From: Candidatus Goldiibacteriota bacterium HGW-Goldbacteria-1
Lineage (GTDB): Bacteria; Oederibacteriota; PGYV01
Length of the DNA: 64,000 bases
Assembly: GCA_002839855.1 (NCBI GenBank)
Contig: PGYV01000008.1
Location: forward strand, 1-64,000
Direction of reading: 5' to 3'
Shown here: piece by piece, positions 1 to 64,000 of the stretch
Numbering within the stretch: the first letter of the stretch is position 1
How the letters are laid out: each line of letters starts with the position of its first letter
Notes under the pieces: generated by a model
The model's input: only the letters and a program-made list of their open reading frames with translations
Databases searched by the model: none
Told to the model about the DNA's origin: nothing
Program-made: the position numbers and the translations under genes

Positions 1-3000
1 AAACAGCGACCGAGACTGTAACGGAGACTATAACGGAAACAGCCACAGAGACAGTGACAGAGACTATAACGGAAACAGCGACAGAGACTGTAACAGAGAC
101 AATAACAGAAACAGCGACAGAGACCGTAACAGAGACAATAACAGAAACAGCGACCGAGACTGTAACAGAGACAATAACAGAAACAGCGACCGAGACTGTA
201 ACGGAGACTATAACAGAAACAGCTACAGAGACCGTGACAGAAACTATAACGGAAACAGCGACCGAGACTGTCACGGAGACTATAACAGAAACTGCTACAG
301 AAACTGTAACGGAGACGGTTACAGAAACTGCCACTGAGACTGTAACTGAAACAGCCACTGAGACTGTAACTGAGACAATAACAGAAACGGTAACTGAGAC
401 GGTGACAGAAACGATAACAGAAACAGCGACCGAGACTGTGACAGAGACTATCACTGAAACGGCAACAGAGACTGTGACAGAGACTATAACAGAAACCGCG
501 ACTGAAACTGTAACAGAGACTATCACTGAAACGGCAACAGAGACGGTTACGGAGACTATCACTGAAACGGCAACAGAGACGGTTACAGAGACTATAACAG
601 AAACAGCCACAGAGACAGTGACAGAGACTATAACAGAAACAGCCACAGAGACAGTGACGGAAACCGTTACAGAAACGGCTACTGAGACTATAACGGAAAC
701 AGTTACTGAAACTGTAACGGAAACAATAACAGAAACGGCTACTGAAACTGTGACGGAGACTATTACGGAAACAGCAACAGAGACAGTGACCGAAACCATT
801 ACAGAAACGGCTACTGAGACTATAACGGAAACAGTTACTGAAACTGTAACGGAAACAATAACAGAAACGGCTACTGAGACTGTGACAGAGACTATTACGG
901 AAACAGCAACAGAGACGATAACAGAGACTGTAACCGAAACGGCTACAGAAACTGTCACAGAGACGATAACTGAGACTGTAACCGAAACGGCTACAGAAAC
1001 TGTCACAGAGACGATAACTGAGACGGCCACGGAGACAATCACAGAAACAGTAACAGAAACTATGACAGAAACGGCCACCGAAACAGTAACTGAAACGAGC
1101 ACAGAAACTGCAACGGAAACTATTACGGAAACTGCAACAGAAACTGTCACGGAGACAATTACAGAGACGGCAACCGAAACAGTAACGGAAACAATTACAG
1201 AGACATCTACAGAGACTGTCACGGAAACAATAACCGAAACAGCCACAGAGACCGTTACGGAAACTATAACTGCAACTATAACTGAAACGGCAACGGAAAC
1301 TGTTACAGAAACTATGACTGAAACTATGACTGAAACGGCAACAGAGACTGTAACAGAGACAATAACGGAGACGGCAACAGAAACTGTTACTGAAACTGTA
1401 ACGGAAACAATAACAGAAACAGCCACAGAGACGGTAACCGAAACTATGACAGAAACTATTACAGAAACTGCAACAGAAACAGTAACTGAAACAATGACAG
1501 AGACGGCTACAGAGACTGTCACGGAAACAATGACAGAAACTATAACGGAGACTGCAACTGAAACCGTAACTGAGACAATTACAGAGACGGCTACAGAGAC
1601 TGTAACCGAGACAATTACAGAGACGATGACGGAAACTGCGACAGAGACCGTAACCGAAACAATCACGGAGACAGCCACTGAAACAATAACAGAGACTGTT
1701 ACAGAAACAATGACAGAGACAGCAACCGAGACAATTACGGAGACAATGACGGAAACGGCAACAGAGACCATTACAGAAACTGTTACAGAGACAATGACAG
1801 AAACGGCAACGGAGACTGTTACGGAAACTGCTACTGAAACTATGACCGAAACAATAACAGAAACTGTAACGGAGACTGCAACTGAAACGATAACCGAAAC
1901 TGCAACGGAGACAGTTACAGAGACGATGACAGAAACTGTTACGGAGACAATAACAGAAACGCTTACAGAGACTGCAACGCCGACACCGACAAATACTCTG
2001 TCTCCTACATTTACTGAAACTTCAACGCCTACAGCGACAGAAACGGATACGCCGTCTGTAACGCAAACAAATACAGAAACTGTAACTGCGACTTCCACAG
2101 AAACTAATACGCAGACAGTTACAGAAACGGTTACAGAGACTGTAACGGCAACGAATACGCCGACTATACTGCTGTCGCCGACATCAACGCCTACTTCAAC
2201 ATCAACAAATACAATGTCAAATACGCCTACGCTTACAGCCACGGCAACCGCTACCGGTACTGCCACAGCATCAAGGACTATGACCTTTACAGCCACGGCT
2301 TCGCCTACTGTTACGCTTACCCCTGCGTTATCGGCAACTTCCACTGCCACACCGACGGTAACGCTTACTGTTACAGCCACAGTTACCGCGACTAATACGC
2401 AGACATCAACGCCGACAGAGTCAGAGACATCCACTATTACTGCCACCTGGACCGCTTCGCCGACTATTACGGTCACGCCTACGGTCACGCCGCTGCCGAA
2501 TTACCAGATAACGATAAAAATATATAATTCCGCGGGTGAAGTGGTAAAAGAGCTTTCCAGAGACGTTGAATACGGGACATACAATATGTTTAAAGACTTC
2601 ACGGTGGAAAATCCGGTATTCAGCCCGGATGACGGCGGTACGGTAAGGCTCAATATAGAAGGTATGATAGTGGAATGGGATGGCAAGAACGAGCAGGAAA
2701 AGAGTGTTGAAAACGGCGTATATTACATACATGTGGAATGCAAGGATGAATATGGTTTTGTTCACTCGGTCACAAAAGATGTCACTGTGCTTACCAACAG
2801 CGTGAAAATGCAGGTCAGAATTTACAGCAGCGCGGGTGAAATTGTAAAAATTATACCTGTGGATATGACATATACTGCAACTGATGATATTATAAAGATA
2901 GTACCTGAACCTCCGCAGGCGTTTGTGCCGGGCGATAACAATCAGGTAAACTATGTGCAGATTATTTATAACGGGCAGACGATTCTCTGGGATGGTACTA

Positions 3001-3410
3001 ATGACTTTGGTACAATTGTGGGCAACGGCGTTTATACCGTGCAGATAGTAAATGTTAACACCAAAGGGTATAAGATTGTGGCTGCGTCTAACCTGACAGT
3101 TCTTCATAATGGTTATGAGATTCTGTCAAATATCAGGATTATACCCAATCCTATTGACCTTGCACAATACAGGATACTTACCATAAGGTATGACGCTATG
3201 GCAGGCACCCGCATCAAAGCGAAGCTGTATAACATTGCGGGTGAACTGATAAAGACGCTTGAACCTGCAGCCGGCGCGCTTGAGATTAGGTGGAATATAA
3301 TGGAATTTGACAAGCCGCTGCCTGCCGGTGTGTATGTTGTGGTTATAGAGGCAAGGTCTAATAATGGAATGACAAAGAATGCCGTAGAAAAATTTACCAT
3401 GATAAGGTAA
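1..3410 (+). CDS. Giant Thr-rich TETx-repeat surface protein with C-terminal FlgD-like domains (5' end outside window)
   Basis: The frame is open from base 3 back to the window edge, so the GTG at 54 inside the repeat is not a credible start and the gene is 5' partial. About 657 codons (to about 1976) encode an almost unbroken Thr-Glu-Thr-x tetrad, with x mostly Ala, Val, Ile or Met. A Thr/Pro/Ser-rich linker follows (about 1977-2502). The C-terminal 300 residues hold three FlgD/Ig-like modules, each with an IYNSAGE or LYNIAGE strand; the first two have WDG-N and the last has PAGVYVVVIEA. The last module, beginning IIPNP, resembles the C-terminal sorting-type domains of secreted proteins. This suggests a secreted fibrous stalk with a folded C-terminal head or anchor. 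Function is unknown; secretion cannot be confirmed because the N-terminus is missing. The next gene starts about 80 bases downstream. Confidence 0.85.
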   Translation, partial: TATETVTETITETATETVTETITETATETVTETITETATETVTETITETATETVTETITETATETVTETITETATETVTETITETATETVTETITETATETVTETVTETATETVTETATETVTETITETVTETVTETITETATETVTETITETATETVTETITETATETVTETITETATETVTETITETATETVTETITETATETVTETITETATETVTETVTETATETITETVTETVTETITETATETVTETITETATETVTETITETATETITETVTETVTETITETATETVTETITETATETITETVTETATETVTETITETVTETATETVTETITETATETITETVTETMTETATETVTETSTETATETITETATETVTETITETATETVTETITETSTETVTETITETATETVTETITATITETATETVTETMTETMTETATETVTETITETATETVTETVTETITETATETVTETMTETITETATETVTETMTETATETVTETMTETITETATETVTETITETATETVTETITETMTETATETVTETITETATETITETVTETMTETATETITETMTETATETITETVTETMTETATETVTETATETMTETITETVTETATETITETATETVTETMTETVTETITETLTETATPTPTNTLSPTFTETSTPTATETDTPSVTQTNTETVTATSTETNTQTVTETVTETVTATNTPTILLSPTSTPTSTSTNTMSNTPTLTATATATGTATASRTMTFTATASPTVTLTPALSATSTATPTVTLTVTATVTATNTQTSTPTESETSTITATWTASPTITVTPTVTPLPNYQITIKIYNSAGEVVKELSRDVEYGTYNMFKDFTVENPVFSPDDGGTVRLNIEGMIVEWDGKNEQEKSVENGVYYIHVECKDEYGFVHSVTKDVTVLTNSVKMQVRIYSSAGEIVKIIPVDMTYTATDDIIKIVPEPPQAFVPGDNNQVNYVQIIYNGQTILWDGTNDFGTIVGNGVYTVQIVNVNTKGYKIVAASNLTVLHNGYEILSNIRIIPNPIDLAQYRILTIRYDAMAGTRIKAKLYNIAGELIKTLEPAAGALEIRWNIMEFDKPLPAGVYVVVIEARSNNGMTKNAVEKFTMIR
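3..1976 (+). repeat. TETx coding tandem repeat (12-bp unit, about 164 copies)
   Basis: This is a 12-bp coding repeat, ACN-GAR-ACN-NNN, continuing from before the window start. The fourth codon often cycles Ile-Ala-Val, giving a looser 36-bp period. Synonymous positions vary freely (ACA/ACG/ACT/ACC, GAA/GAG), while the protein pattern is nearly invariant. The few breaks include a TAT in place of TET near 1271 and TST units near 1097 and 1205. Confidence 0.95.
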
Positions 3411-3443
3411 TACTTTCCGGCTATAAAATCCAAGGAATTCATA

Positions 3444-3491
3444 ATGTCAAAAAAACTGTTTTGTTTATTATATTTATTGGTAAACGGTTAA
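3444..3491 (+). CDS. Possible 15-codon leader peptide overlapping the HD-GYP gene
   Basis: ATG at 3444 follows an AAGGA at 3432-3436 with good spacing and reads MSKKLFCLLYLLVNG before TAA. The stop overlaps the ATG of the next gene as TAATG, the usual layout for translational coupling. The peptide is hydrophobic, like a truncated signal or membrane segment. It may be a coupling leader, or the remnant of a longer N-terminus after a frameshift. Only the ribosome binding site and the overlap support it. Confidence 0.35.
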   Translation: MSKKLFCLLYLLVNG

Positions 3492-4627
3492 TGCTGCGCA
3501 CAAGGGTAAGCGAATTAACCGGCGGTGAAATAAATGTTCTGATGGCATATACATATGACGGCAGGGAACTGATAAGGCAGGGCGTTGAAATAACACCGCG
3601 TATGGCGGAAAAATTAAGAGAGCAGAAGATAGGTTTTGTCTACGCGGACGGCCCGGTGACAGTGTCCGCAGTTTTTGACAGGAACATCATTTCCGGGCTG
3701 CATAAGGTTATTGCCTGTTTTGTTGAAAGCGGCGGCAATGACGCGGAAATATTAAGAAAGTATAATGACACCGAAATAAAAAGTTTTCTGTCTGTCAACA
3801 ATGAAACGGGAAAGTCAATTGCCTACGGGCATATAATGAAATATTTTGCCGGTAAAATGTATGATGCGCTTCGCGGCAGGACAGGCATTGTTTACGATTT
3901 TGTTGATTACAGGGGCGCGGAGAATTACTTTATTTTTCACATGGTCAATGTGTGCTGTATGTGCATGGCGACGGCTCAAAATATGGGGCTTGACGGGGCT
4001 TCTGTAATTGATATCGGAATAGGTACAATGCTGTATGATTACCAGATGCAAAAGATGGATTTTTCCATGAAAAATGAAATATTAAAGACGGATGAAATGG
4101 AAAAAATTAAGGAACATACAGTGAATGCTCACCGGTATTTAAGGTCTGTTTACGGAATTCCTTCAAGGTCTTCCGCGATAGCCCTTCAGCACCACGAAAG
4201 GCATGATGGAAGCGGTTATCCCGGGCAGCTGAAAGGCGGCGGGATACTGCTTTTAAGCAGAATAGCTGCAGTATGCGACGTTTATGATTCAATGGTATCG
4301 CAAAGGCAGCACAGGCCGGCATATAATCCGGAAGAGGCGTGGGATTATATAAAAATAAATTCAGGCGTTATTTTTGACCCTGAAACAGTAAGTGTTTTTT
4401 TACGTACTGTCCCCAAGTATATGCCCGGCGATATTGTACATCTTGCGTGTGAAAAATATGGCCTTGTAGTAAAAAATAATTCTGACAGGCCTGAAAACCC
4501 TGATATAATAATAATTGAAAAAACGCTTGAAAATGATATAATCGGGATGAAAATTGAAAAAAAATCAGACGCGGTTGCGGCTGAAGGGGATTTTCAGATA
4601 TTAAAGACAACCGCAAGAATAAGGTGA
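3491..4627 (+). CDS. HD-GYP domain protein with degenerate HD dyad
   Basis: The protein has 378 residues when started at ATG 3491; an in-frame TTG at 3461 would add ten residues but lacks a ribosome binding site. The C-terminal half matches the HD-GYP fold, with HMVNV (first metal histidine region), then EHTVNAHRYL, HHERHDGSGYPGQLKGG and RIAAVCDVYDSM. HD-GYP proteins normally hydrolyse cyclic di-GMP. Here the segment that should read LLHDIGK is MLYDYQM: the histidine of the HD dyad is Tyr and the following Ile-Gly-Lys is lost, while HHExxDGxGYP is intact. Activity may therefore be altered or absent, leaving a c-di-GMP-binding or scaffold role. The N-terminal 100 residues resemble the small domain often found before HD-GYP. 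It ends 7 bases before parA and may be cotranscribed with it. Confidence 0.8.
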   Translation: MLRTRVSELTGGEINVLMAYTYDGRELIRQGVEITPRMAEKLREQKIGFVYADGPVTVSAVFDRNIISGLHKVIACFVESGGNDAEILRKYNDTEIKSFLSVNNETGKSIAYGHIMKYFAGKMYDALRGRTGIVYDFVDYRGAENYFIFHMVNVCCMCMATAQNMGLDGASVIDIGIGTMLYDYQMQKMDFSMKNEILKTDEMEKIKEHTVNAHRYLRSVYGIPSRSSAIALQHHERHDGSGYPGQLKGGGILLLSRIAAVCDVYDSMVSQRQHRPAYNPEEAWDYIKINSGVIFDPETVSVFLRTVPKYMPGDIVHLACEKYGLVVKNNSDRPENPDIIIIEKTLENDIIGMKIEKKSDAVAAEGDFQILKTTARIR

Positions 4628-4634
4628 AAGTTTA

Positions 4635-5426
4635 ATGGGAAAGACTATAGCAGTTGTTAACCAGAAAGGCGGCGTGGGTAAAACCACCACCACAGTCAAT
4701 TTATCCGCTTATCTGGCGGTAAAAGGCAGAAAAGTTCTTCTTGTTGATATTGACCCGCAGGGCAATGCCACGATAGGGCTTGGTATCAATAAACACGCTG
4801 AAGAATCAAACATAAATGACGTGCTTATGGGTGATGAAAATATCGCCGCGGTTATAAAAAAAACATCGGTTGACGGCTTGTTTCTTGCCGCTTCAAATGT
4901 GAATCTTGCCGGTGCGGAAATACAGCTGGTAGAAATGGCAGAGCGTGAATACAGGCTTAAACAGGCGCTTGCTGAAATTAAAAAAGATTACGACTACATT
5001 TTTATAGACTGTCCGCCGGCGCTTGGGCTTTTAACCTTGAATTCCCTTGTTGCCGCGGATTCTGTCCTTATTCCGATACAGTGCGAGTTTTACGCGTTAG
5101 AAGGCCTTGCCAGGCTGCTTGAAACTGTGGAACTGGTTAAGGACAGCCTTAATCCGGATCTTATGATAGAAGGGGCGCTTATCACAATGTTTGATTCCCG
5201 CACAAGCCTTTCGGTACAGGTGCTGGAAGAAATAAAGAAAAAATTCAAAAACCGAGCCTATGACACCATAATTCCAAGAAATGTAAGGCTGTCTGAAGCG
5301 CCGGGTTTTGGCCAGACAATACTGCAATATGATAAAGGTTCCCGCGGCGCAAAAGCATACGAAAATCTTGCCGAAGAAATAATTAAAGGTGAAAAACACG
5401 CATCAAAAGAGAGGTTGGTAAAATGA
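4635..5426 (+). CDS. parA: Chromosome-partitioning ATPase ParA (Soj)
   Basis: This 263-residue ParA/Soj ATPase acts with ParB to segregate the chromosome origin. The deviant Walker A motif KGGVGKTTTTVNL lies at residues 11-23. The DIDPQGNAT motif and the FIDCPPALGLLTLNSL Walker B region are intact. The length is typical of the chromosomal short form, which lacks the N-terminal DNA-binding domain of plasmid ParA. An AAGGTGA ribosome binding site overlaps the end of the HD-GYP gene. The stop overlaps the parB start (ATGA), indicating coupled expression. parAB genes often lie near the replication origin, but no dnaA, gidA or origin is visible here. Confidence 0.96.
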   Translation: MGKTIAVVNQKGGVGKTTTTVNLSAYLAVKGRKVLLVDIDPQGNATIGLGINKHAEESNINDVLMGDENIAAVIKKTSVDGLFLAASNVNLAGAEIQLVEMAEREYRLKQALAEIKKDYDYIFIDCPPALGLLTLNSLVAADSVLIPIQCEFYALEGLARLLETVELVKDSLNPDLMIEGALITMFDSRTSLSVQVLEEIKKKFKNRAYDTIIPRNVRLSEAPGFGQTILQYDKGSRGAKAYENLAEEIIKGEKHASKERLVK

Positions 5427-6298
5427 GTTCAGGAAAAAGCAGGCTTGGAAAAGGCCTTGACGCGTTAATCCCGGGTTCAAGAGCTAAATTAAGCGGGCAG
5501 GCGCCTGTAGTTCTGTCCTCGGGATTGTCAGAAATAAATGTTTCTGATATTAAACCGAATACACTGCAGCCCAGAAAAACTTTTACGGCTGATAAAATGG
5601 AAGAATTAATACAGTCTATAAAAGAAAACGGCATTATAGAACCCATTATTCTCAATGAAACGGGTTCGGGAAAATATGAAATTATTGCCGGCGAAAGGCG
5701 TTTTATAGCCGCACAGAGGGCGGGTTTAAGAAAGGTACCCGCGGTTATAAAAAATGTCACCGCAATGAAAAAACTTGAATGGGCGGTTGTGGAAAATATA
5801 ATAAGAGAAGATTTAAATCCCATAGAAGAAGCAATGGCGTATAAGCAGCTTATGGAAGGTTACAGGATGACGCAGGAGCAGCTTGCCGCAAAACTTGGGC
5901 GCGTAAGGGCGACTGTGGCCAACACGTTAAGGCTTCTTATGCTCCCGGAATCTGTCCAGCAGTATGTAAAAACCGGACGTTTAAATGAAGGCCACGGCAA
6001 AGTACTTCTGGGTATTGATGATAAAAGCAGGCAGAAAGCACTTGCGGAACAGGCGGTAAAAAAAGACCTTTCTGTAAGGGAGCTGGAAGAACTGGTTGCG
6101 GATATGCCCGGAAAAAGAACAAGAAATACTTCAAGGCCGTCAGATAGTTCCGCGGAAATGAAGGATATTGAAAAGGAAATGAAGTTTAAGCTTGGAACAA
6201 AAGTCAGTATTAAAGGCAGTTATAAAAGGGGCAAAATAGAGATAGAGTATTATAATAAGGAAGACTTTGAAAGGATACTGCAGGTTTTCAGGGATTAG
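5423..6298 (+). CDS. parB: Chromosome-partitioning protein ParB (Spo0J)
   Basis: This 291-residue ParB is the CTP-dependent clamp that loads at parS and stimulates ParA. Visible parts are the N-terminal ParA-interacting segment (KSRLGKGLDALIPG), the ParB/Srx domain (PRKTF, IIEPIIL, IIAGERRFIAAQRAGLRKVP), a helix-turn-helix (MTQEQLAAKLGRVRATVANTLRLL, residues about 150-175) and a C-terminal dimerisation domain. The arginine-rich box that normally reads GERRxRA is GERRFIA here, so the third arginine is Ile. No consensus parS was noticed in the window. A rho-independent terminator follows at 6321. Confidence 0.95.
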   Translation: MSSGKSRLGKGLDALIPGSRAKLSGQAPVVLSSGLSEINVSDIKPNTLQPRKTFTADKMEELIQSIKENGIIEPIILNETGSGKYEIIAGERRFIAAQRAGLRKVPAVIKNVTAMKKLEWAVVENIIREDLNPIEEAMAYKQLMEGYRMTQEQLAAKLGRVRATVANTLRLLMLPESVQQYVKTGRLNEGHGKVLLGIDDKSRQKALAEQAVKKDLSVRELEELVADMPGKRTRNTSRPSDSSAEMKDIEKEMKFKLGTKVSIKGSYKRGKIEIEYYNKEDFERILQVFRD

Positions 6299-6320
6299 TA
6301 TAAAAAAGCGGTTAAATTAA

Positions 6321-6347
6321 AACGCACCCTTTTGGGTGCGTTTTTTT
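6321..6347. terminator. Bidirectional rho-independent terminator between parB and the minus-strand gene
   Basis: The stem AACGCACCC/GGGTGCGTT with a TTTT loop is followed by T7 on the plus strand. On the minus strand it is followed by TTTTAATTTAA. It sits between convergent genes and can serve both. The CGCACCC/GGGTGCG core is shared with the hairpins at 54.7-54.9 kb. Confidence 0.9.
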
Positions 6348-6349
6348 AT

Positions 6350-6769
6350 TTAATTGGGTTTCTTTTTATAGCCGGCGGCATCTATCTCTTTTTGAAGCTG
6401 TTGAACCCAGGCGTTATATTCGGGTTCTATTTCTTTAAGCCTTTCGCGGGATTTTTTTACCCATTTACTTTCAGGCGGCGTGAAAAGGTCTGTAACAGTC
6501 TGATACTGTACATAAGCGTTTTTTAAGGAGTTATCCTCCATCAGCATTCTGTACTGTGGTTCGGATATTTTCTTTTTTGAAAGCTGGTCATCGTAATACT
6601 GTTTTTTTGCTTCCGCGTTCTTATAAAAAGAAAGGTGCCTTTCGCCTTCAAGGAATTCGCGTTTTGCCCTGCGTACAACTTCAAGCGGTGCCATGATAAA
6701 AAAGGCAATTATAAAAACTGAAAGCGCAAGCCCTGTATTTATAAGAATTTTCTTTGTGTTTTCGGTCAT
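6350..6769 (-). CDS. Single-pass membrane protein of unknown function
   Basis: This 139-residue protein has an N-terminal membrane segment (about residues 9-29, ILINTGLALSVFIIAFFIMA) and a highly charged, probably helical, soluble part rich in Lys, Glu, Tyr and Gln (EFLEGERHLSFYKNAEAKKQYYDDQL and beyond, ending in KKKPN). No signal-peptidase site is evident, so it is probably anchored with the helical part on one face of the inner membrane. A GGAG ribosome binding site precedes the start on the minus strand. It is divergent from recX and convergent with parB. I do not recognise the family. Confidence 0.75.
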   Translation of the reverse strand: MTENTKKILINTGLALSVFIIAFFIMAPLEVVRRAKREFLEGERHLSFYKNAEAKKQYYDDQLSKKKISEPQYRMLMEDNSLKNAYVQYQTVTDLFTPPESKWVKKSRERLKEIEPEYNAWVQQLQKEIDAAGYKKKPN

Positions 6770-6861
6770 TTTAAATGCTCCTTTGCTGATTTATTGCCTA
6801 ATTTTAAGGTTAAACAGGCTGTTTGTCAACATGATAAACTTGTGAAAACACAGTTATCCTG

Positions 6862-6890
6862 TTGCGCCCGGCACCGGGGTATTATATAAT
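6862..6890 (+). promoter_or_regulatory. Sigma-70-type promoter of the recX-alaS run
   Basis: TTGCGC at 6862-6867 and TATAAT at 6885-6890 are separated by exactly 17 bases, and the AT-rich leader runs to the recX start at 6921. It lies in the divergent gap with the minus-strand gene. Confidence 0.7.
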
Positions 6891-6920
6891 TAAAAATCAA
6901 AATATAATAAGAGGTATGAT

Positions 6921-7382
6921 ATGGATAAAAGTTATGAAAAAGCCCTGAAATACTGCCTGAACCTGCTGTCAAAACAGGATTATCCGGAGCTGGAAATAAG
7001 GAAAAAACTTGAAAAAAAAGGCAATGATAACGATACAATTGAAAAGATAATTAATTACCTTAAAGGAAAAAACTATTTAAATGACAGGGCTTTTATGGCT
7101 CGGCTTGTGGAAAAATATACAAAAATAGAGCCCGCGGGGAAGCTGTTTATAGCCGCGAAACTGGAAGGCAGGGGTTTCACGGAGAAAGATTATAGCGAAA
7201 TCTTAAGCGGGCTTGATGAAACAAAACTTGCGAAAGCGGCAATGGCATACAGAAAAAAGAGCAAACCGAAGGATAAAGATAAGTTTAATAATGCCCAATA
7301 TTGGGGCAAATATCTTGTTTTAAGGGGCTTTGAGTATGATATAATTGAAAAAATCACAGATGGAATGAAGGAGGAATTTTAA
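6921..7382 (+). CDS. recX: RecX-family regulatory protein
   Basis: This 153-residue helical protein has the RecX three-helix repeat pattern: ALKYCLNLLSKQDYPELEIRKKLEKKG, then IINYLKGKNYLNDRAFMARLVEKY and a C-terminal repeat ending YLVLRGFEYDIIEKI. RecX proteins modulate RecA filaments. It lies directly before alaS, as in the common recA-recX-alaS order, but no recA is present just upstream; the upstream gene is a divergent membrane protein. The stop at 7380-7382 abuts the alaS TTG, whose ribosome binding site (GGAGG) lies inside recX. The fast-evolving family gives moderate certainty. Confidence 0.82.
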   Translation: MDKSYEKALKYCLNLLSKQDYPELEIRKKLEKKGNDNDTIEKIINYLKGKNYLNDRAFMARLVEKYTKIEPAGKLFIAAKLEGRGFTEKDYSEILSGLDETKLAKAAMAYRKKSKPKDKDKFNNAQYWGKYLVLRGFEYDIIEKITDGMKEEF

Positions 7383-10013
7383 TTGAAAAGCGCTGAATTA
7401 AGAAAATTATATCTGGAGTTTTTTGAGTCCAAAGGCCACCTGATAAAGCCAAGCTGGTCCTTAATACCTGAAGACCCGTCACTGTTATTCACGGTGGCAG
7501 GAATGGTGCCTTTTAAGAATTACTTTCTTGGAAAGGTTCCGCTGACGTTTACAAGGGCTACCACGTCCCAAAAATGCATAAGGACGAATGACATAGACAA
7601 TGTGGGGCGTACCAGAAGGCATCACACCTTTTTTGAAATGCTTGGCCATTTTTCATTTGGCGATTATTTTAAAGAAGACGCCATAAAATGGATATGGGAA
7701 TTTTTAACCGAAACGGTAAAATTACCTAAAGACAGGCTTTACATAACCATATATCTTGATGATAACGACGCTTATGATATATGGTTGAAAAAGATGAAAA
7801 TTCCCGAAGACCGTATTTTCAGGCTAGGGAAAGACACTAATTTCTGGGAAATGGGGCCTGTGGGGCCGTGCGGCTATTGCAGCGAGATATATTTTGATTT
7901 TGAACCGGATAATAAATCCAAGGTAACAGCGCAGGATATAGAGACCAACGATAACCGCTTTCTTGAAATATGTAACAGCGTTTTTACGGAATTTGACAAG
8001 CAGCCGGACGGAAAACTTCTGCCGCTGGCACAGAAGAATATTGATTTTGGAATGGGGCTTGAAAGGCTTGCGGTGGTCTCCCAGGGCGTGTTATCCAATT
8101 TTGAAACCGACCTTTTTATGCCGATAATAGCGCAGGCAGAGGAAATTGCCGGGACCAAGTACGGCAAGGATGAAAAGATAAATATATCACTGCGCGTAAT
8201 CGCGGATCATGCCAGGGGTGTTTCTTTCCTTATCGGTGACGGGGTGCTTCCGTCAAATGAAGGGCGCGGTTATGTATTAAGAAGGATAATCAGGCGCGCC
8301 GTCAGGCACGGCAGGCTTCTTGGCATTAAAGAGGCTTTTCTTCATACACTTGTACCGACAGTGGCGGAAATAATGAATGATGCGTATCCGGAAATTTCAC
8401 AGAGAAAAGATTACATAATGCAGATAATAAAAATGGAAGAAGACAAGTTTGCAGAGACAATGGACAAGGGAATTGAACTGCTTAATCACGAAATAAAAGG
8501 GCTTAAAGATAAAGGTGAAAAGCATTTATCAGGCGAAGCCGCGTTTAAGCTTTATGATACTTTTGGATTCCCCATAGAAATAACCGAAGAAATTCTGGCG
8601 GAAAACGGAATGAACGTGGATAAAGACGGGTTTAAATCTTCAATGGAAGCGCAGAGGGCAATGGCAAAGAAAGCGTGGAAAGGGATAAATTCCGAACTTG
8701 GCGAAAAGATGCCAAAGGGAACCATTGAAAAACTTAATGTAACAAAATTTACCGGGTATGAAACCATTAATGAAGACGGGTGTAAAGTTTTACTGCTTGC
8801 CGCGAAAAAAGAAAAAGTATCATCAGTGTCTGCCGGGCAGGAGGCATATCTGATACTGGATAAAACTCCTTTCTATGCCGAAAGCGGAGGCCAGGTAGGC
8901 GACAGCGGAATGATTTATTTTGACAGCGGCGAAGCAAAGGTAAAAGACACGCAGAAAATGGATGAAAAATTTATTCATATCATAAAGGTAATAAAAGGCG
9001 AAATTAAAGAGGGAATGACGGTTAAGGCGCAGGTTGATAAAAACGAAAGAAACGCGACGATGAAAAATCACACATGCACACACCTTCTTCAGGCGGCTTT
9101 AAGGCTTGTGCTGGGACTTCATGTGGAGCAGGCTGGTTCATATGTGGGCCCCGACAGGTTAAGGTTCGACTTTACGCATTTTGCACCGCTGACTGAAGAT
9201 GAAATAAAGAAAGTGCAGTTTATAATGAACGGGTGGATACAGGAAAGCTACGATGTAACAGTTGAACTGCTTGATTTTCATCAGGCCAAGGCAAAAGGGG
9301 CTATGGCGCTTTTTGACGATAAATATAAGGATAAAGTCAGAATGGTAACAGTCGGCGATGTCTCGCTTGAATTGTGCGCCGGTACGCATATCAGCAATTC
9401 CGGTGAAATTGGAATGGTCAAGATAATCTCGTACGGTTCCACGGCAGCGGGAGTGCGCAGGATAGAAGCCGTGACCGGAAGGGGCGCGGAAGCGCTGTTT
9501 GGGGAATACGATGATTTTATAAACGGCTTAAAAGAACAGTTTAAGGTATCGTCGATAGATGACATAAAGGAAAGGCTGAAAAAGCTTGCGGCAGAAAATA
9601 AAGAGATGGAAAAAAGCATTTCTGAATATAAAAAAGCTGACGTGTTAAAAAATGTGGAAAGTTACCTTGATTCCGCCGCGGAGATAAACGGATATATGTT
9701 TATAACTGTTAAGTTTGCGGATGCCGATAAAAAAGCGATAAGGGACCTTGGTGATATTTTAAAGGCAAGGGTAAAAAAAGGCGCGGCTTTAATTGCCAAT
9801 TCCGCAGAGGGAAAAATATCGTTCTTATGTGTGGTTTCGGATGACGCAGCCGGAAAACTTGATGCCGGAAAGATAGTAAAAGAAGCGGCTGCTGTATGCG
9901 GCGGAGGCGGCGGCGGAAGAAAAGACATGGCCGAAGCCGGAGGCAAAGATCCGTCAAAAGTGGATGAAGCCATAAAAAAAGTAACAGAATTAATAAAAAC
10001 TTTGACAGCATAG
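7383..10013 (+). CDS. alaS: Alanyl-tRNA synthetase
   Basis: This 876-residue class II synthetase charges tRNA-Ala. The catalytic core is at residues 1-250 (RTNDIDNVGRTRRHHTFFEMLGHFSFGDYF; GMGLERLAVV), followed by the tRNA-recognition helical region. The editing domain has both metal motifs, HTCTHLLQ and CAGTH (ELCAGTHISNSGEIG). The C-terminal DHHA1/C-Ala domain contains a Gly-rich CGGGGGGRKDMAEAGG segment. The start is TTG 7383 behind a strong AAGGAGG and matches the usual KSAELRKLYLEFFESKGH N-terminus. Length and motifs are normal. ruvX follows after 10 bases. Confidence 0.98.
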   Translation: MKSAELRKLYLEFFESKGHLIKPSWSLIPEDPSLLFTVAGMVPFKNYFLGKVPLTFTRATTSQKCIRTNDIDNVGRTRRHHTFFEMLGHFSFGDYFKEDAIKWIWEFLTETVKLPKDRLYITIYLDDNDAYDIWLKKMKIPEDRIFRLGKDTNFWEMGPVGPCGYCSEIYFDFEPDNKSKVTAQDIETNDNRFLEICNSVFTEFDKQPDGKLLPLAQKNIDFGMGLERLAVVSQGVLSNFETDLFMPIIAQAEEIAGTKYGKDEKINISLRVIADHARGVSFLIGDGVLPSNEGRGYVLRRIIRRAVRHGRLLGIKEAFLHTLVPTVAEIMNDAYPEISQRKDYIMQIIKMEEDKFAETMDKGIELLNHEIKGLKDKGEKHLSGEAAFKLYDTFGFPIEITEEILAENGMNVDKDGFKSSMEAQRAMAKKAWKGINSELGEKMPKGTIEKLNVTKFTGYETINEDGCKVLLLAAKKEKVSSVSAGQEAYLILDKTPFYAESGGQVGDSGMIYFDSGEAKVKDTQKMDEKFIHIIKVIKGEIKEGMTVKAQVDKNERNATMKNHTCTHLLQAALRLVLGLHVEQAGSYVGPDRLRFDFTHFAPLTEDEIKKVQFIMNGWIQESYDVTVELLDFHQAKAKGAMALFDDKYKDKVRMVTVGDVSLELCAGTHISNSGEIGMVKIISYGSTAAGVRRIEAVTGRGAEALFGEYDDFINGLKEQFKVSSIDDIKERLKKLAAENKEMEKSISEYKKADVLKNVESYLDSAAEINGYMFITVKFADADKKAIRDLGDILKARVKKGAALIANSAEGKISFLCVVSDDAAGKLDAGKIVKEAAAVCGGGGGGRKDMAEAGGKDPSKVDEAIKKVTELIKTLTA

Positions 10014-10023
10014 GAGAAATAAA

Positions 10024-10449
10024 TTGAGAATAATGGCATTTGATTCAGGGACAAAAAGGATAGGAGTTGCATCAAGCGATGAAACCGCTTTGATAGCGGC
10101 CGGCATAGGCTACATAGAAGTAAATGAAAAAACAGATGATGAACTGAAAAAAGTGGTGGAAGAAAGAAAACCTGGCAGGCTTGTAGTCGGCAGGCCTTTA
10201 AACATGAACGGCACGGATAATCCCAAGACCACGTTTGCCAATGAACTTGCTGAAAAATTAAAGATACTTTTTCCGGGAATGGAAATAGTGATGTGGGATG
10301 AAAGGCTGACTTCCATGCAGGCTAATAAGATGCTTATTGCCGGGGGGATGAGGCGCGACAAAAGAAAAGAAACCGTGGACAAAGTGGCTGCGGCGCTTAT
10401 TTTGCAGAATTATCTTGATTTTCTTAAAATGAGGGAGCGCAATGTCTGA
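10024..10449 (+). CDS. ruvX: YqgF/RuvX-type putative Holliday junction resolvase
   Basis: This 141-residue RNase H-fold protein of the YqgF family has roles proposed in pre-16S rRNA processing and Holliday junction resolution. The N-terminal acidic motif (MAFDSGTKRIGVA), the VVGRPLNMNGT segment, MWDERLTSMQA and the final DKVAAALILQNYLD supply the expected Asp/Glu residues. TTG 10024 is preceded by AGGAGA. The order alaS-ruvX-mltG is widely conserved. It overlaps mltG by 8 bases. Confidence 0.93.
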   Translation: MRIMAFDSGTKRIGVASSDETALIAAGIGYIEVNEKTDDELKKVVEERKPGRLVVGRPLNMNGTDNPKTTFANELAEKLKILFPGMEIVMWDERLTSMQANKMLIAGGMRRDKRKETVDKVAAALILQNYLDFLKMRERNV

Positions 10450-11467
10450 AAAGAAAAAAACTTTAACGGCAGCTGTTAAATTTGTAACCGCGTTTTTTAT
10501 GGCGCTGTTATCTGCCGTGATTTTCTGTTTTTTTATACCCGTGCAGCCGCTGTCCGGTGAAAAAGTAAATGTATATATAAATTACGGCTCCGGAATAAGG
10601 GCAATTTCCAGGGAACTGAAAAACGCCGGGATTATAAGAAACAGGACGGTTTTCAGAATTTATTCCATCATCACGGGAAATACAACAAAGTTAAAAGCCG
10701 GAGAATATGAATTTGGTTTCGGCGAAAATATAGCGGGCATTATGGACAGAATGGCAAAAGGGGATGTTATCAAGCACCCTGTCACCGTTACCGAAGGGAT
10801 GGATGTATCCGAAATAGCCGCGGCGCTGGCATCAAAAAATATGGCTGACCCGGTGCGTTTTATGGCTTTGTGCAGGGATGCGGAGTTCCTTAAAAGAAAC
10901 GGATTTCCAAAAAATAACGCGGAAGGTTTCCTTTTTCCGGATACTTACGGATTTGTAAAAGGGGAGACAGAAGAGCGCATAATAGCGGCGATGTACGCGC
11001 GGTTTAAACAGAAGGTTAACCTTAATATAGATGAAAATTATGTAATCAACGGTTATAAAATATCCGGATACGGCATTTTAAAACTTGCATCCATAATAGA
11101 AAAAGAAGCGCAGTTGGATTCTGAAAGGCCGAAAGTGGCTTCTGTATTTTATAACAGGTTAAAATCAGAAGAAGCATACCTGCAAAGGCTTGAATCCTGC
11201 GCAACCGTAAGATATGCAAAGAATAAGAAAAAAGGCGCCCTCTTATACAAGGACCTGAAATTTAATTCACCTTATAATACCTATATTGCCATTGGATTAC
11301 CCCCCGGCCCTATATGCAATCCCGGAATTGAAAGCATAGAAGCGGCAATGGCGCCGGCAGATACCAAATACAGGTACTTTGTGGTAAAGGCTGACGGCGG
11401 GCATACTTTTTCAGAAACATTAGGGCAGCACAATGCCGCAAAACAGCAGTACAAGGATAACAAATGA
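10442..11467 (+). CDS. mltG: Endolytic murein transglycosylase MltG
   Basis: This 341-residue YceG-like enzyme cleaves nascent peptidoglycan strands at the inner membrane. One N-terminal membrane segment (about residues 12-32) is followed by a LysM-like region (VYINYGSGIRAISRELKNAGII) and the catalytic domain with VTEGMDVSEIAAAL, EGFLFPDTYGF, ILKLASIIEKEAQLDSERPKVASVFYNRL (catalytic Glu in IIEKE) and GLPPGPICNPGIESIEAAMAPADTKYRYFV. All family landmarks are present. It overlaps ruvX and the next gene (ATGA). Confidence 0.96.
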   Translation: MSEKKKTLTAAVKFVTAFFMALLSAVIFCFFIPVQPLSGEKVNVYINYGSGIRAISRELKNAGIIRNRTVFRIYSIITGNTTKLKAGEYEFGFGENIAGIMDRMAKGDVIKHPVTVTEGMDVSEIAAALASKNMADPVRFMALCRDAEFLKRNGFPKNNAEGFLFPDTYGFVKGETEERIIAAMYARFKQKVNLNIDENYVINGYKISGYGILKLASIIEKEAQLDSERPKVASVFYNRLKSEEAYLQRLESCATVRYAKNKKKGALLYKDLKFNSPYNTYIAIGLPPGPICNPGIESIEAAMAPADTKYRYFVVKADGGHTFSETLGQHNAAKQQYKDNK

Positions 11468-12381
11468 AAAGGCTGTTAATTGCAGCAGCCCTGGTATTAA
11501 CACAAGCGGCGTCTCTTTTTGCCTTTACCGCGAATTCAGGCGCGCCGGTATATACAGAACCCTATTACCTGCAGGTTGAATACGGCGAAAAATATTTTGA
11601 ATATAGAAATTTTTATATAGTGCAGGGTGAAGACGGCTATTATAACTCACTGCTTGCCGGGCTTACTACACAGCTGCTTACAGGTATGGCACAGAACTTC
11701 AGGATTTCAATAAATCTTCCCGAAGGTTATTCGGCGGGGGTAAACCTTCTGCACATTCTGCAGAAAATGGGTGATTATAATTTAAATAATTTTCAGTCGC
11801 TTACAGTGGCAGCGGATAAAAAGATAGGGGACATGTTTTCCATAGGGGCGGGAATAAGGGTGCCCTTAATTGAAAACCTGCCGGATGACCCAAGGCTTTT
11901 GGATTATAGCGATAAGTTCAATCTTATATTAAGGGCGCAGGCTCAGGTGCCGTTATGGTTATTCCGCTTTTACGCGGATGTAAGGTTGGAGCAGAATCTT
12001 AAAAATGTTATGTATAAAAATGAACTGTCCGCAATAGCCGGCGCCGGAATTGAAGTTTTTAATGACCCGGAAAAACAAAAAATTACGCTTTTATGTGAAG
12101 CAGGGGCGGATTACTGGATATACGGAGAATATTTTTCATATATATGGAAAGCTGTGCCGCAGGCTGTACTTTCTTTTAACGGGGGATTTGACCTTGTATT
12201 TTCCGTGGATTTTTTACTGGATGCTTACAGGGTGTATGCAAATGAACCGGATGATATTTTATTTTCCGTAAAAGCCAATTATTCTTTTGACCCGCTGCCT
12301 CATCCCAAAGAAGGGCAGGAAGGCGGCGATGACAATTCGGGAGGCACCACAATTTATTACCCGGAGCCGGAAAAAGAGTAA
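11464..12381 (+). CDS. Secreted beta-rich protein, probably outer-membrane barrel
   Basis: This 305-residue protein begins with a signal peptide (MKRLLIAAALVLTQAASLFA, cleavage near residue 20). The remainder alternates aromatic and hydrophobic strands with charged turns: an early FRISINLPEGY, paired strands such as FSIGAGIRVPLI, LILRAQAQVPLWLFRFYADVRLEQ and LLCEAGADYWIYGEYF, and a late GGFDLVFSVDFLLDAY. This fits an outer-membrane beta barrel. The C-terminus is a hydrophilic Gly/Glu/Pro tail, not a terminal aromatic residue. The start overlaps mltG by four bases. No family is recognised. Confidence 0.75.
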   Translation: MKRLLIAAALVLTQAASLFAFTANSGAPVYTEPYYLQVEYGEKYFEYRNFYIVQGEDGYYNSLLAGLTTQLLTGMAQNFRISINLPEGYSAGVNLLHILQKMGDYNLNNFQSLTVAADKKIGDMFSIGAGIRVPLIENLPDDPRLLDYSDKFNLILRAQAQVPLWLFRFYADVRLEQNLKNVMYKNELSAIAGAGIEVFNDPEKQKITLLCEAGADYWIYGEYFSYIWKAVPQAVLSFNGGFDLVFSVDFLLDAYRVYANEPDDILFSVKANYSFDPLPHPKEGQEGGDDNSGGTTIYYPEPEKE

Positions 12382-12412
12382 AAGTCAGGGTTTAATACCA
12401 TATGGGGGAATA

Positions 12413-14512
12413 GTGAAAAGGAAAAATGACAGGCGCAAGGAAGTAACCGTTGAATCAGTTCTGTCGGTTATCAAAGAAAAAGGCATTTCTGTTAACGTGA
12501 AAAGTGTCTTAATTGCTCTTGGGGCGCCAAAGACGGAACGTTCCAAAATAAAAAAAATATTGAAACAGCTTGCCAGGGAAGGCAGCATAGAAAAATCAAG
12601 AAACAGGTTTGCTGTATCCGGCGCTTTTGAACGTTCTAATACAATCCAGGGCAAAGTTGACCTTAAAGCGGATTTTGGTTTTCTTCTTGTGGAAGGCGGC
12701 GAGGATATTTTTCTTGGAAGGCGTACTGTGGCGGAATTATTGCCCGGCGATGAAGTGGAGATCTATGTAAAAAAAAGCAGGGTGGGCGCGCGGGAAGGGA
12801 CGTTGAAACGGATAATTAAACGCGGGGACGGGCCTTTTATGTGCAGGGTAAAAATGGTAGGAACGCGCCTTTATGCCTCTCTTGTATTTAAAGAAACGCC
12901 CTTTATCAAACTTAAAAAAAGCGATTTTGAACTAAAAATTAATGATATTGTACTTATTGAAATTTCAGAGACGCCGGACGGCTTAGCCGGCGAAGTAATT
13001 TCCCATCTTGATGACACTGATAATGTGGAAATGCACAAACTGTTCATTCTGAACAAACGAGACATAAGGCAGAAGTTCCACGATAATGTGCTGGCAGAAG
13101 CGGACAAACTTGAAATTCCCAAAGATGTAATTAAGGGAAGAGTGGATTTAAGAAAAGATACCATTATCACAATTGACCCGTTTGACGCCAAAGACTTTGA
13201 TGATGCCATATCGTTGTATACGGAAAACGGGAATTATATGCTGGGTGTGCACATAGCGGATGTCACGCACTTTTTACAGGAAGGCACAGCCATGGATGAA
13301 GAGGCCTATGAAAGGTCTGTAAGCACTTACCTTCCGGGCGAGGTAATCCCAATGCTTCCGGAGCGGCTGTCCAATGATATGTGTTCGCTTGTGGAAGGCA
13401 AAGACAGGCTAACTTTTTCTGTTTTCATGGAAATAAACCCTGAAGGCGAAGTGATAAAATATGATATTAAGGAAAGTGTTATAAGAAACAGCAAAAGATT
13501 CGCGTATGAACAGGTGGAAGATATAATAAAAGGAAGGCTGGAAATTAAAGACAGGAACATTAAAGAAATGGTTTTTTTAATGGCCGAATTAAAAGACGTG
13601 CTGCGTAAAAAAATGCTTGAAGGCGGCATGGTGGATTTTGACCTTGGAGAGCCCATTCTTCTAATGGGCGACGGTTTTCAGGTCAGGGATATCAGAAGGA
13701 AGATGGGGCTGGATTCACATAAACTTATAGAGTACTGCATGATTTACGCCAACGTATGCGCCGCTGATTTTATCACCAAGAATTATTCCGCGGGTATGTT
13801 CAGGATACACCCCCAGCCGGTGGAAAAAGATATTATGGAATTTAATGATTTTGCCGCTGCCATGGGGTATATAGTCAGGATTAAAAAACCGGAAAGCAAA
13901 GAGTTTCAGGCGGCAGCGGCAAAGATAAAAGGAACGGATAAAAGCATATTTTTGGAGAGAAAACTTCTGCGCGCTATGCAGCTGGCAAGGTATTCAGAGG
14001 TTAATCAGGGCCATTTCGGGCTGGCGCTTAAAAAATACACTCATTTTACGTCTCCTATCCGCCGTTATGCCGATGTTGTCGTCCATAGGCTTATAAAAAA
14101 TAAACTTGGGACACAGTCCATGAAGGATACGGATAAGGCATATTTGAAAGGTTCGGCGTATGATATTTCCACGCACGAAGAAAATTCGGAAAAAGCCGAA
14201 AATGATATTTTTAGATTGTACGCTCTTAATTTTTTAAAGGAAAAGCTTGGTGATACGCTTGAAGTTATTATCACCAGAATAACCAAGAACGGTTTTGTGG
14301 TGGAACTTGCGCAGTATCCGGTGGAAGGGTTCATGAATTTTGACGCGATGCGTGATGATTATTATCTGTATGATGAATCCAGGCAGATGGCGGTTGGCAG
14401 AAGGACAAAGAAAATATTCAAACTTGGCGATAAAATATCTGCTATAATAGTAAAAATAACTCTTGAAACCCTTAAAATGGAGCTTGAAATAGATGAAGAA
14501 GACCACGCTTAA
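12413..14512 (+). CDS. rnr: Ribonuclease R
   Basis: This 3'-5' exoribonuclease of the RNB (RNase II/R) family has 699 residues. I start it at GTG 12413, which follows GGGGGA. An upstream in-frame start at 12287 would overlap the previous gene by 95 bases and adds unrelated residues. An N-terminal winged helix (TVESVLSVIKEKGISVNVKSV) is followed by cold-shock domains (KADFGFLLVEGGEDIFLG). The RNB domain has the metal-binding IDPFDAKDFDDAISL, then LPERLSNDMCSLVEG and HFTSPIRRYADVVVHRLI. A C-terminal S1 domain ends the protein, without the long Lys-rich tail of E. coli RNase R. It overlaps the next gene by 20 bases. Confidence 0.95.
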   Translation: MKRKNDRRKEVTVESVLSVIKEKGISVNVKSVLIALGAPKTERSKIKKILKQLAREGSIEKSRNRFAVSGAFERSNTIQGKVDLKADFGFLLVEGGEDIFLGRRTVAELLPGDEVEIYVKKSRVGAREGTLKRIIKRGDGPFMCRVKMVGTRLYASLVFKETPFIKLKKSDFELKINDIVLIEISETPDGLAGEVISHLDDTDNVEMHKLFILNKRDIRQKFHDNVLAEADKLEIPKDVIKGRVDLRKDTIITIDPFDAKDFDDAISLYTENGNYMLGVHIADVTHFLQEGTAMDEEAYERSVSTYLPGEVIPMLPERLSNDMCSLVEGKDRLTFSVFMEINPEGEVIKYDIKESVIRNSKRFAYEQVEDIIKGRLEIKDRNIKEMVFLMAELKDVLRKKMLEGGMVDFDLGEPILLMGDGFQVRDIRRKMGLDSHKLIEYCMIYANVCAADFITKNYSAGMFRIHPQPVEKDIMEFNDFAAAMGYIVRIKKPESKEFQAAAAKIKGTDKSIFLERKLLRAMQLARYSEVNQGHFGLALKKYTHFTSPIRRYADVVVHRLIKNKLGTQSMKDTDKAYLKGSAYDISTHEENSEKAENDIFRLYALNFLKEKLGDTLEVIITRITKNGFVVELAQYPVEGFMNFDAMRDDYYLYDESRQMAVGRRTKKIFKLGDKISAIIVKITLETLKMELEIDEEDHA

Positions 14513-15887
14513 GGTAATTATGTTATTTATACTTCCGGTGTCGTCTTTTGCCACAAGTGCCGGTGTTACTTCCTTATTTGATATAGGTTTGGGGGTAAGG
14601 ACACAGTCAATGGGATGCGCGTTCATCGGCGGCGAAAGTGACAGCAGCAGCATAAAGGCAAATCCGGCGGCGCTTTTTACACTGGAACGGCTGGAGATAC
14701 AGGCAGCTTACACGCCGATGTATTTTGATACAGCGTATAACTATATTTCAGCTGCATTACCCACAACTGATTTTGGGGCTTTTGGTGTTTCTGCGGCAAT
14801 GATGTCTACAGATGATGTGATTCTACGCGATAATGACGGGGCAGAAGCCGGTAAGACTTCGCAGCTGCTTGCGGAATTCACGGCGGCATATTCCAATAAA
14901 CTATATTTTGAAGGGCTTCTTGGAGGCATATCTTTTAAAGTTGATCACCATGGAATTGCAGAATATTCAGATACTTCATTTGGGCTGGATGCCGGGCTGC
15001 AGTATTCAATTAAACCGGATGAGAAAAGTACATTGACGGCAGGGCTGCTTTTTAGAAATTTGGTGGAACCTTCCATTAATCTTGACGGCAATGCGGACAT
15101 TTATCCGCGCCAGGTTCTGCTGGGAGCCGGTTATTCCCGTAAATTTAAAAACATATCATTTTCTCTTTTTGCTGACGGGTCAGTACCTGTAGGTACTGAG
15201 TTTGAATTCATGACAGGGGCAGAAATGGGAATATTAGAAACCTTTTTTATCAGGGGAGGGTACAATTCTTTTGGCATAATTTCTTTTGGGGCAGGATTCG
15301 CGGTTATGGAAAATTACATGGTCGATTACGGATTTTTTATGAATGATATAGAAGGGCAGCACAGGGTCTCCGTTAAAGTAAGGCTTGGTGATAACATTCA
15401 GGACTTAAGGGCTAAAAAAGAAGAAATTGAGATGAAAAAAGTGGAAGCAAAGGCTAAAGTTATGGCGGCAAAAGAGCTTGAAGCCATGAAAAAATCACTT
15501 GATACAATAAAAAAGGATTCGGCCAAGCAGGAATATTTTAAGGCCTCACATTATACCAGGGGGCTTGAAGCGTATTATGAAAATGATTATAAAAGGTCCG
15601 TTCTTGAATTTGAAATGGTTTACAGAATGGATTCAAATTACCTTAATACCGCGTATTATTTATCCATGGTAAAGACAATTTTAAGGAAGTCAAAAGAAGA
15701 CATGTACAGCGAGGCTGTGCTTAAATTGTACAAGTCCGGTGTTGATAAATACATGAATGAAGATTTTTTAGGCGCAAAAAAAGAATGGGAAAAGATACTT
15801 GCCATTGACCCGTATAATAAACTGGCGCTTGATAACCTTAAAGAAGTAAATTCCATGCTTCTTGGCATTGAAAAAATAGAACAATAG
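14493..15887 (+). CDS. PorV/UPF0164-like outer-membrane protein fused to coiled coil and TPR
   Basis: The protein has 464 residues with a signal peptide (MKKTTLKVIMLFILPVSSFA). Residues about 22-300 resemble PorV/PorQ (UPF0164) barrels: an opening GLGVRTQSMGCAFIGGESDSSSIKANPAAL in place of the usual GARALGMGGAFV...NPAGL, then repeated strands ending YGFFMNDIEGQHRVSVKVRLG. A charged coiled coil (about 305-345) leads to two TPR-like units (YTRGLEAYYENDYKRSVLEFEMVY and LYKSGVDKYMNEDFLGAKKEWEKILAIDPYNKLALDNL). In Bacteroidetes, PorV is part of type IX secretion; a similar shuttle role here is only a guess. The start overlaps the rnr 3' end. Confidence 0.72.
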   Translation: MKKTTLKVIMLFILPVSSFATSAGVTSLFDIGLGVRTQSMGCAFIGGESDSSSIKANPAALFTLERLEIQAAYTPMYFDTAYNYISAALPTTDFGAFGVSAAMMSTDDVILRDNDGAEAGKTSQLLAEFTAAYSNKLYFEGLLGGISFKVDHHGIAEYSDTSFGLDAGLQYSIKPDEKSTLTAGLLFRNLVEPSINLDGNADIYPRQVLLGAGYSRKFKNISFSLFADGSVPVGTEFEFMTGAEMGILETFFIRGGYNSFGIISFGAGFAVMENYMVDYGFFMNDIEGQHRVSVKVRLGDNIQDLRAKKEEIEMKKVEAKAKVMAAKELEAMKKSLDTIKKDSAKQEYFKASHYTRGLEAYYENDYKRSVLEFEMVYRMDSNYLNTAYYLSMVKTILRKSKEDMYSEAVLKLYKSGVDKYMNEDFLGAKKEWEKILAIDPYNKLALDNLKEVNSMLLGIEKIEQ

Positions 15888-15896
15888 GCGGGGAAA

Positions 15897-18218
15897 ATGC
15901 TTTTCAGTAATAAAGTGCTGTCAGAACAAAAGTTTTCTTTTCCGGCCAAGGCGCCGAATGTTGCCGATATAAAACTGAAACTTGGCACCATCTTTAAAGA
16001 GTACAACTTTTCATATAAAGATATGAATAACATGATGGTTGTACTTGATGAGGCCTGTTCCAATATAATAAAGCACGCTTATAAAGGCGCGGAAGGTGAT
16101 ATTGATTTTGAAATTCAGGTAAAAGAAAAAGGTATTTATATAACCATAATTGACCACGGGAAAAGCTTTAACTGGAAATCGTTCCGTACCCCTAATTTGA
16201 ATCATTATGTGGATATAGGCAAAAAAGGCGGACTTGGTGTATGGATAATAAGAAAACTTACGGACAGAAGCGATTATAAAATAACCCAGCGCGGCAATGA
16301 ACTTATGCTTGTGAAATACCATTCCAAACCCTCTATTCTAAATAGAATTTTGTCTATTTTTTCCACCGGGAGAGGCATAAAAGAGAAATTTGCCCTTGCC
16401 ACCACCATGTTTATTATAGTTTTAATGGGCAGTATTTATTGGTATTTTCTCCAGCATGAAAGAGAGGTGCTGAAAGAAAAGTATATCCTTAATTCCGCGG
16501 AGACGGTGCGAAGCCTGGGGCAGTACGCAAAGGATAGAATGATAAAAGGAAACGCCCTTCCTATTATAAAACTTGTGCAGCAGATAAAGAAAAACACCGA
16601 AAACGTCAGGGAAGTAATGGTTATAGATAATACGGGAAAAATTATTGCCCACAGCGATGTTCAGAAACTGTACACCAAGTTTGAAATGAAAGACTCGGTA
16701 ACAGGTTCCGGTACGGTTGCGGATGTACAGCTTGTGACGTTTAAAGACACACGCGGTGAAGGGTACAGGCTTGTAGAAGCAATTACTTATCAGAACATTG
16801 ACATCGGCGAAGCCCATATAGTAATAGGCGCGGAAGATGCAAGGCGGGTTATGGAAGGCAAGAAAGCAAATATAATATTTGTAACAATTGTGGTTTTTGC
16901 ACTTTCCGTGCTTGGTATATATATGCTCTTAGGTGTCATAATGAAACCGTTAATGCAGTTAAAAGACGGTGTTATAGCAATAGGCGAAGGGCGGCTTGAC
17001 CACAAGATAGAACTGGACGGGAAGGACGAATTTACCGATATTGCCAATGCTTTTAATGATATGGCCAAAAAGTTTAAGGGAGTACAGGCCGAACTTGTTG
17101 AACAGGAAAAGGTGCAGAAAGAAATACAGGTGGCAAAAGAAATACAGATGACACTTCTTCCTAAAGACATACCTGAAACTGAAGGGTTTGATATTGCATC
17201 CTTTTATAGGGCGGCGCGCGATGTGGGCGGCGACTATTATGATGTAATGAAAGTGGGGCCGGGATTAATAGGTGTTATTGTTGCGGATGTATCCGGCAAG
17301 GGTGTTCCCGGGTCGCTGGTTATGACCATTACAAGGACGGTAGTCAGGCTTGTGGCAAATCAGAACCGTTCGGCAAAAAATGTGCTTGTTAAAGTGAATA
17401 ATTTTGTAAAAGAAGACATGAAAAAAGGAATGTTTGTGACCGCTTTCTATCTTGTACTTGATTCGTTAAGCAGAAAAATAAATTTTGCATGCGCGGGGCA
17501 TGATCCGCTTCTGATATACAGGGCAAAAGAAGATAAAGTGTACTGGGTAAAACCAAAAGGTTTTCCTCTTGGCATAAGCCTTCCGGATGACGACCTTTTC
17601 CGCACGGTTATGGCGGAAGAAAACATAAAACTGCAGAAAGATGATTTGCTGCTGATATATACAGACGGCGTGACAGAAGCCATGAATGGAAAAAGGGAGC
17701 AGTTTGGCGAACAGAGGTTTGTAGAAACGGTAAAAAAATACGGAAAACTGACAGCAAGGGAATTTATATCCAACCTTGAAGAGGAACTTAAAAACTTTAC
17801 ACAGGGTTATCCGCAGAATGATGATATAACACTGGTGGCTATAAAAGAAAAGAAGAGCGAAAATATGGTTATGAACAAAGCGGGCAAGGATATTGAAAAA
17901 CTTAAAAAGAAGGGCATGACAGGAAAAGAAATAGAAAAGAAACTTGGCATAAACATAGGGGTATTTGAAAGGTTAAACAGGCTGCGCAAAGAAAAAGGCA
18001 GGGCAAAAGAAGGCATGAAATTCCTGACCTTTGAGCAGAAAAAAGACCTTATGAAATATATACTGGAAAAACCGGAAGAAGGCGTAAAGTATTATACAGC
18101 ACAATTAAGCAAGAAATATGGTATAGCTATAGATTCAAAACTTATAAAAAACGAGCTTAAAAGGACGTATCTGGCAACTGTGGAAGCCAGAAAGGTATAT
18201 TCACAGGATAGGAAATAA
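15897..18218 (+). CDS. RsbW-like kinase / sensor / HAMP / SpoIIE phosphatase fusion with HTH-like tail
   Basis: The protein has 773 residues with an unusual order of domains. Residues about 10-145 form an RsbW/SpoIIAB-like HATPase (DEACSNIIKHAYKG, IDHGKSFNW, GGLGVWIIRKLTDRS). Membrane segments at about 164-185 and 325-347 enclose a periplasmic sensor-like domain (VREVMVIDNTGKIIAHSD). A HAMP domain (about 347-400) and coiled coil precede a PP2C/SpoIIE phosphatase at about 430-650 with ARDVGGDYYDV, ADVSGKGVPGSLVM, FACAGHDPLLIY, YTDGVTEAMN and QNDDITLVA, all intact. Residues 659-773 contain two helix-turn-helix-like stretches. Partner-switch kinase and phosphatase normally act on an anti-sigma antagonist (STAS protein); none is encoded nearby. 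Confidence 0.88.
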   Translation: MLFSNKVLSEQKFSFPAKAPNVADIKLKLGTIFKEYNFSYKDMNNMMVVLDEACSNIIKHAYKGAEGDIDFEIQVKEKGIYITIIDHGKSFNWKSFRTPNLNHYVDIGKKGGLGVWIIRKLTDRSDYKITQRGNELMLVKYHSKPSILNRILSIFSTGRGIKEKFALATTMFIIVLMGSIYWYFLQHEREVLKEKYILNSAETVRSLGQYAKDRMIKGNALPIIKLVQQIKKNTENVREVMVIDNTGKIIAHSDVQKLYTKFEMKDSVTGSGTVADVQLVTFKDTRGEGYRLVEAITYQNIDIGEAHIVIGAEDARRVMEGKKANIIFVTIVVFALSVLGIYMLLGVIMKPLMQLKDGVIAIGEGRLDHKIELDGKDEFTDIANAFNDMAKKFKGVQAELVEQEKVQKEIQVAKEIQMTLLPKDIPETEGFDIASFYRAARDVGGDYYDVMKVGPGLIGVIVADVSGKGVPGSLVMTITRTVVRLVANQNRSAKNVLVKVNNFVKEDMKKGMFVTAFYLVLDSLSRKINFACAGHDPLLIYRAKEDKVYWVKPKGFPLGISLPDDDLFRTVMAEENIKLQKDDLLLIYTDGVTEAMNGKREQFGEQRFVETVKKYGKLTAREFISNLEEELKNFTQGYPQNDDITLVAIKEKKSENMVMNKAGKDIEKLKKKGMTGKEIEKKLGINIGVFERLNRLRKEKGRAKEGMKFLTFEQKKDLMKYILEKPEEGVKYYTAQLSKKYGIAIDSKLIKNELKRTYLATVEARKVYSQDRK

Positions 18219-18248
18219 TAAAATTTCCCGAAATTACAGGAGAACATA

Positions 18249-19502
18249 ATGATAAAGCGTTTTGCCTATACAAAAAGGAACAGTAATGAAATAAAAGAGT
18301 ATCTTAAAAAAATTGACGCGTTTTCTGCAAAGGTGCCGGATTCGGTCCTTGAAATAATTGATGATGTCAGAAAAAACGGCGACGCCGCGCTTTTTGATTA
18401 TGCACAAAAGTTTGATAAAGCGAAAATTAAATCCTTAAAGGTTAAGGGTTCAGACATTAAAAAAGCATATACCCTTATAGACAAAAGCCTTATAAAAGCC
18501 ATCAGGGTTGCGGCAAAAAACATATCTGATTTTCACAGGCTGCAGAAAGAAAACATTAAAGGTTATACATATAAAAATGAAGGGTATACTATAGAACAAA
18601 AGTATCTGCCCTTGGATTCCGCGGGAATATATATCCCGGGAGGCCAGGCGCCGCTGTTTTCAACGGTTTTGATGGCGGGAATACCGGCAATTACAGCAGG
18701 GGTTAAAAGAATATGTATTGTATCACCGCCGCGGTATAATTCAGAAGTAAATCCTTACGTGCTTGTCGCGGCAGACATTATAGGAATAAAAGAAATATAC
18801 CGCGCAGGCGGCGCGCAGGCGGTTGCAGCACTTGCCTATGGTACAAAAAGTATTACTAAGGTTAATAAAGTGGTTGGCCCGGGAAATATTTACTCCACCG
18901 GCGCAAAAAAAGAGCTTTTTGGCACTATTGGTATTGATTCCATAAACGGCCCGTCAGAAGTTACCGTAATTGCGGATGAAACAGCAGACCCGCAATTTAT
19001 ATTATTTGACCTTCTGGCGCAGGCAGAACACGTAAACGGGCATTCAGTCTTAATTACAACTTCCAGGAAACTGGCAGATTTTATTGAAACCGGCCTGAAA
19101 AAGGAAAGCAAACTGAATATTACCGCGGTTATAATCACCGTGAAATCGCTGGCACAAGCGGCGGGTATTGCCAATGAAAAAGGGCCTGAACACCTGACGG
19201 TAATTACAAAAAAAGATAATGCCGTAATTGACGGAATTACAAATGCTCCGGCTATTTTTGCCGGCAACTATTCGCCGGTGGCTTTTGGCGACTATATGGC
19301 AGGTGCTAATCATATACTGCCCACCAACGGCACTTCTAAATTCTTTTCCGGACTGTCTGTGCTGGATTTTATGAAACACACGCATATTGTAAGGTGTACT
19401 AAAAAGGCGATTGAAAAATTCGGGCCTCTGGCAGAACAAATGGCGGAAACAGAAACTCTTTTAAATCACAAAAGAAGTATTGAAATAAGGCGAAAAAAAT
19501 AA
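18249..19502 (+). CDS. hisD: Histidinol dehydrogenase
   Basis: This 417-residue enzyme performs the last two oxidations of histidine synthesis (histidinol to histidine, NAD- and zinc-dependent). Visible family signatures are AGIYIPGGQAPLFSTVLM, RAGGAQAVAALAYGT, VVGPGNIYSTGAKKELFG, GIDSINGPSEVTVIADE, LLAQAEHVNGHSVL and the C-terminal GANHILPTNGTSKFFSGLSVLDF. The start is ATG 18249 behind AGGAGA. It opens the hisDCBHAF run, 30 bases after the SpoIIE-like gene. Confidence 0.97.
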   Translation: MIKRFAYTKRNSNEIKEYLKKIDAFSAKVPDSVLEIIDDVRKNGDAALFDYAQKFDKAKIKSLKVKGSDIKKAYTLIDKSLIKAIRVAAKNISDFHRLQKENIKGYTYKNEGYTIEQKYLPLDSAGIYIPGGQAPLFSTVLMAGIPAITAGVKRICIVSPPRYNSEVNPYVLVAADIIGIKEIYRAGGAQAVAALAYGTKSITKVNKVVGPGNIYSTGAKKELFGTIGIDSINGPSEVTVIADETADPQFILFDLLAQAEHVNGHSVLITTSRKLADFIETGLKKESKLNITAVIITVKSLAQAAGIANEKGPEHLTVITKKDNAVIDGITNAPAIFAGNYSPVAFGDYMAGANHILPTNGTSKFFSGLSVLDFMKHTHIVRCTKKAIEKFGPLAEQMAETETLLNHKRSIEIRRKK

Positions 19503-19514
19503 CAAGGAAGCATG

Positions 19515-20558
19515 ATGAAAATACCACCTAAAAGCAGCATCGCTGAATTAAAAGCTTATGACCCTTGCCTTTTTAAAGGCAGGTATAAACTTGACGCTAA
19601 TGAGAATCCTTATGGTATGCCCGCGGCTTTAATAAAAAAGATTCTTGCCAAAGCGGCGTCGCTTGATTTAAACAGGTACCCGCAGCCGGGAGCCCCGGAA
19701 CTGCGAAAAACGCTGGGCAAAAAATTAAAAGTAAATTCAGATAACATAGTTGTGGGCAATGGTTCGGACGAACTGCTGCTGTATCTTATGATGGCGTATC
19801 TGGAGGCCGGTGACGGTGTTATTGCTCCGGTACCGTCTTTTGAAATGTACGGCCTGATAGGAAAAGCGTTAGGCGGAAAATTTATACCCGTGCCGCTGGA
19901 TAAAGATTTTGACCTTGATGATGCGGATATAATAGAATTAAGCTGTAAAAATAAAACAAAGTTTATATTTATCACTTATCCTAACAACCCCACGGGCAAT
20001 TGCTTCTCGCGGGAGCGGATAATAAACATCCTTGATAACACTTCGGCGCTTATAGTTATTGATGAAGCGTATTTTGAATTCTCGGGAAAAACTTTTCTGC
20101 CTCTGTTGAAAAAATACCCCAATCTGATAATAACCAGGACGTTTTCAAAGGCATTTTCAATGGCGGGATTAAGGCTTGGGTATATGGCGGCATCCGAAGA
20201 GATTTGTAATAATGTCAATAAAGTGCGCCTTCCATACAATATAAATTCACTTTCCATGTTTATTGCCATGGAAGCAATGAAAAATGAAAGACAGATGAAA
20301 AACTCGCTTGATATAATTAAGAAAGAGCGTGAAAAAATGTTTAAAGTAATTAAATCAGAATATACAGCCGTCAAAAGTGATGCTAATTTTATATTTCTAA
20401 AATTAAATAATGCTAAAAAAGCGAAATTTGCCTTTGAAAAAAGCGGTATTTCTATTAGAATGTTCAGCAAAGGCCCCGCAGCCGGCTGGGCAAGGATAAC
20501 AGTCGGAAAACCGGCGGAAAATACGGCAGTTCTTAAAATTCTTAAAAGAGGTGTTTAA
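19515..20558 (+). CDS. hisC: Histidinol-phosphate aminotransferase
   Basis: This PLP-dependent aminotransferase of about 347 residues converts imidazole-acetol phosphate to histidinol phosphate. It has LDANENPYG, RYPQPGAPELR, VGNGSDELL, TYPNNPTGN, VIDEAYFEF and TRTFSKAFSMAGLRLGY, in which the Lys of SKAFS is the PLP lysine. ATG 19515 lies six bases after AAGGA; ATG 19512, one codon upstream, is also possible. The stop shares a base with the hisB start (TAATG). A second HisC-like gene at 52.3 kb sits with aromatic genes. Confidence 0.95.
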   Translation: MKIPPKSSIAELKAYDPCLFKGRYKLDANENPYGMPAALIKKILAKAASLDLNRYPQPGAPELRKTLGKKLKVNSDNIVVGNGSDELLLYLMMAYLEAGDGVIAPVPSFEMYGLIGKALGGKFIPVPLDKDFDLDDADIIELSCKNKTKFIFITYPNNPTGNCFSRERIINILDNTSALIVIDEAYFEFSGKTFLPLLKKYPNLIITRTFSKAFSMAGLRLGYMAASEEICNNVNKVRLPYNINSLSMFIAMEAMKNERQMKNSLDIIKKEREKMFKVIKSEYTAVKSDANFIFLKLNNAKKAKFAFEKSGISIRMFSKGPAAGWARITVGKPAENTAVLKILKRGV

Positions 20559-21139
20559 TGGCAAAAAAAGCGGCCATAAAAAGAAAGACAAAAGAGACGG
20601 ATATAGACCTTTCACTTGGTGTCAATAAAAGCGGGGCGTATAAGATAGACACGCAGGTGCCGTTTCTGACACATATGATAGAACAGTTATCAAGGCACAG
20701 CAATGTAGACATTGCCCTTAAGGTAAAAGGCGATATTCAGATAGACGCGCACCATATTACTGAAGACACGGGAATTGTAATAGGCAAGGCGCTTGCAAAA
20801 GCGCTGGGCGATAAAAAAGGCATTGCCAGATTCGGTTCAGCCTGCGGCGTTCTGGATGAAGCGCTTGTAAGGGTGGTTTTAGACCTGTCTGGCAGGACAT
20901 ATTGTGAGGTTAACCTTGACCTTAAAGAAAAGAAAACAGGAAATTTTGATACGGAATTAATTGAAGAATTTTTTCACGGATTCGCTCGCGGCGGAAACCT
21001 TACCCTGCACGTTGACCAGATAAAAGGGAAGAACACGCATCATATCGCTGAAGCCGCGTTTAAAGGGCTGGCGCTGGCATTAAAAGCCGCTTTAAAAAAA
21101 GACGGCATTACCGTAAAAAGCACAAAAGGAAGTTTATAG
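20558..21139 (+). CDS. hisB: Imidazoleglycerol-phosphate dehydratase
   Basis: This is a 193-residue single-function HisB without the phosphatase domain. Both metal-binding histidine motifs are visible: DAHHITEDTGIVIGKAL and NTHHIAEAAFKGLALAL; PFLTHMIEQLSRHS and FFHGFARGGNLTLHV also match. It catalyses the dehydration of imidazole-glycerol phosphate. The Lys-rich first 12 residues are unusual but the start has an AGAGGTG ribosome binding site and overlaps hisC by one base. Confidence 0.96.
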   Translation: MAKKAAIKRKTKETDIDLSLGVNKSGAYKIDTQVPFLTHMIEQLSRHSNVDIALKVKGDIQIDAHHITEDTGIVIGKALAKALGDKKGIARFGSACGVLDEALVRVVLDLSGRTYCEVNLDLKEKKTGNFDTELIEEFFHGFARGGNLTLHVDQIKGKNTHHIAEAAFKGLALALKAALKKDGITVKSTKGSL

Positions 21140-21145
21140 GATAAA

Positions 21146-21775
21146 ATGGGTAAAATTGTAATTGTTGACTATGGAATGGGAAATATTCACAGCGTCAGTA
21201 AGGCTTTTGCGCACATAAAAGCGTCCGTGAAAGTTTCTGATAAACCGGAAGATATAAAAAAAGCCTCAGGCCTGGTTTTGCCCGGCGTGGGTGCTTTTGG
21301 CGATGCCATGAGACAGCTTAAAGAAAGAAAGCTTTACATACCGGTTAAAGAAGCGGCTAGAGCGGGAAAACCTATACTTGGGATATGCCTTGGTATGCAG
21401 CTTTTAATGGCGCAAAGCGAAGAGTTTGGCAGCCATAAAGGTTTTGGTTTTATAAAAGGCAAAGTGGTAAGGTTTACCGGAAAAATGAAAATACCGCATA
21501 TGGGCTGGAACAACATAATGATTCAGGATAAAAAGAATCCGGTGATTAAAGGCGTTAAGGATAACTCGGAAGTATATTTTGTGCACTCTTACTACACGCT
21601 GCCGGAAGATAAAAAAGACACCCTGTGCGTGACAGACTACGCGGGTGTTAAATTCGCGTCTGCTGTCAGCCGCGGAAATATTTTCGGTTTCCAGTTCCAT
21701 CCGGAAAAAAGCGGCGAAAAAATGCTTAGAATCTATAAAAATTTCAATAAACTTGTTGAAAATCAGGAAAGGTGA
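21146..21775 (+). CDS. hisH: Imidazole glycerol phosphate synthase, glutaminase subunit
   Basis: This 209-residue class I glutamine amidotransferase feeds ammonia to HisF. IVDYGMGNIHSVSKAF opens the protein. The catalytic triad lies in GICLGMQLL (Cys) and FQFHPEKSG (His and Glu). HMGWNNI and VYFVHSYY are HisH-specific. It is the third gene of the his run after hisD, and hisA begins five bases after the stop. Confidence 0.97.
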   Translation: MGKIVIVDYGMGNIHSVSKAFAHIKASVKVSDKPEDIKKASGLVLPGVGAFGDAMRQLKERKLYIPVKEAARAGKPILGICLGMQLLMAQSEEFGSHKGFGFIKGKVVRFTGKMKIPHMGWNNIMIQDKKNPVIKGVKDNSEVYFVHSYYTLPEDKKDTLCVTDYAGVKFASAVSRGNIFGFQFHPEKSGEKMLRIYKNFNKLVENQER

Positions 21776-21779
21776 ATTC

Positions 21780-22511
21780 ATGCAGATTATACCGGCAATT
21801 GATTTAAGAAAAGGCAAATGCGTAAGGTTAATAATGGGAGATGTAAGGGACGAAACCGTATACAGCAAAGAGCCCGTGGCTATGGCTAAACTTTGGCAGG
21901 TCAAAGGCGCACGTATGATACACGTGGTTGACCTGGACGGCGCGTTTTCCGGCAGGCCCAAGAATATGGAGCTTATCATTAAGATGATTAAAGCTTTAAG
22001 GGCAAAGGTGGAAGTGGGCGGCGGAATCAGGACGGAAAAAACCATAAAAAAATATATCAGGGCCGGCGCAAGAAGGGTAATCCTTTCCACTTCGGTGATA
22101 GGCAGCGATAAATTTCTTAAAAAAATGGTGGAAAAATACGGCGATAAGATTGTAATCGGCGTTGACGCGAAAGACGGAAAAGTGGCTGCAAAAGGGTGGA
22201 AAGACATAACCAAAATAGACGCGATTGATTTTATAAAACAGCTGGAAGCAGCCGGCGCAAAAATGATTGTTTATACCGACATAAACCGCGACGGAGTTTT
22301 AAAAGGCCCTAATTTTAAGGGTGTGGTAAATGTCCTTAAAAATACAAAGATGAAAGTGATAATTTCCGGCGGCATTACAAGGATGAAAAATATTGAACGC
22401 TGTATTGAACTTTCCAAGAAATATGACAATGTTGAAGGCGTTATAATAGGAAAGGCGCTTTACACGGGCAACATTGACCTTAAAGAAGCGGTAAAACTGG
22501 TAAAGGACTAA
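21780..22511 (+). CDS. hisA: ProFAR isomerase HisA
   Basis: This 243-residue TIM-barrel enzyme isomerises ProFAR to PRFAR. I start it at ATG 21780, which follows AGGAAAGG and gives the normal N-terminus [17 protein letters not shown]. An in-frame start at 21645 would overlap hisH by 130 bases and is rejected. Further signatures are VDLDGAF, EVGGGIR, RVILST and [14 protein letters not shown]. It precedes hisF by three bases. Confidence 0.96.
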
Positions 22512-22514
22512 CTG

Positions 22515-23273
22515 ATGCTGACTAAAAGAATAATACCGTGCCTGGATGTCAACAAAGGCAGAGTGGTAAAAGGCGTTAAATTTTTAAACTTAAAAGACGC
22601 GGGAGACCCCGTTGAAGCGGCGGTCAGGTACAATAAAGCGGGGGCGGACGAACTGGTATTTCTTGATATTACCGCATCGCACGAAGTAAGAAAAACCATA
22701 ATTGATGTTGTAAGAAAAACCGCGGAAAAAATTTATATTCCTTTTACCGTTGGCGGCGGAATAAGGGAAGTTTCAGACATGGAGCTTATTTTAAAAAACG
22801 GCGCGGATAAAGTCTCTGTTAACACAGCCGCTGTTATGAACCCTTCTCTTATAGAAAAAGGCGCAAGAAAGTTTGGAAGGCAGTGCATTGTGCTTGCGGT
22901 GGATGCCAAAAGGAAATCCAAAGGAAAGTGGGAAGTATACACGCACGGCGGAAGGACAGCCACGGGTATTGACGCGTTAAAGTGGATAAAGCAGGCGGTA
23001 AAGCTTGGCGCGGGCGAGATATTATTAACCAGCATGGATGCCGACGGTACAAAAGCCGGCTATGACATTCCGCTTAACCTTGCCGTATCAGAAGCGGTTG
23101 AGGTTCCTGTAATAGCCTCCGGCGGCGCGGGCGGCCCGGAACATATGCTTGAAGTTTTGAAAAAAGGAAAAGCAGACGCGGTGCTTGCCGCTTCCATATT
23201 CCATTATAAAGAATATACGGTAAAGTCGGTAAAACAATATTTAAGGGAAAATGGGATAGCGGTAAGGTTGTAA
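22515..23273 (+). CDS. hisF: Imidazole glycerol phosphate synthase, cyclase subunit
   Basis: This 252-residue TIM-barrel partner of HisH makes imidazole-glycerol phosphate and AICAR. Signatures are [79 protein letters not shown] and [16 protein letters not shown], with the two catalytic Asp residues (CLDV and SMDADG). It ends the first his block; a heptamer repeat array begins at the base after its stop. Confidence 0.97.
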
Positions 23274-23383
23274 GACAAGTGACAGGTTGCAGGTTACAGG
23301 TTACAGGTTACAGGTGACAAGTGACAAGTGACAAGTGACAAGTGACAAGTGACAGGTGACAGGTGACAAGTGACAGGTGACAG
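23274..23383 (+). repeat. Heptamer tandem array (GTGACAR family)
   Basis: The array holds 15 complete 7-bp units plus five bases, starting at the base after the hisF stop. The units are variants of GACAAGT, GACAGGT and TACAGGT, and like variants are clustered in runs (for example five GACAAGT in a row). There are no spacers, so it is not CRISPR-like. It has no obvious coding potential and could be a length-variable locus. Confidence 0.95.
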
Positions 23384-23445
23384 CACCGGAATAATTAAAA
23401 CGAAAAATGTGAAACGTAATCAATAGTATAACCGTGGAGAGGTTT

Positions 23446-24414
23446 ATGAAAAAAACAATCATCGTGGCACTCTTAATACTATTTGCGTTTATTGCTTATG
23501 CTCAGGAGAAAAATTCTGAAGGCATTTATGTTAAAGGAAATAAAATATACGCGCCGGATGGGGAAGAGATAATACTGCGCGGTGTGAATAAGATGTTTGT
23601 CTGGACGGACAGGGAAGGGAATTCAATTCCTGAAATCGCCAAGACCGGCGCTAACAGTGTTCGTATCGTCTGGACCATGAAAGACGGCAATTATGAAGGG
23701 CTTGATAAACTTATAGAGAAATGCGCCGCGAATAAAATGATACCTATAGTAGAGCTGCATGATGCCACCTGTAAATGGGATGAAGAATTATTCAAACAGC
23801 TTACCGCTTGGTGGACAGCGCCTGAAATGATAGCAATTGCAAAAAAGCATCAGAAATACCTTATGATAAACTATGGCAATGAAATAGGCGACTGGAAGAC
23901 AACGGTTGCCGGCTATAATAAAAAATACACTGCAGCCGTGAAAGCCATGAGAAAAGCGGGAATTCATGTGCCTATAATAATAGACGCGGGCAAATGCGGG
24001 CAGGACATGAATAACTATTATGCCGGCGCGGAAGAAATTCTAAATGCTGATCCTGATAAAAACATAATATTCTCAATACACATGTGGTGGACGGATAATG
24101 ATGAAAACCGCGTTAAAGACGCGCTGGAATCGGTATCATACACAAACGCGCCGCTGATAGTTGGAGAGTTTGCAGCTTACGGGATAGGGTGTGTTAAGAC
24201 AATTGCTTACAAGGCGATAATGGAACACTGCGCCAAGAATAATATCGGCTGGCTTGCCTGGTCGTGGGGGCCGGGAAACAGCGACTGTGCGGAAATGGAC
24301 ATGACCAAGGACAGTAAGTTCACCGGGTTATATGGCTGGGGAAAAGAAGCTGCAGTTGACGGCGAATACAGCATTAAAAAAACCTCTAAAATCCCTAAAT
24401 TCATGGCGGAATAA
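23446..24414 (+). CDS. Secreted GH5 glycoside hydrolase, mannanase-like (subfamily 8 type)
   Basis: This 322-residue protein has a signal peptide (MKKTIIVALLILFAFIAYA). ATG 23446 follows GGAGAGG; GTG 23434 upstream is less likely. The mature part aligns by eye with bacterial GH5_8 beta-mannanases: GIYVKGNKIYAPDGEEIILRGVN, IAKTGANSVRIVWT, VELHDATCKWD, NYGNEIGDW (Glu, likely proton donor), IIIDAGKCGQD, FSIHMWW, PLIVGEFAAYG (Glu, likely nucleophile) and IGWLAWSWGPGNSDCAEMDM. It probably degrades mannan-type or related beta-glycans outside the cytoplasm. It stands alone between hisF and hisI and is flanked by the heptamer array, so it may be an insertion into a former continuous his operon. Confidence 0.87.
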   Translation: MKKTIIVALLILFAFIAYAQEKNSEGIYVKGNKIYAPDGEEIILRGVNKMFVWTDREGNSIPEIAKTGANSVRIVWTMKDGNYEGLDKLIEKCAANKMIPIVELHDATCKWDEELFKQLTAWWTAPEMIAIAKKHQKYLMINYGNEIGDWKTTVAGYNKKYTAAVKAMRKAGIHVPIIIDAGKCGQDMNNYYAGAEEILNADPDKNIIFSIHMWWTDNDENRVKDALESVSYTNAPLIVGEFAAYGIGCVKTIAYKAIMEHCAKNNIGWLAWSWGPGNSDCAEMDMTKDSKFTGLYGWGKEAAVDGEYSIKKTSKIPKFMAE

Positions 24415-24484
24415 TACCTGCAGATACAGCTCAAAAATATATAAGAAAAACAGGGTATAATTTGGGGAATCTTCTTATTTCTCT

Positions 24485-24515
24485 TTGACTTTTGGTATTT
24501 TTCGTTTATTATACT
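24485..24515 (+). promoter_or_regulatory. Likely promoter of hisI-trpE-trpG
   Basis: TTGACT at 24485-24490 and TTATAC at 24509-24514 (or TATACT one base on) are 18-19 bases apart. A short GC hairpin (CGGG/CCCG, about 24521-24536) follows in the leader before the GGAGG of hisI. No Trp-rich leader peptide was seen. Confidence 0.55.
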
Positions 24516-24560
24516 AAAAAGCGGGATTATCCCCGTTCTTTAAATTAATGGAGGTTTTAT

Positions 24561-24959
24561 ATGGAAAAATTTGACATTGGTAAAGTGAAATTTGACGAAA
24601 AAGGGCTGTGCGCAGCGATTGCACAGGACTATAAAACAGGGCATATCCTGATGATAGCCTGGATGAATAAAGAGGCTCTTGAATTAACCCTTTCCACCCG
24701 CAAGGTGCATTATTGGTCACGCTCGCGGAACAAACTGTGGTTTAAAGGTGAAGAGTCAGGAAACGTTCAGGAAGTTAAAAATATATACATAGACTGCGAC
24801 ATGGACGCGGTTCTAATTAAAGTAAACCAGATAGGCGGGGCAGCCTGCCATGTCGGATATGAATCATGTTTTTTCAGGGAAATTAAAGAAAACAACGACA
24901 TGGAAATACAGGGCGAAAAAGTTTTTGACCCGGAAATGGTTTACAAAAAAAAGGGATAA
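24561..24959 (+). CDS. hisI: Phosphoribosyl-AMP cyclohydrolase
   Basis: This 132-residue HisI-only protein lacks the HisE pyrophosphohydrolase domain often fused to it. [22 protein letters not shown]-like [12 protein letters not shown], and the metal-binding [10 protein letters not shown] and [15 protein letters not shown] motifs are present. It opens the ring of phosphoribosyl-AMP in histidine synthesis. The start is ATG 24561 after GGAGG. It is separated from the main his block by the GH5 gene and leads the trpE-trpG genes. hisG and hisE are not in the window. Confidence 0.96.
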
Positions 24960-24962
24960 AAA

Positions 24963-26453
24963 ATGGAATTTACCAACATAAAAGAGGTTTTAAAACTTTC
25001 AAAGAAATTCAATGTAATACCCGTTTATAAAGAAATGCTTGCTGACCTTGAAACGCCGCTTTCTGTGTACCTAAGAATAGACAATCCGGAAAATTCCTTT
25101 CTGCTTGAAAGTATAGAAGGCGGGGAAAAGACAGCAAGGTATTCTTTTCTTGGCCGCAGGCCTTACCAGACCTTTACCTATCAGAACGGCAGGGTAATAC
25201 TTGAATATAAAGGCAATAAAAGCACGATTGATACAAAGGACCCTTTTTCCATATTAAAAACCATATTTAAATCATACAAAGCGGCAAAGATACCGGGCCT
25301 TCCGCCTTTTTGCGGCGGCGCTGTGGGATACGTGGGGTATGACACAATAAAGTTATACGAAAAAGTCCCTGACAAACCCAAGACAGACAATCTGAAATGG
25401 CCTGATATTTATCTTATGTTTACGGATATTCTTATTATCTTTGATAATGTTTATCACAAGATAAAAGTGGTGCATAACATACTTACGGATGAACACGACA
25501 CTGAAAGCGATATCCGTAAAAAACACGCGGCCGCGGTTAAACGGATAGACTTAATAATAGCGGATCTTAAAAGGCCGTTAAAAAAGTTATCGTTTAAAAA
25601 GCACAAAGGCGCAATTGCCATAAAGAACCATACAAAAAAAGAGTTGTTTAAAAAAGCCGTGGCAGATACTGTGGCACTGTTAAATAACGGCGAGGCAATT
25701 CAGGTTGTGCTGTCCCAGCGGTTTTCCGCGCCTTTCAACGGCGACCCTATTCTTCTATACAGGGCGTTAAGGACAATTAATCCTTCGCCTTATATGTTTT
25801 TTATCCGTTTTGGAAAAAGGTACATAATAGGCGCATCGCCGGAAGTGATGGCAAATCTGTCAGGCAGGACAGCGGAAGTAAAACCTATTGCCGGCACCAG
25901 AAGAAGGGGCAAAACAGAAGCAGAAGACAAAATGCTTGAAGCAGAATTGTTGTCTGATATCAAGGAACGCGCGGAACACGTTATGCTTGTAGACCTTGGC
26001 AGAAATGACCTTGGGCGCGTGTGTGAAACAGGAACGGTAAAGGTAAATGATTTTATGGCAATAGAGCGTTATTCTCACGTTATGCACATAGTGTCTGATG
26101 TCACGGGCACAGTTAAAAAAGGGCTGGATGCGTTTGATGTATTTAAAAGCACTTTTCCCGCGGGTACGGTATCGGGCGCGCCCAAAGTAAGGGCGATGCA
26201 GATAATAGATGACATGGAAAATGTAAAGCGCGGCCCCTATGCGGGAAGCGTCGGCGTGATAGGTTTTAACGGGGATATGGAAACATGTATTTCTATCAGG
26301 ACCATTTATCACGAAGGCAACAGGGCATACTTTCAGGCGGGCGCCGGAATTGTGGTGGACAGCGATCCGGAATTTGAATACAGGGAAAGTATGACAAAAG
26401 CGGCGGCTGTATTAAAAGCAGTTGAAATGGCAGCGAAAGCGGAGGAAATGTAA
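24963..26453 (+). CDS. trpE: Anthranilate synthase component I
   Basis: This 496-residue chorismate-utilising enzyme makes anthranilate with TrpG. The N-terminal regulatory motif FLLESIEGGEKTARYSFLG contains the LLES of tryptophan-feedback-sensitive TrpE, which argues against PabB. The catalytic half has VVLSQRF, INPSPYMFFIRFG, IIGASPEV, PIAGTRRRGKTEAED, HVMLVDLGRNDLGRVC, STFPAGTVSGAPKVRAMQIID and AGAGIVVDSDPEFEYRES. It lies 4 bases after hisI and one base before trpG. Confidence 0.95.
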   Translation: MEFTNIKEVLKLSKKFNVIPVYKEMLADLETPLSVYLRIDNPENSFLLESIEGGEKTARYSFLGRRPYQTFTYQNGRVILEYKGNKSTIDTKDPFSILKTIFKSYKAAKIPGLPPFCGGAVGYVGYDTIKLYEKVPDKPKTDNLKWPDIYLMFTDILIIFDNVYHKIKVVHNILTDEHDTESDIRKKHAAAVKRIDLIIADLKRPLKKLSFKKHKGAIAIKNHTKKELFKKAVADTVALLNNGEAIQVVLSQRFSAPFNGDPILLYRALRTINPSPYMFFIRFGKRYIIGASPEVMANLSGRTAEVKPIAGTRRRGKTEAEDKMLEAELLSDIKERAEHVMLVDLGRNDLGRVCETGTVKVNDFMAIERYSHVMHIVSDVTGTVKKGLDAFDVFKSTFPAGTVSGAPKVRAMQIIDDMENVKRGPYAGSVGVIGFNGDMETCISIRTIYHEGNRAYFQAGAGIVVDSDPEFEYRESMTKAAAVLKAVEMAAKAEEM

Positions 26454-26454
26454 A

Positions 26455-27021
26455 ATGGTGCTTATGATAGATAATTATGACAGTTTTACGTATAATATAG
26501 TTCAGTACATGGGTGAGTTTGAAAAAAATATTAAGGTATTAAGGAATGATGAGACAACGATAGAAGAGATAAAGAAACTTAATCCTACGCACATAGTAAT
26601 ATCGCCGGGCCCTTCATGGCCGGAAAACGCGGGAATATCCAAAGAGGTTATAACAAGTTTTATGGGTCAAAAACCCATACTTGGCATCTGCCTTGGGCAT
26701 CAGTGTATGATAGAAGCGCTTGGCGGGAAGATAGTAAGAAACCACAGAATTATGCACGGCAAGGTATCGCCGGTGTTTCATGACAAAAAGGGTATTTACA
26801 AATCAATGCCCAGCCCTTTTAATGCGACACGTTATCACTCGCTTGTCGGTGTAAAGAAATCACTGCCAAAAGAACTGCTTGTAAGCGCGTGGACAAAAGA
26901 AGGGGAAATTATGGGGGTAAGGCACAGGGAGTTTAAGATGGAAGGCGTGCAGTACCATCCGGAATCCATACTTACCGAAGGCGGAAAGATATTACTTAAA
27001 AACTTTCTGACATGGAAGTAA
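26455..27021 (+). CDS. trpG: Anthranilate synthase component II (glutamine amidotransferase)
   Basis: The protein has 188 residues from ATG 26455, which follows GGAGGA and gives the standard N-terminus MVLMIDNYDSFTYNIVQY. An upstream in-frame start overlapping trpE is rejected. The catalytic Cys is in GICLGHQCMIEALGG, His and Glu in GVQYHPESIL; SPGPSWPENAG and RYHSLVG are also typical. It supplies ammonia to TrpE and may also serve PabB, as single TrpG/PabA subunits often do. The remaining trp genes are not in the window. Confidence 0.95.
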   Translation: MVLMIDNYDSFTYNIVQYMGEFEKNIKVLRNDETTIEEIKKLNPTHIVISPGPSWPENAGISKEVITSFMGQKPILGICLGHQCMIEALGGKIVRNHRIMHGKVSPVFHDKKGIYKSMPSPFNATRYHSLVGVKKSLPKELLVSAWTKEGEIMGVRHREFKMEGVQYHPESILTEGGKILLKNFLTWK

Positions 27022-27032
27022 AAAAGGTGAAT

Positions 27033-28916
27033 ATGAAAAAAACAATATTATGTCTTGCAGTTATGTTATTACCTGTAATTATTTTTGCGGAAGAGGTACT
27101 TACATCGAAAACTGATGTTACTCCGGAAGTTACGGCAGAAGTTGTGCAGACTCCGCCGGCTACACCGCCGGCCACAACGCCGGCCACAACGCCGGCTACA
27201 CCGCCGGCCACAACGCCGGCCACAACGCCGGCCACAACGCCGGCCACAACGCCGGCTACACCGCCGGCCACAACGCCGGCCACAACGCCGGCTACACCGC
27301 CGGCCACACCGCCGGCCACAACGCCGGTTGTTGTGAAAACGCCGGAGGTTCAAACACAGGGTATTAAGCCGGTTAATCTTATTTTTGATGACACACAGCC
27401 GTATAAACTTAAACTATCCTGGGACGCGCAGATAAAAGACGGGGTAAATTACAACGTTTACAGAAAAAATAACGGTGATAATTATGAAAAAATAAATCCA
27501 ACGCCTTTTTCCGGAACCGCGTATACGGATATAACGGTACAGCCGGGCGGTAATTATACGTATAAGGTTCAGGCTGTTAAGGATGAAAAAGAAAAAAAGG
27601 AATCAGCGGAATTAAATGTAACTCTTAAGGAAATGGAAAAAATTGTCCCTGATGTGCTTTTGTTTGAAAATCACGATGTTTCAAAGGCTGTTGTCAGATG
27701 GACGCCGTTAAAAGACGGCCTTACATATAATATTTACAGAAAAGAAAAAGAAGGTGCTTTTGTGATGCTTAACGAGGCGCCTTTTACGCAGAGCGAATTT
27801 ACCGATGAAACAATAAGGCCCGGCGCCGAATATGCATACAAACTTGAAGCGCTGGATGAAAGCGGATTTAAAAGTTTGTCGGCGGAAAATATTTTTAAAG
27901 CCGCGGAAGTAACCCCTGCGGGAAAACCTTTAAACTTCAGGGCGTATCAGGATGTGGAGCGTATTATTCTTAAATGGGAAACGCCCATAAAAGGTTCTTT
28001 TGAAATAGCCGGATATAATATTTACAGAAGCACAAGCCCCACAGGGCCGCAGATGTATAAATTTGTTGAGGCGAAAAAAAATTCTTTTAATGATGAAGAT
28101 GTAAAAGGCGGAATAAAATATTATTACTTTGTTAAAGCAAAGGATGTAAAGGAAAATGAATCAGAACAGACAGCTACTGAGCCTTGTATTGCTTTTCCCG
28201 GGCCAAGGACCGGGCTTATACTTATGCCGACGGCTTTCAGAAATGACATTTTTGATAACTTTGGGGTAAACGCGGATATGGCGTTTTCTTATTATATAGG
28301 TTCTATCTACGGAGAACACGACATAAACCTGCGTAAAGGCAATGATTCGTTTACCAAGATAGGCGTGTGGCTTTTATCCGCGGACATACGTCTTACCGCC
28401 CTTAACGAAACCGCAAATATCCCTTCGGTGGGTGTGGGTTACACGTATTCCATAATGCTTCAGGACAGCATAGGCAGTTCCGACACAACCGGCGTGGGGG
28501 TTACAATCGGCAGCAATGACAGGGATTCCTTAAAGTCCATGATGGGCACATACGCGGTGGTAAGCAAGGAATTATTCTGGGATTTTACTTTTCATACGGG
28601 ATATATATTGGGTGATTACGCTTCTTTTATACCTTATCTTACGCGCTATGCCGATACGGACAGAAGAAATTTTAATTCTTATTTCGTGGGTTTTGGGCGG
28701 CCGCTTTTTTCAAAAATGGGAGTGGAAGTGGAATATGTGGTACCGGCAAATATTAACAAGAACCCCTTTCTGCCGGATACATATCTTATAAATACCCATA
28801 TAGACAGGTTTATAAATTTTGATGTGGCGTACCTGAAATACCCGGGCGGATATGCCTGGTTGGGTTACATTAATTTCAGGTTTACAATTTTCCCTAATCC
28901 TTATAAGGTTCAGTAG
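27033..28916 (+). CDS. Secreted PATTP-repeat / triple FN3 / beta-barrel-like protein
   Basis: The protein has 627 residues from ATG 27033 (AAGGTG upstream), with signal peptide MKKTILCLAVMLLPVIIFA. Residues about 40-98 are a low-complexity Pro-Ala-Thr linker. Three fibronectin type III-like modules follow (about 112-198, 202-291 and 292-386), each with a YNVYRKNNGDNYEKI-like strand and YTYKVQAV/YAYKLEAL/YYYFVKAK. The last 240 residues are aromatic-rich alternating strands (LLSADIRLTALNE, GVGYTYSIMLQD, FYFVGFGRPLF-like, WLGYINFRFTIF) consistent with an outer-membrane barrel. It may be a surface protein that carries its FN3 arms outside; the order linker-FN3-barrel is inferred by eye. It starts 11 bases after trpG. 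Confidence 0.75.
   Translation: MKKTILCLAVMLLPVIIFAEEVLTSKTDVTPEVTAEVVQTPPATPPATTPATTPATPPATTPATTPATTPATTPATPPATTPATTPATPPATPPATTPVVVKTPEVQTQGIKPVNLIFDDTQPYKLKLSWDAQIKDGVNYNVYRKNNGDNYEKINPTPFSGTAYTDITVQPGGNYTYKVQAVKDEKEKKESAELNVTLKEMEKIVPDVLLFENHDVSKAVVRWTPLKDGLTYNIYRKEKEGAFVMLNEAPFTQSEFTDETIRPGAEYAYKLEALDESGFKSLSAENIFKAAEVTPAGKPLNFRAYQDVERIILKWETPIKGSFEIAGYNIYRSTSPTGPQMYKFVEAKKNSFNDEDVKGGIKYYYFVKAKDVKENESEQTATEPCIAFPGPRTGLILMPTAFRNDIFDNFGVNADMAFSYYIGSIYGEHDINLRKGNDSFTKIGVWLLSADIRLTALNETANIPSVGVGYTYSIMLQDSIGSSDTTGVGVTIGSNDRDSLKSMMGTYAVVSKELFWDFTFHTGYILGDYASFIPYLTRYADTDRRNFNSYFVGFGRPLFSKMGVEVEYVVPANINKNPFLPDTYLINTHIDRFINFDVAYLKYPGGYAWLGYINFRFTIFPNPYKVQ
27155..27327 (+). repeat. 12-bp coding tandem repeat (Pro-Ala-Thr-Pro/Thr)
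   Basis: About 14 units of CCGGCCACAACG or CCGGCTACACCG encode the PATTP/PATPP linker. Unlike the TETx array at the window start, units are nearly identical at the nucleotide level, which suggests recent slippage or recombination. The open frames on other strands here (Arg-rich) are by-products of the repeat. Confidence 0.93.
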
Positions 28917-28924
28917 GTAATATT

Positions 28925-29680
28925 ATGCTATGTCCTCATTGCGGAGTGCAGATAAGCGATTACGCCAATAACTGCGGTATGTGCGGAAACTGTATAGACA
29001 GAGAGCAGCTGTACCGGCAGTTTATGAATAAAGGCGATGACGCGCTTGACCATTCTTTGGAAGCCTCTGTGGTTAATTACAGAAAAGCGCTGGAATTTAT
29101 AGCCGATAAACCCGAAGGCTACATTAAATACGGAATTGCTTTAGAAAAGAAAGGCGACCGCAATGCCGCCAATATGTTTTTAAAAGCCATAGGGTTGGAT
29201 TTTAAAAACGATCTGGCGCACAATCACATTATCTCCCTTTATGACCATTATGGTAAACTGCAGGATATTAAAAACTGGTATGAAAAAAACAGGACAGCGG
29301 CAAATTCTGAAATTATTGACAGGTACCTTAAGATAATAGCGGGGATAGAGCGCTTTAAAGGTAATGATGCGATTAAAATTAAGGGACAAAAAGGCGGGGA
29401 GTTTGTAAACGACCTTGCTTACAGTATGAAATCCTATTCCATGTCTAATATGGTGCTTCTTATAGTGGCAGGGCTTGGCGCGGCCGCGCTGGCAGGGCTT
29501 TTTATTTTTAAGATGGACACAACTTTTATAATGCTTTTTGCGGGGGCGTTTTTTACAGCGGGTCTGGGAACTGTTATTTTTACAAGGATGAAAAAGAAAC
29601 CGGGAAAAAACAGGGCGGACGAAGAATTAAACCTTATGCTTAAAGAGTACGGAAAAAAGAACGAAAAAGACATCAGTTAA
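28925..29680 (+). CDS. Zinc-ribbon, TPR and two-membrane-segment protein
   Basis: The 251-residue protein begins with a four-cysteine zinc ribbon (CPHCG...CGMCGNC, residues 3-21). TPR-like helices follow (SVVNYRKALEFIADKPEGYIKYGIALEKKGDRNAANMFLKAIGLD, about 42-95). Two membrane segments lie near residues 175-218 (MVLLIVAGLGAAALAGLFIF; FIMLFAGAFFTAGLGTVIF) and the tail is basic. It is probably an inner-membrane adaptor with its N-terminus in the cytoplasm. Function is unknown. Its 3' end overlaps the convergent cvpA-like gene by 8 bases. Confidence 0.75.
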   Translation: MLCPHCGVQISDYANNCGMCGNCIDREQLYRQFMNKGDDALDHSLEASVVNYRKALEFIADKPEGYIKYGIALEKKGDRNAANMFLKAIGLDFKNDLAHNHIISLYDHYGKLQDIKNWYEKNRTAANSEIIDRYLKIIAGIERFKGNDAIKIKGQKGGEFVNDLAYSMKSYSMSNMVLLIVAGLGAAALAGLFIFKMDTTFIMLFAGAFFTAGLGTVIFTRMKKKPGKNRADEELNLMLKEYGKKNEKDIS

Positions 29681-30176
29681 TAAGCGATTTTAAAACTGTA
29701 AACTGTTTTTCCACGTTAACCTTTTTTGCAAATCCAAGGTACTTATTTGAAAGGGTATAAACTTTTGAATCTTCCAATGCCTGGTGAAAACCGGACTGTT
29801 TTTCCATTTTCTCTTCCAGAAGGGAAAAGGAATACATTGAAATTAAAAGGGCAAAGGAAATTATAAGCGCCGCGCCAAATGCCCTGTCCACAAAAGACAG
29901 CGCGAAGAAATCAAAGGCTTTAACCATTGCCATAAAAAAGAAAACCACCGCGGTGCTTGCGGTAAGAAATAAAAGGGTGTATGCAAGCAGAAGCCTTTTT
30001 TCCGGATCGCTGACAAATTTTAATATTTCCGCGAAAGGTTTATATCCCAGATTTGCGGTAATTATTCCCGCTAAAAGCGCGAAGGGTACCATCATTACAA
30101 TCATACCGCGGGTTTTCCAGCCTATAAGAAAACCAAAGAATATTACGATACAAAGTATTATGTCTATGTAGTTCAC
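29673..30176 (-). CDS. CvpA family inner-membrane protein
   Basis: The 167-residue protein has four hydrophobic segments. The N-terminus, NYIDIILCIVIFFGFLIGWKTRGMIVMMV, matches the CvpA (colicin V production) pattern of a first helix followed by a G-x-x-x-G-x-x-R/K-G turn. FVDRAFGAALIIS is the second family signature. CvpA proteins are linked to envelope homeostasis; the molecular role is unsettled. The start is GTG (30176), with GGGAG seven bases upstream. Confidence 0.82.
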   Translation of the reverse strand: MNYIDIILCIVIFFGFLIGWKTRGMIVMMVPFALLAGIITANLGYKPFAEILKFVSDPEKRLLLAYTLLFLTASTAVVFFFMAMVKAFDFFALSFVDRAFGAALIISFALLISMYSFSLLEEKMEKQSGFHQALEDSKVYTLSNKYLGFAKKVNVEKQFTVLKSLIN

Positions 30177-30322
30177 GCCTTGCTCCCTTTATTTATTTGA
30201 TAAAAGGATATTATCATAAATGGGTTTATACGTCAACGATGGCGATAATTAGAGATGTTTTAAAGTGTTGCTATATATGTTTTGTAATCAGCTGACGGTA
30301 TTAAAAGATTCTTTGGGTGACG

Positions 30323-30356
30323 CGCGTGAATGTTATGGCAACTCCCGCATTCACGC
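30323..30356. repeat. Dispersed palindrome family D, copy 1 (core only)
   Basis: GCGTGAATG is followed by TGGCA and CCCGCATTCACGC. It matches the inner part of the copies at 30381 (inverted) and 60832 and lacks the GGGACAGCG ends. It lies in the gap (30177-30517) between cvpA and the radical SAM gene, which otherwise holds only copy 2 and the promoter. Confidence 0.75.
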
Positions 30357-30380
30357 AATTCACTCAGAAGAACAAAAGGT

Positions 30381-30433
30381 TTTGTAGGGACAGCGCATGA
30401 ATGCGGGCGCTGCCATGGCATTCACGCTGTCCG
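30381..30433. repeat. Dispersed palindrome family D, copy 2 (full)
   Basis: The outer inverted repeat TTGTAGGGACAGCG/CGCTGTCCG encloses TGAATGCGGGC and GCCATGGCATTCA. The reverse complement of the 60832 copy matches it nearly base for base, and the 37737 copy is a short version with only the ends. The structure suggests a REP or MITE-like element; no transposase is nearby. Confidence 0.8.
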
Positions 30434-30452
30434 AGATTTTTGTTATTGTATA

Positions 30453-30490
30453 TTGACTATAAGTATACAAAGTGTATACTATATGTATAC
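30453..30490 (+). promoter_or_regulatory. Promoter overlapped by three GTATAC palindromes at 11-bp spacing
   Basis: TTGACT (30453-30458) and TATACT (30475-30480) form a promoter with a 16-base spacer. GTATAC occurs at 30463, 30474 and 30485, exactly 11 bases apart, covering the spacer, the -10 and the start region. It is a strong candidate operator for the downstream radical SAM operon, perhaps for its own ribbon-helix-helix protein. Confidence 0.65.
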
Positions 30491-30517
30491 AAAAAACTTA
30501 AGTCAAAAGGCGGAAAA

Positions 30518-31804
30518 ATGGAAGCGGCAGAGAAGTTATTGGTGCTGGGAGAAAGCGCTAAGTATGATGTATCGTGTTCTTCCAGCGGTACTGACAGGGC
30601 GGGAATTAAAGGGGGTATTGGCAGCGCGGCGAAAGCGGGGATATGCCACACTTTTACCGCTGACGGCAGGTGCATTTCTCTCCTGAAAGTATTGCTTACC
30701 AATAACTGTATTTACGACTGCGCGTACTGCATCAACAGAAGAAGCAATGACATTAAGCGCGCGGCGTTTACGCCGCAGGAACTGGCGGATATTACCATTA
30801 ATTTTTACAGGCGCAATTATATAGAAGGGCTGTTTTTAAGCTCCGGCGTTGTGAAAAATGCGGACTATACAATGGAACTTATGGTGCGCGCGGTCAGGAT
30901 ATTAAGGCAGGAATATCTTTTTAACGGTTACATTCATATAAAAGCCATTCCGGGCGCGTCATCCGCGGTGCTGGATGAAGCGGGATTGCTGGCAGACAGG
31001 TTAAGCATAAATATGGAGCTGCCAAGCGATAACGGGCTTAAACTGCTGGCGCCGGACAAAAAAATGGCGGATATAACAGTGCCGATGGGCCATATAAAAG
31101 AGAAAATTCTGGAATCAAAAGCGGACAAATTCAGCAGAAAAAGTTTTGCCCCGGCGGGGCAAAGCACCCAGCTTATTGTGGGCGCCACGGGCGACACGGA
31201 TAAGCAGATAATTTCTTTAAGCGAAAACATGTACAACGGCATGAATTTAAAAAGGGTGTATTACTCCTCTTACATCCACGTCAATGCTGACAGCAGGCTT
31301 CCTGTTTCCGTCAATTCGCCGCTTCTGCGGGAACACCGGCTTTATCAGGCAGACTGGCTGTTAAGGTTTTATAAATTCAAAGCAGATGAACTGCTTGATG
31401 AAGAACACCCCAATTTTGACACCCGTTTTGACCCGAAGGCGGCGTGGGCTTTAAGGCATATGGAACAGTTCCCGGTGGAAGTAAACACAGCGCCATACGA
31501 AACGCTTTTACGGGTGCCGGGCATCGGCGTGCGTTCCGCACAGCGGATTGTTAAAGCAAGAAGGGCATGCGCGATAGGCGTGGATGACCTGAAAAAACTT
31601 GGGATAGTGATGAAACGGGCAAGGTTTTTTGTAACGGCAAAAGGCAAAAGCGCGTTTGAAGGAAAGTTTTCAGGCAGGGTAATTTCCATGCGCCTGCTTG
31701 ACGCTCCAAAGCAGTCATATGAACAGCTGTCGCTTTTTAAGCCGGAAACAATTTTGCTGCCCGCCCCGGAAGATAACCTAAAAAGTATAACAGGGGAGCT
31801 TTAG
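30518..31804 (+). CDS. Putative DNA modification/repair radical SAM protein (TIGR03916 type)
   Basis: The 428-residue protein starts at ATG 30518 (AAGG upstream); a longer frame from 30401 runs through the palindrome and promoter and is rejected. The radical SAM cluster motif is CIYDCAYC at about residues 65-72. The N-terminus has the family SGTDR and the KAGICHTFTADGRCISLLKVLLTN run. A helix-hairpin-helix DNA-binding motif, LLRVPGIGVRSAQRIVKARR, lies at about residues 330-350. The combination, and the DUF4130 gene directly after it, matches the linked pair known as TIGR03916/TIGR03915, often near uracil-DNA glycosylase. The chemistry is unknown. No glycosylase gene is seen here. Confidence 0.9.
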   Translation: MEAAEKLLVLGESAKYDVSCSSSGTDRAGIKGGIGSAAKAGICHTFTADGRCISLLKVLLTNNCIYDCAYCINRRSNDIKRAAFTPQELADITINFYRRNYIEGLFLSSGVVKNADYTMELMVRAVRILRQEYLFNGYIHIKAIPGASSAVLDEAGLLADRLSINMELPSDNGLKLLAPDKKMADITVPMGHIKEKILESKADKFSRKSFAPAGQSTQLIVGATGDTDKQIISLSENMYNGMNLKRVYYSSYIHVNADSRLPVSVNSPLLREHRLYQADWLLRFYKFKADELLDEEHPNFDTRFDPKAAWALRHMEQFPVEVNTAPYETLLRVPGIGVRSAQRIVKARRACAIGVDDLKKLGIVMKRARFFVTAKGKSAFEGKFSGRVISMRLLDAPKQSYEQLSLFKPETILLPAPEDNLKSITGEL

Positions 31805-32554
31805 ATGCAGAAAAGTTATGTATATGACGGTACCTTTGAAGGCTATTTAACGGTGTTGTATGATATTTTCAAATCAGGCGATGAACCCGCCTGTATCTGC
31901 AGGGCAAACACAGGAAACGCCACATTAAACCTTTTCTTTGATGAAAAACACACTGCTGCCGAAGAGAAAAAGTACCTGCTTATGAAAAAAGCAATTATTG
32001 AAAAAATAAGCAGCGAGACTTTTGAAAATACGGTCCACGCTTTTCTCTCTGAAATGCCGGACATTGAAATGCACATTTACAGGTATGTAAATACCGGCAG
32101 GGAAAAAGGCAGCGAGGTAAATAAACTGCTTGCGGATGATAACGTTATACCTGTCCTGCGCGCGGCGCAGCGGGTCACGCGCGAAGGCCACAGAATGCTG
32201 GGTTTTGTTCGGTTTGCCGACGCGGGGGGAATCTATTACGCGAAGATAAACCCTGATTGTAATGTATTGCCCGTGATTATCCCGCATTTTAAGGCGCGTT
32301 TTGGTTCGCAGAAGTGGATAATACACGACGTGGTAAGAAATCTGGCTGCGTTTTATGACGGGAAAAGATGCGCCATAAAGCCGGTGGAATCTCTGGAATT
32401 AAACGGCGCCGCCGATGACGAGGTAAAGTACGCGGATATGTGGAAGGCGTATTTTCAGGCAATGGAAATAAAGTCCAGGCATAATTCAAAGCTTCAGCGT
32501 CAGCTTATCCCGATGAAATACAGAAAAAACATTACGGAGTTTGACAAACAATAA
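31805..32554 (+). CDS. DUF4130 / TIGR03915-type DNA metabolism protein
   Basis: The 249-residue partner of the radical SAM protein starts at ATG 31805, directly after the upstream stop. Family traits visible are YVYDGTFEGYLTVLYDIF at the start, RAAQRVTREGHRMLGFVRFADAGGIYYAKINPDCNVLPVIIPHFKARF in the middle, WIIHDVVRNLAAFYDGK, and a basic end with KLQRQLIPMKYRKNITEF. In many genomes this family carries a C-terminal uracil-DNA glycosylase domain; here it is the short form without one. Function in DNA repair or modification is inferred only from linkage. Confidence 0.88.
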   Translation: MQKSYVYDGTFEGYLTVLYDIFKSGDEPACICRANTGNATLNLFFDEKHTAAEEKKYLLMKKAIIEKISSETFENTVHAFLSEMPDIEMHIYRYVNTGREKGSEVNKLLADDNVIPVLRAAQRVTREGHRMLGFVRFADAGGIYYAKINPDCNVLPVIIPHFKARFGSQKWIIHDVVRNLAAFYDGKRCAIKPVESLELNGAADDEVKYADMWKAYFQAMEIKSRHNSKLQRQLIPMKYRKNITEFDKQ

Positions 32555-32599
32555 ATGTTCCTATATAACAGTATCATAAAGTAACAGGGGGTAAGGCAA

Positions 32600-32860
32600 A
32601 TGAGAGATGCAATAAAAATAAGCGTAACGCTGCCCGTAAAATTGGTTGGGGCAATTAATGAGATGCAAAAGCAGGAAGTGAAATCCTGCAGTGCCATAGT
32701 AAGCGAGGCGGTAAGGATGTACTATATAAAAAAACGGATGGATTTTTACCGTCTGGACTTTTCCGCTGCCGGCAAAAAGGCGGGTATTGATACTTTGGGA
32801 AAAATAAATAAGGCTGTGCGTAAGGTAAGGGCGGCCGGTTCGGAAAAACTCCGTTCCTGA
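32600..32860 (+). CDS. Ribbon-helix-helix (CopG/Arc-like) DNA-binding protein
   Basis: The 86-residue protein has a short N-terminal strand (KISVTLP, residues about 6-12) and two helices (KLVGAINEMQKQEV and SCSAIVSEAVRMYYIKKR), the ribbon-helix-helix pattern of CopG/Arc/MetJ repressors and of many antitoxins. The C-terminal half is basic and could hold a partner-binding region. No toxin gene accompanies it: the next gene is purS. It lies 45 bases after the DUF4130 gene with a GGGGGTAAGG ribosome binding site, so it probably belongs to the radical SAM operon as its regulator. Confidence 0.78.
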   Translation: MRDAIKISVTLPVKLVGAINEMQKQEVKSCSAIVSEAVRMYYIKKRMDFYRLDFSAAGKKAGIDTLGKINKAVRKVRAAGSEKLRS

Positions 32861-32927
32861 AACGGACATATTTACATAGGTTTTTGTTTATCCTGAAAAA
32901 CGTTACCCTGCCGCAAATAAAATCCGC

Positions 32928-32955
32928 TTGAAAATTCCGCCCGTTGCTATATAAT
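32928..32955 (+). promoter_or_regulatory. Promoter of the purSQLF operon
   Basis: TTGAAA (32928-32933) and TATAAT (32950-32955) with a 16-base spacer lie 47 bases before the purS start. No purine riboswitch or PurR-box-like palindrome was recognised in the short leader. Confidence 0.7.
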
Positions 32956-33002
32956 AATCCTGTCATTTTTTTCCACATTTTACTGCAAGGAGAATCCGGA
33001 AC

Positions 33003-33245
33003 ATGGCAAAAGTTAAAATTTATGTCACTCTTAAAGAAGGAATCCTGGACCCACAGGGAAAAACGATCGGCAATGCCCTTGAAAAAATGGGGTACAAAAA
33101 CATCGAAGAAGTAAAAGTGGGAAAGTTTATTGAAATAGAGACAAAGGACGCCAAGTCGGCAAAGCTTGAAAAAGAAGTGGATGAAATCTGCGACAAACTG
33201 CTTGCCAATCCCAACATTGAAAAATACACATTCAAGGTAGAATAA
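33003..33245 (+). CDS. purS: Phosphoribosylformylglycinamidine synthase subunit PurS
   Basis: This 80-residue PurS bridges PurL and PurQ in the three-subunit FGAM synthase. KVKIYVTLKEGILDPQGKTIGNALEKMGYKNIEEVKVGKFIEIE is the family N-terminus, and the end CDKLLANPNIEKYTFKVE is also typical. AAGGAG lies upstream of the ATG. It leads the purSQLF operon. Confidence 0.97.
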   Translation: MAKVKIYVTLKEGILDPQGKTIGNALEKMGYKNIEEVKVGKFIEIETKDAKSAKLEKEVDEICDKLLANPNIEKYTFKVE

Positions 33246-33263
33246 TACCCTAAGGAGCCTATG

Positions 33264-33977
33264 ATGCCGGCAAAAGTGAAGTTTGGTGTAATAGTATTTC
33301 CGGGTTCTAACTGCGATGCCGACTGTAAATGGGCGGCAGAAGAACTTAACCAGAGCGTTGAATACATCTGGCATGATTCAAATAAATCCGCGTTAAATAA
33401 GTATGATGTAATAATAGTGCCGGGCGGTTTTTCTTACGGCGATTATTTAAGGTCCGGCGCCATTGCAAGGTTCGCGCGCGTTATGGACGGTATGAAGGAT
33501 TTTTCGGAAAAAAAAGGCAAGTATGTAATTGGCATCTGCAACGGCTTTCAGATACTGCTGGAAGCGGGAATTTTGCCCGGCGCCATGCTTGTAAACAAAA
33601 ACCTTAAATTCATATGCAAATACATCAACCTTTCGGTTGAAAATACCGACACCCCTTTTACAAGTAAGTTTGCCAAAGGGCAGGTAATAAAGGTTCCGAT
33701 AGCGCATCAGGAAGGCAATTATTTTACTGATGATAAAGATTTAAACGGGCTTATTAAAAATGACCAGATTGCTTTCCGTTATTGTGACGCAAAAGGTAAT
33801 ATTAACGATAATACAAATCCCAATGGTTCGGTTTACGGGATTGCGGGAATAACCAATAAGCGCGGAAACGTGCTTGGAATGATGCCTCATCCGGAACGGG
33901 CAATGACGGTTCAGCTTGGTTCCACGGACGGCAGGCTGGTTTTTGAATCCATCGTAAATTACATCAAGAAAGCCTAA
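33264..33977 (+). CDS. purQ: FGAM synthase glutaminase subunit PurQ
   Basis: This 237-residue class I amidotransferase supplies ammonia to Pur[56 protein letters not shown] (catalytic Cys) and [10 protein letters not shown] (His, Glu) are present. Two ATGs lie side by side (33261 and 33264); AAGGAG spacing favours the second. It lies 18 bases after purS and 10 before purL. Confidence 0.97.
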
Positions 33978-33987
33978 GGAGACCAAG

Positions 33988-36300
33988 ATGGCGCGGAAAA
34001 AAGCAAAGAAAAAAACAGTGAAAGAAAAAGCCATGCAGATAGAATATAACGGCTTTGAAATCACGCCGGCAATAATAAAAGAACACGGGTTCAAAGAAGG
34101 CGAATACGAAAATATTCTTAAGATAATGGGGCGCACCCCCACTTATGTTGAACTTGGAATCTTTTCCGCGATGTGGTCAGAACACTGCAGCTACAAGCAC
34201 AGCAAGACCACTTTAAGAAAATTTCCGCATAAGGGAAAATACGTAATTCAGGGGCCCGGAGAAAACGCCGGCATCATAGACAGCGGCACTGACCTTGCAG
34301 TGGCATTTAAAATAGAATCGCACAACCATCCGTCTGCTGTAGAACCTTTTCAGGGCGCGGCTACCGGCGTGGGCGGAATATTAAGGGATGTATTCACGAT
34401 GGGCGCAAGGCCTGTGGCGAATTTAAATTCGTTAAGGTTCGGCAGCCCGCAGTCAAAAAACACCCAGCGCCTTCTGCCGGGTGTGGTTAAAGGCATCGCG
34501 TTTTACGGCAACTGCGTGGGCGTGCCCACTGTCGCCGGTGAAACAGTATTTGAAGACTGCTATGAAGACAACTGCCTTGTAAACGCCATGACAATCGGCG
34601 TGGTGGAAAAGAAAAAAATAATAAAAGCAACTGCCAGGGGAATAGGCAATTCCGTAATGTACATAGGGGCGGCCACCGGCCGCGACGGCATACACGGCGC
34701 CACTTTTGCGTCAGCTGAACTTACGGCAGAAACCGCGGAAAAACGCAGCAATGTTCAGGTAGCGGACCCGTTCATGGAAAAACTTCTGCTTGAAGCGACC
34801 TTAGAATTGATTGACCTCAATATAATGGAAGGCATCCAGGATATGGGCGCGGCGGGCTTAACTTCCAGCGGAACAGAGATGGCTTACAGGGGCGGCGTGG
34901 GAATAGAGCTGTGGATGGATAAAATACCCCAGCGCGAGAAAAACATGAACGCTTATGAAATAATGCTTTCTGAATCGCAGGAGCGCATGCTTTTGGTTGC
35001 CAAGAAAGGCAAAGAAAAAGCGGTTGAAAAGGTTTTAAATAAATGGGGTCTTCACGCGGTGGTAATTGGAAAGGTAATAAAAAAGCCTCATCTTGTAATT
35101 ATTGAAAAAGGCAAAATGGTTGCGGACATGCCTAATTTTCCGCTTACAGACAGCAAGCACCCGCTTTTTCCGCTTAAACATCAGAAAGGCGTAAAACCAA
35201 AATACCTTGAAACCAGCAATATTAACCCTGATAAAATACATTCGCCGGAAGACCTTACAGGCACGCTTAAAAAACTTATCGGGTCGCCCAACATAGCTTC
35301 AAAAGCGGCAATCTGGGAAGAATATGACCACATGGTGCAGACAAACACGGTGACACTGCCGGGTTCCGATGCCGCGGTCATAGATGTAAAGGACAGGGAT
35401 TTTATGATAGCCACGTCAGTTGACTGCAACGGCAGATATACATATCTTGACCCGTACAAAGGCGGCGCAATTGCAATTGCGGAATCCGCAAGAAACGTAA
35501 GTTGTTCCGGCGCGGAGCCAGCTGCATTTACCAACTGCCTTAATTTTGGCAATCCCGAGAATCCGGAAATTTTCTGGCAGTTTGAAAAAGCGGTGGAAGG
35601 CATGTCTGATGCCGCAACAGCATTAAAGACGCCTGTTATTTCGGGCAATGTAAGCTTCTATAACGAAAGCCCAAGCGGGGCTATTTACCCCACACCTACA
35701 GTGGGTATGGTGGGATATATAAAAGGAAAAGAAAAAAAGTATGTGAAACAGTATTTTAAAAGTAATGACGACGCCATACTTATGATAGGCCACACCAAAG
35801 ACGAAATAGGCGCTTCTGAATATTTAAAAGTGGTGCACGGCCTTATAAAAGGGCCTGTGCCTGATATTGACCTTGCCCTTGAAGTAAAGGTGCAGAAAAC
35901 AGTGCGCGACGGCATAAAAGCCGGCCTTGTAAAATCGGCCCACGATATTTCCAAGGGCGGACTTGCGGTAACCATTGCTGAATGCTGCATAACCGGAAAA
36001 ATACACGGCGACCCGATGATAGGCGCGTATGTGGACCTGCAGAGCGACATGAGGCCGGATTCGTTATTATTCGGCGAGACACAGTCCAGAATAATTGTAA
36101 CGTGCGCGAAAGCGGACGTTCATAAATTAAAAAAACTTGGCGCCAAAAATAACGTGATAATAAGCGAGATTGGCAAAACCGGCGGTGAAAAATTGATAAT
36201 AAATATTGACTGGGCGGCCAAATCAAATTCAAAGAAAATTTCCGTGTCAGTGCAGGAGCTTGAAAAAATATGGTCAAACGGAGTAAACCAATATGTGTGA
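33988..36300 (+). CDS. purL: FGAM synthase subunit PurL (small form)
   Basis: This 770-residue AIR-synthase-family ATPase converts FGAR to FGAM with PurS and PurQ. Signatures are [117 protein letters not shown] and [19 protein letters not shown]. The first 17 residues are Lys-rich and may not be translated; an internal Met 17 ([11 protein letters not shown]) is a possible alternative start. It overlaps purF by 8 bases. Confidence 0.97.
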
Positions 36301-37705
36301 TTGCATGGATCATCCTAAAGAAGCCTGTGGCATCGTGGGTGTATACGGCCACCCGGAAGCATCTACTTTAACTTATCTTGGGCTTTACGCGCTGCAGCAC
36401 AGGGGGCAGGAAAGCGCCGGCATAGTGACTGTTGATGAAAACAGCAGGGCGCGCGAAATAAAAAGCATGGGCATTGTTGCTGATATATTTGACGAGAAAA
36501 AACTGTCGTTTTTAACCGGAAGCATGTCCATAGGCCACGTCCGTTATTCAACAACCGGTTCATCCGTTATTGAAAATGCGCAGCCTATAAAGGTTGACTA
36601 TGTAAAAGGGCCTCTGGCTGTTGCGCACAACGGCAACCTTGTTAACGCGGATGTAATAAAAAGCAAGCTGGAAGAAGACGGGTCCATATTTGAATCCACC
36701 GCGGACAGCGAAACCCTTGTCCATTTAATTGCAAAAAATAATAAACTGGAATTCGTGGAATCTGTAAAAAAATCACTTGCGGAATTAAAAGGCGCTTTTT
36801 CTTTTGTGGTCTTAAACAAAGACTGCCTGATAGCCGCCCGCGACCCAAACGGGTTTCGCCCGCTTGAAATAGGAAAACTTGACGGCGCGTACATAGTGGC
36901 GTCAGAGACCTGCGCGTTTGACCTTATGAACGCGGAACATATAGGCACAGTGGAACCGGGAGAAGTTGTAATTTTTGATAAAAATGGAATGAGGTCGGAA
37001 AAGTTCGCGGAGCGCGGAAGAAGCGCAATGTGCATCTTTGAATTCATATACTTTGCAAGGCCGGATTCATATATTTTCGGCAGAAACGTTTCTGATATCC
37101 GTAGGGAACTTGGAAGGCAGCTTGGGCGCGAATCTCATGTGGACGCGGATATTGTAATACCGGTTCCGGATTCAGGCGTATCAGCCGCAATAGGTTATTC
37201 TGAAGGCACGGGTGTTAAGTTTGACATGGGGCTTATAAGAAACCATTATGTGGGCAGGACGTTCATTGAACCTTCTCAGAATATCAGGGATTTTGGCGTA
37301 AGGATAAAATTAAACGCGGTTAAACCGCTGTTAAAAGATAAAAGGGTTGTGGTTGTGGATGATTCCATAGTCCGCGGCACGACAAGCAGAAAGATAATAA
37401 AGATGATAAGGAACGCCGGCGCGAAAGAGATTCATTACAGAATATCTTCGCCGCCCATTTATAACCCGTGTTTTTACGGAATGGATTTCCCCACTAAGAC
37501 AGAACTTATAGCCAACAGCCACACATCTGAAGAAATAAAAAAATATCTGCGCGTTGACTCTTTTGCGTATCTTACAATTGACGGGCTTATAAAATCAGTA
37601 TCCGGAAGAAAAGACAAGTTCTGCATGGCATGCTTCGACGGCGACTATCCCGTAAGCTTGGACGTATCAGGGGATGTGAATAAGATTAGATTTGAAAAGT
37701 GTTAA
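36293..37705 (+). CDS. purF: Amidophosphoribosyltransferase (Fe-S type)
   Basis: This 470-residue enzyme catalyses the first committed step of purine synthesis. An 11-residue propeptide precedes the catalytic Cys12 in [11 protein letters not shown], as in Bacillus Pur[35 protein letters not shown] and the PRPP loop [17 protein letters not shown] are present. Cysteines in [15 protein letters not shown] and the C-terminal [11 protein letters not shown] match the ligands of the 4Fe-4S cluster of the Bacillus-type enzyme. It ends the pur operon, followed by a hairpin terminator. Confidence 0.97.
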
Positions 37706-37736
37706 ATAGTATCAGTATTTGTAGTGTTTTATAGAT

Positions 37737-37773
37737 TTTGTAGGGACAGCGCTCCCGCGCTGTCCGTGTTTTT
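37737..37773. terminator. Hairpin terminator after purF, a short copy of palindrome family D
   Basis: GGACAGCGC-TCCC-GCGCTGTCC followed by GTG and T5 can terminate the pur operon. The preceding TTTGTAGGGACAGCG and following CGCTGTCCG are the same ends as the 30381 and 60832 elements, so it seems to be a collapsed repeat reused as a terminator. The rest of the gap to 37957 is AT-rich and holds nothing I recognise. Confidence 0.7.
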
Positions 37774-37957
37774 AAAATAAATAATAATGCCAGCACATAT
37801 AACTTTTATCTAATCTTGTCCTTTATTGTAGAGGCATAATATATTACGTATCGGAACGGGACATGCCCAAAAATTGCGAGTTTTATATAAAGATTAAAAT
37901 AATAATCGTATTTTTTGAAAAAAGTTGGTTAAGAGTTTTAGATTTAAAGTTAAGTTG

Positions 37958-38584
37958 TTAAAAACTGTGACTATATCCCAGTGTAAGTATATTAACGGTG
38001 TTGTCAGGGAGATAAGAAATGCGGTAGTTAATAAATATTCCTCCCCAATCAAAATCCATGCTTGTATATAAACCCAGTACAAAAAGTCTTATAGCTATAT
38101 AAGGTTTGTCATACTTAATAGTATCAGAATAGAACATTGTATTGTCTGCGTCATCATAGTATTTATCTATATCTGTTTTACTTTCGAAGAAGATATAATT
38201 TGGTCCATAAGACGGGCTTACTTTAAGAAAGTCAAAAAACACAAAAGTATATCCCACAGAAGGAATAATACTGAAAAAACTGTTTTGTGTTTCGGTTTTT
38301 ATTGTAAAATTCGGGGGTGAATATTCCAGGTAAGGCCTTGGTAGTGATGCGTTCCAGGACTTGTGTTTTTTGATAAAATTATAACTTAATGAAAAATCTA
38401 TAAACAAATTTTTATTTTCTTGGAAGTAGTGTCTGTAAGAAATGCCATTAAAAACACCCAATATGTTTGTTGATATCTCATTACTATCCGGCAGTATTAA
38501 GCCGGATTCTATTGAAAAACTGTTATTAGCATATACCCGTGTAAATGCTGTAAATAATAATAAAATAAAGATTATATTTTTCAT
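37958..38584 (-). CDS. Small outer-membrane beta-barrel-like protein
   Basis: The 208-residue protein has a signal peptide (MKNIIFILLLFTAFTRVYA) and alternating strands, such as NLFIDFSLSYNFIKK, SFFSIIPSVGYTFVFFDFLKVSPSYG and IFINYRISYLP. It ends LGYSHSF with the terminal phenylalanine of barrel insertion signals. It is divergent from the lipoprotein gene, 59 bases away, so the promoters must be packed in that gap; a TATGAT-like -10 is visible on the minus strand. The gene is much more AT-rich than the pur operon. The family is unknown. Confidence 0.72.
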   Translation of the reverse strand: MKNIIFILLLFTAFTRVYANNSFSIESGLILPDSNEISTNILGVFNGISYRHYFQENKNLFIDFSLSYNFIKKHKSWNASLPRPYLEYSPPNFTIKTETQNSFFSIIPSVGYTFVFFDFLKVSPSYGPNYIFFESKTDIDKYYDDADNTMFYSDTIKYDKPYIAIRLFVLGLYTSMDFDWGGIFINYRISYLPDNTVNILTLGYSHSF

Positions 38585-38643
38585 TTAAATATGTTATCAT
38601 AATTTAATGTTTTTTGAAACTAAAAAATGAAGGGTTTAGGGTG

Positions 38644-41460
38644 ATGAAACTAAAATTATTTCTATATATTATTTTTATTCCTTTGATTTTAGGTGGGTGT
38701 TTTGATACTCAGGGTGTGCCTCCAGATTATCCTTTTGGTCAAGAATTATGGAACTTTGAAGATAATGGTATATGTAGGTCTGATGGGTATATTTCTGTTT
38801 CTTATAATATCTTCACTGGATCAGGCTTTTGTGGTGAAAAATTATTATTGGAGAATGATACTGATATTAAATTAGATTGTGGTATTCAGGTTGATCTACC
38901 AGGGAATACGGAAAATCAGAGTTGTATTGAATGCAATAGAGAGACAAATTATTTTTCGGATTCTTATAGAGAAGAAAACATGAATTCAACGTTTCCTGAT
39001 AGGATTGGTAAATTAAGGATATTTATTAAACCAGTCAACGAACCTGGTGGTTGGAATCCCACAACTACTGTTTATAAAGATTTTGATATTGCAATGCCGT
39101 TTAAAATGAGCGATCCACCGGAATCGAATAATTTCGCTTGGAGTCGTGCGTTAAAAATACCAATTGATCCAGCCTGGAAATTTGATGATAAAGATGAGCT
39201 GACAGTTTATATTCGATTTGCTATAGAACGACAAGATAGATTGTCTCAAATCTATAAGTGTCAATATTTGGGTCTGTTAAATTGGCAATGCATATCTTGG
39301 AAAGCGCATAAAAGAGATTATAAATACATTGAGCAAATGATTACTTTAAAGAAGAATGTAAGTGATTGTATTGAACCGGCGAAATTACCTTATTGTTCTC
39401 CTTTGATATATTCAACACCAAATCCTACACTTACAGCTGTTTATGTTATGACCGTATCTGCATATAACACAATGGTTTCAGTTCGTGATACCCAAACTGC
39501 GACCGCCCGATTATCTTATACACCTACCCCGACTTTTGATTCTGATGAATATATACAAGGTGAAATAAATGCCACAAAAACTGCAATTGCAGAGCAATCG
39601 GAGCAAACATATTTAAATGCAACAGAAACGATGATTCAAGAAGTTTTTGAATCTATGAGAGCAACTCAAACAGAGGTTGTACAGGCGACAGAAACTGCAT
39701 TAGCGAATGCTACAATGACAGTAACTATTACAGATAGTGATTATTTTTATGTTGAATATTTTCCAGAAAACGCGAATGATTTTGTTAAAGTTCATTATAT
39801 GTTGTACAATGCTGCAAGCGAGGTGAAGGTACAAATAAAGAGCGGGGAAACGGTAGTTCTTGAAAAAACTGATTTAAGCAAAGCCATTGGTGAAAATATT
39901 TGGACATGGGATTTTAAAAATAATGAAGGCGTTATAGTAAAACCATGGGAATATGAATTAGTAGTATTTGTTAATGGTTTGCCGATTCAAAGTATTGAAG
40001 ATACCCCCTGCCGCATAGGTGTTTTCAATAATAATGAGTTTAATGTTGAATTCAAAACGGAGAAAAGTTCTTTTGCGGTTGAGTGTACTCCTGTAGATAA
40101 TTCGGACGTATTTAGAAATCCTTATCCGGGTCCACAACATCAGTCGAAATATATGGGTGGTTTTAAAAGTAATTTTCTAGGAACTGATCTTTACTATCCT
40201 TCAAGAATAAAAAAAATATATTACAAAGATGATAATTCTCTAGTGCTATTTAATTCGGAAAATGCTGAGGAAGTGACGGTTAATTCATTTATGTATTTGG
40301 GATATACTACGACATCATATTCAATTGCGGTTCAACAGCTGCAAAGAATGCTTAATATTGTTTTGACTAGTTATAGAAATTATATTGGTGAAGGTGTTTT
40401 TGATTATACTAGAATTAAACAAGATGGATTATGGGGAAATGATTTGAATTCTGCTGTTGAAAAGTACATACAGTATCGTAGAATTATTAAGCGTGATCTT
40501 GCGTTTGGGGAATATTCAAATGTAACGGATGATATTTTACATATGTATCATAATTTAGGTCCGCTTTCTCCTCAATTGGTTACTGATTATTATAGAAAGT
40601 ATGTTGTTAATTCTGCATTTCTGGAAGTGTTAATGGAAGAAGCTAAGATTTATGATAACATAACTCCGTTTGATCCCGAATATGATGGAATGGCTTTTCG
40701 AGATAGTTTATTTGATTTAATTGATTCATTAAGTGCAGATTTTTCGATTAGGCCTGAAAGTATTGAAGTTAATATGTTTGCTGCTTTTTTAAAAGCGATT
40801 ATTCAAAAAGAATCGTATTTTATTCATATGAGAAGTTGTGGGGAAATCACATTTTCGGCTACTAAAGCAAGAGGGTATGGGCAGCTTACTGATGTGGCTA
40901 TTACGGATGACAGAGGGAAAACGAAAGATTATTTAGAAGAACCAGTTGGAGAGAAAGTATATCAATCACAAATTAATCTTGGTTTTACGGCAAGGTTTTT
41001 AGCACAGATGATTGATGACACGTATTATTCTTTTCCAAGTAGTACATATAATCTAGATAGTTTTAAAAGAATTAAATTAGCAGCAGCTTTTTATAATACT
41101 GGAATGGGTTATGTTGTAACGAATGGATTCAGTATTTTCAAGTATTTAGGTATTGATACTCCTGCGGAATTCGCGTCATCGAAATATAGTAACGATGTGG
41201 AAAAGGTGGTTGAAGCGGCAATTACTAAAATGACAAATGCCAATAAAACGACTGTTTCAAAAGTGGTAGGTACAAGGACATATACGATAAAGCTAAGTAA
41301 ATTGCAAGAGTTGAGGAGTTACTTAAATGCGATTTTTATTAATGAGACCAGATATTTGGGCGATACAAGCATAAGTTATAATGGTTATTATGGTTATTAT
41401 CTTTCAAATTCTGATGATACGACTTTTAAAAATACATATTTTGGGAGGATTGCAAATTGA
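38644..41460 (+). CDS. Lipoprotein with peptidoglycan-binding-like and lytic-transglycosylase-like domains
   Basis: The 938-residue protein begins MKLKLFLYIIFIPLILGGC, a signal peptide with an LGGC lipobox, so it is lipid-anchored. Residues about 255-360 are a Thr/Ala-rich linker with TPTPT and ATETA-type motifs. A FlgD-like Ig module (about 365-460) has WTWDFKNNEGVIVKPWEYELVVFV. At about 555-610, VQQLQRMLN...RIKQDGLWGNDLNSAVEKYIQY looks like a peptidoglycan-binding domain. At about 705-830, FLKAIIQKESYF, ARGYGQLTDVA, NLGFTARFLAQMI and AAFYNTGMGY follow the SLT motif order (catalytic Glu in KES). It may locally open peptidoglycan for the giant protein that follows. Composition is AT-rich. Confidence 0.72.
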   Translation: MKLKLFLYIIFIPLILGGCFDTQGVPPDYPFGQELWNFEDNGICRSDGYISVSYNIFTGSGFCGEKLLLENDTDIKLDCGIQVDLPGNTENQSCIECNRETNYFSDSYREENMNSTFPDRIGKLRIFIKPVNEPGGWNPTTTVYKDFDIAMPFKMSDPPESNNFAWSRALKIPIDPAWKFDDKDELTVYIRFAIERQDRLSQIYKCQYLGLLNWQCISWKAHKRDYKYIEQMITLKKNVSDCIEPAKLPYCSPLIYSTPNPTLTAVYVMTVSAYNTMVSVRDTQTATARLSYTPTPTFDSDEYIQGEINATKTAIAEQSEQTYLNATETMIQEVFESMRATQTEVVQATETALANATMTVTITDSDYFYVEYFPENANDFVKVHYMLYNAASEVKVQIKSGETVVLEKTDLSKAIGENIWTWDFKNNEGVIVKPWEYELVVFVNGLPIQSIEDTPCRIGVFNNNEFNVEFKTEKSSFAVECTPVDNSDVFRNPYPGPQHQSKYMGGFKSNFLGTDLYYPSRIKKIYYKDDNSLVLFNSENAEEVTVNSFMYLGYTTTSYSIAVQQLQRMLNIVLTSYRNYIGEGVFDYTRIKQDGLWGNDLNSAVEKYIQYRRIIKRDLAFGEYSNVTDDILHMYHNLGPLSPQLVTDYYRKYVVNSAFLEVLMEEAKIYDNITPFDPEYDGMAFRDSLFDLIDSLSADFSIRPESIEVNMFAAFLKAIIQKESYFIHMRSCGEITFSATKARGYGQLTDVAITDDRGKTKDYLEEPVGEKVYQSQINLGFTARFLAQMIDDTYYSFPSSTYNLDSFKRIKLAAAFYNTGMGYVVTNGFSIFKYLGIDTPAEFASSKYSNDVEKVVEAAITKMTNANKTTVSKVVGTRTYTIKLSKLQELRSYLNAIFINETRYLGDTSISYNGYYGYYLSNSDDTTFKNTYFGRIAN

Positions 41461-42356
41461 AGAAAATATATATGTTGTTATTTATGTTTGTGTTAACTTG
41501 TAATCTGATTGCAAATAAAACTATTTCGAGTCAAGATAATCAGGTAATCATCAGGGAAGATTTAAATCAAGATAGTGTAATAGAATCAATAGTTCAACCT
41601 GTTTCTGTTCATGATAAAGCTCAAATAAAATATTTAGATAAAAACAATGTAGAAAAGATTATTGAAAGGGATATTGCTGAACTAAATGGACAAGAAACTG
41701 ATGGTGTTGTTGAATATATAAATGTGATAGGACCAAGTGATAAAAAAAGTGTTATTTATTGTGGTAACTTGTACAGGGTCCACGAAGAACGTGATTATTT
41801 GGCTGGTTTTTTTGTGACTATTTACAAGTTTAATGGAACGGATTTTCGTCGTGTATATGAAGCGAATGTAGATTATAGTATTGATGTTAGCAAGCTGAAG
41901 AGGGTACAGAAGAGTTCAAAAGGCGGGTTAACGGAAAAGGATTCAATTAAATTTGTATTAGTAGATCAAAAAAAAATGTATCTACTTGTTCAAGGTGATG
42001 TAAATGCATATGTTTTTGATGAAGGTGGTTTAATTAAAACTATTAAACTGCAAAAAAACACTGATGAAATAGATTCGTTTGTTTATATAAAAAAAGATGA
42101 TGAGATTAAACTTATTATAAAGAAATTTGGGATGAATAAAATTAAGATTTGGTCGTCAAAGACAAATACAATTGTAGACTATTTTACAATAGAATCAGAA
42201 GAACCTATAAGTACTTTTATGGGTTATGATACAAATGATGAAATCATGGTGCGTGTTAAAAAAGGACTTGAATACAGGATGAAAAAAATTAAATATGACA
42301 AAATTCAAAAAAAGATTAATGAAATTTCAGAGGAAAAGTATGAAAAAGTTTATTAA
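41457..42356 (+). CDS. Secreted protein of unknown function
   Basis: The 299-residue protein starts at TTG 41457, overlapping the previous stop (TTGA), with GGGAGG upstream. A signal peptide (MKKIYMLLFMFVLTCNLIA) is followed by a strand-rich protein with DLNQDSVIESIVQPV, VIYCGNLYRVHEERDYLAGFFVTIYKFNGTDFRRVYEANV and repeated short strands, reminiscent of a small beta propeller. No catalytic motif is evident. It is AT-rich like the lipoprotein gene. It overlaps the giant gene by 17 bases, so the three genes are one operon. Confidence 0.68.
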   Translation: MKKIYMLLFMFVLTCNLIANKTISSQDNQVIIREDLNQDSVIESIVQPVSVHDKAQIKYLDKNNVEKIIERDIAELNGQETDGVVEYINVIGPSDKKSVIYCGNLYRVHEERDYLAGFFVTIYKFNGTDFRRVYEANVDYSIDVSKLKRVQKSSKGGLTEKDSIKFVLVDQKKMYLLVQGDVNAYVFDEGGLIKTIKLQKNTDEIDSFVYIKKDDEIKLIIKKFGMNKIKIWSSKTNTIVDYFTIESEEPISTFMGYDTNDEIMVRVKKGLEYRMKKIKYDKIQKKINEISEEKYEKVY

Positions 42357-45300
42357 AATAGTATTTTTACTTATTATTGGTATTTTTTTAATGAATTCAT
42401 TTGCATTCGCGGAAATGCAAAGAATGAAATATGACGGTAAAGAATTATATATAGATAATTTAAAATGCATAAAAGAATTTAAAAATATTCTTTTTAATGG
42501 TATACAAGATGTTGCTGTGGTTAAAGTAAATGGAGATCCTTTGGATGACGCTACAGGTAATGAAACGTCATCAATACCCACCGCTTTTGCTTTGGATAGA
42601 ACGGGTTATGTTATTTGGAGTTCATTCAATGATAAAGATGATAAATTTAAATTTGATGTAACTAATGTTAAAATGGTATTTCCGCAAGGTATGGCGTGTG
42701 ATGCCACGGATAAACTTATTGTTACAGATACGTATAATGATAGACTATTAGAATTTACAATATCGATTAAGAGAGATGAGAGTGACAATAAAGTTGGAAT
42801 AAAATTGGAACAAACTGCAATTTATGGCAGTACTGGAATAAATTTAGGTGCTTTTGATAGACCGTGGGGTGTTTGTTATGATTACGATGGAAATATTTAT
42901 GTAACAGATGTAAATAATTTTAGAATTCAGAAATATAATAAAGATAATTCTACGTGGTATTCTTTTGGTGAGGGAAAAGGAAAAGGAAATTTTAAATTTA
43001 AATTTATTAGCGATGTTGCTGTCGATAGGAATGGTAATATTTTTGTTTGTGATAATGGTAATAACAGGATTGTAAAGTATGATGCTAATTTTAACTATCT
43101 TGGTGAAACTCAAGGTGTTGACGGGGCAGGTAATGTTTTAAATAAAGGATATAACAAATTGGATGTCGATAATTATGGTAACGTATATGCGATAGTGTCT
43201 TCGAAGGGAATGGTATATGTTTTGGGAAATAATCTTACTGGTATTTCCGAATCGTTTCAATATACGACTGCGAAATCGGTAGCTGTCTGTAAAAAAACAA
43301 ATAGAATAATTATTGCGGGCGAAATGCAAGGGCACATATATAAGATTGGTGCTACAATAAAAAACGCATTTCTTTCTTTTAATACTATTTGGTCAAAAAC
43401 AAACGGTAGTGAGTATTATAGCAATGATTCGAAAATTAATTTTGATGTTACAACTCCGGGTGGTGTTTTAACAATAAAAACGTATCGATTAGGAGATTTA
43501 ACGTCAGGAGTTGTTAATTTTTTTTCTTCGTTATTTATTCAACCACCTCAAATAAAGAAAAGTGAAAGTTTTGGTTTCGTAACTTCTAATAATTATACGA
43601 TGAGTGTTTTACCTTTTGACCAAGAGGGGGTAAAGTATCCTGAGGGTTTATATTCTTGCAGTGTGAATATAGAAGATAGTATTTTTCCTAACATGTCTAA
43701 TAATGAAATATTAAGTTTTAAAATTATTTATGATGATATTCCGCCTGTTGTTAAAAACATATATATATTTGATAGGGAAGCGGTAGATGAAAGAAACGGC
43801 TATATTTTTATTCGTTCGGACGCCAGATTTGGAATACAAGCTATTGACGAGGACAATTTTTCTAATACGAGAGGGTACATAACGAATAATGGTTCTGGAA
43901 TTAAACAGTATCAGTATTGTGTGGGAAGTGGTACAAATTGGAGTGAATGGAGAAACGTTTCGAAAAAAGAAGCTAAATTTAGTTTGCGGGATACGGATGG
44001 AAGTTATGGGATAAATAATATAGTGTATTTGAAATGTCGTGCGATAGATAATGTTGACAATATTGGCGTGGAATATCAATATGAAAAACCGATTCATATC
44101 GGATGGGAAAAAATTAATAATTTCTGGGCGGATGGGGTTTATAAGGTAAGTGATACGGAAATTTGGTTTCGTGGCGGGAATATTAATAAATTTAAAGATA
44201 ATAGGGAAAATAAAAACGTAAAATTAAAGGATGTTTATCCCTATAATTTGTATGACGATGTAATGAGATATAATGGAAAAGAATTTGAATTTATAGCACT
44301 TGATGAGGCTAAGATTCTACCCGAAAATATTATTGGTTACAGGTCAGGCGTTGATCCGGGCGATGATGGATTCTTTGATTATGATATTTGTGTTCCTAAA
44401 TCCCGTTTTGTAGTTGGTTTGGACAAGTATGTTTTTGGTCCTTTGAGTTATTGGGATAAAAGGGGGACGGTAAAAAACTATTCTAAGTATACGGAAATAA
44501 TGAAAACTAATAATGGGCATCTTCATGATGACCAATTCTCAATGGATGCGGCTCTTAATATTTACGACGCCGTGTATCCATATAAAGCTTTTATTGTAGG
44601 TACTGACGGTAACATATATGGCGTTGATGAAAACTATAATGTAAGTTCCCCGCTACATTCGTTTGGTACGCAGTTAACCAAAATTAAAATCGGTGAAAAC
44701 GGATTGTATTATGTTTTATCAACAGATAAAAAAATATATAGAAATAACGCTGTAAATGATTTGGTTAATTGGACGCAAATAAATCCGGATACAGCCTATA
44801 ATTCCATACTTACTGATTGTCATTTTTTTTCTGACGGTTCGGGATGGGTTCTGGGTCAGAGCGGTATTATTGGATTTTATGACGGTGCTGTCTGGGATTT
44901 TTCTTATTCCAAGGTATGGCCAAGCAATGTTACGATGAATTGTATTTATATGAAGGATAAAGATACAGGATGGATAGCCGCAGGGGGAGGAAGGCTTTTT
45001 CAGTGGAATCATAATACAAAAATCTGGGATGAAACAATTCCGTGGCCTGATTTTACCGGAAATTATACTTTTGTTGTTGCTGACAAAAATACCCTTTGGA
45101 TTGGCGGCGCTGTAGCGGCAGAATTTAACATGGAAATTAGTAAAATTTTTGAGCCGGCAATACTGTTAAAGAGCACAATTGGTAAAGAATATATACCTGT
45201 CAAAAGGCCGGTTGGATTGGAAGTTGTTTCAAGACCAAATAGCATAATGCTTTCATGGAAGCCGGGGGAAAATGGCGAAGATTATCAAATTATTGGTTAC

Positions 45301-48300
45301 AATGTTTACAGGGGAGAATATGACAATAATGCAGGGCTTAAAAATGCCGGTTATGAAAAATTAAAATATTTACCCGGCAACTCGTTAAACTATACAGATA
45401 CCGGCGCAGATAAACCGTTAGACCCAAATAAACAATATTTTTATGCGGTAAGCGCAGTCTATGGTAATGATGGAGTAATAAAAGGTGAAACGTATTATTC
45501 CAATGAAGGTTTTGGAACTCCCAAGGGCTCTTCGTGGAAAAGCGCGGGCACGGACTTATATCCGATGTGGAACTTTACTTACAGGGGAACAAATCAAATA
45601 GCGGAAACTTTTAACGGAACAAAATCCATACACGATAAATTTTTTGCGGGTAATATTTATTTCATGAAGTATAGCGAGTATTCAGGAATGTGGGAAAATG
45701 CCAATATCCCGCATCCATATACCACGGATATAACAGATGTCGTATTTGACAGTTTATCTGCAAGCGCAACCGGCATGCCGTATATGTTTGATGTGGCGTC
45801 AAATGGTAAGGCTTACGCTGCTGATATTAATTTAAGGGATAATGTTTGGGAATATGATGGAAGTGTATGGAGGCTAATATCACCTTCAAGCAGAATTATA
45901 ATGCCCGGAACTTCAAAAAACATAATAAAAGATATCCGTACGCCGGGTGAATCTTTGTGGTTATCGCTAAATTCCATGAATGGCAAAGCTGCCGCAAAAA
46001 ATCTTGGGGCGTTGGGTTTTGCGATATTTGACGGTGTTGATTCCGCGACAGCAAGCGGTATTTTAAAAATGAAAAGTGACACATATGGCTGGACAACAAA
46101 GGGAGTGCTTGATAATGGTTCTTTTAACGCGTTTCCGGCCCGGCCTTCTACTAATATAGTTTATTATATTGCCCCTTATGCCGGTTCTTATTCTTCGAAT
46201 TTTGATTTATACAGCAGGGTTTATCCTGAAAAAAACGGTTCAGTTTATAATTTATTCTGTTCTACTGATTTTTTAAGAAGTGGAACTCCACAAAAATTAG
46301 GTTATGGTATTTCAAAATGGAACGGGGAAAAATGGAATTTTCAGTATATAGAGCCTCATCTTAGTTCATATGAAAATTTAAGTTCTGGCTACAGCAGAAT
46401 TGCTGATTTTGCGTTCCGTTCATCCACGGATGGATATGCCCTGATAAGGCGTATGAATTCAGGTGTTACAGAGGCTGAATCATCGGCTGTTTTGCAGTAT
46501 AACGGTACAGGCTGGAGCAGGTCAGAACTTCCCGGAGACCTTGATGTATACAGCACAAATATAGAAGGTAATAACGCAAAAGATTTTATAGCTGCAGAAT
46601 ACGGGCAGATACTGGAAAGGGACAGGGTAATGGTGACTGTTACACCGCCATTAACGCCCGGTGTTACTGTTTATAGCACTCCTCAGCCCACCGGATATGT
46701 TCATTTAGTCTGGCAAGCTGTGTTAAATACAGGCAGCGAAATAAACGGATACAACATATACAGAAAATATGACAATGAAGATTTTATTTATGTGGGCACA
46801 ACTGATAAGAACACAACAGAATTTTCAGATTATCGTTTTATGACGGTAAAAGGCGACTATACTTACAAAATTACCGCTTTTGACAGATTTGGTAATGAAA
46901 GCGAAGCGTCACAGGCACTACCCGTGAATATAGGTTATTTATATACCCCGACTTCTACGCCTTCTGTCATATTCACGCAGACGTTTACACCAACATATAC
47001 AGCAACACCGGCAAATGTTGCATGGGCTCAATACGGGCATGACACAAAACATACGTTTAAAAGTAATTATGCGGGTTATGCGCCGGCCGCGCCCACTGCG
47101 GTTACCGGAGTTAATGTTGCGCTTAATTTCTATGCTCCTGACAATATCGGCGACATTGTTGCGGATAAATCAGGAAATATATATTTTCATACAACGGATG
47201 AACAGCAGAATTATATATTCAGAATAAGCGCAGCCGGGGAAATGGATTATGTTATTACAAGAAACGGCACGAATTCCGGAATAGGCCTTTCAGAGAATGG
47301 AAACCTGTATTATTCAGTTTTTGACCCGTATCCGTCACCCACAACAGGGCTTACATCCTATGCCGGTTTACACGCAATGGATGCTATTTCCGGCGAAAAC
47401 AGATGGAACATAAGCAATGACTGGTTCTCTGACCATATGCAGCCGGGGGATGGTGTGCTGTATGCGTATTCAAGAAGCAACGGAATAAGAAAAATAAGTG
47501 ACAATGTTACATCGGCAACGCCTATATGGAGCGCGGGAAGGGCATTGTGCCAGCGGATGACCGGTAATAATGCGGCAATAGATGGCGAAGGAAATGTATA
47601 TTTTACGGAACCTGTCAGTGTATCAGGATGTTTAAGTCAGAGCGGAATAAAGGTTGTGAAATATAATTCCGCGGGCGATAAAATTAGCGAAGTTTCAATA
47701 GAGCAGACGGGAAAAACTTTTGAATATGAAAATTCAGAAATTCTTATTGATGACCAGAATTTATCCGGCAATTCCCTTTATGTGCGTGTAATTGATAACA
47801 GCAATAAAATATATTATGTGGTTATAAATACGGCTTTAAGCGCAATCAGCAAATTTATTGATACGGGCTTAATATATTCGGGCAGCAGCAGATATCCGCT
47901 GGGTGCTATAGGGAATAAAGCAAGCGCCCGTGGATTGTATTATCTTGCAAAGTATAATGCAAAAAATACCGTTATGTTCTATTCGGCGGGAACGTCAAAC
48001 CCTGTGGCAATAGGAACAACAGGGACATACCTTGGTACTGATGATATTTATTATTCCGATATGATACTTGATAAGAACAATGACATATATATCGGAAATG
48101 AAACAAACATGTATAAGTTTACATCTTTGGGTGCGGTTAAAATGAAGATGGATTGTGTAGGCAACAAAAAGGCCGCAATAATAACGGGAAACAGCAGAGT
48201 TTATTTTGACAATAACCGGCAGATAATAGGATTAGGCAATGGAACGGGTATTTCTCCGCTTCCTACGGCAGTTAACGCGCCTATAACTGCGTGGGTTTCT

Positions 48301-51267
48301 ATTGTTGGAAGTCAGCTGGTTTTAACATGGAACGAAGTGCCGGGCGCTGTAAGTTATAATATTTATAAGGCTGCCAGCCCATATCAGCAGATAAACGCAG
48401 AACCTGTAACCTCAACTTCTTACGAAGTTTCAGATCTTGAATCCGGCGCATTGTATTACTTCCTTATCACATCGGTTGATGAATATGAACGCGAAAGCAA
48501 TATTTCAAATGAAATGCAAGTTATATACGGTACCGCGACTATAACTCCTACAGTGACACCCACAATTACGCCTACGCCGTATCCCACAACCGGTACACAT
48601 AAACTGGACTTAAAAGTGGCAAACGCGCAGGCTGATAATGACTGCAGCGCGAATGGAAGCACAAGCAAAGAAGCGCATTTTGATTTTAAGATAGTCAATA
48701 ATGACAGTGTGGCTGTTAACATTAATACGCTTAAGGTGAAAATGTGGTTTAAAGATACCAGAAATGTCGAACAAAATGGCTTTTATGGCGGTGAATTAAA
48801 GGATGCTTCGGGCAACTGGATAGCCAATGTAAGCGGTTATGTAAGCGTTAATAACTCATCTCCGTCGCCTGAATGTTCAATAGAATCAGGCAGATATGCA
48901 TCCAAAACCGCCGTTTTAATATTTACCACGGATTATAATCTTCCGGCAAACGGCGGGTACGCCAACAGCCTTGACGGTAAACTATATTTAAATACATGGC
49001 ATGATCCTTTTGATTCCGGTTGTGACGATTATTCCAGGCTTGGTACATCAAATATATATGCCGATGACACGCATTTTGCGTTGTACGAAAATGATATTCT
49101 GGTGACAGAATGGTCCAACTCATCTGGATATGACATCAACACGGGAAAAGAACCGTGCTTGCCGCCTACGGCGACAATAACCGCAACATTCAGCGCAACG
49201 CCTACAGTGACAGAAACAATTTACGCAAGCTCAACGCTTACAAATACAATATCACCGACATCCACCGATACCCCTGTTTTAACAGAGACTCCGACATTTA
49301 CTGTTTCACCTACAGGTACCGATACCCCAACAGAAACTATTACGCCAAGCGTAACAGAAACAGATACTGAAACGTCCACGGCAACGGTTACAGAAACTAC
49401 AACTGAAACCGCGACCGAAACAAATACGCAGACAGTAACTGAAACGGTAACTGATACGCCTTTTGTGACTGCAACCCCTACTGCTACTGTAACAGAGACG
49501 GCAACGCCGTATGAAGGACTGTCAGAAGCGGTTGATAATTCAAATCTGGAAATATTTACAGGCGGCCATGCCGGCTGGTTTAAAGATACACAGGAATATA
49601 ATTATGACGGTGACAGCGCGAAAAGCGGCATAATAACTCATCAGCAGAGATCTGTCATGCAGACAGAAGTTACGGGTTATGCTAAAGTTACCTTCATGTG
49701 GAAAGTTTCTTCTGAATCCGCTTATGATTATTTGGTATTCAGTGTTGATGATACGGTAATTCACAGTATAAGCGGAAATGTAAATTGGAAAGAGGAAGTC
49801 TGCGAAATTTCCGCAGGCCCGCACACGCTTAAGTGGGAATACATAAAAGACGGAAGCGTAAATTACGGAGAAGATTGCGGATGGGTTGACAGGGTGCAAA
49901 TAATACAAACAACACCGACGGCAACATATACAATAACAGAGACGCGTACAGAAACTCCAATAGTCACAGAAACACCGACATCCACATTGACAGCCACGCA
50001 GACAATGACGGAAACCGTAACAGAGACTTCTACTGAAACAAACACGGCTACCATAACAGAAACCGCTGTGGATACTCCGTTCTGTACTGAAACGCCGACA
50101 GCAACTGTAACAAACACAAATACTGAAAGTGCAACTCCAAGCATTACACAGACGCCTACAGTAACAGGTACGGCAACTGTGACTTCAACGGCGGTGCTTG
50201 ACAGTTATGAACCGGATAACAGCTATAGCAGCGCTAAAACGATACAGCCGCAGGAAACGCAGGTAAGAAGTATCGCGCCTGCCGGCGATTCGGATATTGC
50301 AAAGTTTACGCTTACAGCTGATTCCAATGTTGTAATTGAAACAAGCGGCAATTTAAGTTCAGATACCGCAATGTGGCTGTATCAGGAAATTTCGGGGGAA
50401 GAAATAAACCTGATAGCTTTTGATGATGATAACGGGACCGGAAGATATTCAATGATTGCCACAGTGCTTGAGCCCGGAACATATTACATAAAAGTGGAAA
50501 AATACGGCAATGATGAAGATATATATGAATATTATCTTAAGTTGAATGCTTCTGCGGTGCCGACAGCAACGCCTACAATAACCATTACCGGCACAAATAC
50601 CGGAACGCCTACAGGAACGTGTACAATGACAGGTACGCCCACCGGTACGGCTACAGAGACTGCAACGCCTTCTATGACAGGAACGTGCACTATTACAGTT
50701 ACTTATACACAGACTCCCACAGAGACGGCAACACCTTCAATAACGCAGACCCACACGGCAAGCCCGACAGTCACGGCAACGGTATGCCTGAACCTGAATG
50801 TCACTTACAGGGCTGCGGATATTAATGACAATACAAATTCTCCGCTGCCGCAGTTTATGATAATAAATAACAGCCCTAATGCAATAGATATCAATAAGAT
50901 ACAGGTAAAGTACTGGTATAGGTTTGAAGGGACGGGAACAGAAACGTCTTATGTCAATTCTGTATTAAGAAGCGGAACTCACATTGAAGGTGATACAACG
51001 TGTACAATAATAAGCGGCAGTTATCCTTTACAGCAGGACAGATATCTGTTGGTATCGTTTGGGACGCAGGCGGGCAGTCTGGGAAATGGCGCACAGGATT
51101 ATCTTGAAATCAATGCGCAGTTTCATACAGATACATGGAGCTCGTATAACCAAATTAATGACTATAGTTTCTTAAATTCCTCGGCATATACGGCAAATTA
51201 CCATTTAACTGTTTATTATGATGGGCAGCTTGTTTGGGGACAGGAACCAGAGGACAGCCCGCTGTAG
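42340..51267 (+). CDS. 2975-residue modular secreted protein: propellers, FN3, Thr-rich linkers, CBM3-like and PPC domains
   Basis: I start it at ATG 42340 (AGAGGA upstream) with signal peptide MKKFIKIVFLLIIGIFLMNSFAFA. By eye, in order: NHL-type propeller (about 60-340; WGVCYDYDGNIYVTDVNNFRI), Ig-like region (467-585), BNR/YCF48-like repeats (740-930; GSGWVLGQSG, DTGWIAAGGG), FN3 (953-1047), second propeller-like region (1067-1427), FN3 (1447-1532), PQQ-like region (1560-1970; AWAQYGHDTKHTF), FN3 (1975-2060), CBM3-like (2086-2272), jelly-roll-like (2391-2522), PPC (2620-2740; DSYEPDNSYSSA) and CBM3-like (2816-2975). TPT/TETx linkers join the last modules. CBM3 domains bind cellulose or chitin, so an adhesin or polysaccharide-binding surface protein is likely; no catalytic domain was found. 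The 5' third is AT-rich, the rest matches the genome. Confidence 0.82.
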   Translation: MKKFIKIVFLLIIGIFLMNSFAFAEMQRMKYDGKELYIDNLKCIKEFKNILFNGIQDVAVVKVNGDPLDDATGNETSSIPTAFALDRTGYVIWSSFNDKDDKFKFDVTNVKMVFPQGMACDATDKLIVTDTYNDRLLEFTISIKRDESDNKVGIKLEQTAIYGSTGINLGAFDRPWGVCYDYDGNIYVTDVNNFRIQKYNKDNSTWYSFGEGKGKGNFKFKFISDVAVDRNGNIFVCDNGNNRIVKYDANFNYLGETQGVDGAGNVLNKGYNKLDVDNYGNVYAIVSSKGMVYVLGNNLTGISESFQYTTAKSVAVCKKTNRIIIAGEMQGHIYKIGATIKNAFLSFNTIWSKTNGSEYYSNDSKINFDVTTPGGVLTIKTYRLGDLTSGVVNFFSSLFIQPPQIKKSESFGFVTSNNYTMSVLPFDQEGVKYPEGLYSCSVNIEDSIFPNMSNNEILSFKIIYDDIPPVVKNIYIFDREAVDERNGYIFIRSDARFGIQAIDEDNFSNTRGYITNNGSGIKQYQYCVGSGTNWSEWRNVSKKEAKFSLRDTDGSYGINNIVYLKCRAIDNVDNIGVEYQYEKPIHIGWEKINNFWADGVYKVSDTEIWFRGGNINKFKDNRENKNVKLKDVYPYNLYDDVMRYNGKEFEFIALDEAKILPENIIGYRSGVDPGDDGFFDYDICVPKSRFVVGLDKYVFGPLSYWDKRGTVKNYSKYTEIMKTNNGHLHDDQFSMDAALNIYDAVYPYKAFIVGTDGNIYGVDENYNVSSPLHSFGTQLTKIKIGENGLYYVLSTDKKIYRNNAVNDLVNWTQINPDTAYNSILTDCHFFSDGSGWVLGQSGIIGFYDGAVWDFSYSKVWPSNVTMNCIYMKDKDTGWIAAGGGRLFQWNHNTKIWDETIPWPDFTGNYTFVVADKNTLWIGGAVAAEFNMEISKIFEPAILLKSTIGKEYIPVKRPVGLEVVSRPNSIMLSWKPGENGEDYQIIGYNVYRGEYDNNAGLKNAGYEKLKYLPGNSLNYTDTGADKPLDPNKQYFYAVSAVYGNDGVIKGETYYSNEGFGTPKGSSWKSAGTDLYPMWNFTYRGTNQIAETFNGTKSIHDKFFAGNIYFMKYSEYSGMWENANIPHPYTTDITDVVFDSLSASATGMPYMFDVASNGKAYAADINLRDNVWEYDGSVWRLISPSSRIIMPGTSKNIIKDIRTPGESLWLSLNSMNGKAAAKNLGALGFAIFDGVDSATASGILKMKSDTYGWTTKGVLDNGSFNAFPARPSTNIVYYIAPYAGSYSSNFDLYSRVYPEKNGSVYNLFCSTDFLRSGTPQKLGYGISKWNGEKWNFQYIEPHLSSYENLSSGYSRIADFAFRSSTDGYALIRRMNSGVTEAESSAVLQYNGTGWSRSELPGDLDVYSTNIEGNNAKDFIAAEYGQILERDRVMVTVTPPLTPGVTVYSTPQPTGYVHLVWQAVLNTGSEINGYNIYRKYDNEDFIYVGTTDKNTTEFSDYRFMTVKGDYTYKITAFDRFGNESEASQALPVNIGYLYTPTSTPSVIFTQTFTPTYTATPANVAWAQYGHDTKHTFKSNYAGYAPAAPTAVTGVNVALNFYAPDNIGDIVADKSGNIYFHTTDEQQNYIFRISAAGEMDYVITRNGTNSGIGLSENGNLYYSVFDPYPSPTTGLTSYAGLHAMDAISGENRWNISNDWFSDHMQPGDGVLYAYSRSNGIRKISDNVTSATPIWSAGRALCQRMTGNNAAIDGEGNVYFTEPVSVSGCLSQSGIKVVKYNSAGDKISEVSIEQTGKTFEYENSEILIDDQNLSGNSLYVRVIDNSNKIYYVVINTALSAISKFIDTGLIYSGSSRYPLGAIGNKASARGLYYLAKYNAKNTVMFYSAGTSNPVAIGTTGTYLGTDDIYYSDMILDKNNDIYIGNETNMYKFTSLGAVKMKMDCVGNKKAAIITGNSRVYFDNNRQIIGLGNGTGISPLPTAVNAPITAWVSIVGSQLVLTWNEVPGAVSYNIYKAASPYQQINAEPVTSTSYEVSDLESGALYYFLITSVDEYERESNISNEMQVIYGTATITPTVTPTITPTPYPTTGTHKLDLKVANAQADNDCSANGSTSKEAHFDFKIVNNDSVAVNINTLKVKMWFKDTRNVEQNGFYGGELKDASGNWIANVSGYVSVNNSSPSPECSIESGRYASKTAVLIFTTDYNLPANGGYANSLDGKLYLNTWHDPFDSGCDDYSRLGTSNIYADDTHFALYENDILVTEWSNSSGYDINTGKEPCLPPTATITATFSATPTVTETIYASSTLTNTISPTSTDTPVLTETPTFTVSPTGTDTPTETITPSVTETDTETSTATVTETTTETATETNTQTVTETVTDTPFVTATPTATVTETATPYEGLSEAVDNSNLEIFTGGHAGWFKDTQEYNYDGDSAKSGIITHQQRSVMQTEVTGYAKVTFMWKVSSESAYDYLVFSVDDTVIHSISGNVNWKEEVCEISAGPHTLKWEYIKDGSVNYGEDCGWVDRVQIIQTTPTATYTITETRTETPIVTETPTSTLTATQTMTETVTETSTETNTATITETAVDTPFCTETPTATVTNTNTESATPSITQTPTVTGTATVTSTAVLDSYEPDNSYSSAKTIQPQETQVRSIAPAGDSDIAKFTLTADSNVVIETSGNLSSDTAMWLYQEISGEEINLIAFDDDNGTGRYSMIATVLEPGTYYIKVEKYGNDEDIYEYYLKLNASAVPTATPTITITGTNTGTPTGTCTMTGTPTGTATETATPSMTGTCTITVTYTQTPTETATPSITQTHTASPTVTATVCLNLNVTYRAADINDNTNSPLPQFMIINNSPNAIDINKIQVKYWYRFEGTGTETSYVNSVLRSGTHIEGDTTCTIISGSYPLQQDRYLLVSFGTQAGSLGNGAQDYLEINAQFHTDTWSSYNQINDYSFLNSSAYTANYHLTVYYDGQLVWGQEPEDSPL

Positions 51268-51322
51268 TGAAGATGTTTGTTATAAAAAAAGTTTGTGAAT
51301 ACTATAAAAACAGAGGTAATAA

Positions 51323-51982
51323 ATGAAAAAAATCAGCATGATAATTATTGGGGTAATAATCTTTTCTGTTTCTGTTTATGCAGATAAGAAAGCAGAAAAC
51401 GTCATGGCGAAAGCATTTGAAAGCATGACGCAGATACAGAATGTTGAAGCCATAGCGGTTACTGAAATTAAGAATGAAAAAAACGGCAGTGTGAAAGTGG
51501 AAGCGTTGGAAGCTAAAAAAGTGACTGTAATAAAACCATACCAAAAGATAATAAAAAAACTGGATTATACGACTAAAACAGAACTGCCCGGGCAGGATAC
51601 AGCCGGAGCAGACTTAATACCTGCCGCGCAGGAACAAAAGTATCTGTATCCCAAATGTCTTTTTGGGATGCAGGAATACTTTGAAAACTTTGATTTTGCG
51701 CTTTTTGACAAAGACGAAAGGATTAAACAGGGCAAAGAAGAAGTTATTGCGATAAAGAAAGGGCAGGAAACGGAATATCCGCAGATAAGAATAACAGTAA
51801 ATGGAAATGATGTTGAAATGATGAAATTCTTTGCCATGGACGGAAAGAAATATTATGAACTTATTGTGGATAAGACAGAAAAAATAAAAGCCATAAATGT
51901 TCCTGTTGAAATGACAGAAAAGTTTTATACCAACAACGGGACAATGATTAATGTGCTAAAATATGAAAATATAAATTTTTAA
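51323..51982 (+). CDS. LolA-like periplasmic protein
   Basis: The 219-residue protein has a signal peptide (MKKISMIIIGVIIFSVSVYA). ADKKAENVMAKAFESMTQIQNVEAIAVTEI, then KKVTVIKPYQKIIKKLDY and a late MMKFFAMDGKKYYELIVDKTEKIKAINVPVEMTEKF give the layout of LolA/LolB-fold lipoprotein carriers or outer-membrane lipoprotein-sorting proteins. It lies 55 bases after the giant gene with an AGAGGT ribosome binding site. It may handle the lipoprotein of this locus, but sequence similarity to true LolA is weak and the function is inferred. Confidence 0.6.
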   Translation: MKKISMIIIGVIIFSVSVYADKKAENVMAKAFESMTQIQNVEAIAVTEIKNEKNGSVKVEALEAKKVTVIKPYQKIIKKLDYTTKTELPGQDTAGADLIPAAQEQKYLYPKCLFGMQEYFENFDFALFDKDERIKQGKEEVIAIKKGQETEYPQIRITVNGNDVEMMKFFAMDGKKYYELIVDKTEKIKAINVPVEMTEKFYTNNGTMINVLKYENINF

Positions 51983-52163
51983 ATTATCATACCTTGGAAG
52001 CGCAAAAGACCTTATTGAAAGCATTCAGGATAAAGTAATGGACTTAAAATACGGGTTTGTGTTTTGATTAATAGAGTGTGTTTAACTGTAAATTCCGCCC
52101 ACTGATACATGTTAGGGCAAGTTTTCGTTAAGGTTTTTCATGCTTAAAATCAAGTTTTTATCC

Positions 52164-52192
52164 TTGTAATAAAAAATCCCAAATTGTATAAT
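52164..52192 (+). promoter_or_regulatory. Candidate promoter upstream of the aromatic operon
   Basis: TTGTAA (52164-52169) and TATAAT (52187-52192) have a 17-base spacer. Transcription would begin in or just before the first palindrome (52197-52227), so this promoter may be blocked or attenuated by it. The rest of the 51983-52326 gap holds the two palindromes and a short open stretch without a start codon. Confidence 0.5.
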
Positions 52193-52196
52193 AAAG

Positions 52197-52227
52197 AGCC
52201 TTGTGAAATCGTTTCACAAGGCTTTTT
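52197..52227 (+). terminator. Perfect-stem terminator containing a Rex-box-like palindrome
   Basis: AGCC plus TTGTGAAA-TCG-TTTCACAA plus GGCT forms an uninterrupted 12-bp stem followed by T5. It fits a rho-independent terminator. Its inner 19 bp recur at 52252-52270 with one base changed in the centre, so it may also, or instead, be an operator. Confidence 0.7.
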
Positions 52228-52249
52228 GCCTTATTATACAAGCAGTTTT

Positions 52250-52272
52250 GCTTGTGAAATCATTTCACAAGC
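52250..52272. promoter_or_regulatory. Second Rex-box-like palindrome
   Basis: The 19-bp TTGTGAAATCATTTCACAA is flanked by GC at both ends, making a perfect 10-bp inverted repeat, but no T-run follows. It lies 55 bases before the aminotransferase ATG. The left arm can alternatively pair with ACAAGCA at 52238-52244, so two mutually exclusive hairpins are possible in RNA. Confidence 0.6.
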
Positions 52273-52326
52273 ATATATATTATTTTTGATGGCTGTTATT
52301 ACATTATTCTTAAAAGGGTGATTATT

Positions 52327-53409
52327 ATGGGCAGATTTGATGAAGTGGCAAAGAAAAGCGTAATGCAGATTAAACCGTATGTTCCGGGGAAACCCGCGGC
52401 GGTTGTACAAAGGGAGCTTGGCTTAAAGGATGTAATTAAACTTGCATCCAATGAAAATCCGCTTGGGCCTTCCAAAGCGGCGGTTAAAGCAATGGCAAAG
52501 GCATTGAACACGCTTAATATATATCCGGAAAGCGGCGCCTTTGAATTAAGAAAAGCGCTGGCAAAACGCCTTAGGGTAAAGCCCGAAACCTTGTTTTTCG
52601 GCAATGGCAGCAATGAACTGCTTCAGATTATTGCGGAAGCATTTGTCTCGCCGGGCGATGAAGTAATGTTTTCGGCTGTTTCTTTTGTGGTGTATTCTAT
52701 AGCCGCGAACATAGCCGGCGGCACTATAATACAGATACCGCAGGATAATTTCAGCCACAATATAGACGGTTTTATTTCAAGGCTGTCGCCTAAGACAAAA
52801 CTTATTTTTATATGCAATCCTAACAATCCTACGGGGACAATAATATCAAAAGCGGAATTTGAAAAGTTAATGCAGGCAGTCCCCAAGAACGTTATAGTTG
52901 TCCTTGACGAGGCGTATTTTGAATATGTGGACGCCAAAGATTTTCCGGACGGCATTAAGTACCTTTCAAAGTATCCCAACCTTATCGTGTTAAGGACTTT
53001 TTCAAAGATTTACGGGCTTGCGGGAGTCCGCGCCGGTTACGGTATTGCGGATGCGGATATTGTTTCTATAATAGAAAGGATAAGGCCGCCTTTTAACATC
53101 AACTCCCTTGCGCAGGCAGGCGCGCTTGCGGCCTTAGGTGATAAAGCACATCTGTCCGCCACGCTTAAAACAAATAAAGAAGGGCGCGCTTATCTTTACG
53201 CGGAGCTTAAAAAACTGGGGATAAAATTTGTCCCCACGCAGGCAAACTTTATTTTTGTAATGTTTGATAAAAATGCCAGGATATATTTTGAAGAACTTCA
53301 GAAAAAAGGCGTAATTATCAGGACGGTGTTTGATAATTTTGGAAGGATTACCATAGGTACAATGAAAGAGAATAAAAGGCTTATTAAAGCCTTAAACGAT
53401 ATAAAGTAA
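52327..53409 (+). CDS. HisC-family aminotransferase, probably aromatic amino acid transaminase
   Basis: The 360-residue PLP enzyme starts at ATG 52327. LASNENPLGPSKAAVKAM, YPESGAFELRKALAKRL, FGNGSNELL, CNPNNPTGT, VVLDEAYFEYV and LRTFSKIYGLAGVRAGYG (PLP lysine in SKIYG) place it with histidinol-phosphate aminotransferases. A distinct hisC already lies in the his operon. Because aroF, tyrA and aroA follow, this copy probably transaminates phenylpyruvate or hydroxyphenylpyruvate, as some HisC paralogues do. Substrate choice cannot be read from the sequence. Confidence 0.88.
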   Translation: MGRFDEVAKKSVMQIKPYVPGKPAAVVQRELGLKDVIKLASNENPLGPSKAAVKAMAKALNTLNIYPESGAFELRKALAKRLRVKPETLFFGNGSNELLQIIAEAFVSPGDEVMFSAVSFVVYSIAANIAGGTIIQIPQDNFSHNIDGFISRLSPKTKLIFICNPNNPTGTIISKAEFEKLMQAVPKNVIVVLDEAYFEYVDAKDFPDGIKYLSKYPNLIVLRTFSKIYGLAGVRAGYGIADADIVSIIERIRPPFNINSLAQAGALAALGDKAHLSATLKTNKEGRAYLYAELKKLGIKFVPTQANFIFVMFDKNARIYFEELQKKGVIIRTVFDNFGRITIGTMKENKRLIKALNDIK

Positions 53410-53435
53410 AAAACAAAACCAGGAGGAACAGAAAT

Positions 53436-54452
53436 ATGATTATTGTATTAAAACCAAAAACAACTAAGGCGCAGATAAACCACATTGTTAAAAAGATTGC
53501 GGGTTTTAAACTGCGCGCGCAGGTATCAAAGGGAAAAGAACGCACAATAATTGCCGTGATAGGCGATGAAAGGGTGCTGTCAACTGTTCCTGTGGAAGCT
53601 TTCCCGGGCGTGGAAAAAGTAATGACAGTATTAAAACCGTATAAGCTTGCCAGCAAGGATTTCAGAAAAGAGCCTTCAATTATAGACCTTGGATTGGGAG
53701 TGAAAATAGGCGGAAATCATATTGCCATGATAGCAGGGCCGTGTTCCGTTGAAAGCAGGGAGCAGCTTTTAGCCACAGCCAAAGCCGTGAAAGCAGCGGG
53801 CGCCAACGTGTTAAGGGGCGGCGCTTTTAAACCAAGGACATCTCCTTACGCTTTTCAGGGAATGGCTGAAGAGGGTTTAAAGATACTTGCGGAAGCAAGG
53901 GAACTATACAAAATGCCGGTTGTAACAGAAGTGCTTGATACAAGGCATGTGGAACTTGTAAATAAATACGCGGACTGTTTTCAGATAGGCGCGCGTAATA
54001 TGCAGAACTTTGAACTTTTAAAAGAAGTGGGCAAAATGAACAAACCGGTGCTTTTAAAAAGAGGGCTTATGTCCACGGTTAAAGAGTGGCTTATGTCCGC
54101 GGAATACATCCTTGCCAACGGCAACATGAACGTAATTTTATGCGAACGCGGGATAAGGACTTTTGAAACCGAAACAAGAAACACCCTTGACTTATCCGCA
54201 ATACCGCTTGTTAAGTCGTTAAGCCATCTTCCCGTGGTATCTGACCCTTCACACGGCACAGGCAAAAAGCCGCTTATTTATCCGATGGCATTGGCATCAG
54301 TTGCGGCAGGCGCGGACGGTGTTTTAATTGAAGTTCATCCCAAGCCGGAAACAGCACTATCAGACGGCGACCAGTCATTATTGCCTTTAGAATACAAGAA
54401 GCTTGTTGACGACGCAAGAAAAGTGGCAAAGGCGATTGGAAGGACGCTTTAA
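53436..54452 (+). CDS. aroF: DAHP synthase, type I-beta with N-terminal regulatory domain
   Basis: The 338-residue enzyme condenses PEP and erythrose 4-phosphate at the entry of the shikimate pathway. Residues 1-70 form the ferredoxin-like regulatory domain of the Thermotoga/Bacillus type (IIVLKPKTTKAQINHIVKKI). The barrel has AMIAGPCSVESREQLL, LRGGAFKPRTSPYAFQG, QIGARNMQNFELLKEVG, PVLLKRG, ILCERGIRTFE and SDPSHGTGKK. AGGAGG lies before ATG 53436. A 559-base repeat-rich spacer separates it from tyrA. Confidence 0.95.
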   Translation: MIIVLKPKTTKAQINHIVKKIAGFKLRAQVSKGKERTIIAVIGDERVLSTVPVEAFPGVEKVMTVLKPYKLASKDFRKEPSIIDLGLGVKIGGNHIAMIAGPCSVESREQLLATAKAVKAAGANVLRGGAFKPRTSPYAFQGMAEEGLKILAEARELYKMPVVTEVLDTRHVELVNKYADCFQIGARNMQNFELLKEVGKMNKPVLLKRGLMSTVKEWLMSAEYILANGNMNVILCERGIRTFETETRNTLDLSAIPLVKSLSHLPVVSDPSHGTGKKPLIYPMALASVAAGADGVLIEVHPKPETALSDGDQSLLPLEYKKLVDDARKVAKAIGRTL

Positions 54453-54456
54453 AGGC

Positions 54457-54576
54457 GCAGCTAGGCAGCTAGGCAGCTAGGCAGCTAGGCAGCTAGGCAG
54501 CTAGGCAGCTAGGCGGATAGGCGGATAGGCGGATAGGCGGATAGGCGGATAGGCGGATAGGCGGATAGGCGGATAG
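54457..54576 (+). repeat. Two-block octamer tandem array (7 x GCAGCTAG, 8 x GCGGATAG)
   Basis: Seven perfect GCAGCTAG units (54457-54512) switch without a break to eight perfect GCGGATAG units (54513-54576). There is no spacer and no coding frame. It begins 5 bases after the aroF stop. It is the clearest of three octamer-type arrays in this spacer. Confidence 0.97.
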
Positions 54577-54584
54577 GTCTGGTA

Positions 54585-54867
54585 CTGGTAGGCGCACCTT
54601 TTAAGGTGCGGTTGTAGCGAGCCTGTGAGCGGAAATCCCGGCAATGAAGCGAATGTATGAGCGAAAGTAGGCGGGACAGTTGGTGTTGATTTTGATTTTA
54701 AAAAAATATAAACAACGCACCCTAAAGGGTGCGGCTACCAAGGCTAAATCTAATAAAGAGATAGCAAGAGCGAATTATAAGAACGGTTCTGGTAGACGCG
54801 GGTCTTTAGCCCGCGGTAGTTGAAATGAAAAATATAAACAACGCACCCTAAAGGGTGCGGCTACCAA
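54585..54867. repeat. Cluster of four REP-like hairpins (GGTAG...CGCACC type)
   Basis: Copies lie at about 54585-54616, 54702-54741, 54788-54821 and 54828-54867. Copies 2 and 4 are identical over 40 bp, including the AT-rich lead AAAAATATAAACAACG and the hairpin CGCACCCTAAAGGGTGCG followed by GCTACCAA. Copy 1 is in the opposite orientation with CGCACC/GGTGCG. Copy 3 shares the GGTAG end with a different stem (CGCGGG/CCCGCG). They look like REP elements, and some may terminate aroF transcripts. Confidence 0.85.
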
Positions 54868-54963
54868 ACCGAAAAGAATAACGACTTGGATATTAATTAA
54901 GCAACAAGAGGATATAGCAGAAGCGGTAAAGATATGTGTTTAATGTTTGGCGGGTTTTACTAA

Positions 54964-54995
54964 GCATCTAACCCTCCAAGCGTCCAAGCATCTGA
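54964..54995 (+). repeat. Degenerate octamer array (GCATCTAA type)
   Basis: Four 8-bp units read GCATCTAA, CCCTCCAA, GCGTCCAA and GCATCTGA. It resembles the 54457 array in period and general pattern but is diverged. It ends 7 bases before the GGAG of tyrA. Confidence 0.6.
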
Positions 54996-55011
54996 ATTTA
55001 CAGGAGTTAAT

Positions 55012-55857
55012 ATGAAAACAATGTTTAAAAAAGTTACCATAGTCGGGATGGGAATGATGGGCGGAAGCCTGGGCATGGCTTTGCTTAAAAACCGTATTGC
55101 AAAAGAAGTATGCGGGGCGGGCAGAAATATTACCAAACTTAATGAAGCCAAGAAACTTAACGCCGCTACAATGGTTACTGATAATTTAGAAGAAGCCGTT
55201 AAAGGCGCTGATTTAATTGTTATAAGCGTGGTGGCGGACAAAATAGCGCAGATGTATAAGAAGCTGCTTGAAGCAGGGCTTACAAAAGAAACTATAGTAA
55301 CTGATATGGGAAGCGTTAAAAAAGAAATAACGGATGATATCTGCGCGTTAAAAGGGTACCGGGATAACTTTATCGGTTCACATCCTATGGTGGGTTCCGA
55401 AAAAACAGGGGTAAAAAACAGTATCTTTAACCTGTTTAACGCGGGCAATTGTATCGTAACAGGCAATAAGGACAGCAAGGGCGTGAAAAAAGTAACAGCA
55501 CTGTGGAAGTCCGTCGGTATGCACACGGTCTTTATGACGCCGCAGCAGCACGATGATGCAGTGGCGGGAATAAGCCATATGCCGCACCTTGCGGCGTTCG
55601 CGCTGTTGATATCACAGAAGGGCTGCATAAAAAACAGCAGCAATATAATAGGTTCGGGTTTTAAAAGCATGACAAGGATAGGCGCGTCTGATGAAGACGT
55701 CTGGGCGGGAATCCTTTACGCGAATAAGGCGCAGGTATTAAAACAGACGGAAAGATTCAGAAAAGAACTGGAACAGGCAGAAAAAATGTTAAAAGCCGGC
55801 AAGCTGGCGGGCTATATAAAAACCGCAAGGCTTTTAAGGGAGTCTCTGGACAAATGA
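55012..55857 (+). CDS. tyrA: Prephenate dehydrogenase
   Basis: The 281-residue NAD-dependent TyrA oxidises prephenate to hydroxyphenylpyruvate. The Rossmann motif VGMGMMGGSLGMAL is near residue 10-23. Also visible are TDMGSVKKEITDDI, FIGSHPMVGSEKTGVKNS (catalytic His), MTPQQHDDAVAGISHMPHLAAFAL and GFKSMTRIGASDEDVWAGI. There is no chorismate mutase or ACT domain. It follows CAGGAG and overlaps aroA by four bases. Confidence 0.95.
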   Translation: MKTMFKKVTIVGMGMMGGSLGMALLKNRIAKEVCGAGRNITKLNEAKKLNAATMVTDNLEEAVKGADLIVISVVADKIAQMYKKLLEAGLTKETIVTDMGSVKKEITDDICALKGYRDNFIGSHPMVGSEKTGVKNSIFNLFNAGNCIVTGNKDSKGVKKVTALWKSVGMHTVFMTPQQHDDAVAGISHMPHLAAFALLISQKGCIKNSSNIIGSGFKSMTRIGASDEDVWAGILYANKAQVLKQTERFRKELEQAEKMLKAGKLAGYIKTARLLRESLDK

Positions 55858-57149
55858 AAAAAATACAGATTGTGCCGGTATCCGGCGTAAAGAAAAAACT
55901 TTCAGTGCAGGGTGATAAATCAATTTCACACAGGGCTGTAATAATAGGCGCTCTTGCTGAAGGCCTTACAACGGTGACAAGTTTTCTTGAAGCTGAAGAC
56001 ACAATAAACACTGTCAGAATTTTTAAGAAATTAGGTGTGCAGATAAAAAAAGAAAACGGCACTGTCTATATTCACGGCAGGGGGCTTGCTTCCCTGCGTC
56101 AGACTTCTGACGTGCTTTATGTGGGAAATTCCGGAACGGGAATGAGGCTTATACTTGGCGTTTTAGCGGCACAGCCCTTTGTAAGCAGAATAACGGGCGA
56201 CGCGCAGATAGTAAAAAGGCCCATGAAACGTGTAATTGAACCGCTTCAGCTTATGGGTGCTTCGCTTTCAAGCAATCATGGTTTTGCGCCGGTTACGGTT
56301 CAGGGCGGCGCTTTAAGGGCGATAAAATATAAAATGCCCATGGCAAGCGCGCAGGTAAAATCATCGGTTTTACTGGCCGGCCTTTACGCGTCGGGCGATA
56401 CGGTAATAACAGAACCGGAACGTTCGCGTGACCATACGGAACGCATGCTTAAGTATTTTGGCGCGGACATATCGGTTAAAGGAAATACAGTTGTATTAAA
56501 ATCCGGGGCAAGGCTTAAAGGAAAAAAAGTTGTTGTTCCGGCAGACATAAGTTCGGCCGCGTATTTTATGGCGGCGGGCGCCCTTATGAAAAAAAGTTCA
56601 ATTACAATTGTCAATGTCGGTCTTAATAAATCAAGGACCGGCATTATTGATATTATGAAAAAAATGGGCGCGAAAATAAAACTTACCAATTTAAAAAATC
56701 AGAACGGCGAAGAAACCGGGGATATAACCGTTTCCACGTCGGCTTTAAAAGGTACTGTTATAAAAGGCGCAATTATTCCGCGCCTTATCGATGAAATTCC
56801 CGTAATTGCGGTCCTTGCGGCGGCAGCCAAAGGAAAGACAATAATCCGCGGGGCAAAGGAACTTAGGGTTAAAGAAACAGACAGGATAAAAACTGTCCTT
56901 ACCAACCTGGACAGGCTTGGCATAAAAACAGAAGAATACGAAGACGGCTTTGCGGTTTACGGAAACGAAGGCAAACCTTTTACTTACGCTTCAATTGATT
57001 CATACGGAGACCACAGGATAGCCATGGCGTTTACAGTGGCAGCCCTTGTAAGCGAAAACGGGCTGCTTATAAAAGACATTGACTGCATCAATACTTCTTT
57101 TCCGGAATTCTTTACGCTGATAAAAAGCCTTAAGGGGAAAAAGAAATGA
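55854..57149 (+). CDS. aroA: EPSP synthase (5-enolpyruvylshikimate-3-phosphate synthase)
   Basis: The 431-residue enzyme makes EPSP in the shikimate pathway. GDKSISHRAVIIGALAEG, YVGNSGTGMRLILGVL, ASAQVKSSVLLAGLYA, ADISSAAYFMAAGAL, IDEIPVIAVLAAAAKG, ELRVKETDRI and YGDHRIAMAFTVAAL are in order. The GNSGTGMRL loop is closer to the Gram-positive type than to E. coli GNAGTAMR. It overlaps both tyrA and plsC (ATGA), so translation is coupled. Confidence 0.97.
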   Translation: MKKIQIVPVSGVKKKLSVQGDKSISHRAVIIGALAEGLTTVTSFLEAEDTINTVRIFKKLGVQIKKENGTVYIHGRGLASLRQTSDVLYVGNSGTGMRLILGVLAAQPFVSRITGDAQIVKRPMKRVIEPLQLMGASLSSNHGFAPVTVQGGALRAIKYKMPMASAQVKSSVLLAGLYASGDTVITEPERSRDHTERMLKYFGADISVKGNTVVLKSGARLKGKKVVVPADISSAAYFMAAGALMKKSSITIVNVGLNKSRTGIIDIMKKMGAKIKLTNLKNQNGEETGDITVSTSALKGTVIKGAIIPRLIDEIPVIAVLAAAAKGKTIIRGAKELRVKETDRIKTVLTNLDRLGIKTEEYEDGFAVYGNEGKPFTYASIDSYGDHRIAMAFTVAALVSENGLLIKDIDCINTSFPEFFTLIKSLKGKKK

Positions 57150-57817
57150 AAGAACCATGGAAGATAACATACTTTATAGTGTTCCGTTTTTTAAGGCGGC
57201 TGATGTGGGTTTATTTTGTTATTTTTCATAAAATAAAATTTGTTAATACAAATAAGGTTCCCAAAAAAGGCGGATTAATTGTAATGCCAAACCATTCAAG
57301 TTATTTTGACCCGCCGACCGCCGGCGCGCTTGGTTTTAAAAGGAATTGCAGGTTTATGGCGCGTGATACGCTTTTTAAAAATAAGATTTTTGGCTGTATA
57401 ATAGGAAACCTTGGGGCTTTTCCCGTAAAAAGGGGAAGGGTAGACCGGGGAGCGTGGGATAAATTTATAGAACTTGTAAAGGCAGGGTGGGCTGTAATGT
57501 TTTTTCCGGAAGGCACAAGGACGCTAACCGGGGAAATTCAGGACGGCAAACCGGGTACGGGTATGCTGGTTTATCAGACCAAAGGAAAGGTGCTTCCTGT
57601 ATATATTCACGGGGCGTTTGAAGCGTGGCCAAAAGGCGGCAAACCGAAATTATTTACGCCTATCACCATCGTTTACGGCGATGTGATGTCATTTGATGAT
57701 TTGTTTGAAAAGCCCGAAGGCAGGGAAGTTTACGAGGAAATTACGGCAAGGGTTATAAACAGGCTAAGAGAGATGAAAGCGGACTATTTAAAAAATCAGG
57801 GCGATAAAATTAATTAA
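57146..57817 (+). CDS. plsC: 1-acyl-sn-glycerol-3-phosphate acyltransferase
   Basis: The 223-residue PlsC-type enzyme adds the second acyl chain to make phosphatidic acid. The catalytic NHSSYFDPP (HX4D) lies at about residue 50, with RFMARDTLFKNKIFG, GAFPVKRG, FFPEGTRTLTGEI and LPVYIHG further on. A hydrophobic N-terminus (ITYFIVFRFLRRLMWVYFVIF) should anchor it in the inner membrane. It overlaps aroA by four bases; ispH follows after 18. Confidence 0.92.
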   Translation: MKEPWKITYFIVFRFLRRLMWVYFVIFHKIKFVNTNKVPKKGGLIVMPNHSSYFDPPTAGALGFKRNCRFMARDTLFKNKIFGCIIGNLGAFPVKRGRVDRGAWDKFIELVKAGWAVMFFPEGTRTLTGEIQDGKPGTGMLVYQTKGKVLPVYIHGAFEAWPKGGKPKLFTPITIVYGDVMSFDDLFEKPEGREVYEEITARVINRLREMKADYLKNQGDKIN

Positions 57818-57835
57818 TAATAAGCGGGCTTAATA

Positions 57836-58726
57836 ATGGCAAAGAAGAAAAAGTTTACGGTAACAATAGCGCAGGGTTCCGGGTTTTGTTTCGGAGTTCA
57901 AAGGGCCATGAAACTGGCTTTTGAATACGCGGATAAAAATACCGATAAGGGCGTGTATTCTTTAAGGCAGATAATTCACAACCCGCAGGAATCGGCAAGG
58001 CTTGAAAAAGCGGGAGCCAGGCATGTGGAATCCGTTGACGGAATAAAAAAAGGCGGCTGTGCCATAATAAGCACGCACGGAATAACGCCGGCAGAAGAAA
58101 CGCAGTTAAGGGCAAAAGCGGCAGACGTGCTTGACACCACATGCCCTTACGTTAAGAAGATTCATAAAGCCGTGGAAAGGCTTAAAGATGAAGGTTATCA
58201 GATTATAATAGTTGGCGATAAAGAACATTACGAAGTTAAAGGTATTTCAGGATACGCGGGTGATAAAGGCATAGTTTTAAACACCGCCGCGGATGTGATG
58301 AAAGCGCACCTTGAAAGCAGGGTTGGCGTTGTATGCCAGACCACGCAGAGCGCCGAAAAATTTATGGAAATTGCGGCTGCGGTGATGAAAAAAGTGCTTG
58401 TTGGAAGGTACGCTGAAGTAAGGGTGTTTAACACAATATGTGATGCCACCCAGAAAAGGCAGGAAGCGACAATGCAGCTTGCGAAAAAGTCCGACCTTAT
58501 GATAATAGTGGGCGGCAAGAACAGCGCCAATACAAAAAGGCTTTATGAACTTTCGCGCGGTATATTAAAGGAAGTGCGCCACGTGGAAACGGCGGCGGAA
58601 ATAAAAAAAGAGTGGCTGAAAGGGAAAACCAGGATTGGAATAAGCGCCGGGGCTTCAACGCCGGAAAGCGCCATAAAAGAGATAATAAATAAAATAAAAT
58701 ACATGGAGCAGCATGATGGAAAATGA
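57836..58726 (+). CDS. ispH: 4-hydroxy-3-methylbut-2-enyl diphosphate reductase
   Basis: The 296-residue Fe-S enzyme completes the MEP isoprenoid pathway. The three cluster cysteines are in GFCFGVQRAM, TTCPYVKK and NTICDATQKRQ. Other conserved points are IIHNPQES, ISTHGI, VVCQTTQS and GISAGASTPESAI. It overlaps the S1-protein gene by 11-14 bases; ispH with an S1-domain protein, fused or adjacent, is a known pairing in Clostridia. Confidence 0.96.
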   Translation: MAKKKKFTVTIAQGSGFCFGVQRAMKLAFEYADKNTDKGVYSLRQIIHNPQESARLEKAGARHVESVDGIKKGGCAIISTHGITPAEETQLRAKAADVLDTTCPYVKKIHKAVERLKDEGYQIIIVGDKEHYEVKGISGYAGDKGIVLNTAADVMKAHLESRVGVVCQTTQSAEKFMEIAAAVMKKVLVGRYAEVRVFNTICDATQKRQEATMQLAKKSDLMIIVGGKNSANTKRLYELSRGILKEVRHVETAAEIKKEWLKGKTRIGISAGASTPESAIKEIINKIKYMEQHDGK

Positions 58727-60188
58727 GATCAGGAATATAAGGGAAGGAAAGGTCGTAAAAGGTAAAGTAATAAAGAAGAGCGACGGCGACCTTTTTGTTG
58801 ATATTGGATACAAATCAGAGGGTATTGTCCCCAAAGAAGAAACATCAAGATACAGCTATTATGAAGGGATTAATGAAGGGGACGAAATAGAGGTTCTTGT
58901 AAAGCGGATGGATAACGGCGAAGGTGTTGTGCTTTTGTCCAGGATTATCGCGGAAAAGAAAGCCGTGTTTTCCAAAGTGAAGGATTCTTTTCAGAAGGCT
59001 ACACCGCTTGACGGTAAAGTGGTCAAAGCGGTTAAAGGCGGATTTATTATTGATTTTGGGGCGAATGTGACGGCTTTTCTGCCCTTATCACATGCCAGGG
59101 TTCCGGCTGAAGAAATACTTAATAAGTTAATTCCTTTAAAGGTAATTCAGCTGGATGAAGAAAAAAGAAACGTGGTGGTATCCTATAAAGAAGCATCAGG
59201 TAATCAGATTAAAAAACCCGCGGAGGATATCAAGGCGCCTGAAAAACAGCAGGAAACAGCCGCTGTAAAACAGGAACAACCGGCAGCCGCGGAACCGGCA
59301 GCAAGCGCGCCTGTACAGCAGGTGCAGGAACCGTCTTTTGCCGCGGGATATAAGCATGGCGACAGGTTAAATGTGAAAGTAAAAAATATAACCGACGAAG
59401 GGCTTGAAGTTGAGCTTAGCCCCGAACTTAGCGGTTTCATACAGAAACAGGAACTTTCCTATTTTAGAAAGATAAACAACCCGGCTGATGTTTATTCGCA
59501 GGGTCAGGAATTTGAAGCGCAGATAATAAATATTGATAAGGATAAAAATAAAGTATTTTTAAGCATAAAAAGGCTTGAAGGCAATCCCTGGTTTGACATG
59601 GAAGAACGTTATCCGGTGGATGCAAGGGTGTTTGGCACAGTGGCGGAGATAATTGAAGGCGAAGGGATTAAGATAGAGATGGAAGAAAATGTGGACGCCT
59701 TTGTGGGGATGGATGACATATCATGGCAGGGCTTCGGGAAAATTTCCGAAGTGATTAAAGTTGGCGACAAAAAAGAGTTTAAGATACTGGCTGTTGATAA
59801 AGTAAAGAACAGGATAGTGCTTGGGTTAAAGGCGCTGACGCAGTCTCCGTGGACGTCTTTTGCCAATGTTTATAAGGAAGGAACCATTGTGGATGTAAAG
59901 GTTTTATCAATTGAAGAAGGGTGTGTAATCTGCGAGGTAATAGAAGGCATTAACGGCAGGATGCCGGTAAAGAACAGCGCCAAGATTACCTGCAAAAAAG
60001 GCGATGTGGTAAAGGCCAAGATAATTAAAGTGGACAAAGAACTAAAAAAGGTGACGCTTGCCGGCCGCGATATAGAGATGACCGAAGAGAAAAAACAGCT
60101 TGATGATTATATGAAGTCGCACGAGCATTCTTTTAAAATGAACGACCTGGTAGACCTTGATAAAGATAAAAAAGGTGAGACAAAATGA
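58716..60188 (+). CDS. rpsA: Five-domain S1 RNA-binding protein (ribosomal protein S1-like)
   Basis: The protein has about 490 residues. Two ATGs (58713, 58716) are possible; GGAG spacing favours the second. S1-type OB folds lie at about residues 9-80, 95-165, 215-290, 305-375 and 385-455, with VKGKVIKKSDGDLFVDIGYKSEGIVP and VKVKNITDEGLEVELSPELSGFIQKQELS as clear examples. Between domains 2 and 3 sits a 45-residue Gln/Ala/Pro/Lys low-complexity linker. Domain number and context fit a short ribosomal S1-like protein that binds mRNA. It overlaps rex by four bases. Confidence 0.9.
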   Translation: MENEIRNIREGKVVKGKVIKKSDGDLFVDIGYKSEGIVPKEETSRYSYYEGINEGDEIEVLVKRMDNGEGVVLLSRIIAEKKAVFSKVKDSFQKATPLDGKVVKAVKGGFIIDFGANVTAFLPLSHARVPAEEILNKLIPLKVIQLDEEKRNVVVSYKEASGNQIKKPAEDIKAPEKQQETAAVKQEQPAAAEPAASAPVQQVQEPSFAAGYKHGDRLNVKVKNITDEGLEVELSPELSGFIQKQELSYFRKINNPADVYSQGQEFEAQIINIDKDKNKVFLSIKRLEGNPWFDMEERYPVDARVFGTVAEIIEGEGIKIEMEENVDAFVGMDDISWQGFGKISEVIKVGDKKEFKILAVDKVKNRIVLGLKALTQSPWTSFANVYKEGTIVDVKVLSIEEGCVICEVIEGINGRMPVKNSAKITCKKGDVVKAKIIKVDKELKKVTLAGRDIEMTEEKKQLDDYMKSHEHSFKMNDLVDLDKDKKGETK

Positions 60189-60808
60189 TAAAAAAAATAC
60201 CGCTTCCCACGGTAAACAGGCTTTCTCTATACCTTAAATGTTTTTCGGAACTGTCGGCAGGCAGCGTGGAATACGTGTCTTCGGAACAGGTGGCAAAGCA
60301 GATAGGGCTTAATCCCGCGCAGGTAAGAAAAGACCTTGCTTATTTTGGCAAGTTTGGCCGCAGGGGTTTTGGCTATCACGTTGAACAGTTAAAAGAGAAT
60401 ATTTCTAAGATACTGGGCACGCATAAAGGCGTAAGGGTTGCCGTGGTCGGCACGGGAAACCTTGGCAGCGCGCTTTTAATGTACCGCGGTTTTGAAGCAA
60501 GGGGTTTTAAAGTGGTGGCGGGATTTGACGTGGACCCGGATAAAGTGGGCTGGGAATTAGACGGGGTAAAAATATATGGTTCTGAAGACATGGAAAAAGT
60601 GATAAAAAAAGAGAAGATAGAAATTTTAATAATCACCACCCCGGCTGCTGTTATACCGGATATTTTCACCAAACTTAAAAAGACCCCCATTAAGGGCGTG
60701 CTTAATTTCGCGGGTAAGCATCTGGTAAGCGATGAAGACATAATAATAAGAAACGTGGACCTTGCGCTGGAACTTGAACAGCTGATGTTTTTTTTAACAA
60801 ACAAATAG
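60185..60808 (+). CDS. rex: Redox-sensing transcriptional repressor Rex
   Basis: The 207-residue Rex senses the NADH/NAD ratio and represses fermentative and respiratory genes. The N-terminal winged helix has TVNRLSLYLKCFSEL and SSEQVAKQIGLNPAQVRKDLAYFGKFGRRGFGY. The Rossmann domain has VAVVGTGNLGSALL, VVAGFDVDPDKVG and LIITTPAAVIPDIF. It starts with ATGA overlapping the S1 gene. Two palindromes resembling Rex boxes, but one base wider, lie at 52.2 kb at the head of this gene run. Confidence 0.96.
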   Translation: MIKKIPLPTVNRLSLYLKCFSELSAGSVEYVSSEQVAKQIGLNPAQVRKDLAYFGKFGRRGFGYHVEQLKENISKILGTHKGVRVAVVGTGNLGSALLMYRGFEARGFKVVAGFDVDPDKVGWELDGVKIYGSEDMEKVIKKEKIEILIITTPAAVIPDIFTKLKKTPIKGVLNFAGKHLVSDEDIIIRNVDLALELEQLMFFLTNK

Positions 60809-60831
60809 GTTTTATTGGTTATGTTTTTAAA

Positions 60832-60885
60832 CGGACATGCGTGAATGCCGTGGCAAAGCCCGCATTCAAGCGCTGTCCCTACAAG
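60832..60885. repeat. Dispersed palindrome family D, copy 4 (full)
   Basis: CGGACATGCGTGAATG, then GCCCGCATTCAAGCGCTGTCCCTACAA is the reverse complement of the 30381 copy with few changes. It lies in the 134-base gap between rex and thrS; the rest of that gap holds a TATAAT (60910-60915) without a convincing -35. Confidence 0.8.
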
Positions 60886-60942
60886 AGCTTTTTTAAAAAC
60901 AATTTATTTTATAATTGAAAGGCAAAGCAAAAGGAGACTGAC

Positions 60943-62862
60943 ATGGGCATGATAACGGTAAATTATAAAGGCAAAGAGTACCAGGCAGAACAGGGCAAAA
61001 GGGCCATAGAAATATTAAAAGAAGCAGAAACAGAGACGTCCGCTTTTCTTGTGGCTTCAATAAACGGAAAATTTATTGACCTTGGCACGCCGTTAAATGA
61101 AGGCGGTGAATTAAAGGCATTTACTTTTGAAGACGCGGAAGGAAAACAGGCATTCTGGCACAGCACTTCCCATATCATGGCGGCGGCTGTTAAAAGGCTT
61201 TATCCCGATACAAAGGTGACAATAGGGCCTTCCATAGACGAAGGGTTCTATTATGATTTTGACAGGGAAAAGAATTTTGGCGATGATGATCTTGTGAAAA
61301 TTGAAGAAGAGATGATGAAAGTAATAAAAGAAAACGCGGGATTTTCAAGGCAGGAAATATCAAAGAAAGACGCCATAAAGATGTTTTCTGACATGGGCGA
61401 AACCTATAAAATAGAAATCATGGAAGGTATTAATGACGACACGGTAAGCACCTATACCACGGCAGGGTTTACAGACCTTTGCCGCGGGCCTCATATAGGC
61501 CTTGCAAAAAAGATAAAAGCGGTAAAACTTTTAAAACTGGCAGGCGCTTACTGGCGCGGCGATGAAAAGAACAAGATGCTTCAGAGGATATACGGCATTT
61601 CATTCCCGTCAAAAGAGATGCTGGAACAGTACCTGCACACGGTTGAAGAAGCAAAACAGCGCGACCACAGAAAGCTTGGAAAAGAACTTGATTTATTCTC
61701 AACTCATGAAGAGTTTGGGCCCGGCTTAATTTACTGGCACCCTAAGGGCGGCGTTATAAGAAAAGAAATGGAAGATTTCTGGCGCAACGAACACATAAAA
61801 AACGGCTATGACCTTATATTCTCCCCGCATATAGCAAAGATTGATTTGTGGAATACTTCGGGGCATACCGGGTTCTACCGCGACAGCATGTTTGACACAA
61901 TGAACATTGACAAAATGGAATACCAGCTTAAACCCATGAACTGCCCTTTTCATATCCTGATGTACAACAACGGAAAGAAAAGTTACCGTGACCTTCCTTT
62001 AAGGTGGGCGGAACTTGGAACTGTTTACAGGTATGAAAAGTCGGGCGTATTGCACGGGCTTATGAGGGTCCGCGGCTTTACACAGGACGACGCGCATATT
62101 TTCTGCAGGGAAGACCAGCTGGAATCAGAAATCATAGAAGCGCTGAATTTTGTAATGTTTATTTTAAGGACATTCGGCTTCTCTGAATTTGAAGTGTATT
62201 TAAGCACCATGCCTGCTGACCATATAGGCGATGATTCAGTGTGGGTAAAGGCGCAGGACGCTTTAAAGTCCGCGCTTTCAATTGCAGGGCTTAAGTACGG
62301 CACAGATGAAGGCGGCGGCGCTTTTTACGGGCCAAAGATAGACATTAAAATAAAAGACGCGCTTAACAGAACGTGGCAGTGTTCCACAATTCAGGTGGAC
62401 TTTAACCTGCCGGAACGTTTCAACATCAATTACACAGGCAAGGACGGCAAGGAACACAGGGCGATTATGATACACAGGGCGCTTATGGGTTCGCTGGAAC
62501 GTTTTTTTGGCGTGTTAATAGAGCATTACAAAGGCGCGTTCCCTGTATGGCTTGCGCCAAAACAGGTAATGATTTTAACCATTACAGAGCGCTGCGATGA
62601 TTACGCGAAAGAACTGGCAGCAGAGCTGAAGAAAAACAATATCAGGGTTGGCCTTGACCTGGACAGCGAAAAAATAGGAGCCAAGATTAGAAAAGCCACA
62701 ATGGACAAAGTGCCGTACATGTTAATCCTTGGCGACAAAGAAGTGGAAAGCAGGACCGTATCGGTAAGAAAAAGAACGGGCGAAGAAGAAAAAGGCGTGG
62801 ACTTTATAAAGTTCATTGAAATGGTCACGGCTAAGATTAAGAATAAAGAACTTGGAATTTAA
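60943..62862 (+). CDS. thrS: Threonyl-tRNA synthetase
   Basis: The 639-residue class II synthetase has an N-terminal TGS domain (ITVNYKGKEYQAEQGKRAIEIL), an editing domain (HSTSHIMAAAVKRLYPDTKVTIGP; CRGPHIG) and a catalytic core with MNCPFHILMY (zinc Cys), RVRGFTQDDAHIFC and HRALMGSLERFFGVLIEHYKGAFPVWLAPKQV. The C-terminal anticodon-binding domain follows. AAAGGAG lies upstream. A highly Thr-rich proteome segment (TETx proteins) shares the window with it, but that is likely chance. Confidence 0.98.
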   Translation: MGMITVNYKGKEYQAEQGKRAIEILKEAETETSAFLVASINGKFIDLGTPLNEGGELKAFTFEDAEGKQAFWHSTSHIMAAAVKRLYPDTKVTIGPSIDEGFYYDFDREKNFGDDDLVKIEEEMMKVIKENAGFSRQEISKKDAIKMFSDMGETYKIEIMEGINDDTVSTYTTAGFTDLCRGPHIGLAKKIKAVKLLKLAGAYWRGDEKNKMLQRIYGISFPSKEMLEQYLHTVEEAKQRDHRKLGKELDLFSTHEEFGPGLIYWHPKGGVIRKEMEDFWRNEHIKNGYDLIFSPHIAKIDLWNTSGHTGFYRDSMFDTMNIDKMEYQLKPMNCPFHILMYNNGKKSYRDLPLRWAELGTVYRYEKSGVLHGLMRVRGFTQDDAHIFCREDQLESEIIEALNFVMFILRTFGFSEFEVYLSTMPADHIGDDSVWVKAQDALKSALSIAGLKYGTDEGGGAFYGPKIDIKIKDALNRTWQCSTIQVDFNLPERFNINYTGKDGKEHRAIMIHRALMGSLERFFGVLIEHYKGAFPVWLAPKQVMILTITERCDDYAKELAAELKKNNIRVGLDLDSEKIGAKIRKATMDKVPYMLILGDKEVESRTVSVRKRTGEEEKGVDFIKFIEMVTAKIKNKELGI

Positions 62863-62884
62863 TTAACCTGTAAAAGGATTAAAG

Positions 62885-64000
62885 TTGAAAAAAAAGACGG
62901 TATTTTCCTGCGCAAGCTGCGGGTATCAGTCGGCGAAATGGCTTGGAAAGTGCCCTTCCTGCAATGAGTTTAACACGTTTCAGGAAGAAACAGAATTTAA
63001 GGGCAAAGCCGGCGCAGATTACAGAAAGTTTGAAAGTGCGTCTGCGGCAAGCCCGCTTAAGGATATTAAAGCCGGCGAAGAAGAACGCATAACCACCGGC
63101 ATAGAAGAAGCAGACAGGGTGTTCGGCGGCGGTATTGTAAAGGGTTCGCTTGTATTGATGGGCGGTGAACCCGGCGTGGGCAAGTCCACAATCGCGCTGG
63201 ATATTGCGGACAGGATAGCCGCGCGTTACGGCAATGTGCTGTATGTGTCGGGAGAAGAATCCCTAAGGCAGATTAAGATGAGGGCTGACAGGACGGGAAT
63301 TAAATCGGAATCGCTGAAGGTAATGTCAGAGACTTCGGTTGAAAAAATATCCGATATCATTGAAAAAGACAAACCCGCCCTTGTGGTGGTGGATTCAATA
63401 CAGACTGTATATAAGGAAGAGATTGAAGGCGCGGCAGGAAGCGTTAATCAGTTAAGGGAAAGCTGCGCCCAGCTTTTGTATGCCGCAAAAAAGACAAACG
63501 TGCCGGTGATAATAATAGGGCATGTGACAAAAGAAGGCACAATAGCCGGGCCTAAGATGCTTGAACACATGGTGGACGCGGTGTTATACCTTGAAGCGGA
63601 AAAGTATTACCAGTTTAAGGTGTTAAGGGCGGTAAAAAACAGGTTTGGCTCCACCAATGAAATAGGGATATTTGACATGCAGGCATCTGGCATTAAAGAG
63701 GTAAAAAGCCCGTCAAAATTACTGCTGGATGAAATGAAAGAAACAAAGACAGGCAGCGGAATAGTAACCGTAATGGAAGGCACGCGCGCCCTTCTGCTGG
63801 AAATTCAGGCGTTAACCGTGCGCAGAAGCTACGGCAATCCGCAGAGGACGGTTACGGGAATTGATTACAACAGGTTTCTTCTTATAGTGGCGATTCTTGA
63901 AAAGAACCTTGATTTAAAACTTGATAACTGCGATATATTTTTAAACGTGGCCGGCGGCATAAAGATAGTTGAAACAGCGGCAGATTTAGGCGCCGCCGCC
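62885..64000 (+). CDS. radA: DNA repair protein RadA/Sms (3' end outside window)
   Basis: The frame opens at TTG 62885, after AAAGGA, and stays open for 372 codons to the window edge. The N-terminal C4 zinc finger (CASCGYQSAKWLGKCPSC), Walker A (GGEPGVGKST, about residue 95), LVVVDSIQTVY, and the RadA-specific KNRFGSTNE are present, followed by the start of the Lon-like domain (LLEIQALTV, VAGGIKI). RadA promotes branch migration in recombinational repair. It follows thrS by 22 bases. Confidence 0.96.
   Translation, partial: MKKKTVFSCASCGYQSAKWLGKCPSCNEFNTFQEETEFKGKAGADYRKFESASAASPLKDIKAGEEERITTGIEEADRVFGGGIVKGSLVLMGGEPGVGKSTIALDIADRIAARYGNVLYVSGEESLRQIKMRADRTGIKSESLKVMSETSVEKISDIIEKDKPALVVVDSIQTVYKEEIEGAAGSVNQLRESCAQLLYAAKKTNVPVIIIGHVTKEGTIAGPKMLEHMVDAVLYLEAEKYYQFKVLRAVKNRFGSTNEIGIFDMQASGIKEVKSPSKLLLDEMKETKTGSGIVTVMEGTRALLLEIQALTVRRSYGNPQRTVTGIDYNRFLLIVAILEKNLDLKLDNCDIFLNVAGGIKIVETAADLGAAA

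Follow-up and report, generated by a model that had tools for sequence, protein, structure and literature searches.

Sequence comparison suggests that the locus encoding a giant exported protein within the window, by which we mean the whole stretch of 64,000 nucleotides analysed here, is probably a mosaic. Its front end comes with a lipoprotein and a secreted protein (ORF2) and its back end with a LolA-like partner, which argues for two modules spliced inside the giant gene. One of them (module A) would unite the lipoprotein and ORF2 with the NHL/Ig head of the giant, the other (module B) its propeller/FN3/CBM3 body with the LolA-like protein. Both modules appear to circulate separately in the phylum and would here have been joined within the giant gene, in a domain common to both parents. 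The original prediction had offered, as an unproven reading, one dedicated system of four genes; this is not supported, given the separate assortment of the LolA-family partner and the chimeric nature of the giant.

The four-gene operon (lipoprotein, ORF2, giant, LolA-like gene; Table 1) as such is real, its ORF calls and junctions matching the first reading, and its direction towards the cell envelope is supported. As had been claimed, the first three genes overlap: the TGA stop of the lipoprotein gene shares TTGA (41457-41460) with the TTG start of ORF2, and the start of the giant gene (42340) sits within ORF2, leading to an overlap of 17 nt. The LolA-like gene starts 55 nt behind the giant stop. 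Purine-rich sequence is present upstream of all four starts. A terminator scan reveals a strong hairpin behind lolA (Table 1) and no terminator-like one on the plus strand within the gap between the giant gene and lolA. Rfam yielded no match in the window. A phage or mobile-element origin was dropped as there are no tRNA, no viral-contig relatives and no integrase among the ORFs listed at the locus.

Table 1. Features of the locus and its flanks (positions refer to the window).
Feature	Position	Strand	Remarks
GC hairpin (GGACAGCGCTCCCGCGCTGTCC) belonging to a dispersed intergenic repeat, at the purF end of the island	37744..37765	+	terminator scan
208-aa AT-rich secreted protein, divergent neighbour	37958..38584	-	ends in Phe (outer-membrane-barrel-like)
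Lipoprotein, 938 aa	38644..41460	+	ATG start; lipobox LGGC, Cys19; FlgD-Ig-like, PG-binding-like and lytic-transglycosylase-like regions
FlgD_ig-like region, residues 381-440	39784..39963	+	sub-threshold, 16.8 bits vs cut-off 27
PG_binding_1-like motif region (AVQQLQRM...DGLWG...A)	40321..40479	+	motif invariant between window and G007
Lytic-transglycosylase-like region	40756..41133	+	ES at 723, GYGQ at 744, NLGF at 778, FYNTG at 816
ORF2, secreted, 299 aa, fold unassigned	41457..42356	+	translational coupling (TTGA) to lipoprotein
Giant exported protein, 2975 aa, 329 kDa	42340..51267	+	SPI-type signal peptide, no lipobox
NHL propeller region, giant head	42649..43107	+	NHL 2.8e-18; ScyF-like NHL 3.2e-14
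Join region, giant residues 493-588	43816..44103	+	similarity changes from G007 head to C4 body
First CBM3-like module	48592..49134	+	HMM core 48652-48849; 24.5 bits vs cut-off 22.4; weak PDB match 2wnx
Unnamed module, giant residues 2394-2520	49519..49899	+	42-43% identity to C4 and G007 giants
PPC domain of giant	50287..50499	+	7.5e-5, 24.0 bits, below cut-off 25.9
Second CBM3 module, C-terminal end of giant	50791..51249	+	28.7 bits vs 22.4; PDB 1nbc 7.8e-19
LolA-superfamily protein, 219 aa	51323..51982	+	signal peptide; PF17131 profile, AF2, Foldseek
Intrinsic-terminator-like hairpin, operon end, 3' of lolA	52192..52228	+	17 pairs and T-run (terminator scan)

The composite structure of the giant becomes apparent upon comparison with two other giants, one from an order-level relative, G007, and one a paralogue of 5651 residues encoded at C4 of the same genome. 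This paralogue begins with a clostripain head (Peptidase_C11, 1.1e-29) and comes with a LolA-like partner of its own. Residues 20-588 match the G007 giant (31%, E = 1.7e-55) but not the C4 paralogue. Residues 515-2311, on the other hand, align with the C4 paralogue over 1905 aa (35%, E = 0), to which residues 2394-2520, 2620-2735 and 2806-2970 show further separate similarity; of these modules the G007 giant shares, beyond the head, only those at 2394-2520 and 2620-2735. When identity to each of the two parents is followed in blocks of 40 residues, the giant splits into a G007-like part (residues 1-588) and a C4-like part (residues 493-2970). Base composition, too, breaks within the giant gene, which had been missed in the first reading. 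GC3 amounts to 0.23 in the lipoprotein gene and to 0.21 in both ORF2 and the giant head, compared to 0.36 in the giant body as well as in lolA. The difference between head and body (p = 2.6e-10; fourfold sites, p = 0.01) switches at the very join in similarity. Since AT-richness is common to other giants, with a GC content of 0.30-0.35 in that of C4, composition alone is no proof of transfer.

The gene neighbourhoods of the relatives follow the same division. G007 retains the order lipoprotein-ORF2-giant at 20-35% identity, including a 4-nt overlap of the first two genes; its giant is devoid of CBM3, and no LolA-family gene was found in this genome. At C4 and in the congener G002, LolA-family genes are located 3-4 nt after giants, with neither lipoprotein nor ORF2, the upstream genes of the C4 locus encoding instead an Endonuclease_NS protein (9.2e-20) and a 311-aa protein. 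The four-gene neighbourhood originally proposed is thus conserved in its first three members in one order-level relative, while the LolA-like gene is found apart from them. The sample behind this comparison is small, module A being represented by two genomes and module B by three assembled giants, and a search of genome contigs returned the record of G007 alone. We consider it very unlikely that all four genes form one evolutionary unit in which the lipoprotein opens the wall, the LolA-like protein aids sorting and a polysaccharide-binding fibre, the giant, is put on display. Gene overlaps, common orientation, the sole terminator behind lolA and the order kept in G007 would agree with such a unit; the distribution of the LolA family, the chimeric giant with its matching break in composition and the missing sorting-type tail (see below) argue against it.

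Alternatively, the giant might be an ordinary member of a large class of fast-reshuffling secreted proteins with Thr-rich linkers found in the phylum, its neighbours being uncoupled passengers of a variable island between purF and hisC. In its own genome there are indeed six CBM3 modules, and NHL-type matches occur at least 35 times; the purF-hisC interval of congener G002 lacks the locus and holds one 179-aa gene, and in congener G001 a 1.08-kb fragment of the locus, with decayed lipoprotein and giant ends, is present at another place. Yet this explanation appears somewhat unlikely to us, as the first three genes are translationally coupled, their order is shared with G007 at low identity, all three LolA-family genes with assembled upstream DNA are situated 3-55 nt downstream of a giant, and both ORF2 (dN/dS 0.15 between congeners) and the LolA family (0.07-0.10) are under purifying selection. 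Two further LolA copies, on contigs C20 and C76 of G001, lie precisely where these contigs break off. On the purF side of the island, the stretch belonging to the dispersed repeat (query positions 1427-1490) matches about 30 places in the G001 genome, and G002 and G005 each have several such matches. The 208-aa divergent neighbour matches neither Pfam nor NCBIfam entries; at its site the congeners harbour different small AT-rich secreted proteins.

With respect to the domain structure of the giant, the NHL region, two CBM3 modules and Thr-rich linkers (residues ~2300-2390, 2540-2620 and 2750-2810) are confirmed, while the PPC domain falls short of its cut-off (Table 1) and FN3 is indicated by an fn3_4 match of E = 0.004. 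Both CBM3 copies exceed the Pfam threshold (PF00942, E = 2e-8). The nearest relatives are of the cellulosomal CBM3a type, and a PDB search with the second copy gives, besides 1nbc, 6d5b (1e-21). Comparison of this module with the residues of the flat cellulose-binding strip of CipA (Trp, Arg, Asp-His/Tyr) in the printed alignment reveals that the Trp is kept within DWSNY, that the Arg is replaced by Gln and that the Asp-His/Tyr segment is not conserved. As Pfam finds no cohesin or dockerin in the giant, we discarded its interpretation as a cellulosome scaffoldin. The giant is rather likely an exported polysaccharide-binding protein.

Display on the cell surface, as originally envisaged, is conjectural. 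The giant stops at its CBM3 module, whereas its paralogues continue into a C-terminal sorting-type tail, a difference overlooked in the first reading; in the two nearest of them Por_Secre_tail is recognisable (C4 giant, 1.2e-7; G002 giant, 6.3e-8). In addition, no SprA-type translocon was detected in its own genome (SprA_N, PF14349), and the order-level search with the SprA profile yielded just weak partial matches in three relatives. Lacking such a tail, the giant may remain periplasmic or be released.

The lipoprotein belongs to a family present in two of 45 genomes of the phylum searched, with a 54-residue remnant in a third; apart from the latter its sole homologue is that of G007 (C23, E = 1.8e-50). 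The original prediction had assigned peptidoglycan-binding and lytic-transglycosylase-like motifs to it. The motifs as such are present, the full lytic-transglycosylase set (Glu in ES, GxxQ, N-L/I, YNxG) occurring in both homologues and in none of 30,000 shuffles; a scan of about 995 ORF segments retrieved only the lipoprotein copies and one true SLT. At the HMM level, however, the assignment fails: SLT (PF01464) matches neither the complete protein (E<=0.01) nor, with the limit relaxed to E<=10, the sub-region, the NCBIfam search and the alignment against PDB sequences (no matches) are likewise negative, and PG_binding_1 does not match residues 519-619 at E<=10. In an hhalign comparison ES and GYGQ fall on E. 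coli SLTs with P = 0.0014, but the reported probability is just 18%. An AF2 model of the C-terminal 460 residues, built from two sequences, turned out to be unusable (pLDDT 31). We consider the chances that the lipoprotein cleaves peptidoglycan to be evenly balanced. Since the PF01464 search found no canonical SLT in its own genome, such an enzyme may have a housekeeping role.

This last point also bears on whether the locus serves predation or scavenging, with the lytic transglycosylase, the paralogous nuclease and the clostripain-headed giant digesting the biomass of other cells and CBM3 acting as substrate anchor. The nuclease-family and Peptidase_C11 equivalents at C4 would fit such a role. 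Nevertheless, we give it only a slim chance, as the NHL/Ig head of the window giant is non-enzymatic, the transglycosylase may equally be a housekeeping substitute, and no secretion route has been identified.

ORF2 has homologues at G007:C23, G007:C93 and G001:C82. At G007:C93 it occurs without the lipoprotein and at G001:C82 as an isolated remnant, so that its pairing with the lipoprotein is not strict. A 448-aa neighbour of ORF2 at G007:C93 looked LolA-like by eye; this assignment was not used as Pfam gives no support. Membership of the LolA-like protein encoded behind the giant in the LolA superfamily, in line with the original prediction, finds support in profile as well as fold comparison. 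At 12.8 bits its own sequence stays below the cut-off of 30 (PF17131/PF03548), and it finds no match in a PDB search, but PF17131 at E<=10 matches all five LolA-family members (best 1.2e-4). Its AF2 model (pTM 0.59, N-terminal part poor) adopts an open beta half-barrel with a capping helix, and the top Foldseek matches are of the LolA superfamily, with 3buu as best match (E = 4.1e-4), along with 3bk5, P. gingivalis LolA3 and LolB. Canonical LolA is separately encoded in the same genome (C4:336029). The LolA-like protein may be a dedicated partner, although we would put this below an even chance.

Taken as a whole, a head-swapped giant whose upstream partners are specific to the head and whose LolA-family partner is specific to the tail appears to be the best reading, which in its entirety, mechanism included, falls slightly short of an even chance. 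According to this mechanism, the giant would be exported by Sec, and the periplasmic LolA-family protein would serve as dedicated carrier or chaperone for its body/CBM3 end, acting on the protein itself or on a lipid anchor meant for it. The lipoprotein, residing in a wall-facing membrane, would trim peptidoglycan at the spot at which the giant crosses or is retained, ORF2 would partner the NHL head, and the CBM3 modules are predicted to bind an extracellular polysaccharide, be it cellulose or a different one. A more general and rather improbable extension holds that LolA paralogues are dedicated periplasmic partners (chaperone, carrier or anchor supplier) of non-lipoprotein giants which swap heads as operon-sized cassettes with their upstream partners. 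If so, either the lytic-transglycosylase lipoprotein and ORF2 or the nuclease-family protein and the 311-aa protein would travel with the head, and the whole would constitute a modular system of export and display unlike the type I, II, V and IX routes. The exchange of heads and partners may indicate how uncultured lineages build new giant surface proteins.

Parts of the locus resemble known systems. The CBM3 modules are similar over their full length to those of cellulosomal scaffoldins and glycoside hydrolases (CipA 1nbc, 4jo5; 6d5b; E to 1e-21), which the giant differs from in having no glycoside hydrolase, cohesin or dockerin. For Candidatus Cellulosimonas, cellulose-binding Goldbacteria probably of the same phylum, cellulases and CBMs, CBM3 among them, have been reported (PMC7031533); neither giants nor LolA partners are described there. 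In the C4 and G002 paralogues CBM3 is followed by Por_Secre_tail as in type IX secretion cargo, e.g. multi-modular cellulases (PMC5831590), from which the window giant is set apart by its missing tail and its genome by the missing SprA_N. The lipoprotein shows the motif order and a similar spacing of Family 1 lytic transglycosylases (Slt70, MltC, EmtA and MltD of E. coli; PF01464), of which MltC, MltD and EmtA are lipoprotein-anchored as well; unlike these, it remains below all HMM thresholds, possesses a long FlgD-Ig/PG-binding-like N-terminal part and has a giant protein as operon partner. Locus-dedicated LolA paralogues have been proposed only recently, the flexirubin LolA2/LolB2 pair of F. 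johnsoniae being the first example to the knowledge of its authors (PMC11885536). As in that case and in that of Borrelia BBJ28 (PMC13078400), an extra LolA fold is tied to one locus and canonical LolA exists besides. In contrast to both, the LolA-like gene in the window adjoins a giant non-lipoprotein with an SPI signal peptide, and neither LolB nor an ABC transporter is encoded nearby. A LolA-family gene fixed behind giant CBM3 proteins would represent a second, different setting, raising the question of what role this fold plays for proteins other than lipoproteins.

Rechecking of open reading frames and junctions in the window, which spans bases 1-64000 of contig C8 of the genome (2,862,642 bases, 18 contigs), confirms the operon, with all four gene positions and overlaps as originally predicted. 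The stop of the giant gene and the start of the LolA-like gene (lolA) are 55 nt apart, and a 17-pair terminator lies 3' of the latter. The lipoprotein carries a lipobox (Cys19), the giant a signal peptide without lipobox. Among the modules predicted for the giant, NHL and CBM_3 exceed the Pfam threshold, while PPC scores slightly under the cut-off. Its second CBM3 is related over the full length to CBM3a modules (PDB 1nbc, 7.8e-19; 6d5b, 1e-21). Since the CBM3a binding strip is only partly retained (Trp kept, Arg replaced by Gln, other positions not conserved), cellulose is not assured as ligand.

Features of the locus, its surroundings and related sites (window positions unless a contig is named)
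Position	Strand	Feature	Observation
54-3410 (1-1978)		Another giant Thr/Glu-rich protein, entering window start	36-base and 132-base tandem repeats; AT skew 0.545
23274-23383, 27154-27327		Short tandem arrays	7/21-base and 12-base units
37744-37765		Intergenic GC-hairpin repeat GTAGGGACAGCGCTCCCGCGCTGTCC	Dispersed; ~30 places in G001; common to G001, G002, G005
38644-41460	+	Lipoprotein	
41457-42356	+	ORF2	
42340-51267	+	Giant	2975 aa
51323-51982	+	LolA-like protein	
54457-54577		8-base tandem array	GCAGATAG/GGCGGATA
54600-54680		~70-base element after the array	Copies at G001:C82, G000:C4, G001:C76 (81-85% identity)
G000:C4:283000-312000		C4 giant locus	Upstream of the giant: 311-aa secreted protein; DNA/RNA endonuclease-family protein, lipoprotein-like. 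Downstream: LolA-family gene
G000:C4:336029		Canonical LolA	
G000:C9, 9677-10358 of extracted locus		Counterpart site of G001 ORF2 remnant	HigBA-like toxin-antitoxin pair, 329-aa unknown gene (by eye)
G001:C20:1, G001:C76:1		Assembly breaks	At identical lolA base
G002:C62, 12161-12999 of extracted locus		Upstream of G002 giant	Rhs-like protein end with variable tip, 135-aa neighbour; polymorphic-toxin-like (by eye)

That the four genes constitute one unit is not borne out by the relatives compared (a phylum set of 45 genomes). On contig C23 of G007, an order-level relative, the order lipoprotein, ORF2, giant (1392, 340 and 1607 aa, respectively) recurs with a 4-nt overlap of the first two genes, but a LolA-family search of this genome gave no match; no CBM3 was found in its giant. 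Conversely, the giant of the congener G002 (2800 aa; two CBM3 modules, Por_Secre_tail) is followed after 4 nt by a LolA-family gene, while neither the lipoprotein nor the ORF2 family was found in that genome. As one 179-aa gene alone separates purF from hisC there, the island which these genes flank in the window is absent from this site. In the window's own genome (G000) a second giant on contig C4 (5651 aa; clostripain (C11) domain, CBM3, Por_Secre_tail) precedes a LolA-family gene by 3 nt. This partner linkage derives from small numbers. The congener G001 harbours two LolA-family copies, both at contig starts and one adjoining hisC as in the window; its assembly probably lacks two near-identical giant ends. 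Elsewhere in G001 an isolated 1.08-kb stretch, whose surroundings are 92% identical to contig C9 of G000, comprises a lipoprotein tail, an intact ORF2 (94% identical; dN/dS 0.15) and a decayed giant start.

The window giant itself is chimeric. Residues 20-588 align to the G007 giant (E=1.7e-55) and not to the C4 giant, whereas residues 493-2311, plus modules out to 2970, align to the C4 giant; towards G007 the body shows no alignment beyond two short modules (2394-2520 and 2620-2735). The similarity switches within residues 493-588, a domain common to both parents. The lipoprotein has a third-position GC of 0.23; the value is 0.21 for both ORF2 and the head preceding this join, and 0.36 for body and lolA (head versus body, p=2.6e-10; fourfold sites, 0.26 versus 0.37, p=0.01). 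The simplest account of these sequences would be that a single segment brought in lipoprotein, ORF2 and head, and that it became linked to a body-LolA gene pair already resident there. Composition supports such a transfer without proving it, because giants in this genome, e.g. that of C4, are often AT-rich.

The lytic transglycosylase (LT) motifs predicted for the lipoprotein are present, yet SLT and peptidoglycan-binding HMMs (Pfam, NCBIfam) gave no match at any threshold. Neither did a PDB sequence search with the lipoprotein nor a PF01464 search of the whole genome. Its sole full-length homologue found, that of G007 (35% over the C-terminal 460 residues), shares invariant residues with it, among them the family 1 LT blocks ES, G(Y)GQ, NL and YNxG. 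Both proteins pass a motif test derived from E. coli LTs, which Slt, MltC and EmtA pass fully and MltD in relaxed form, compared with 0 of 30,000 shuffles; among ~995 ORF segments the only other passes were copies of the lipoprotein loci and one true SLT. In profile-profile alignment these Glu and Gln residues line up with those of LTs, at low probability. The lipoprotein is regarded as a probable, though unproven, LT.

Surface display of the giant, as originally proposed, is not supported by any signal in the sequence. The C4 and G002 giants continue for ~110 residues beyond the last CBM3 and end in Por_Secre_tail, whereas the window giant terminates directly after CBM3, and the gap to lolA is too short for a remnant of this tail. 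Seventeen sites of the genome carry such a tail, but a search of it for SprA_N found none. We suppose that the giant would be exported via Sec and that the lipoprotein may trim peptidoglycan; ORF2 would act together with the giant head and the LolA-family partner on the body/CBM3 end, with CBM3 possibly binding polysaccharide.

The LolA-like assignment is supported: all five family members match the LolA_like profile (best 1.2e-4), and the top structural matches of the moderate AF2 model (pTM 0.59) belong to the LolA superfamily (3buu, 4.1e-4; 3bk5; P. gingivalis LolA3 and LolB). As the genome's one canonical LolA stands separately, this protein is an additional paralogue. Published proposals of LolA paralogues dedicated to a locus concern flexirubin in Bacteroidota (PMC11885536) and a Borrelia gene cluster (PMC13078400). 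The window locus differs from both in its giant CBM3 protein, a kind of protein that has no part in either case.
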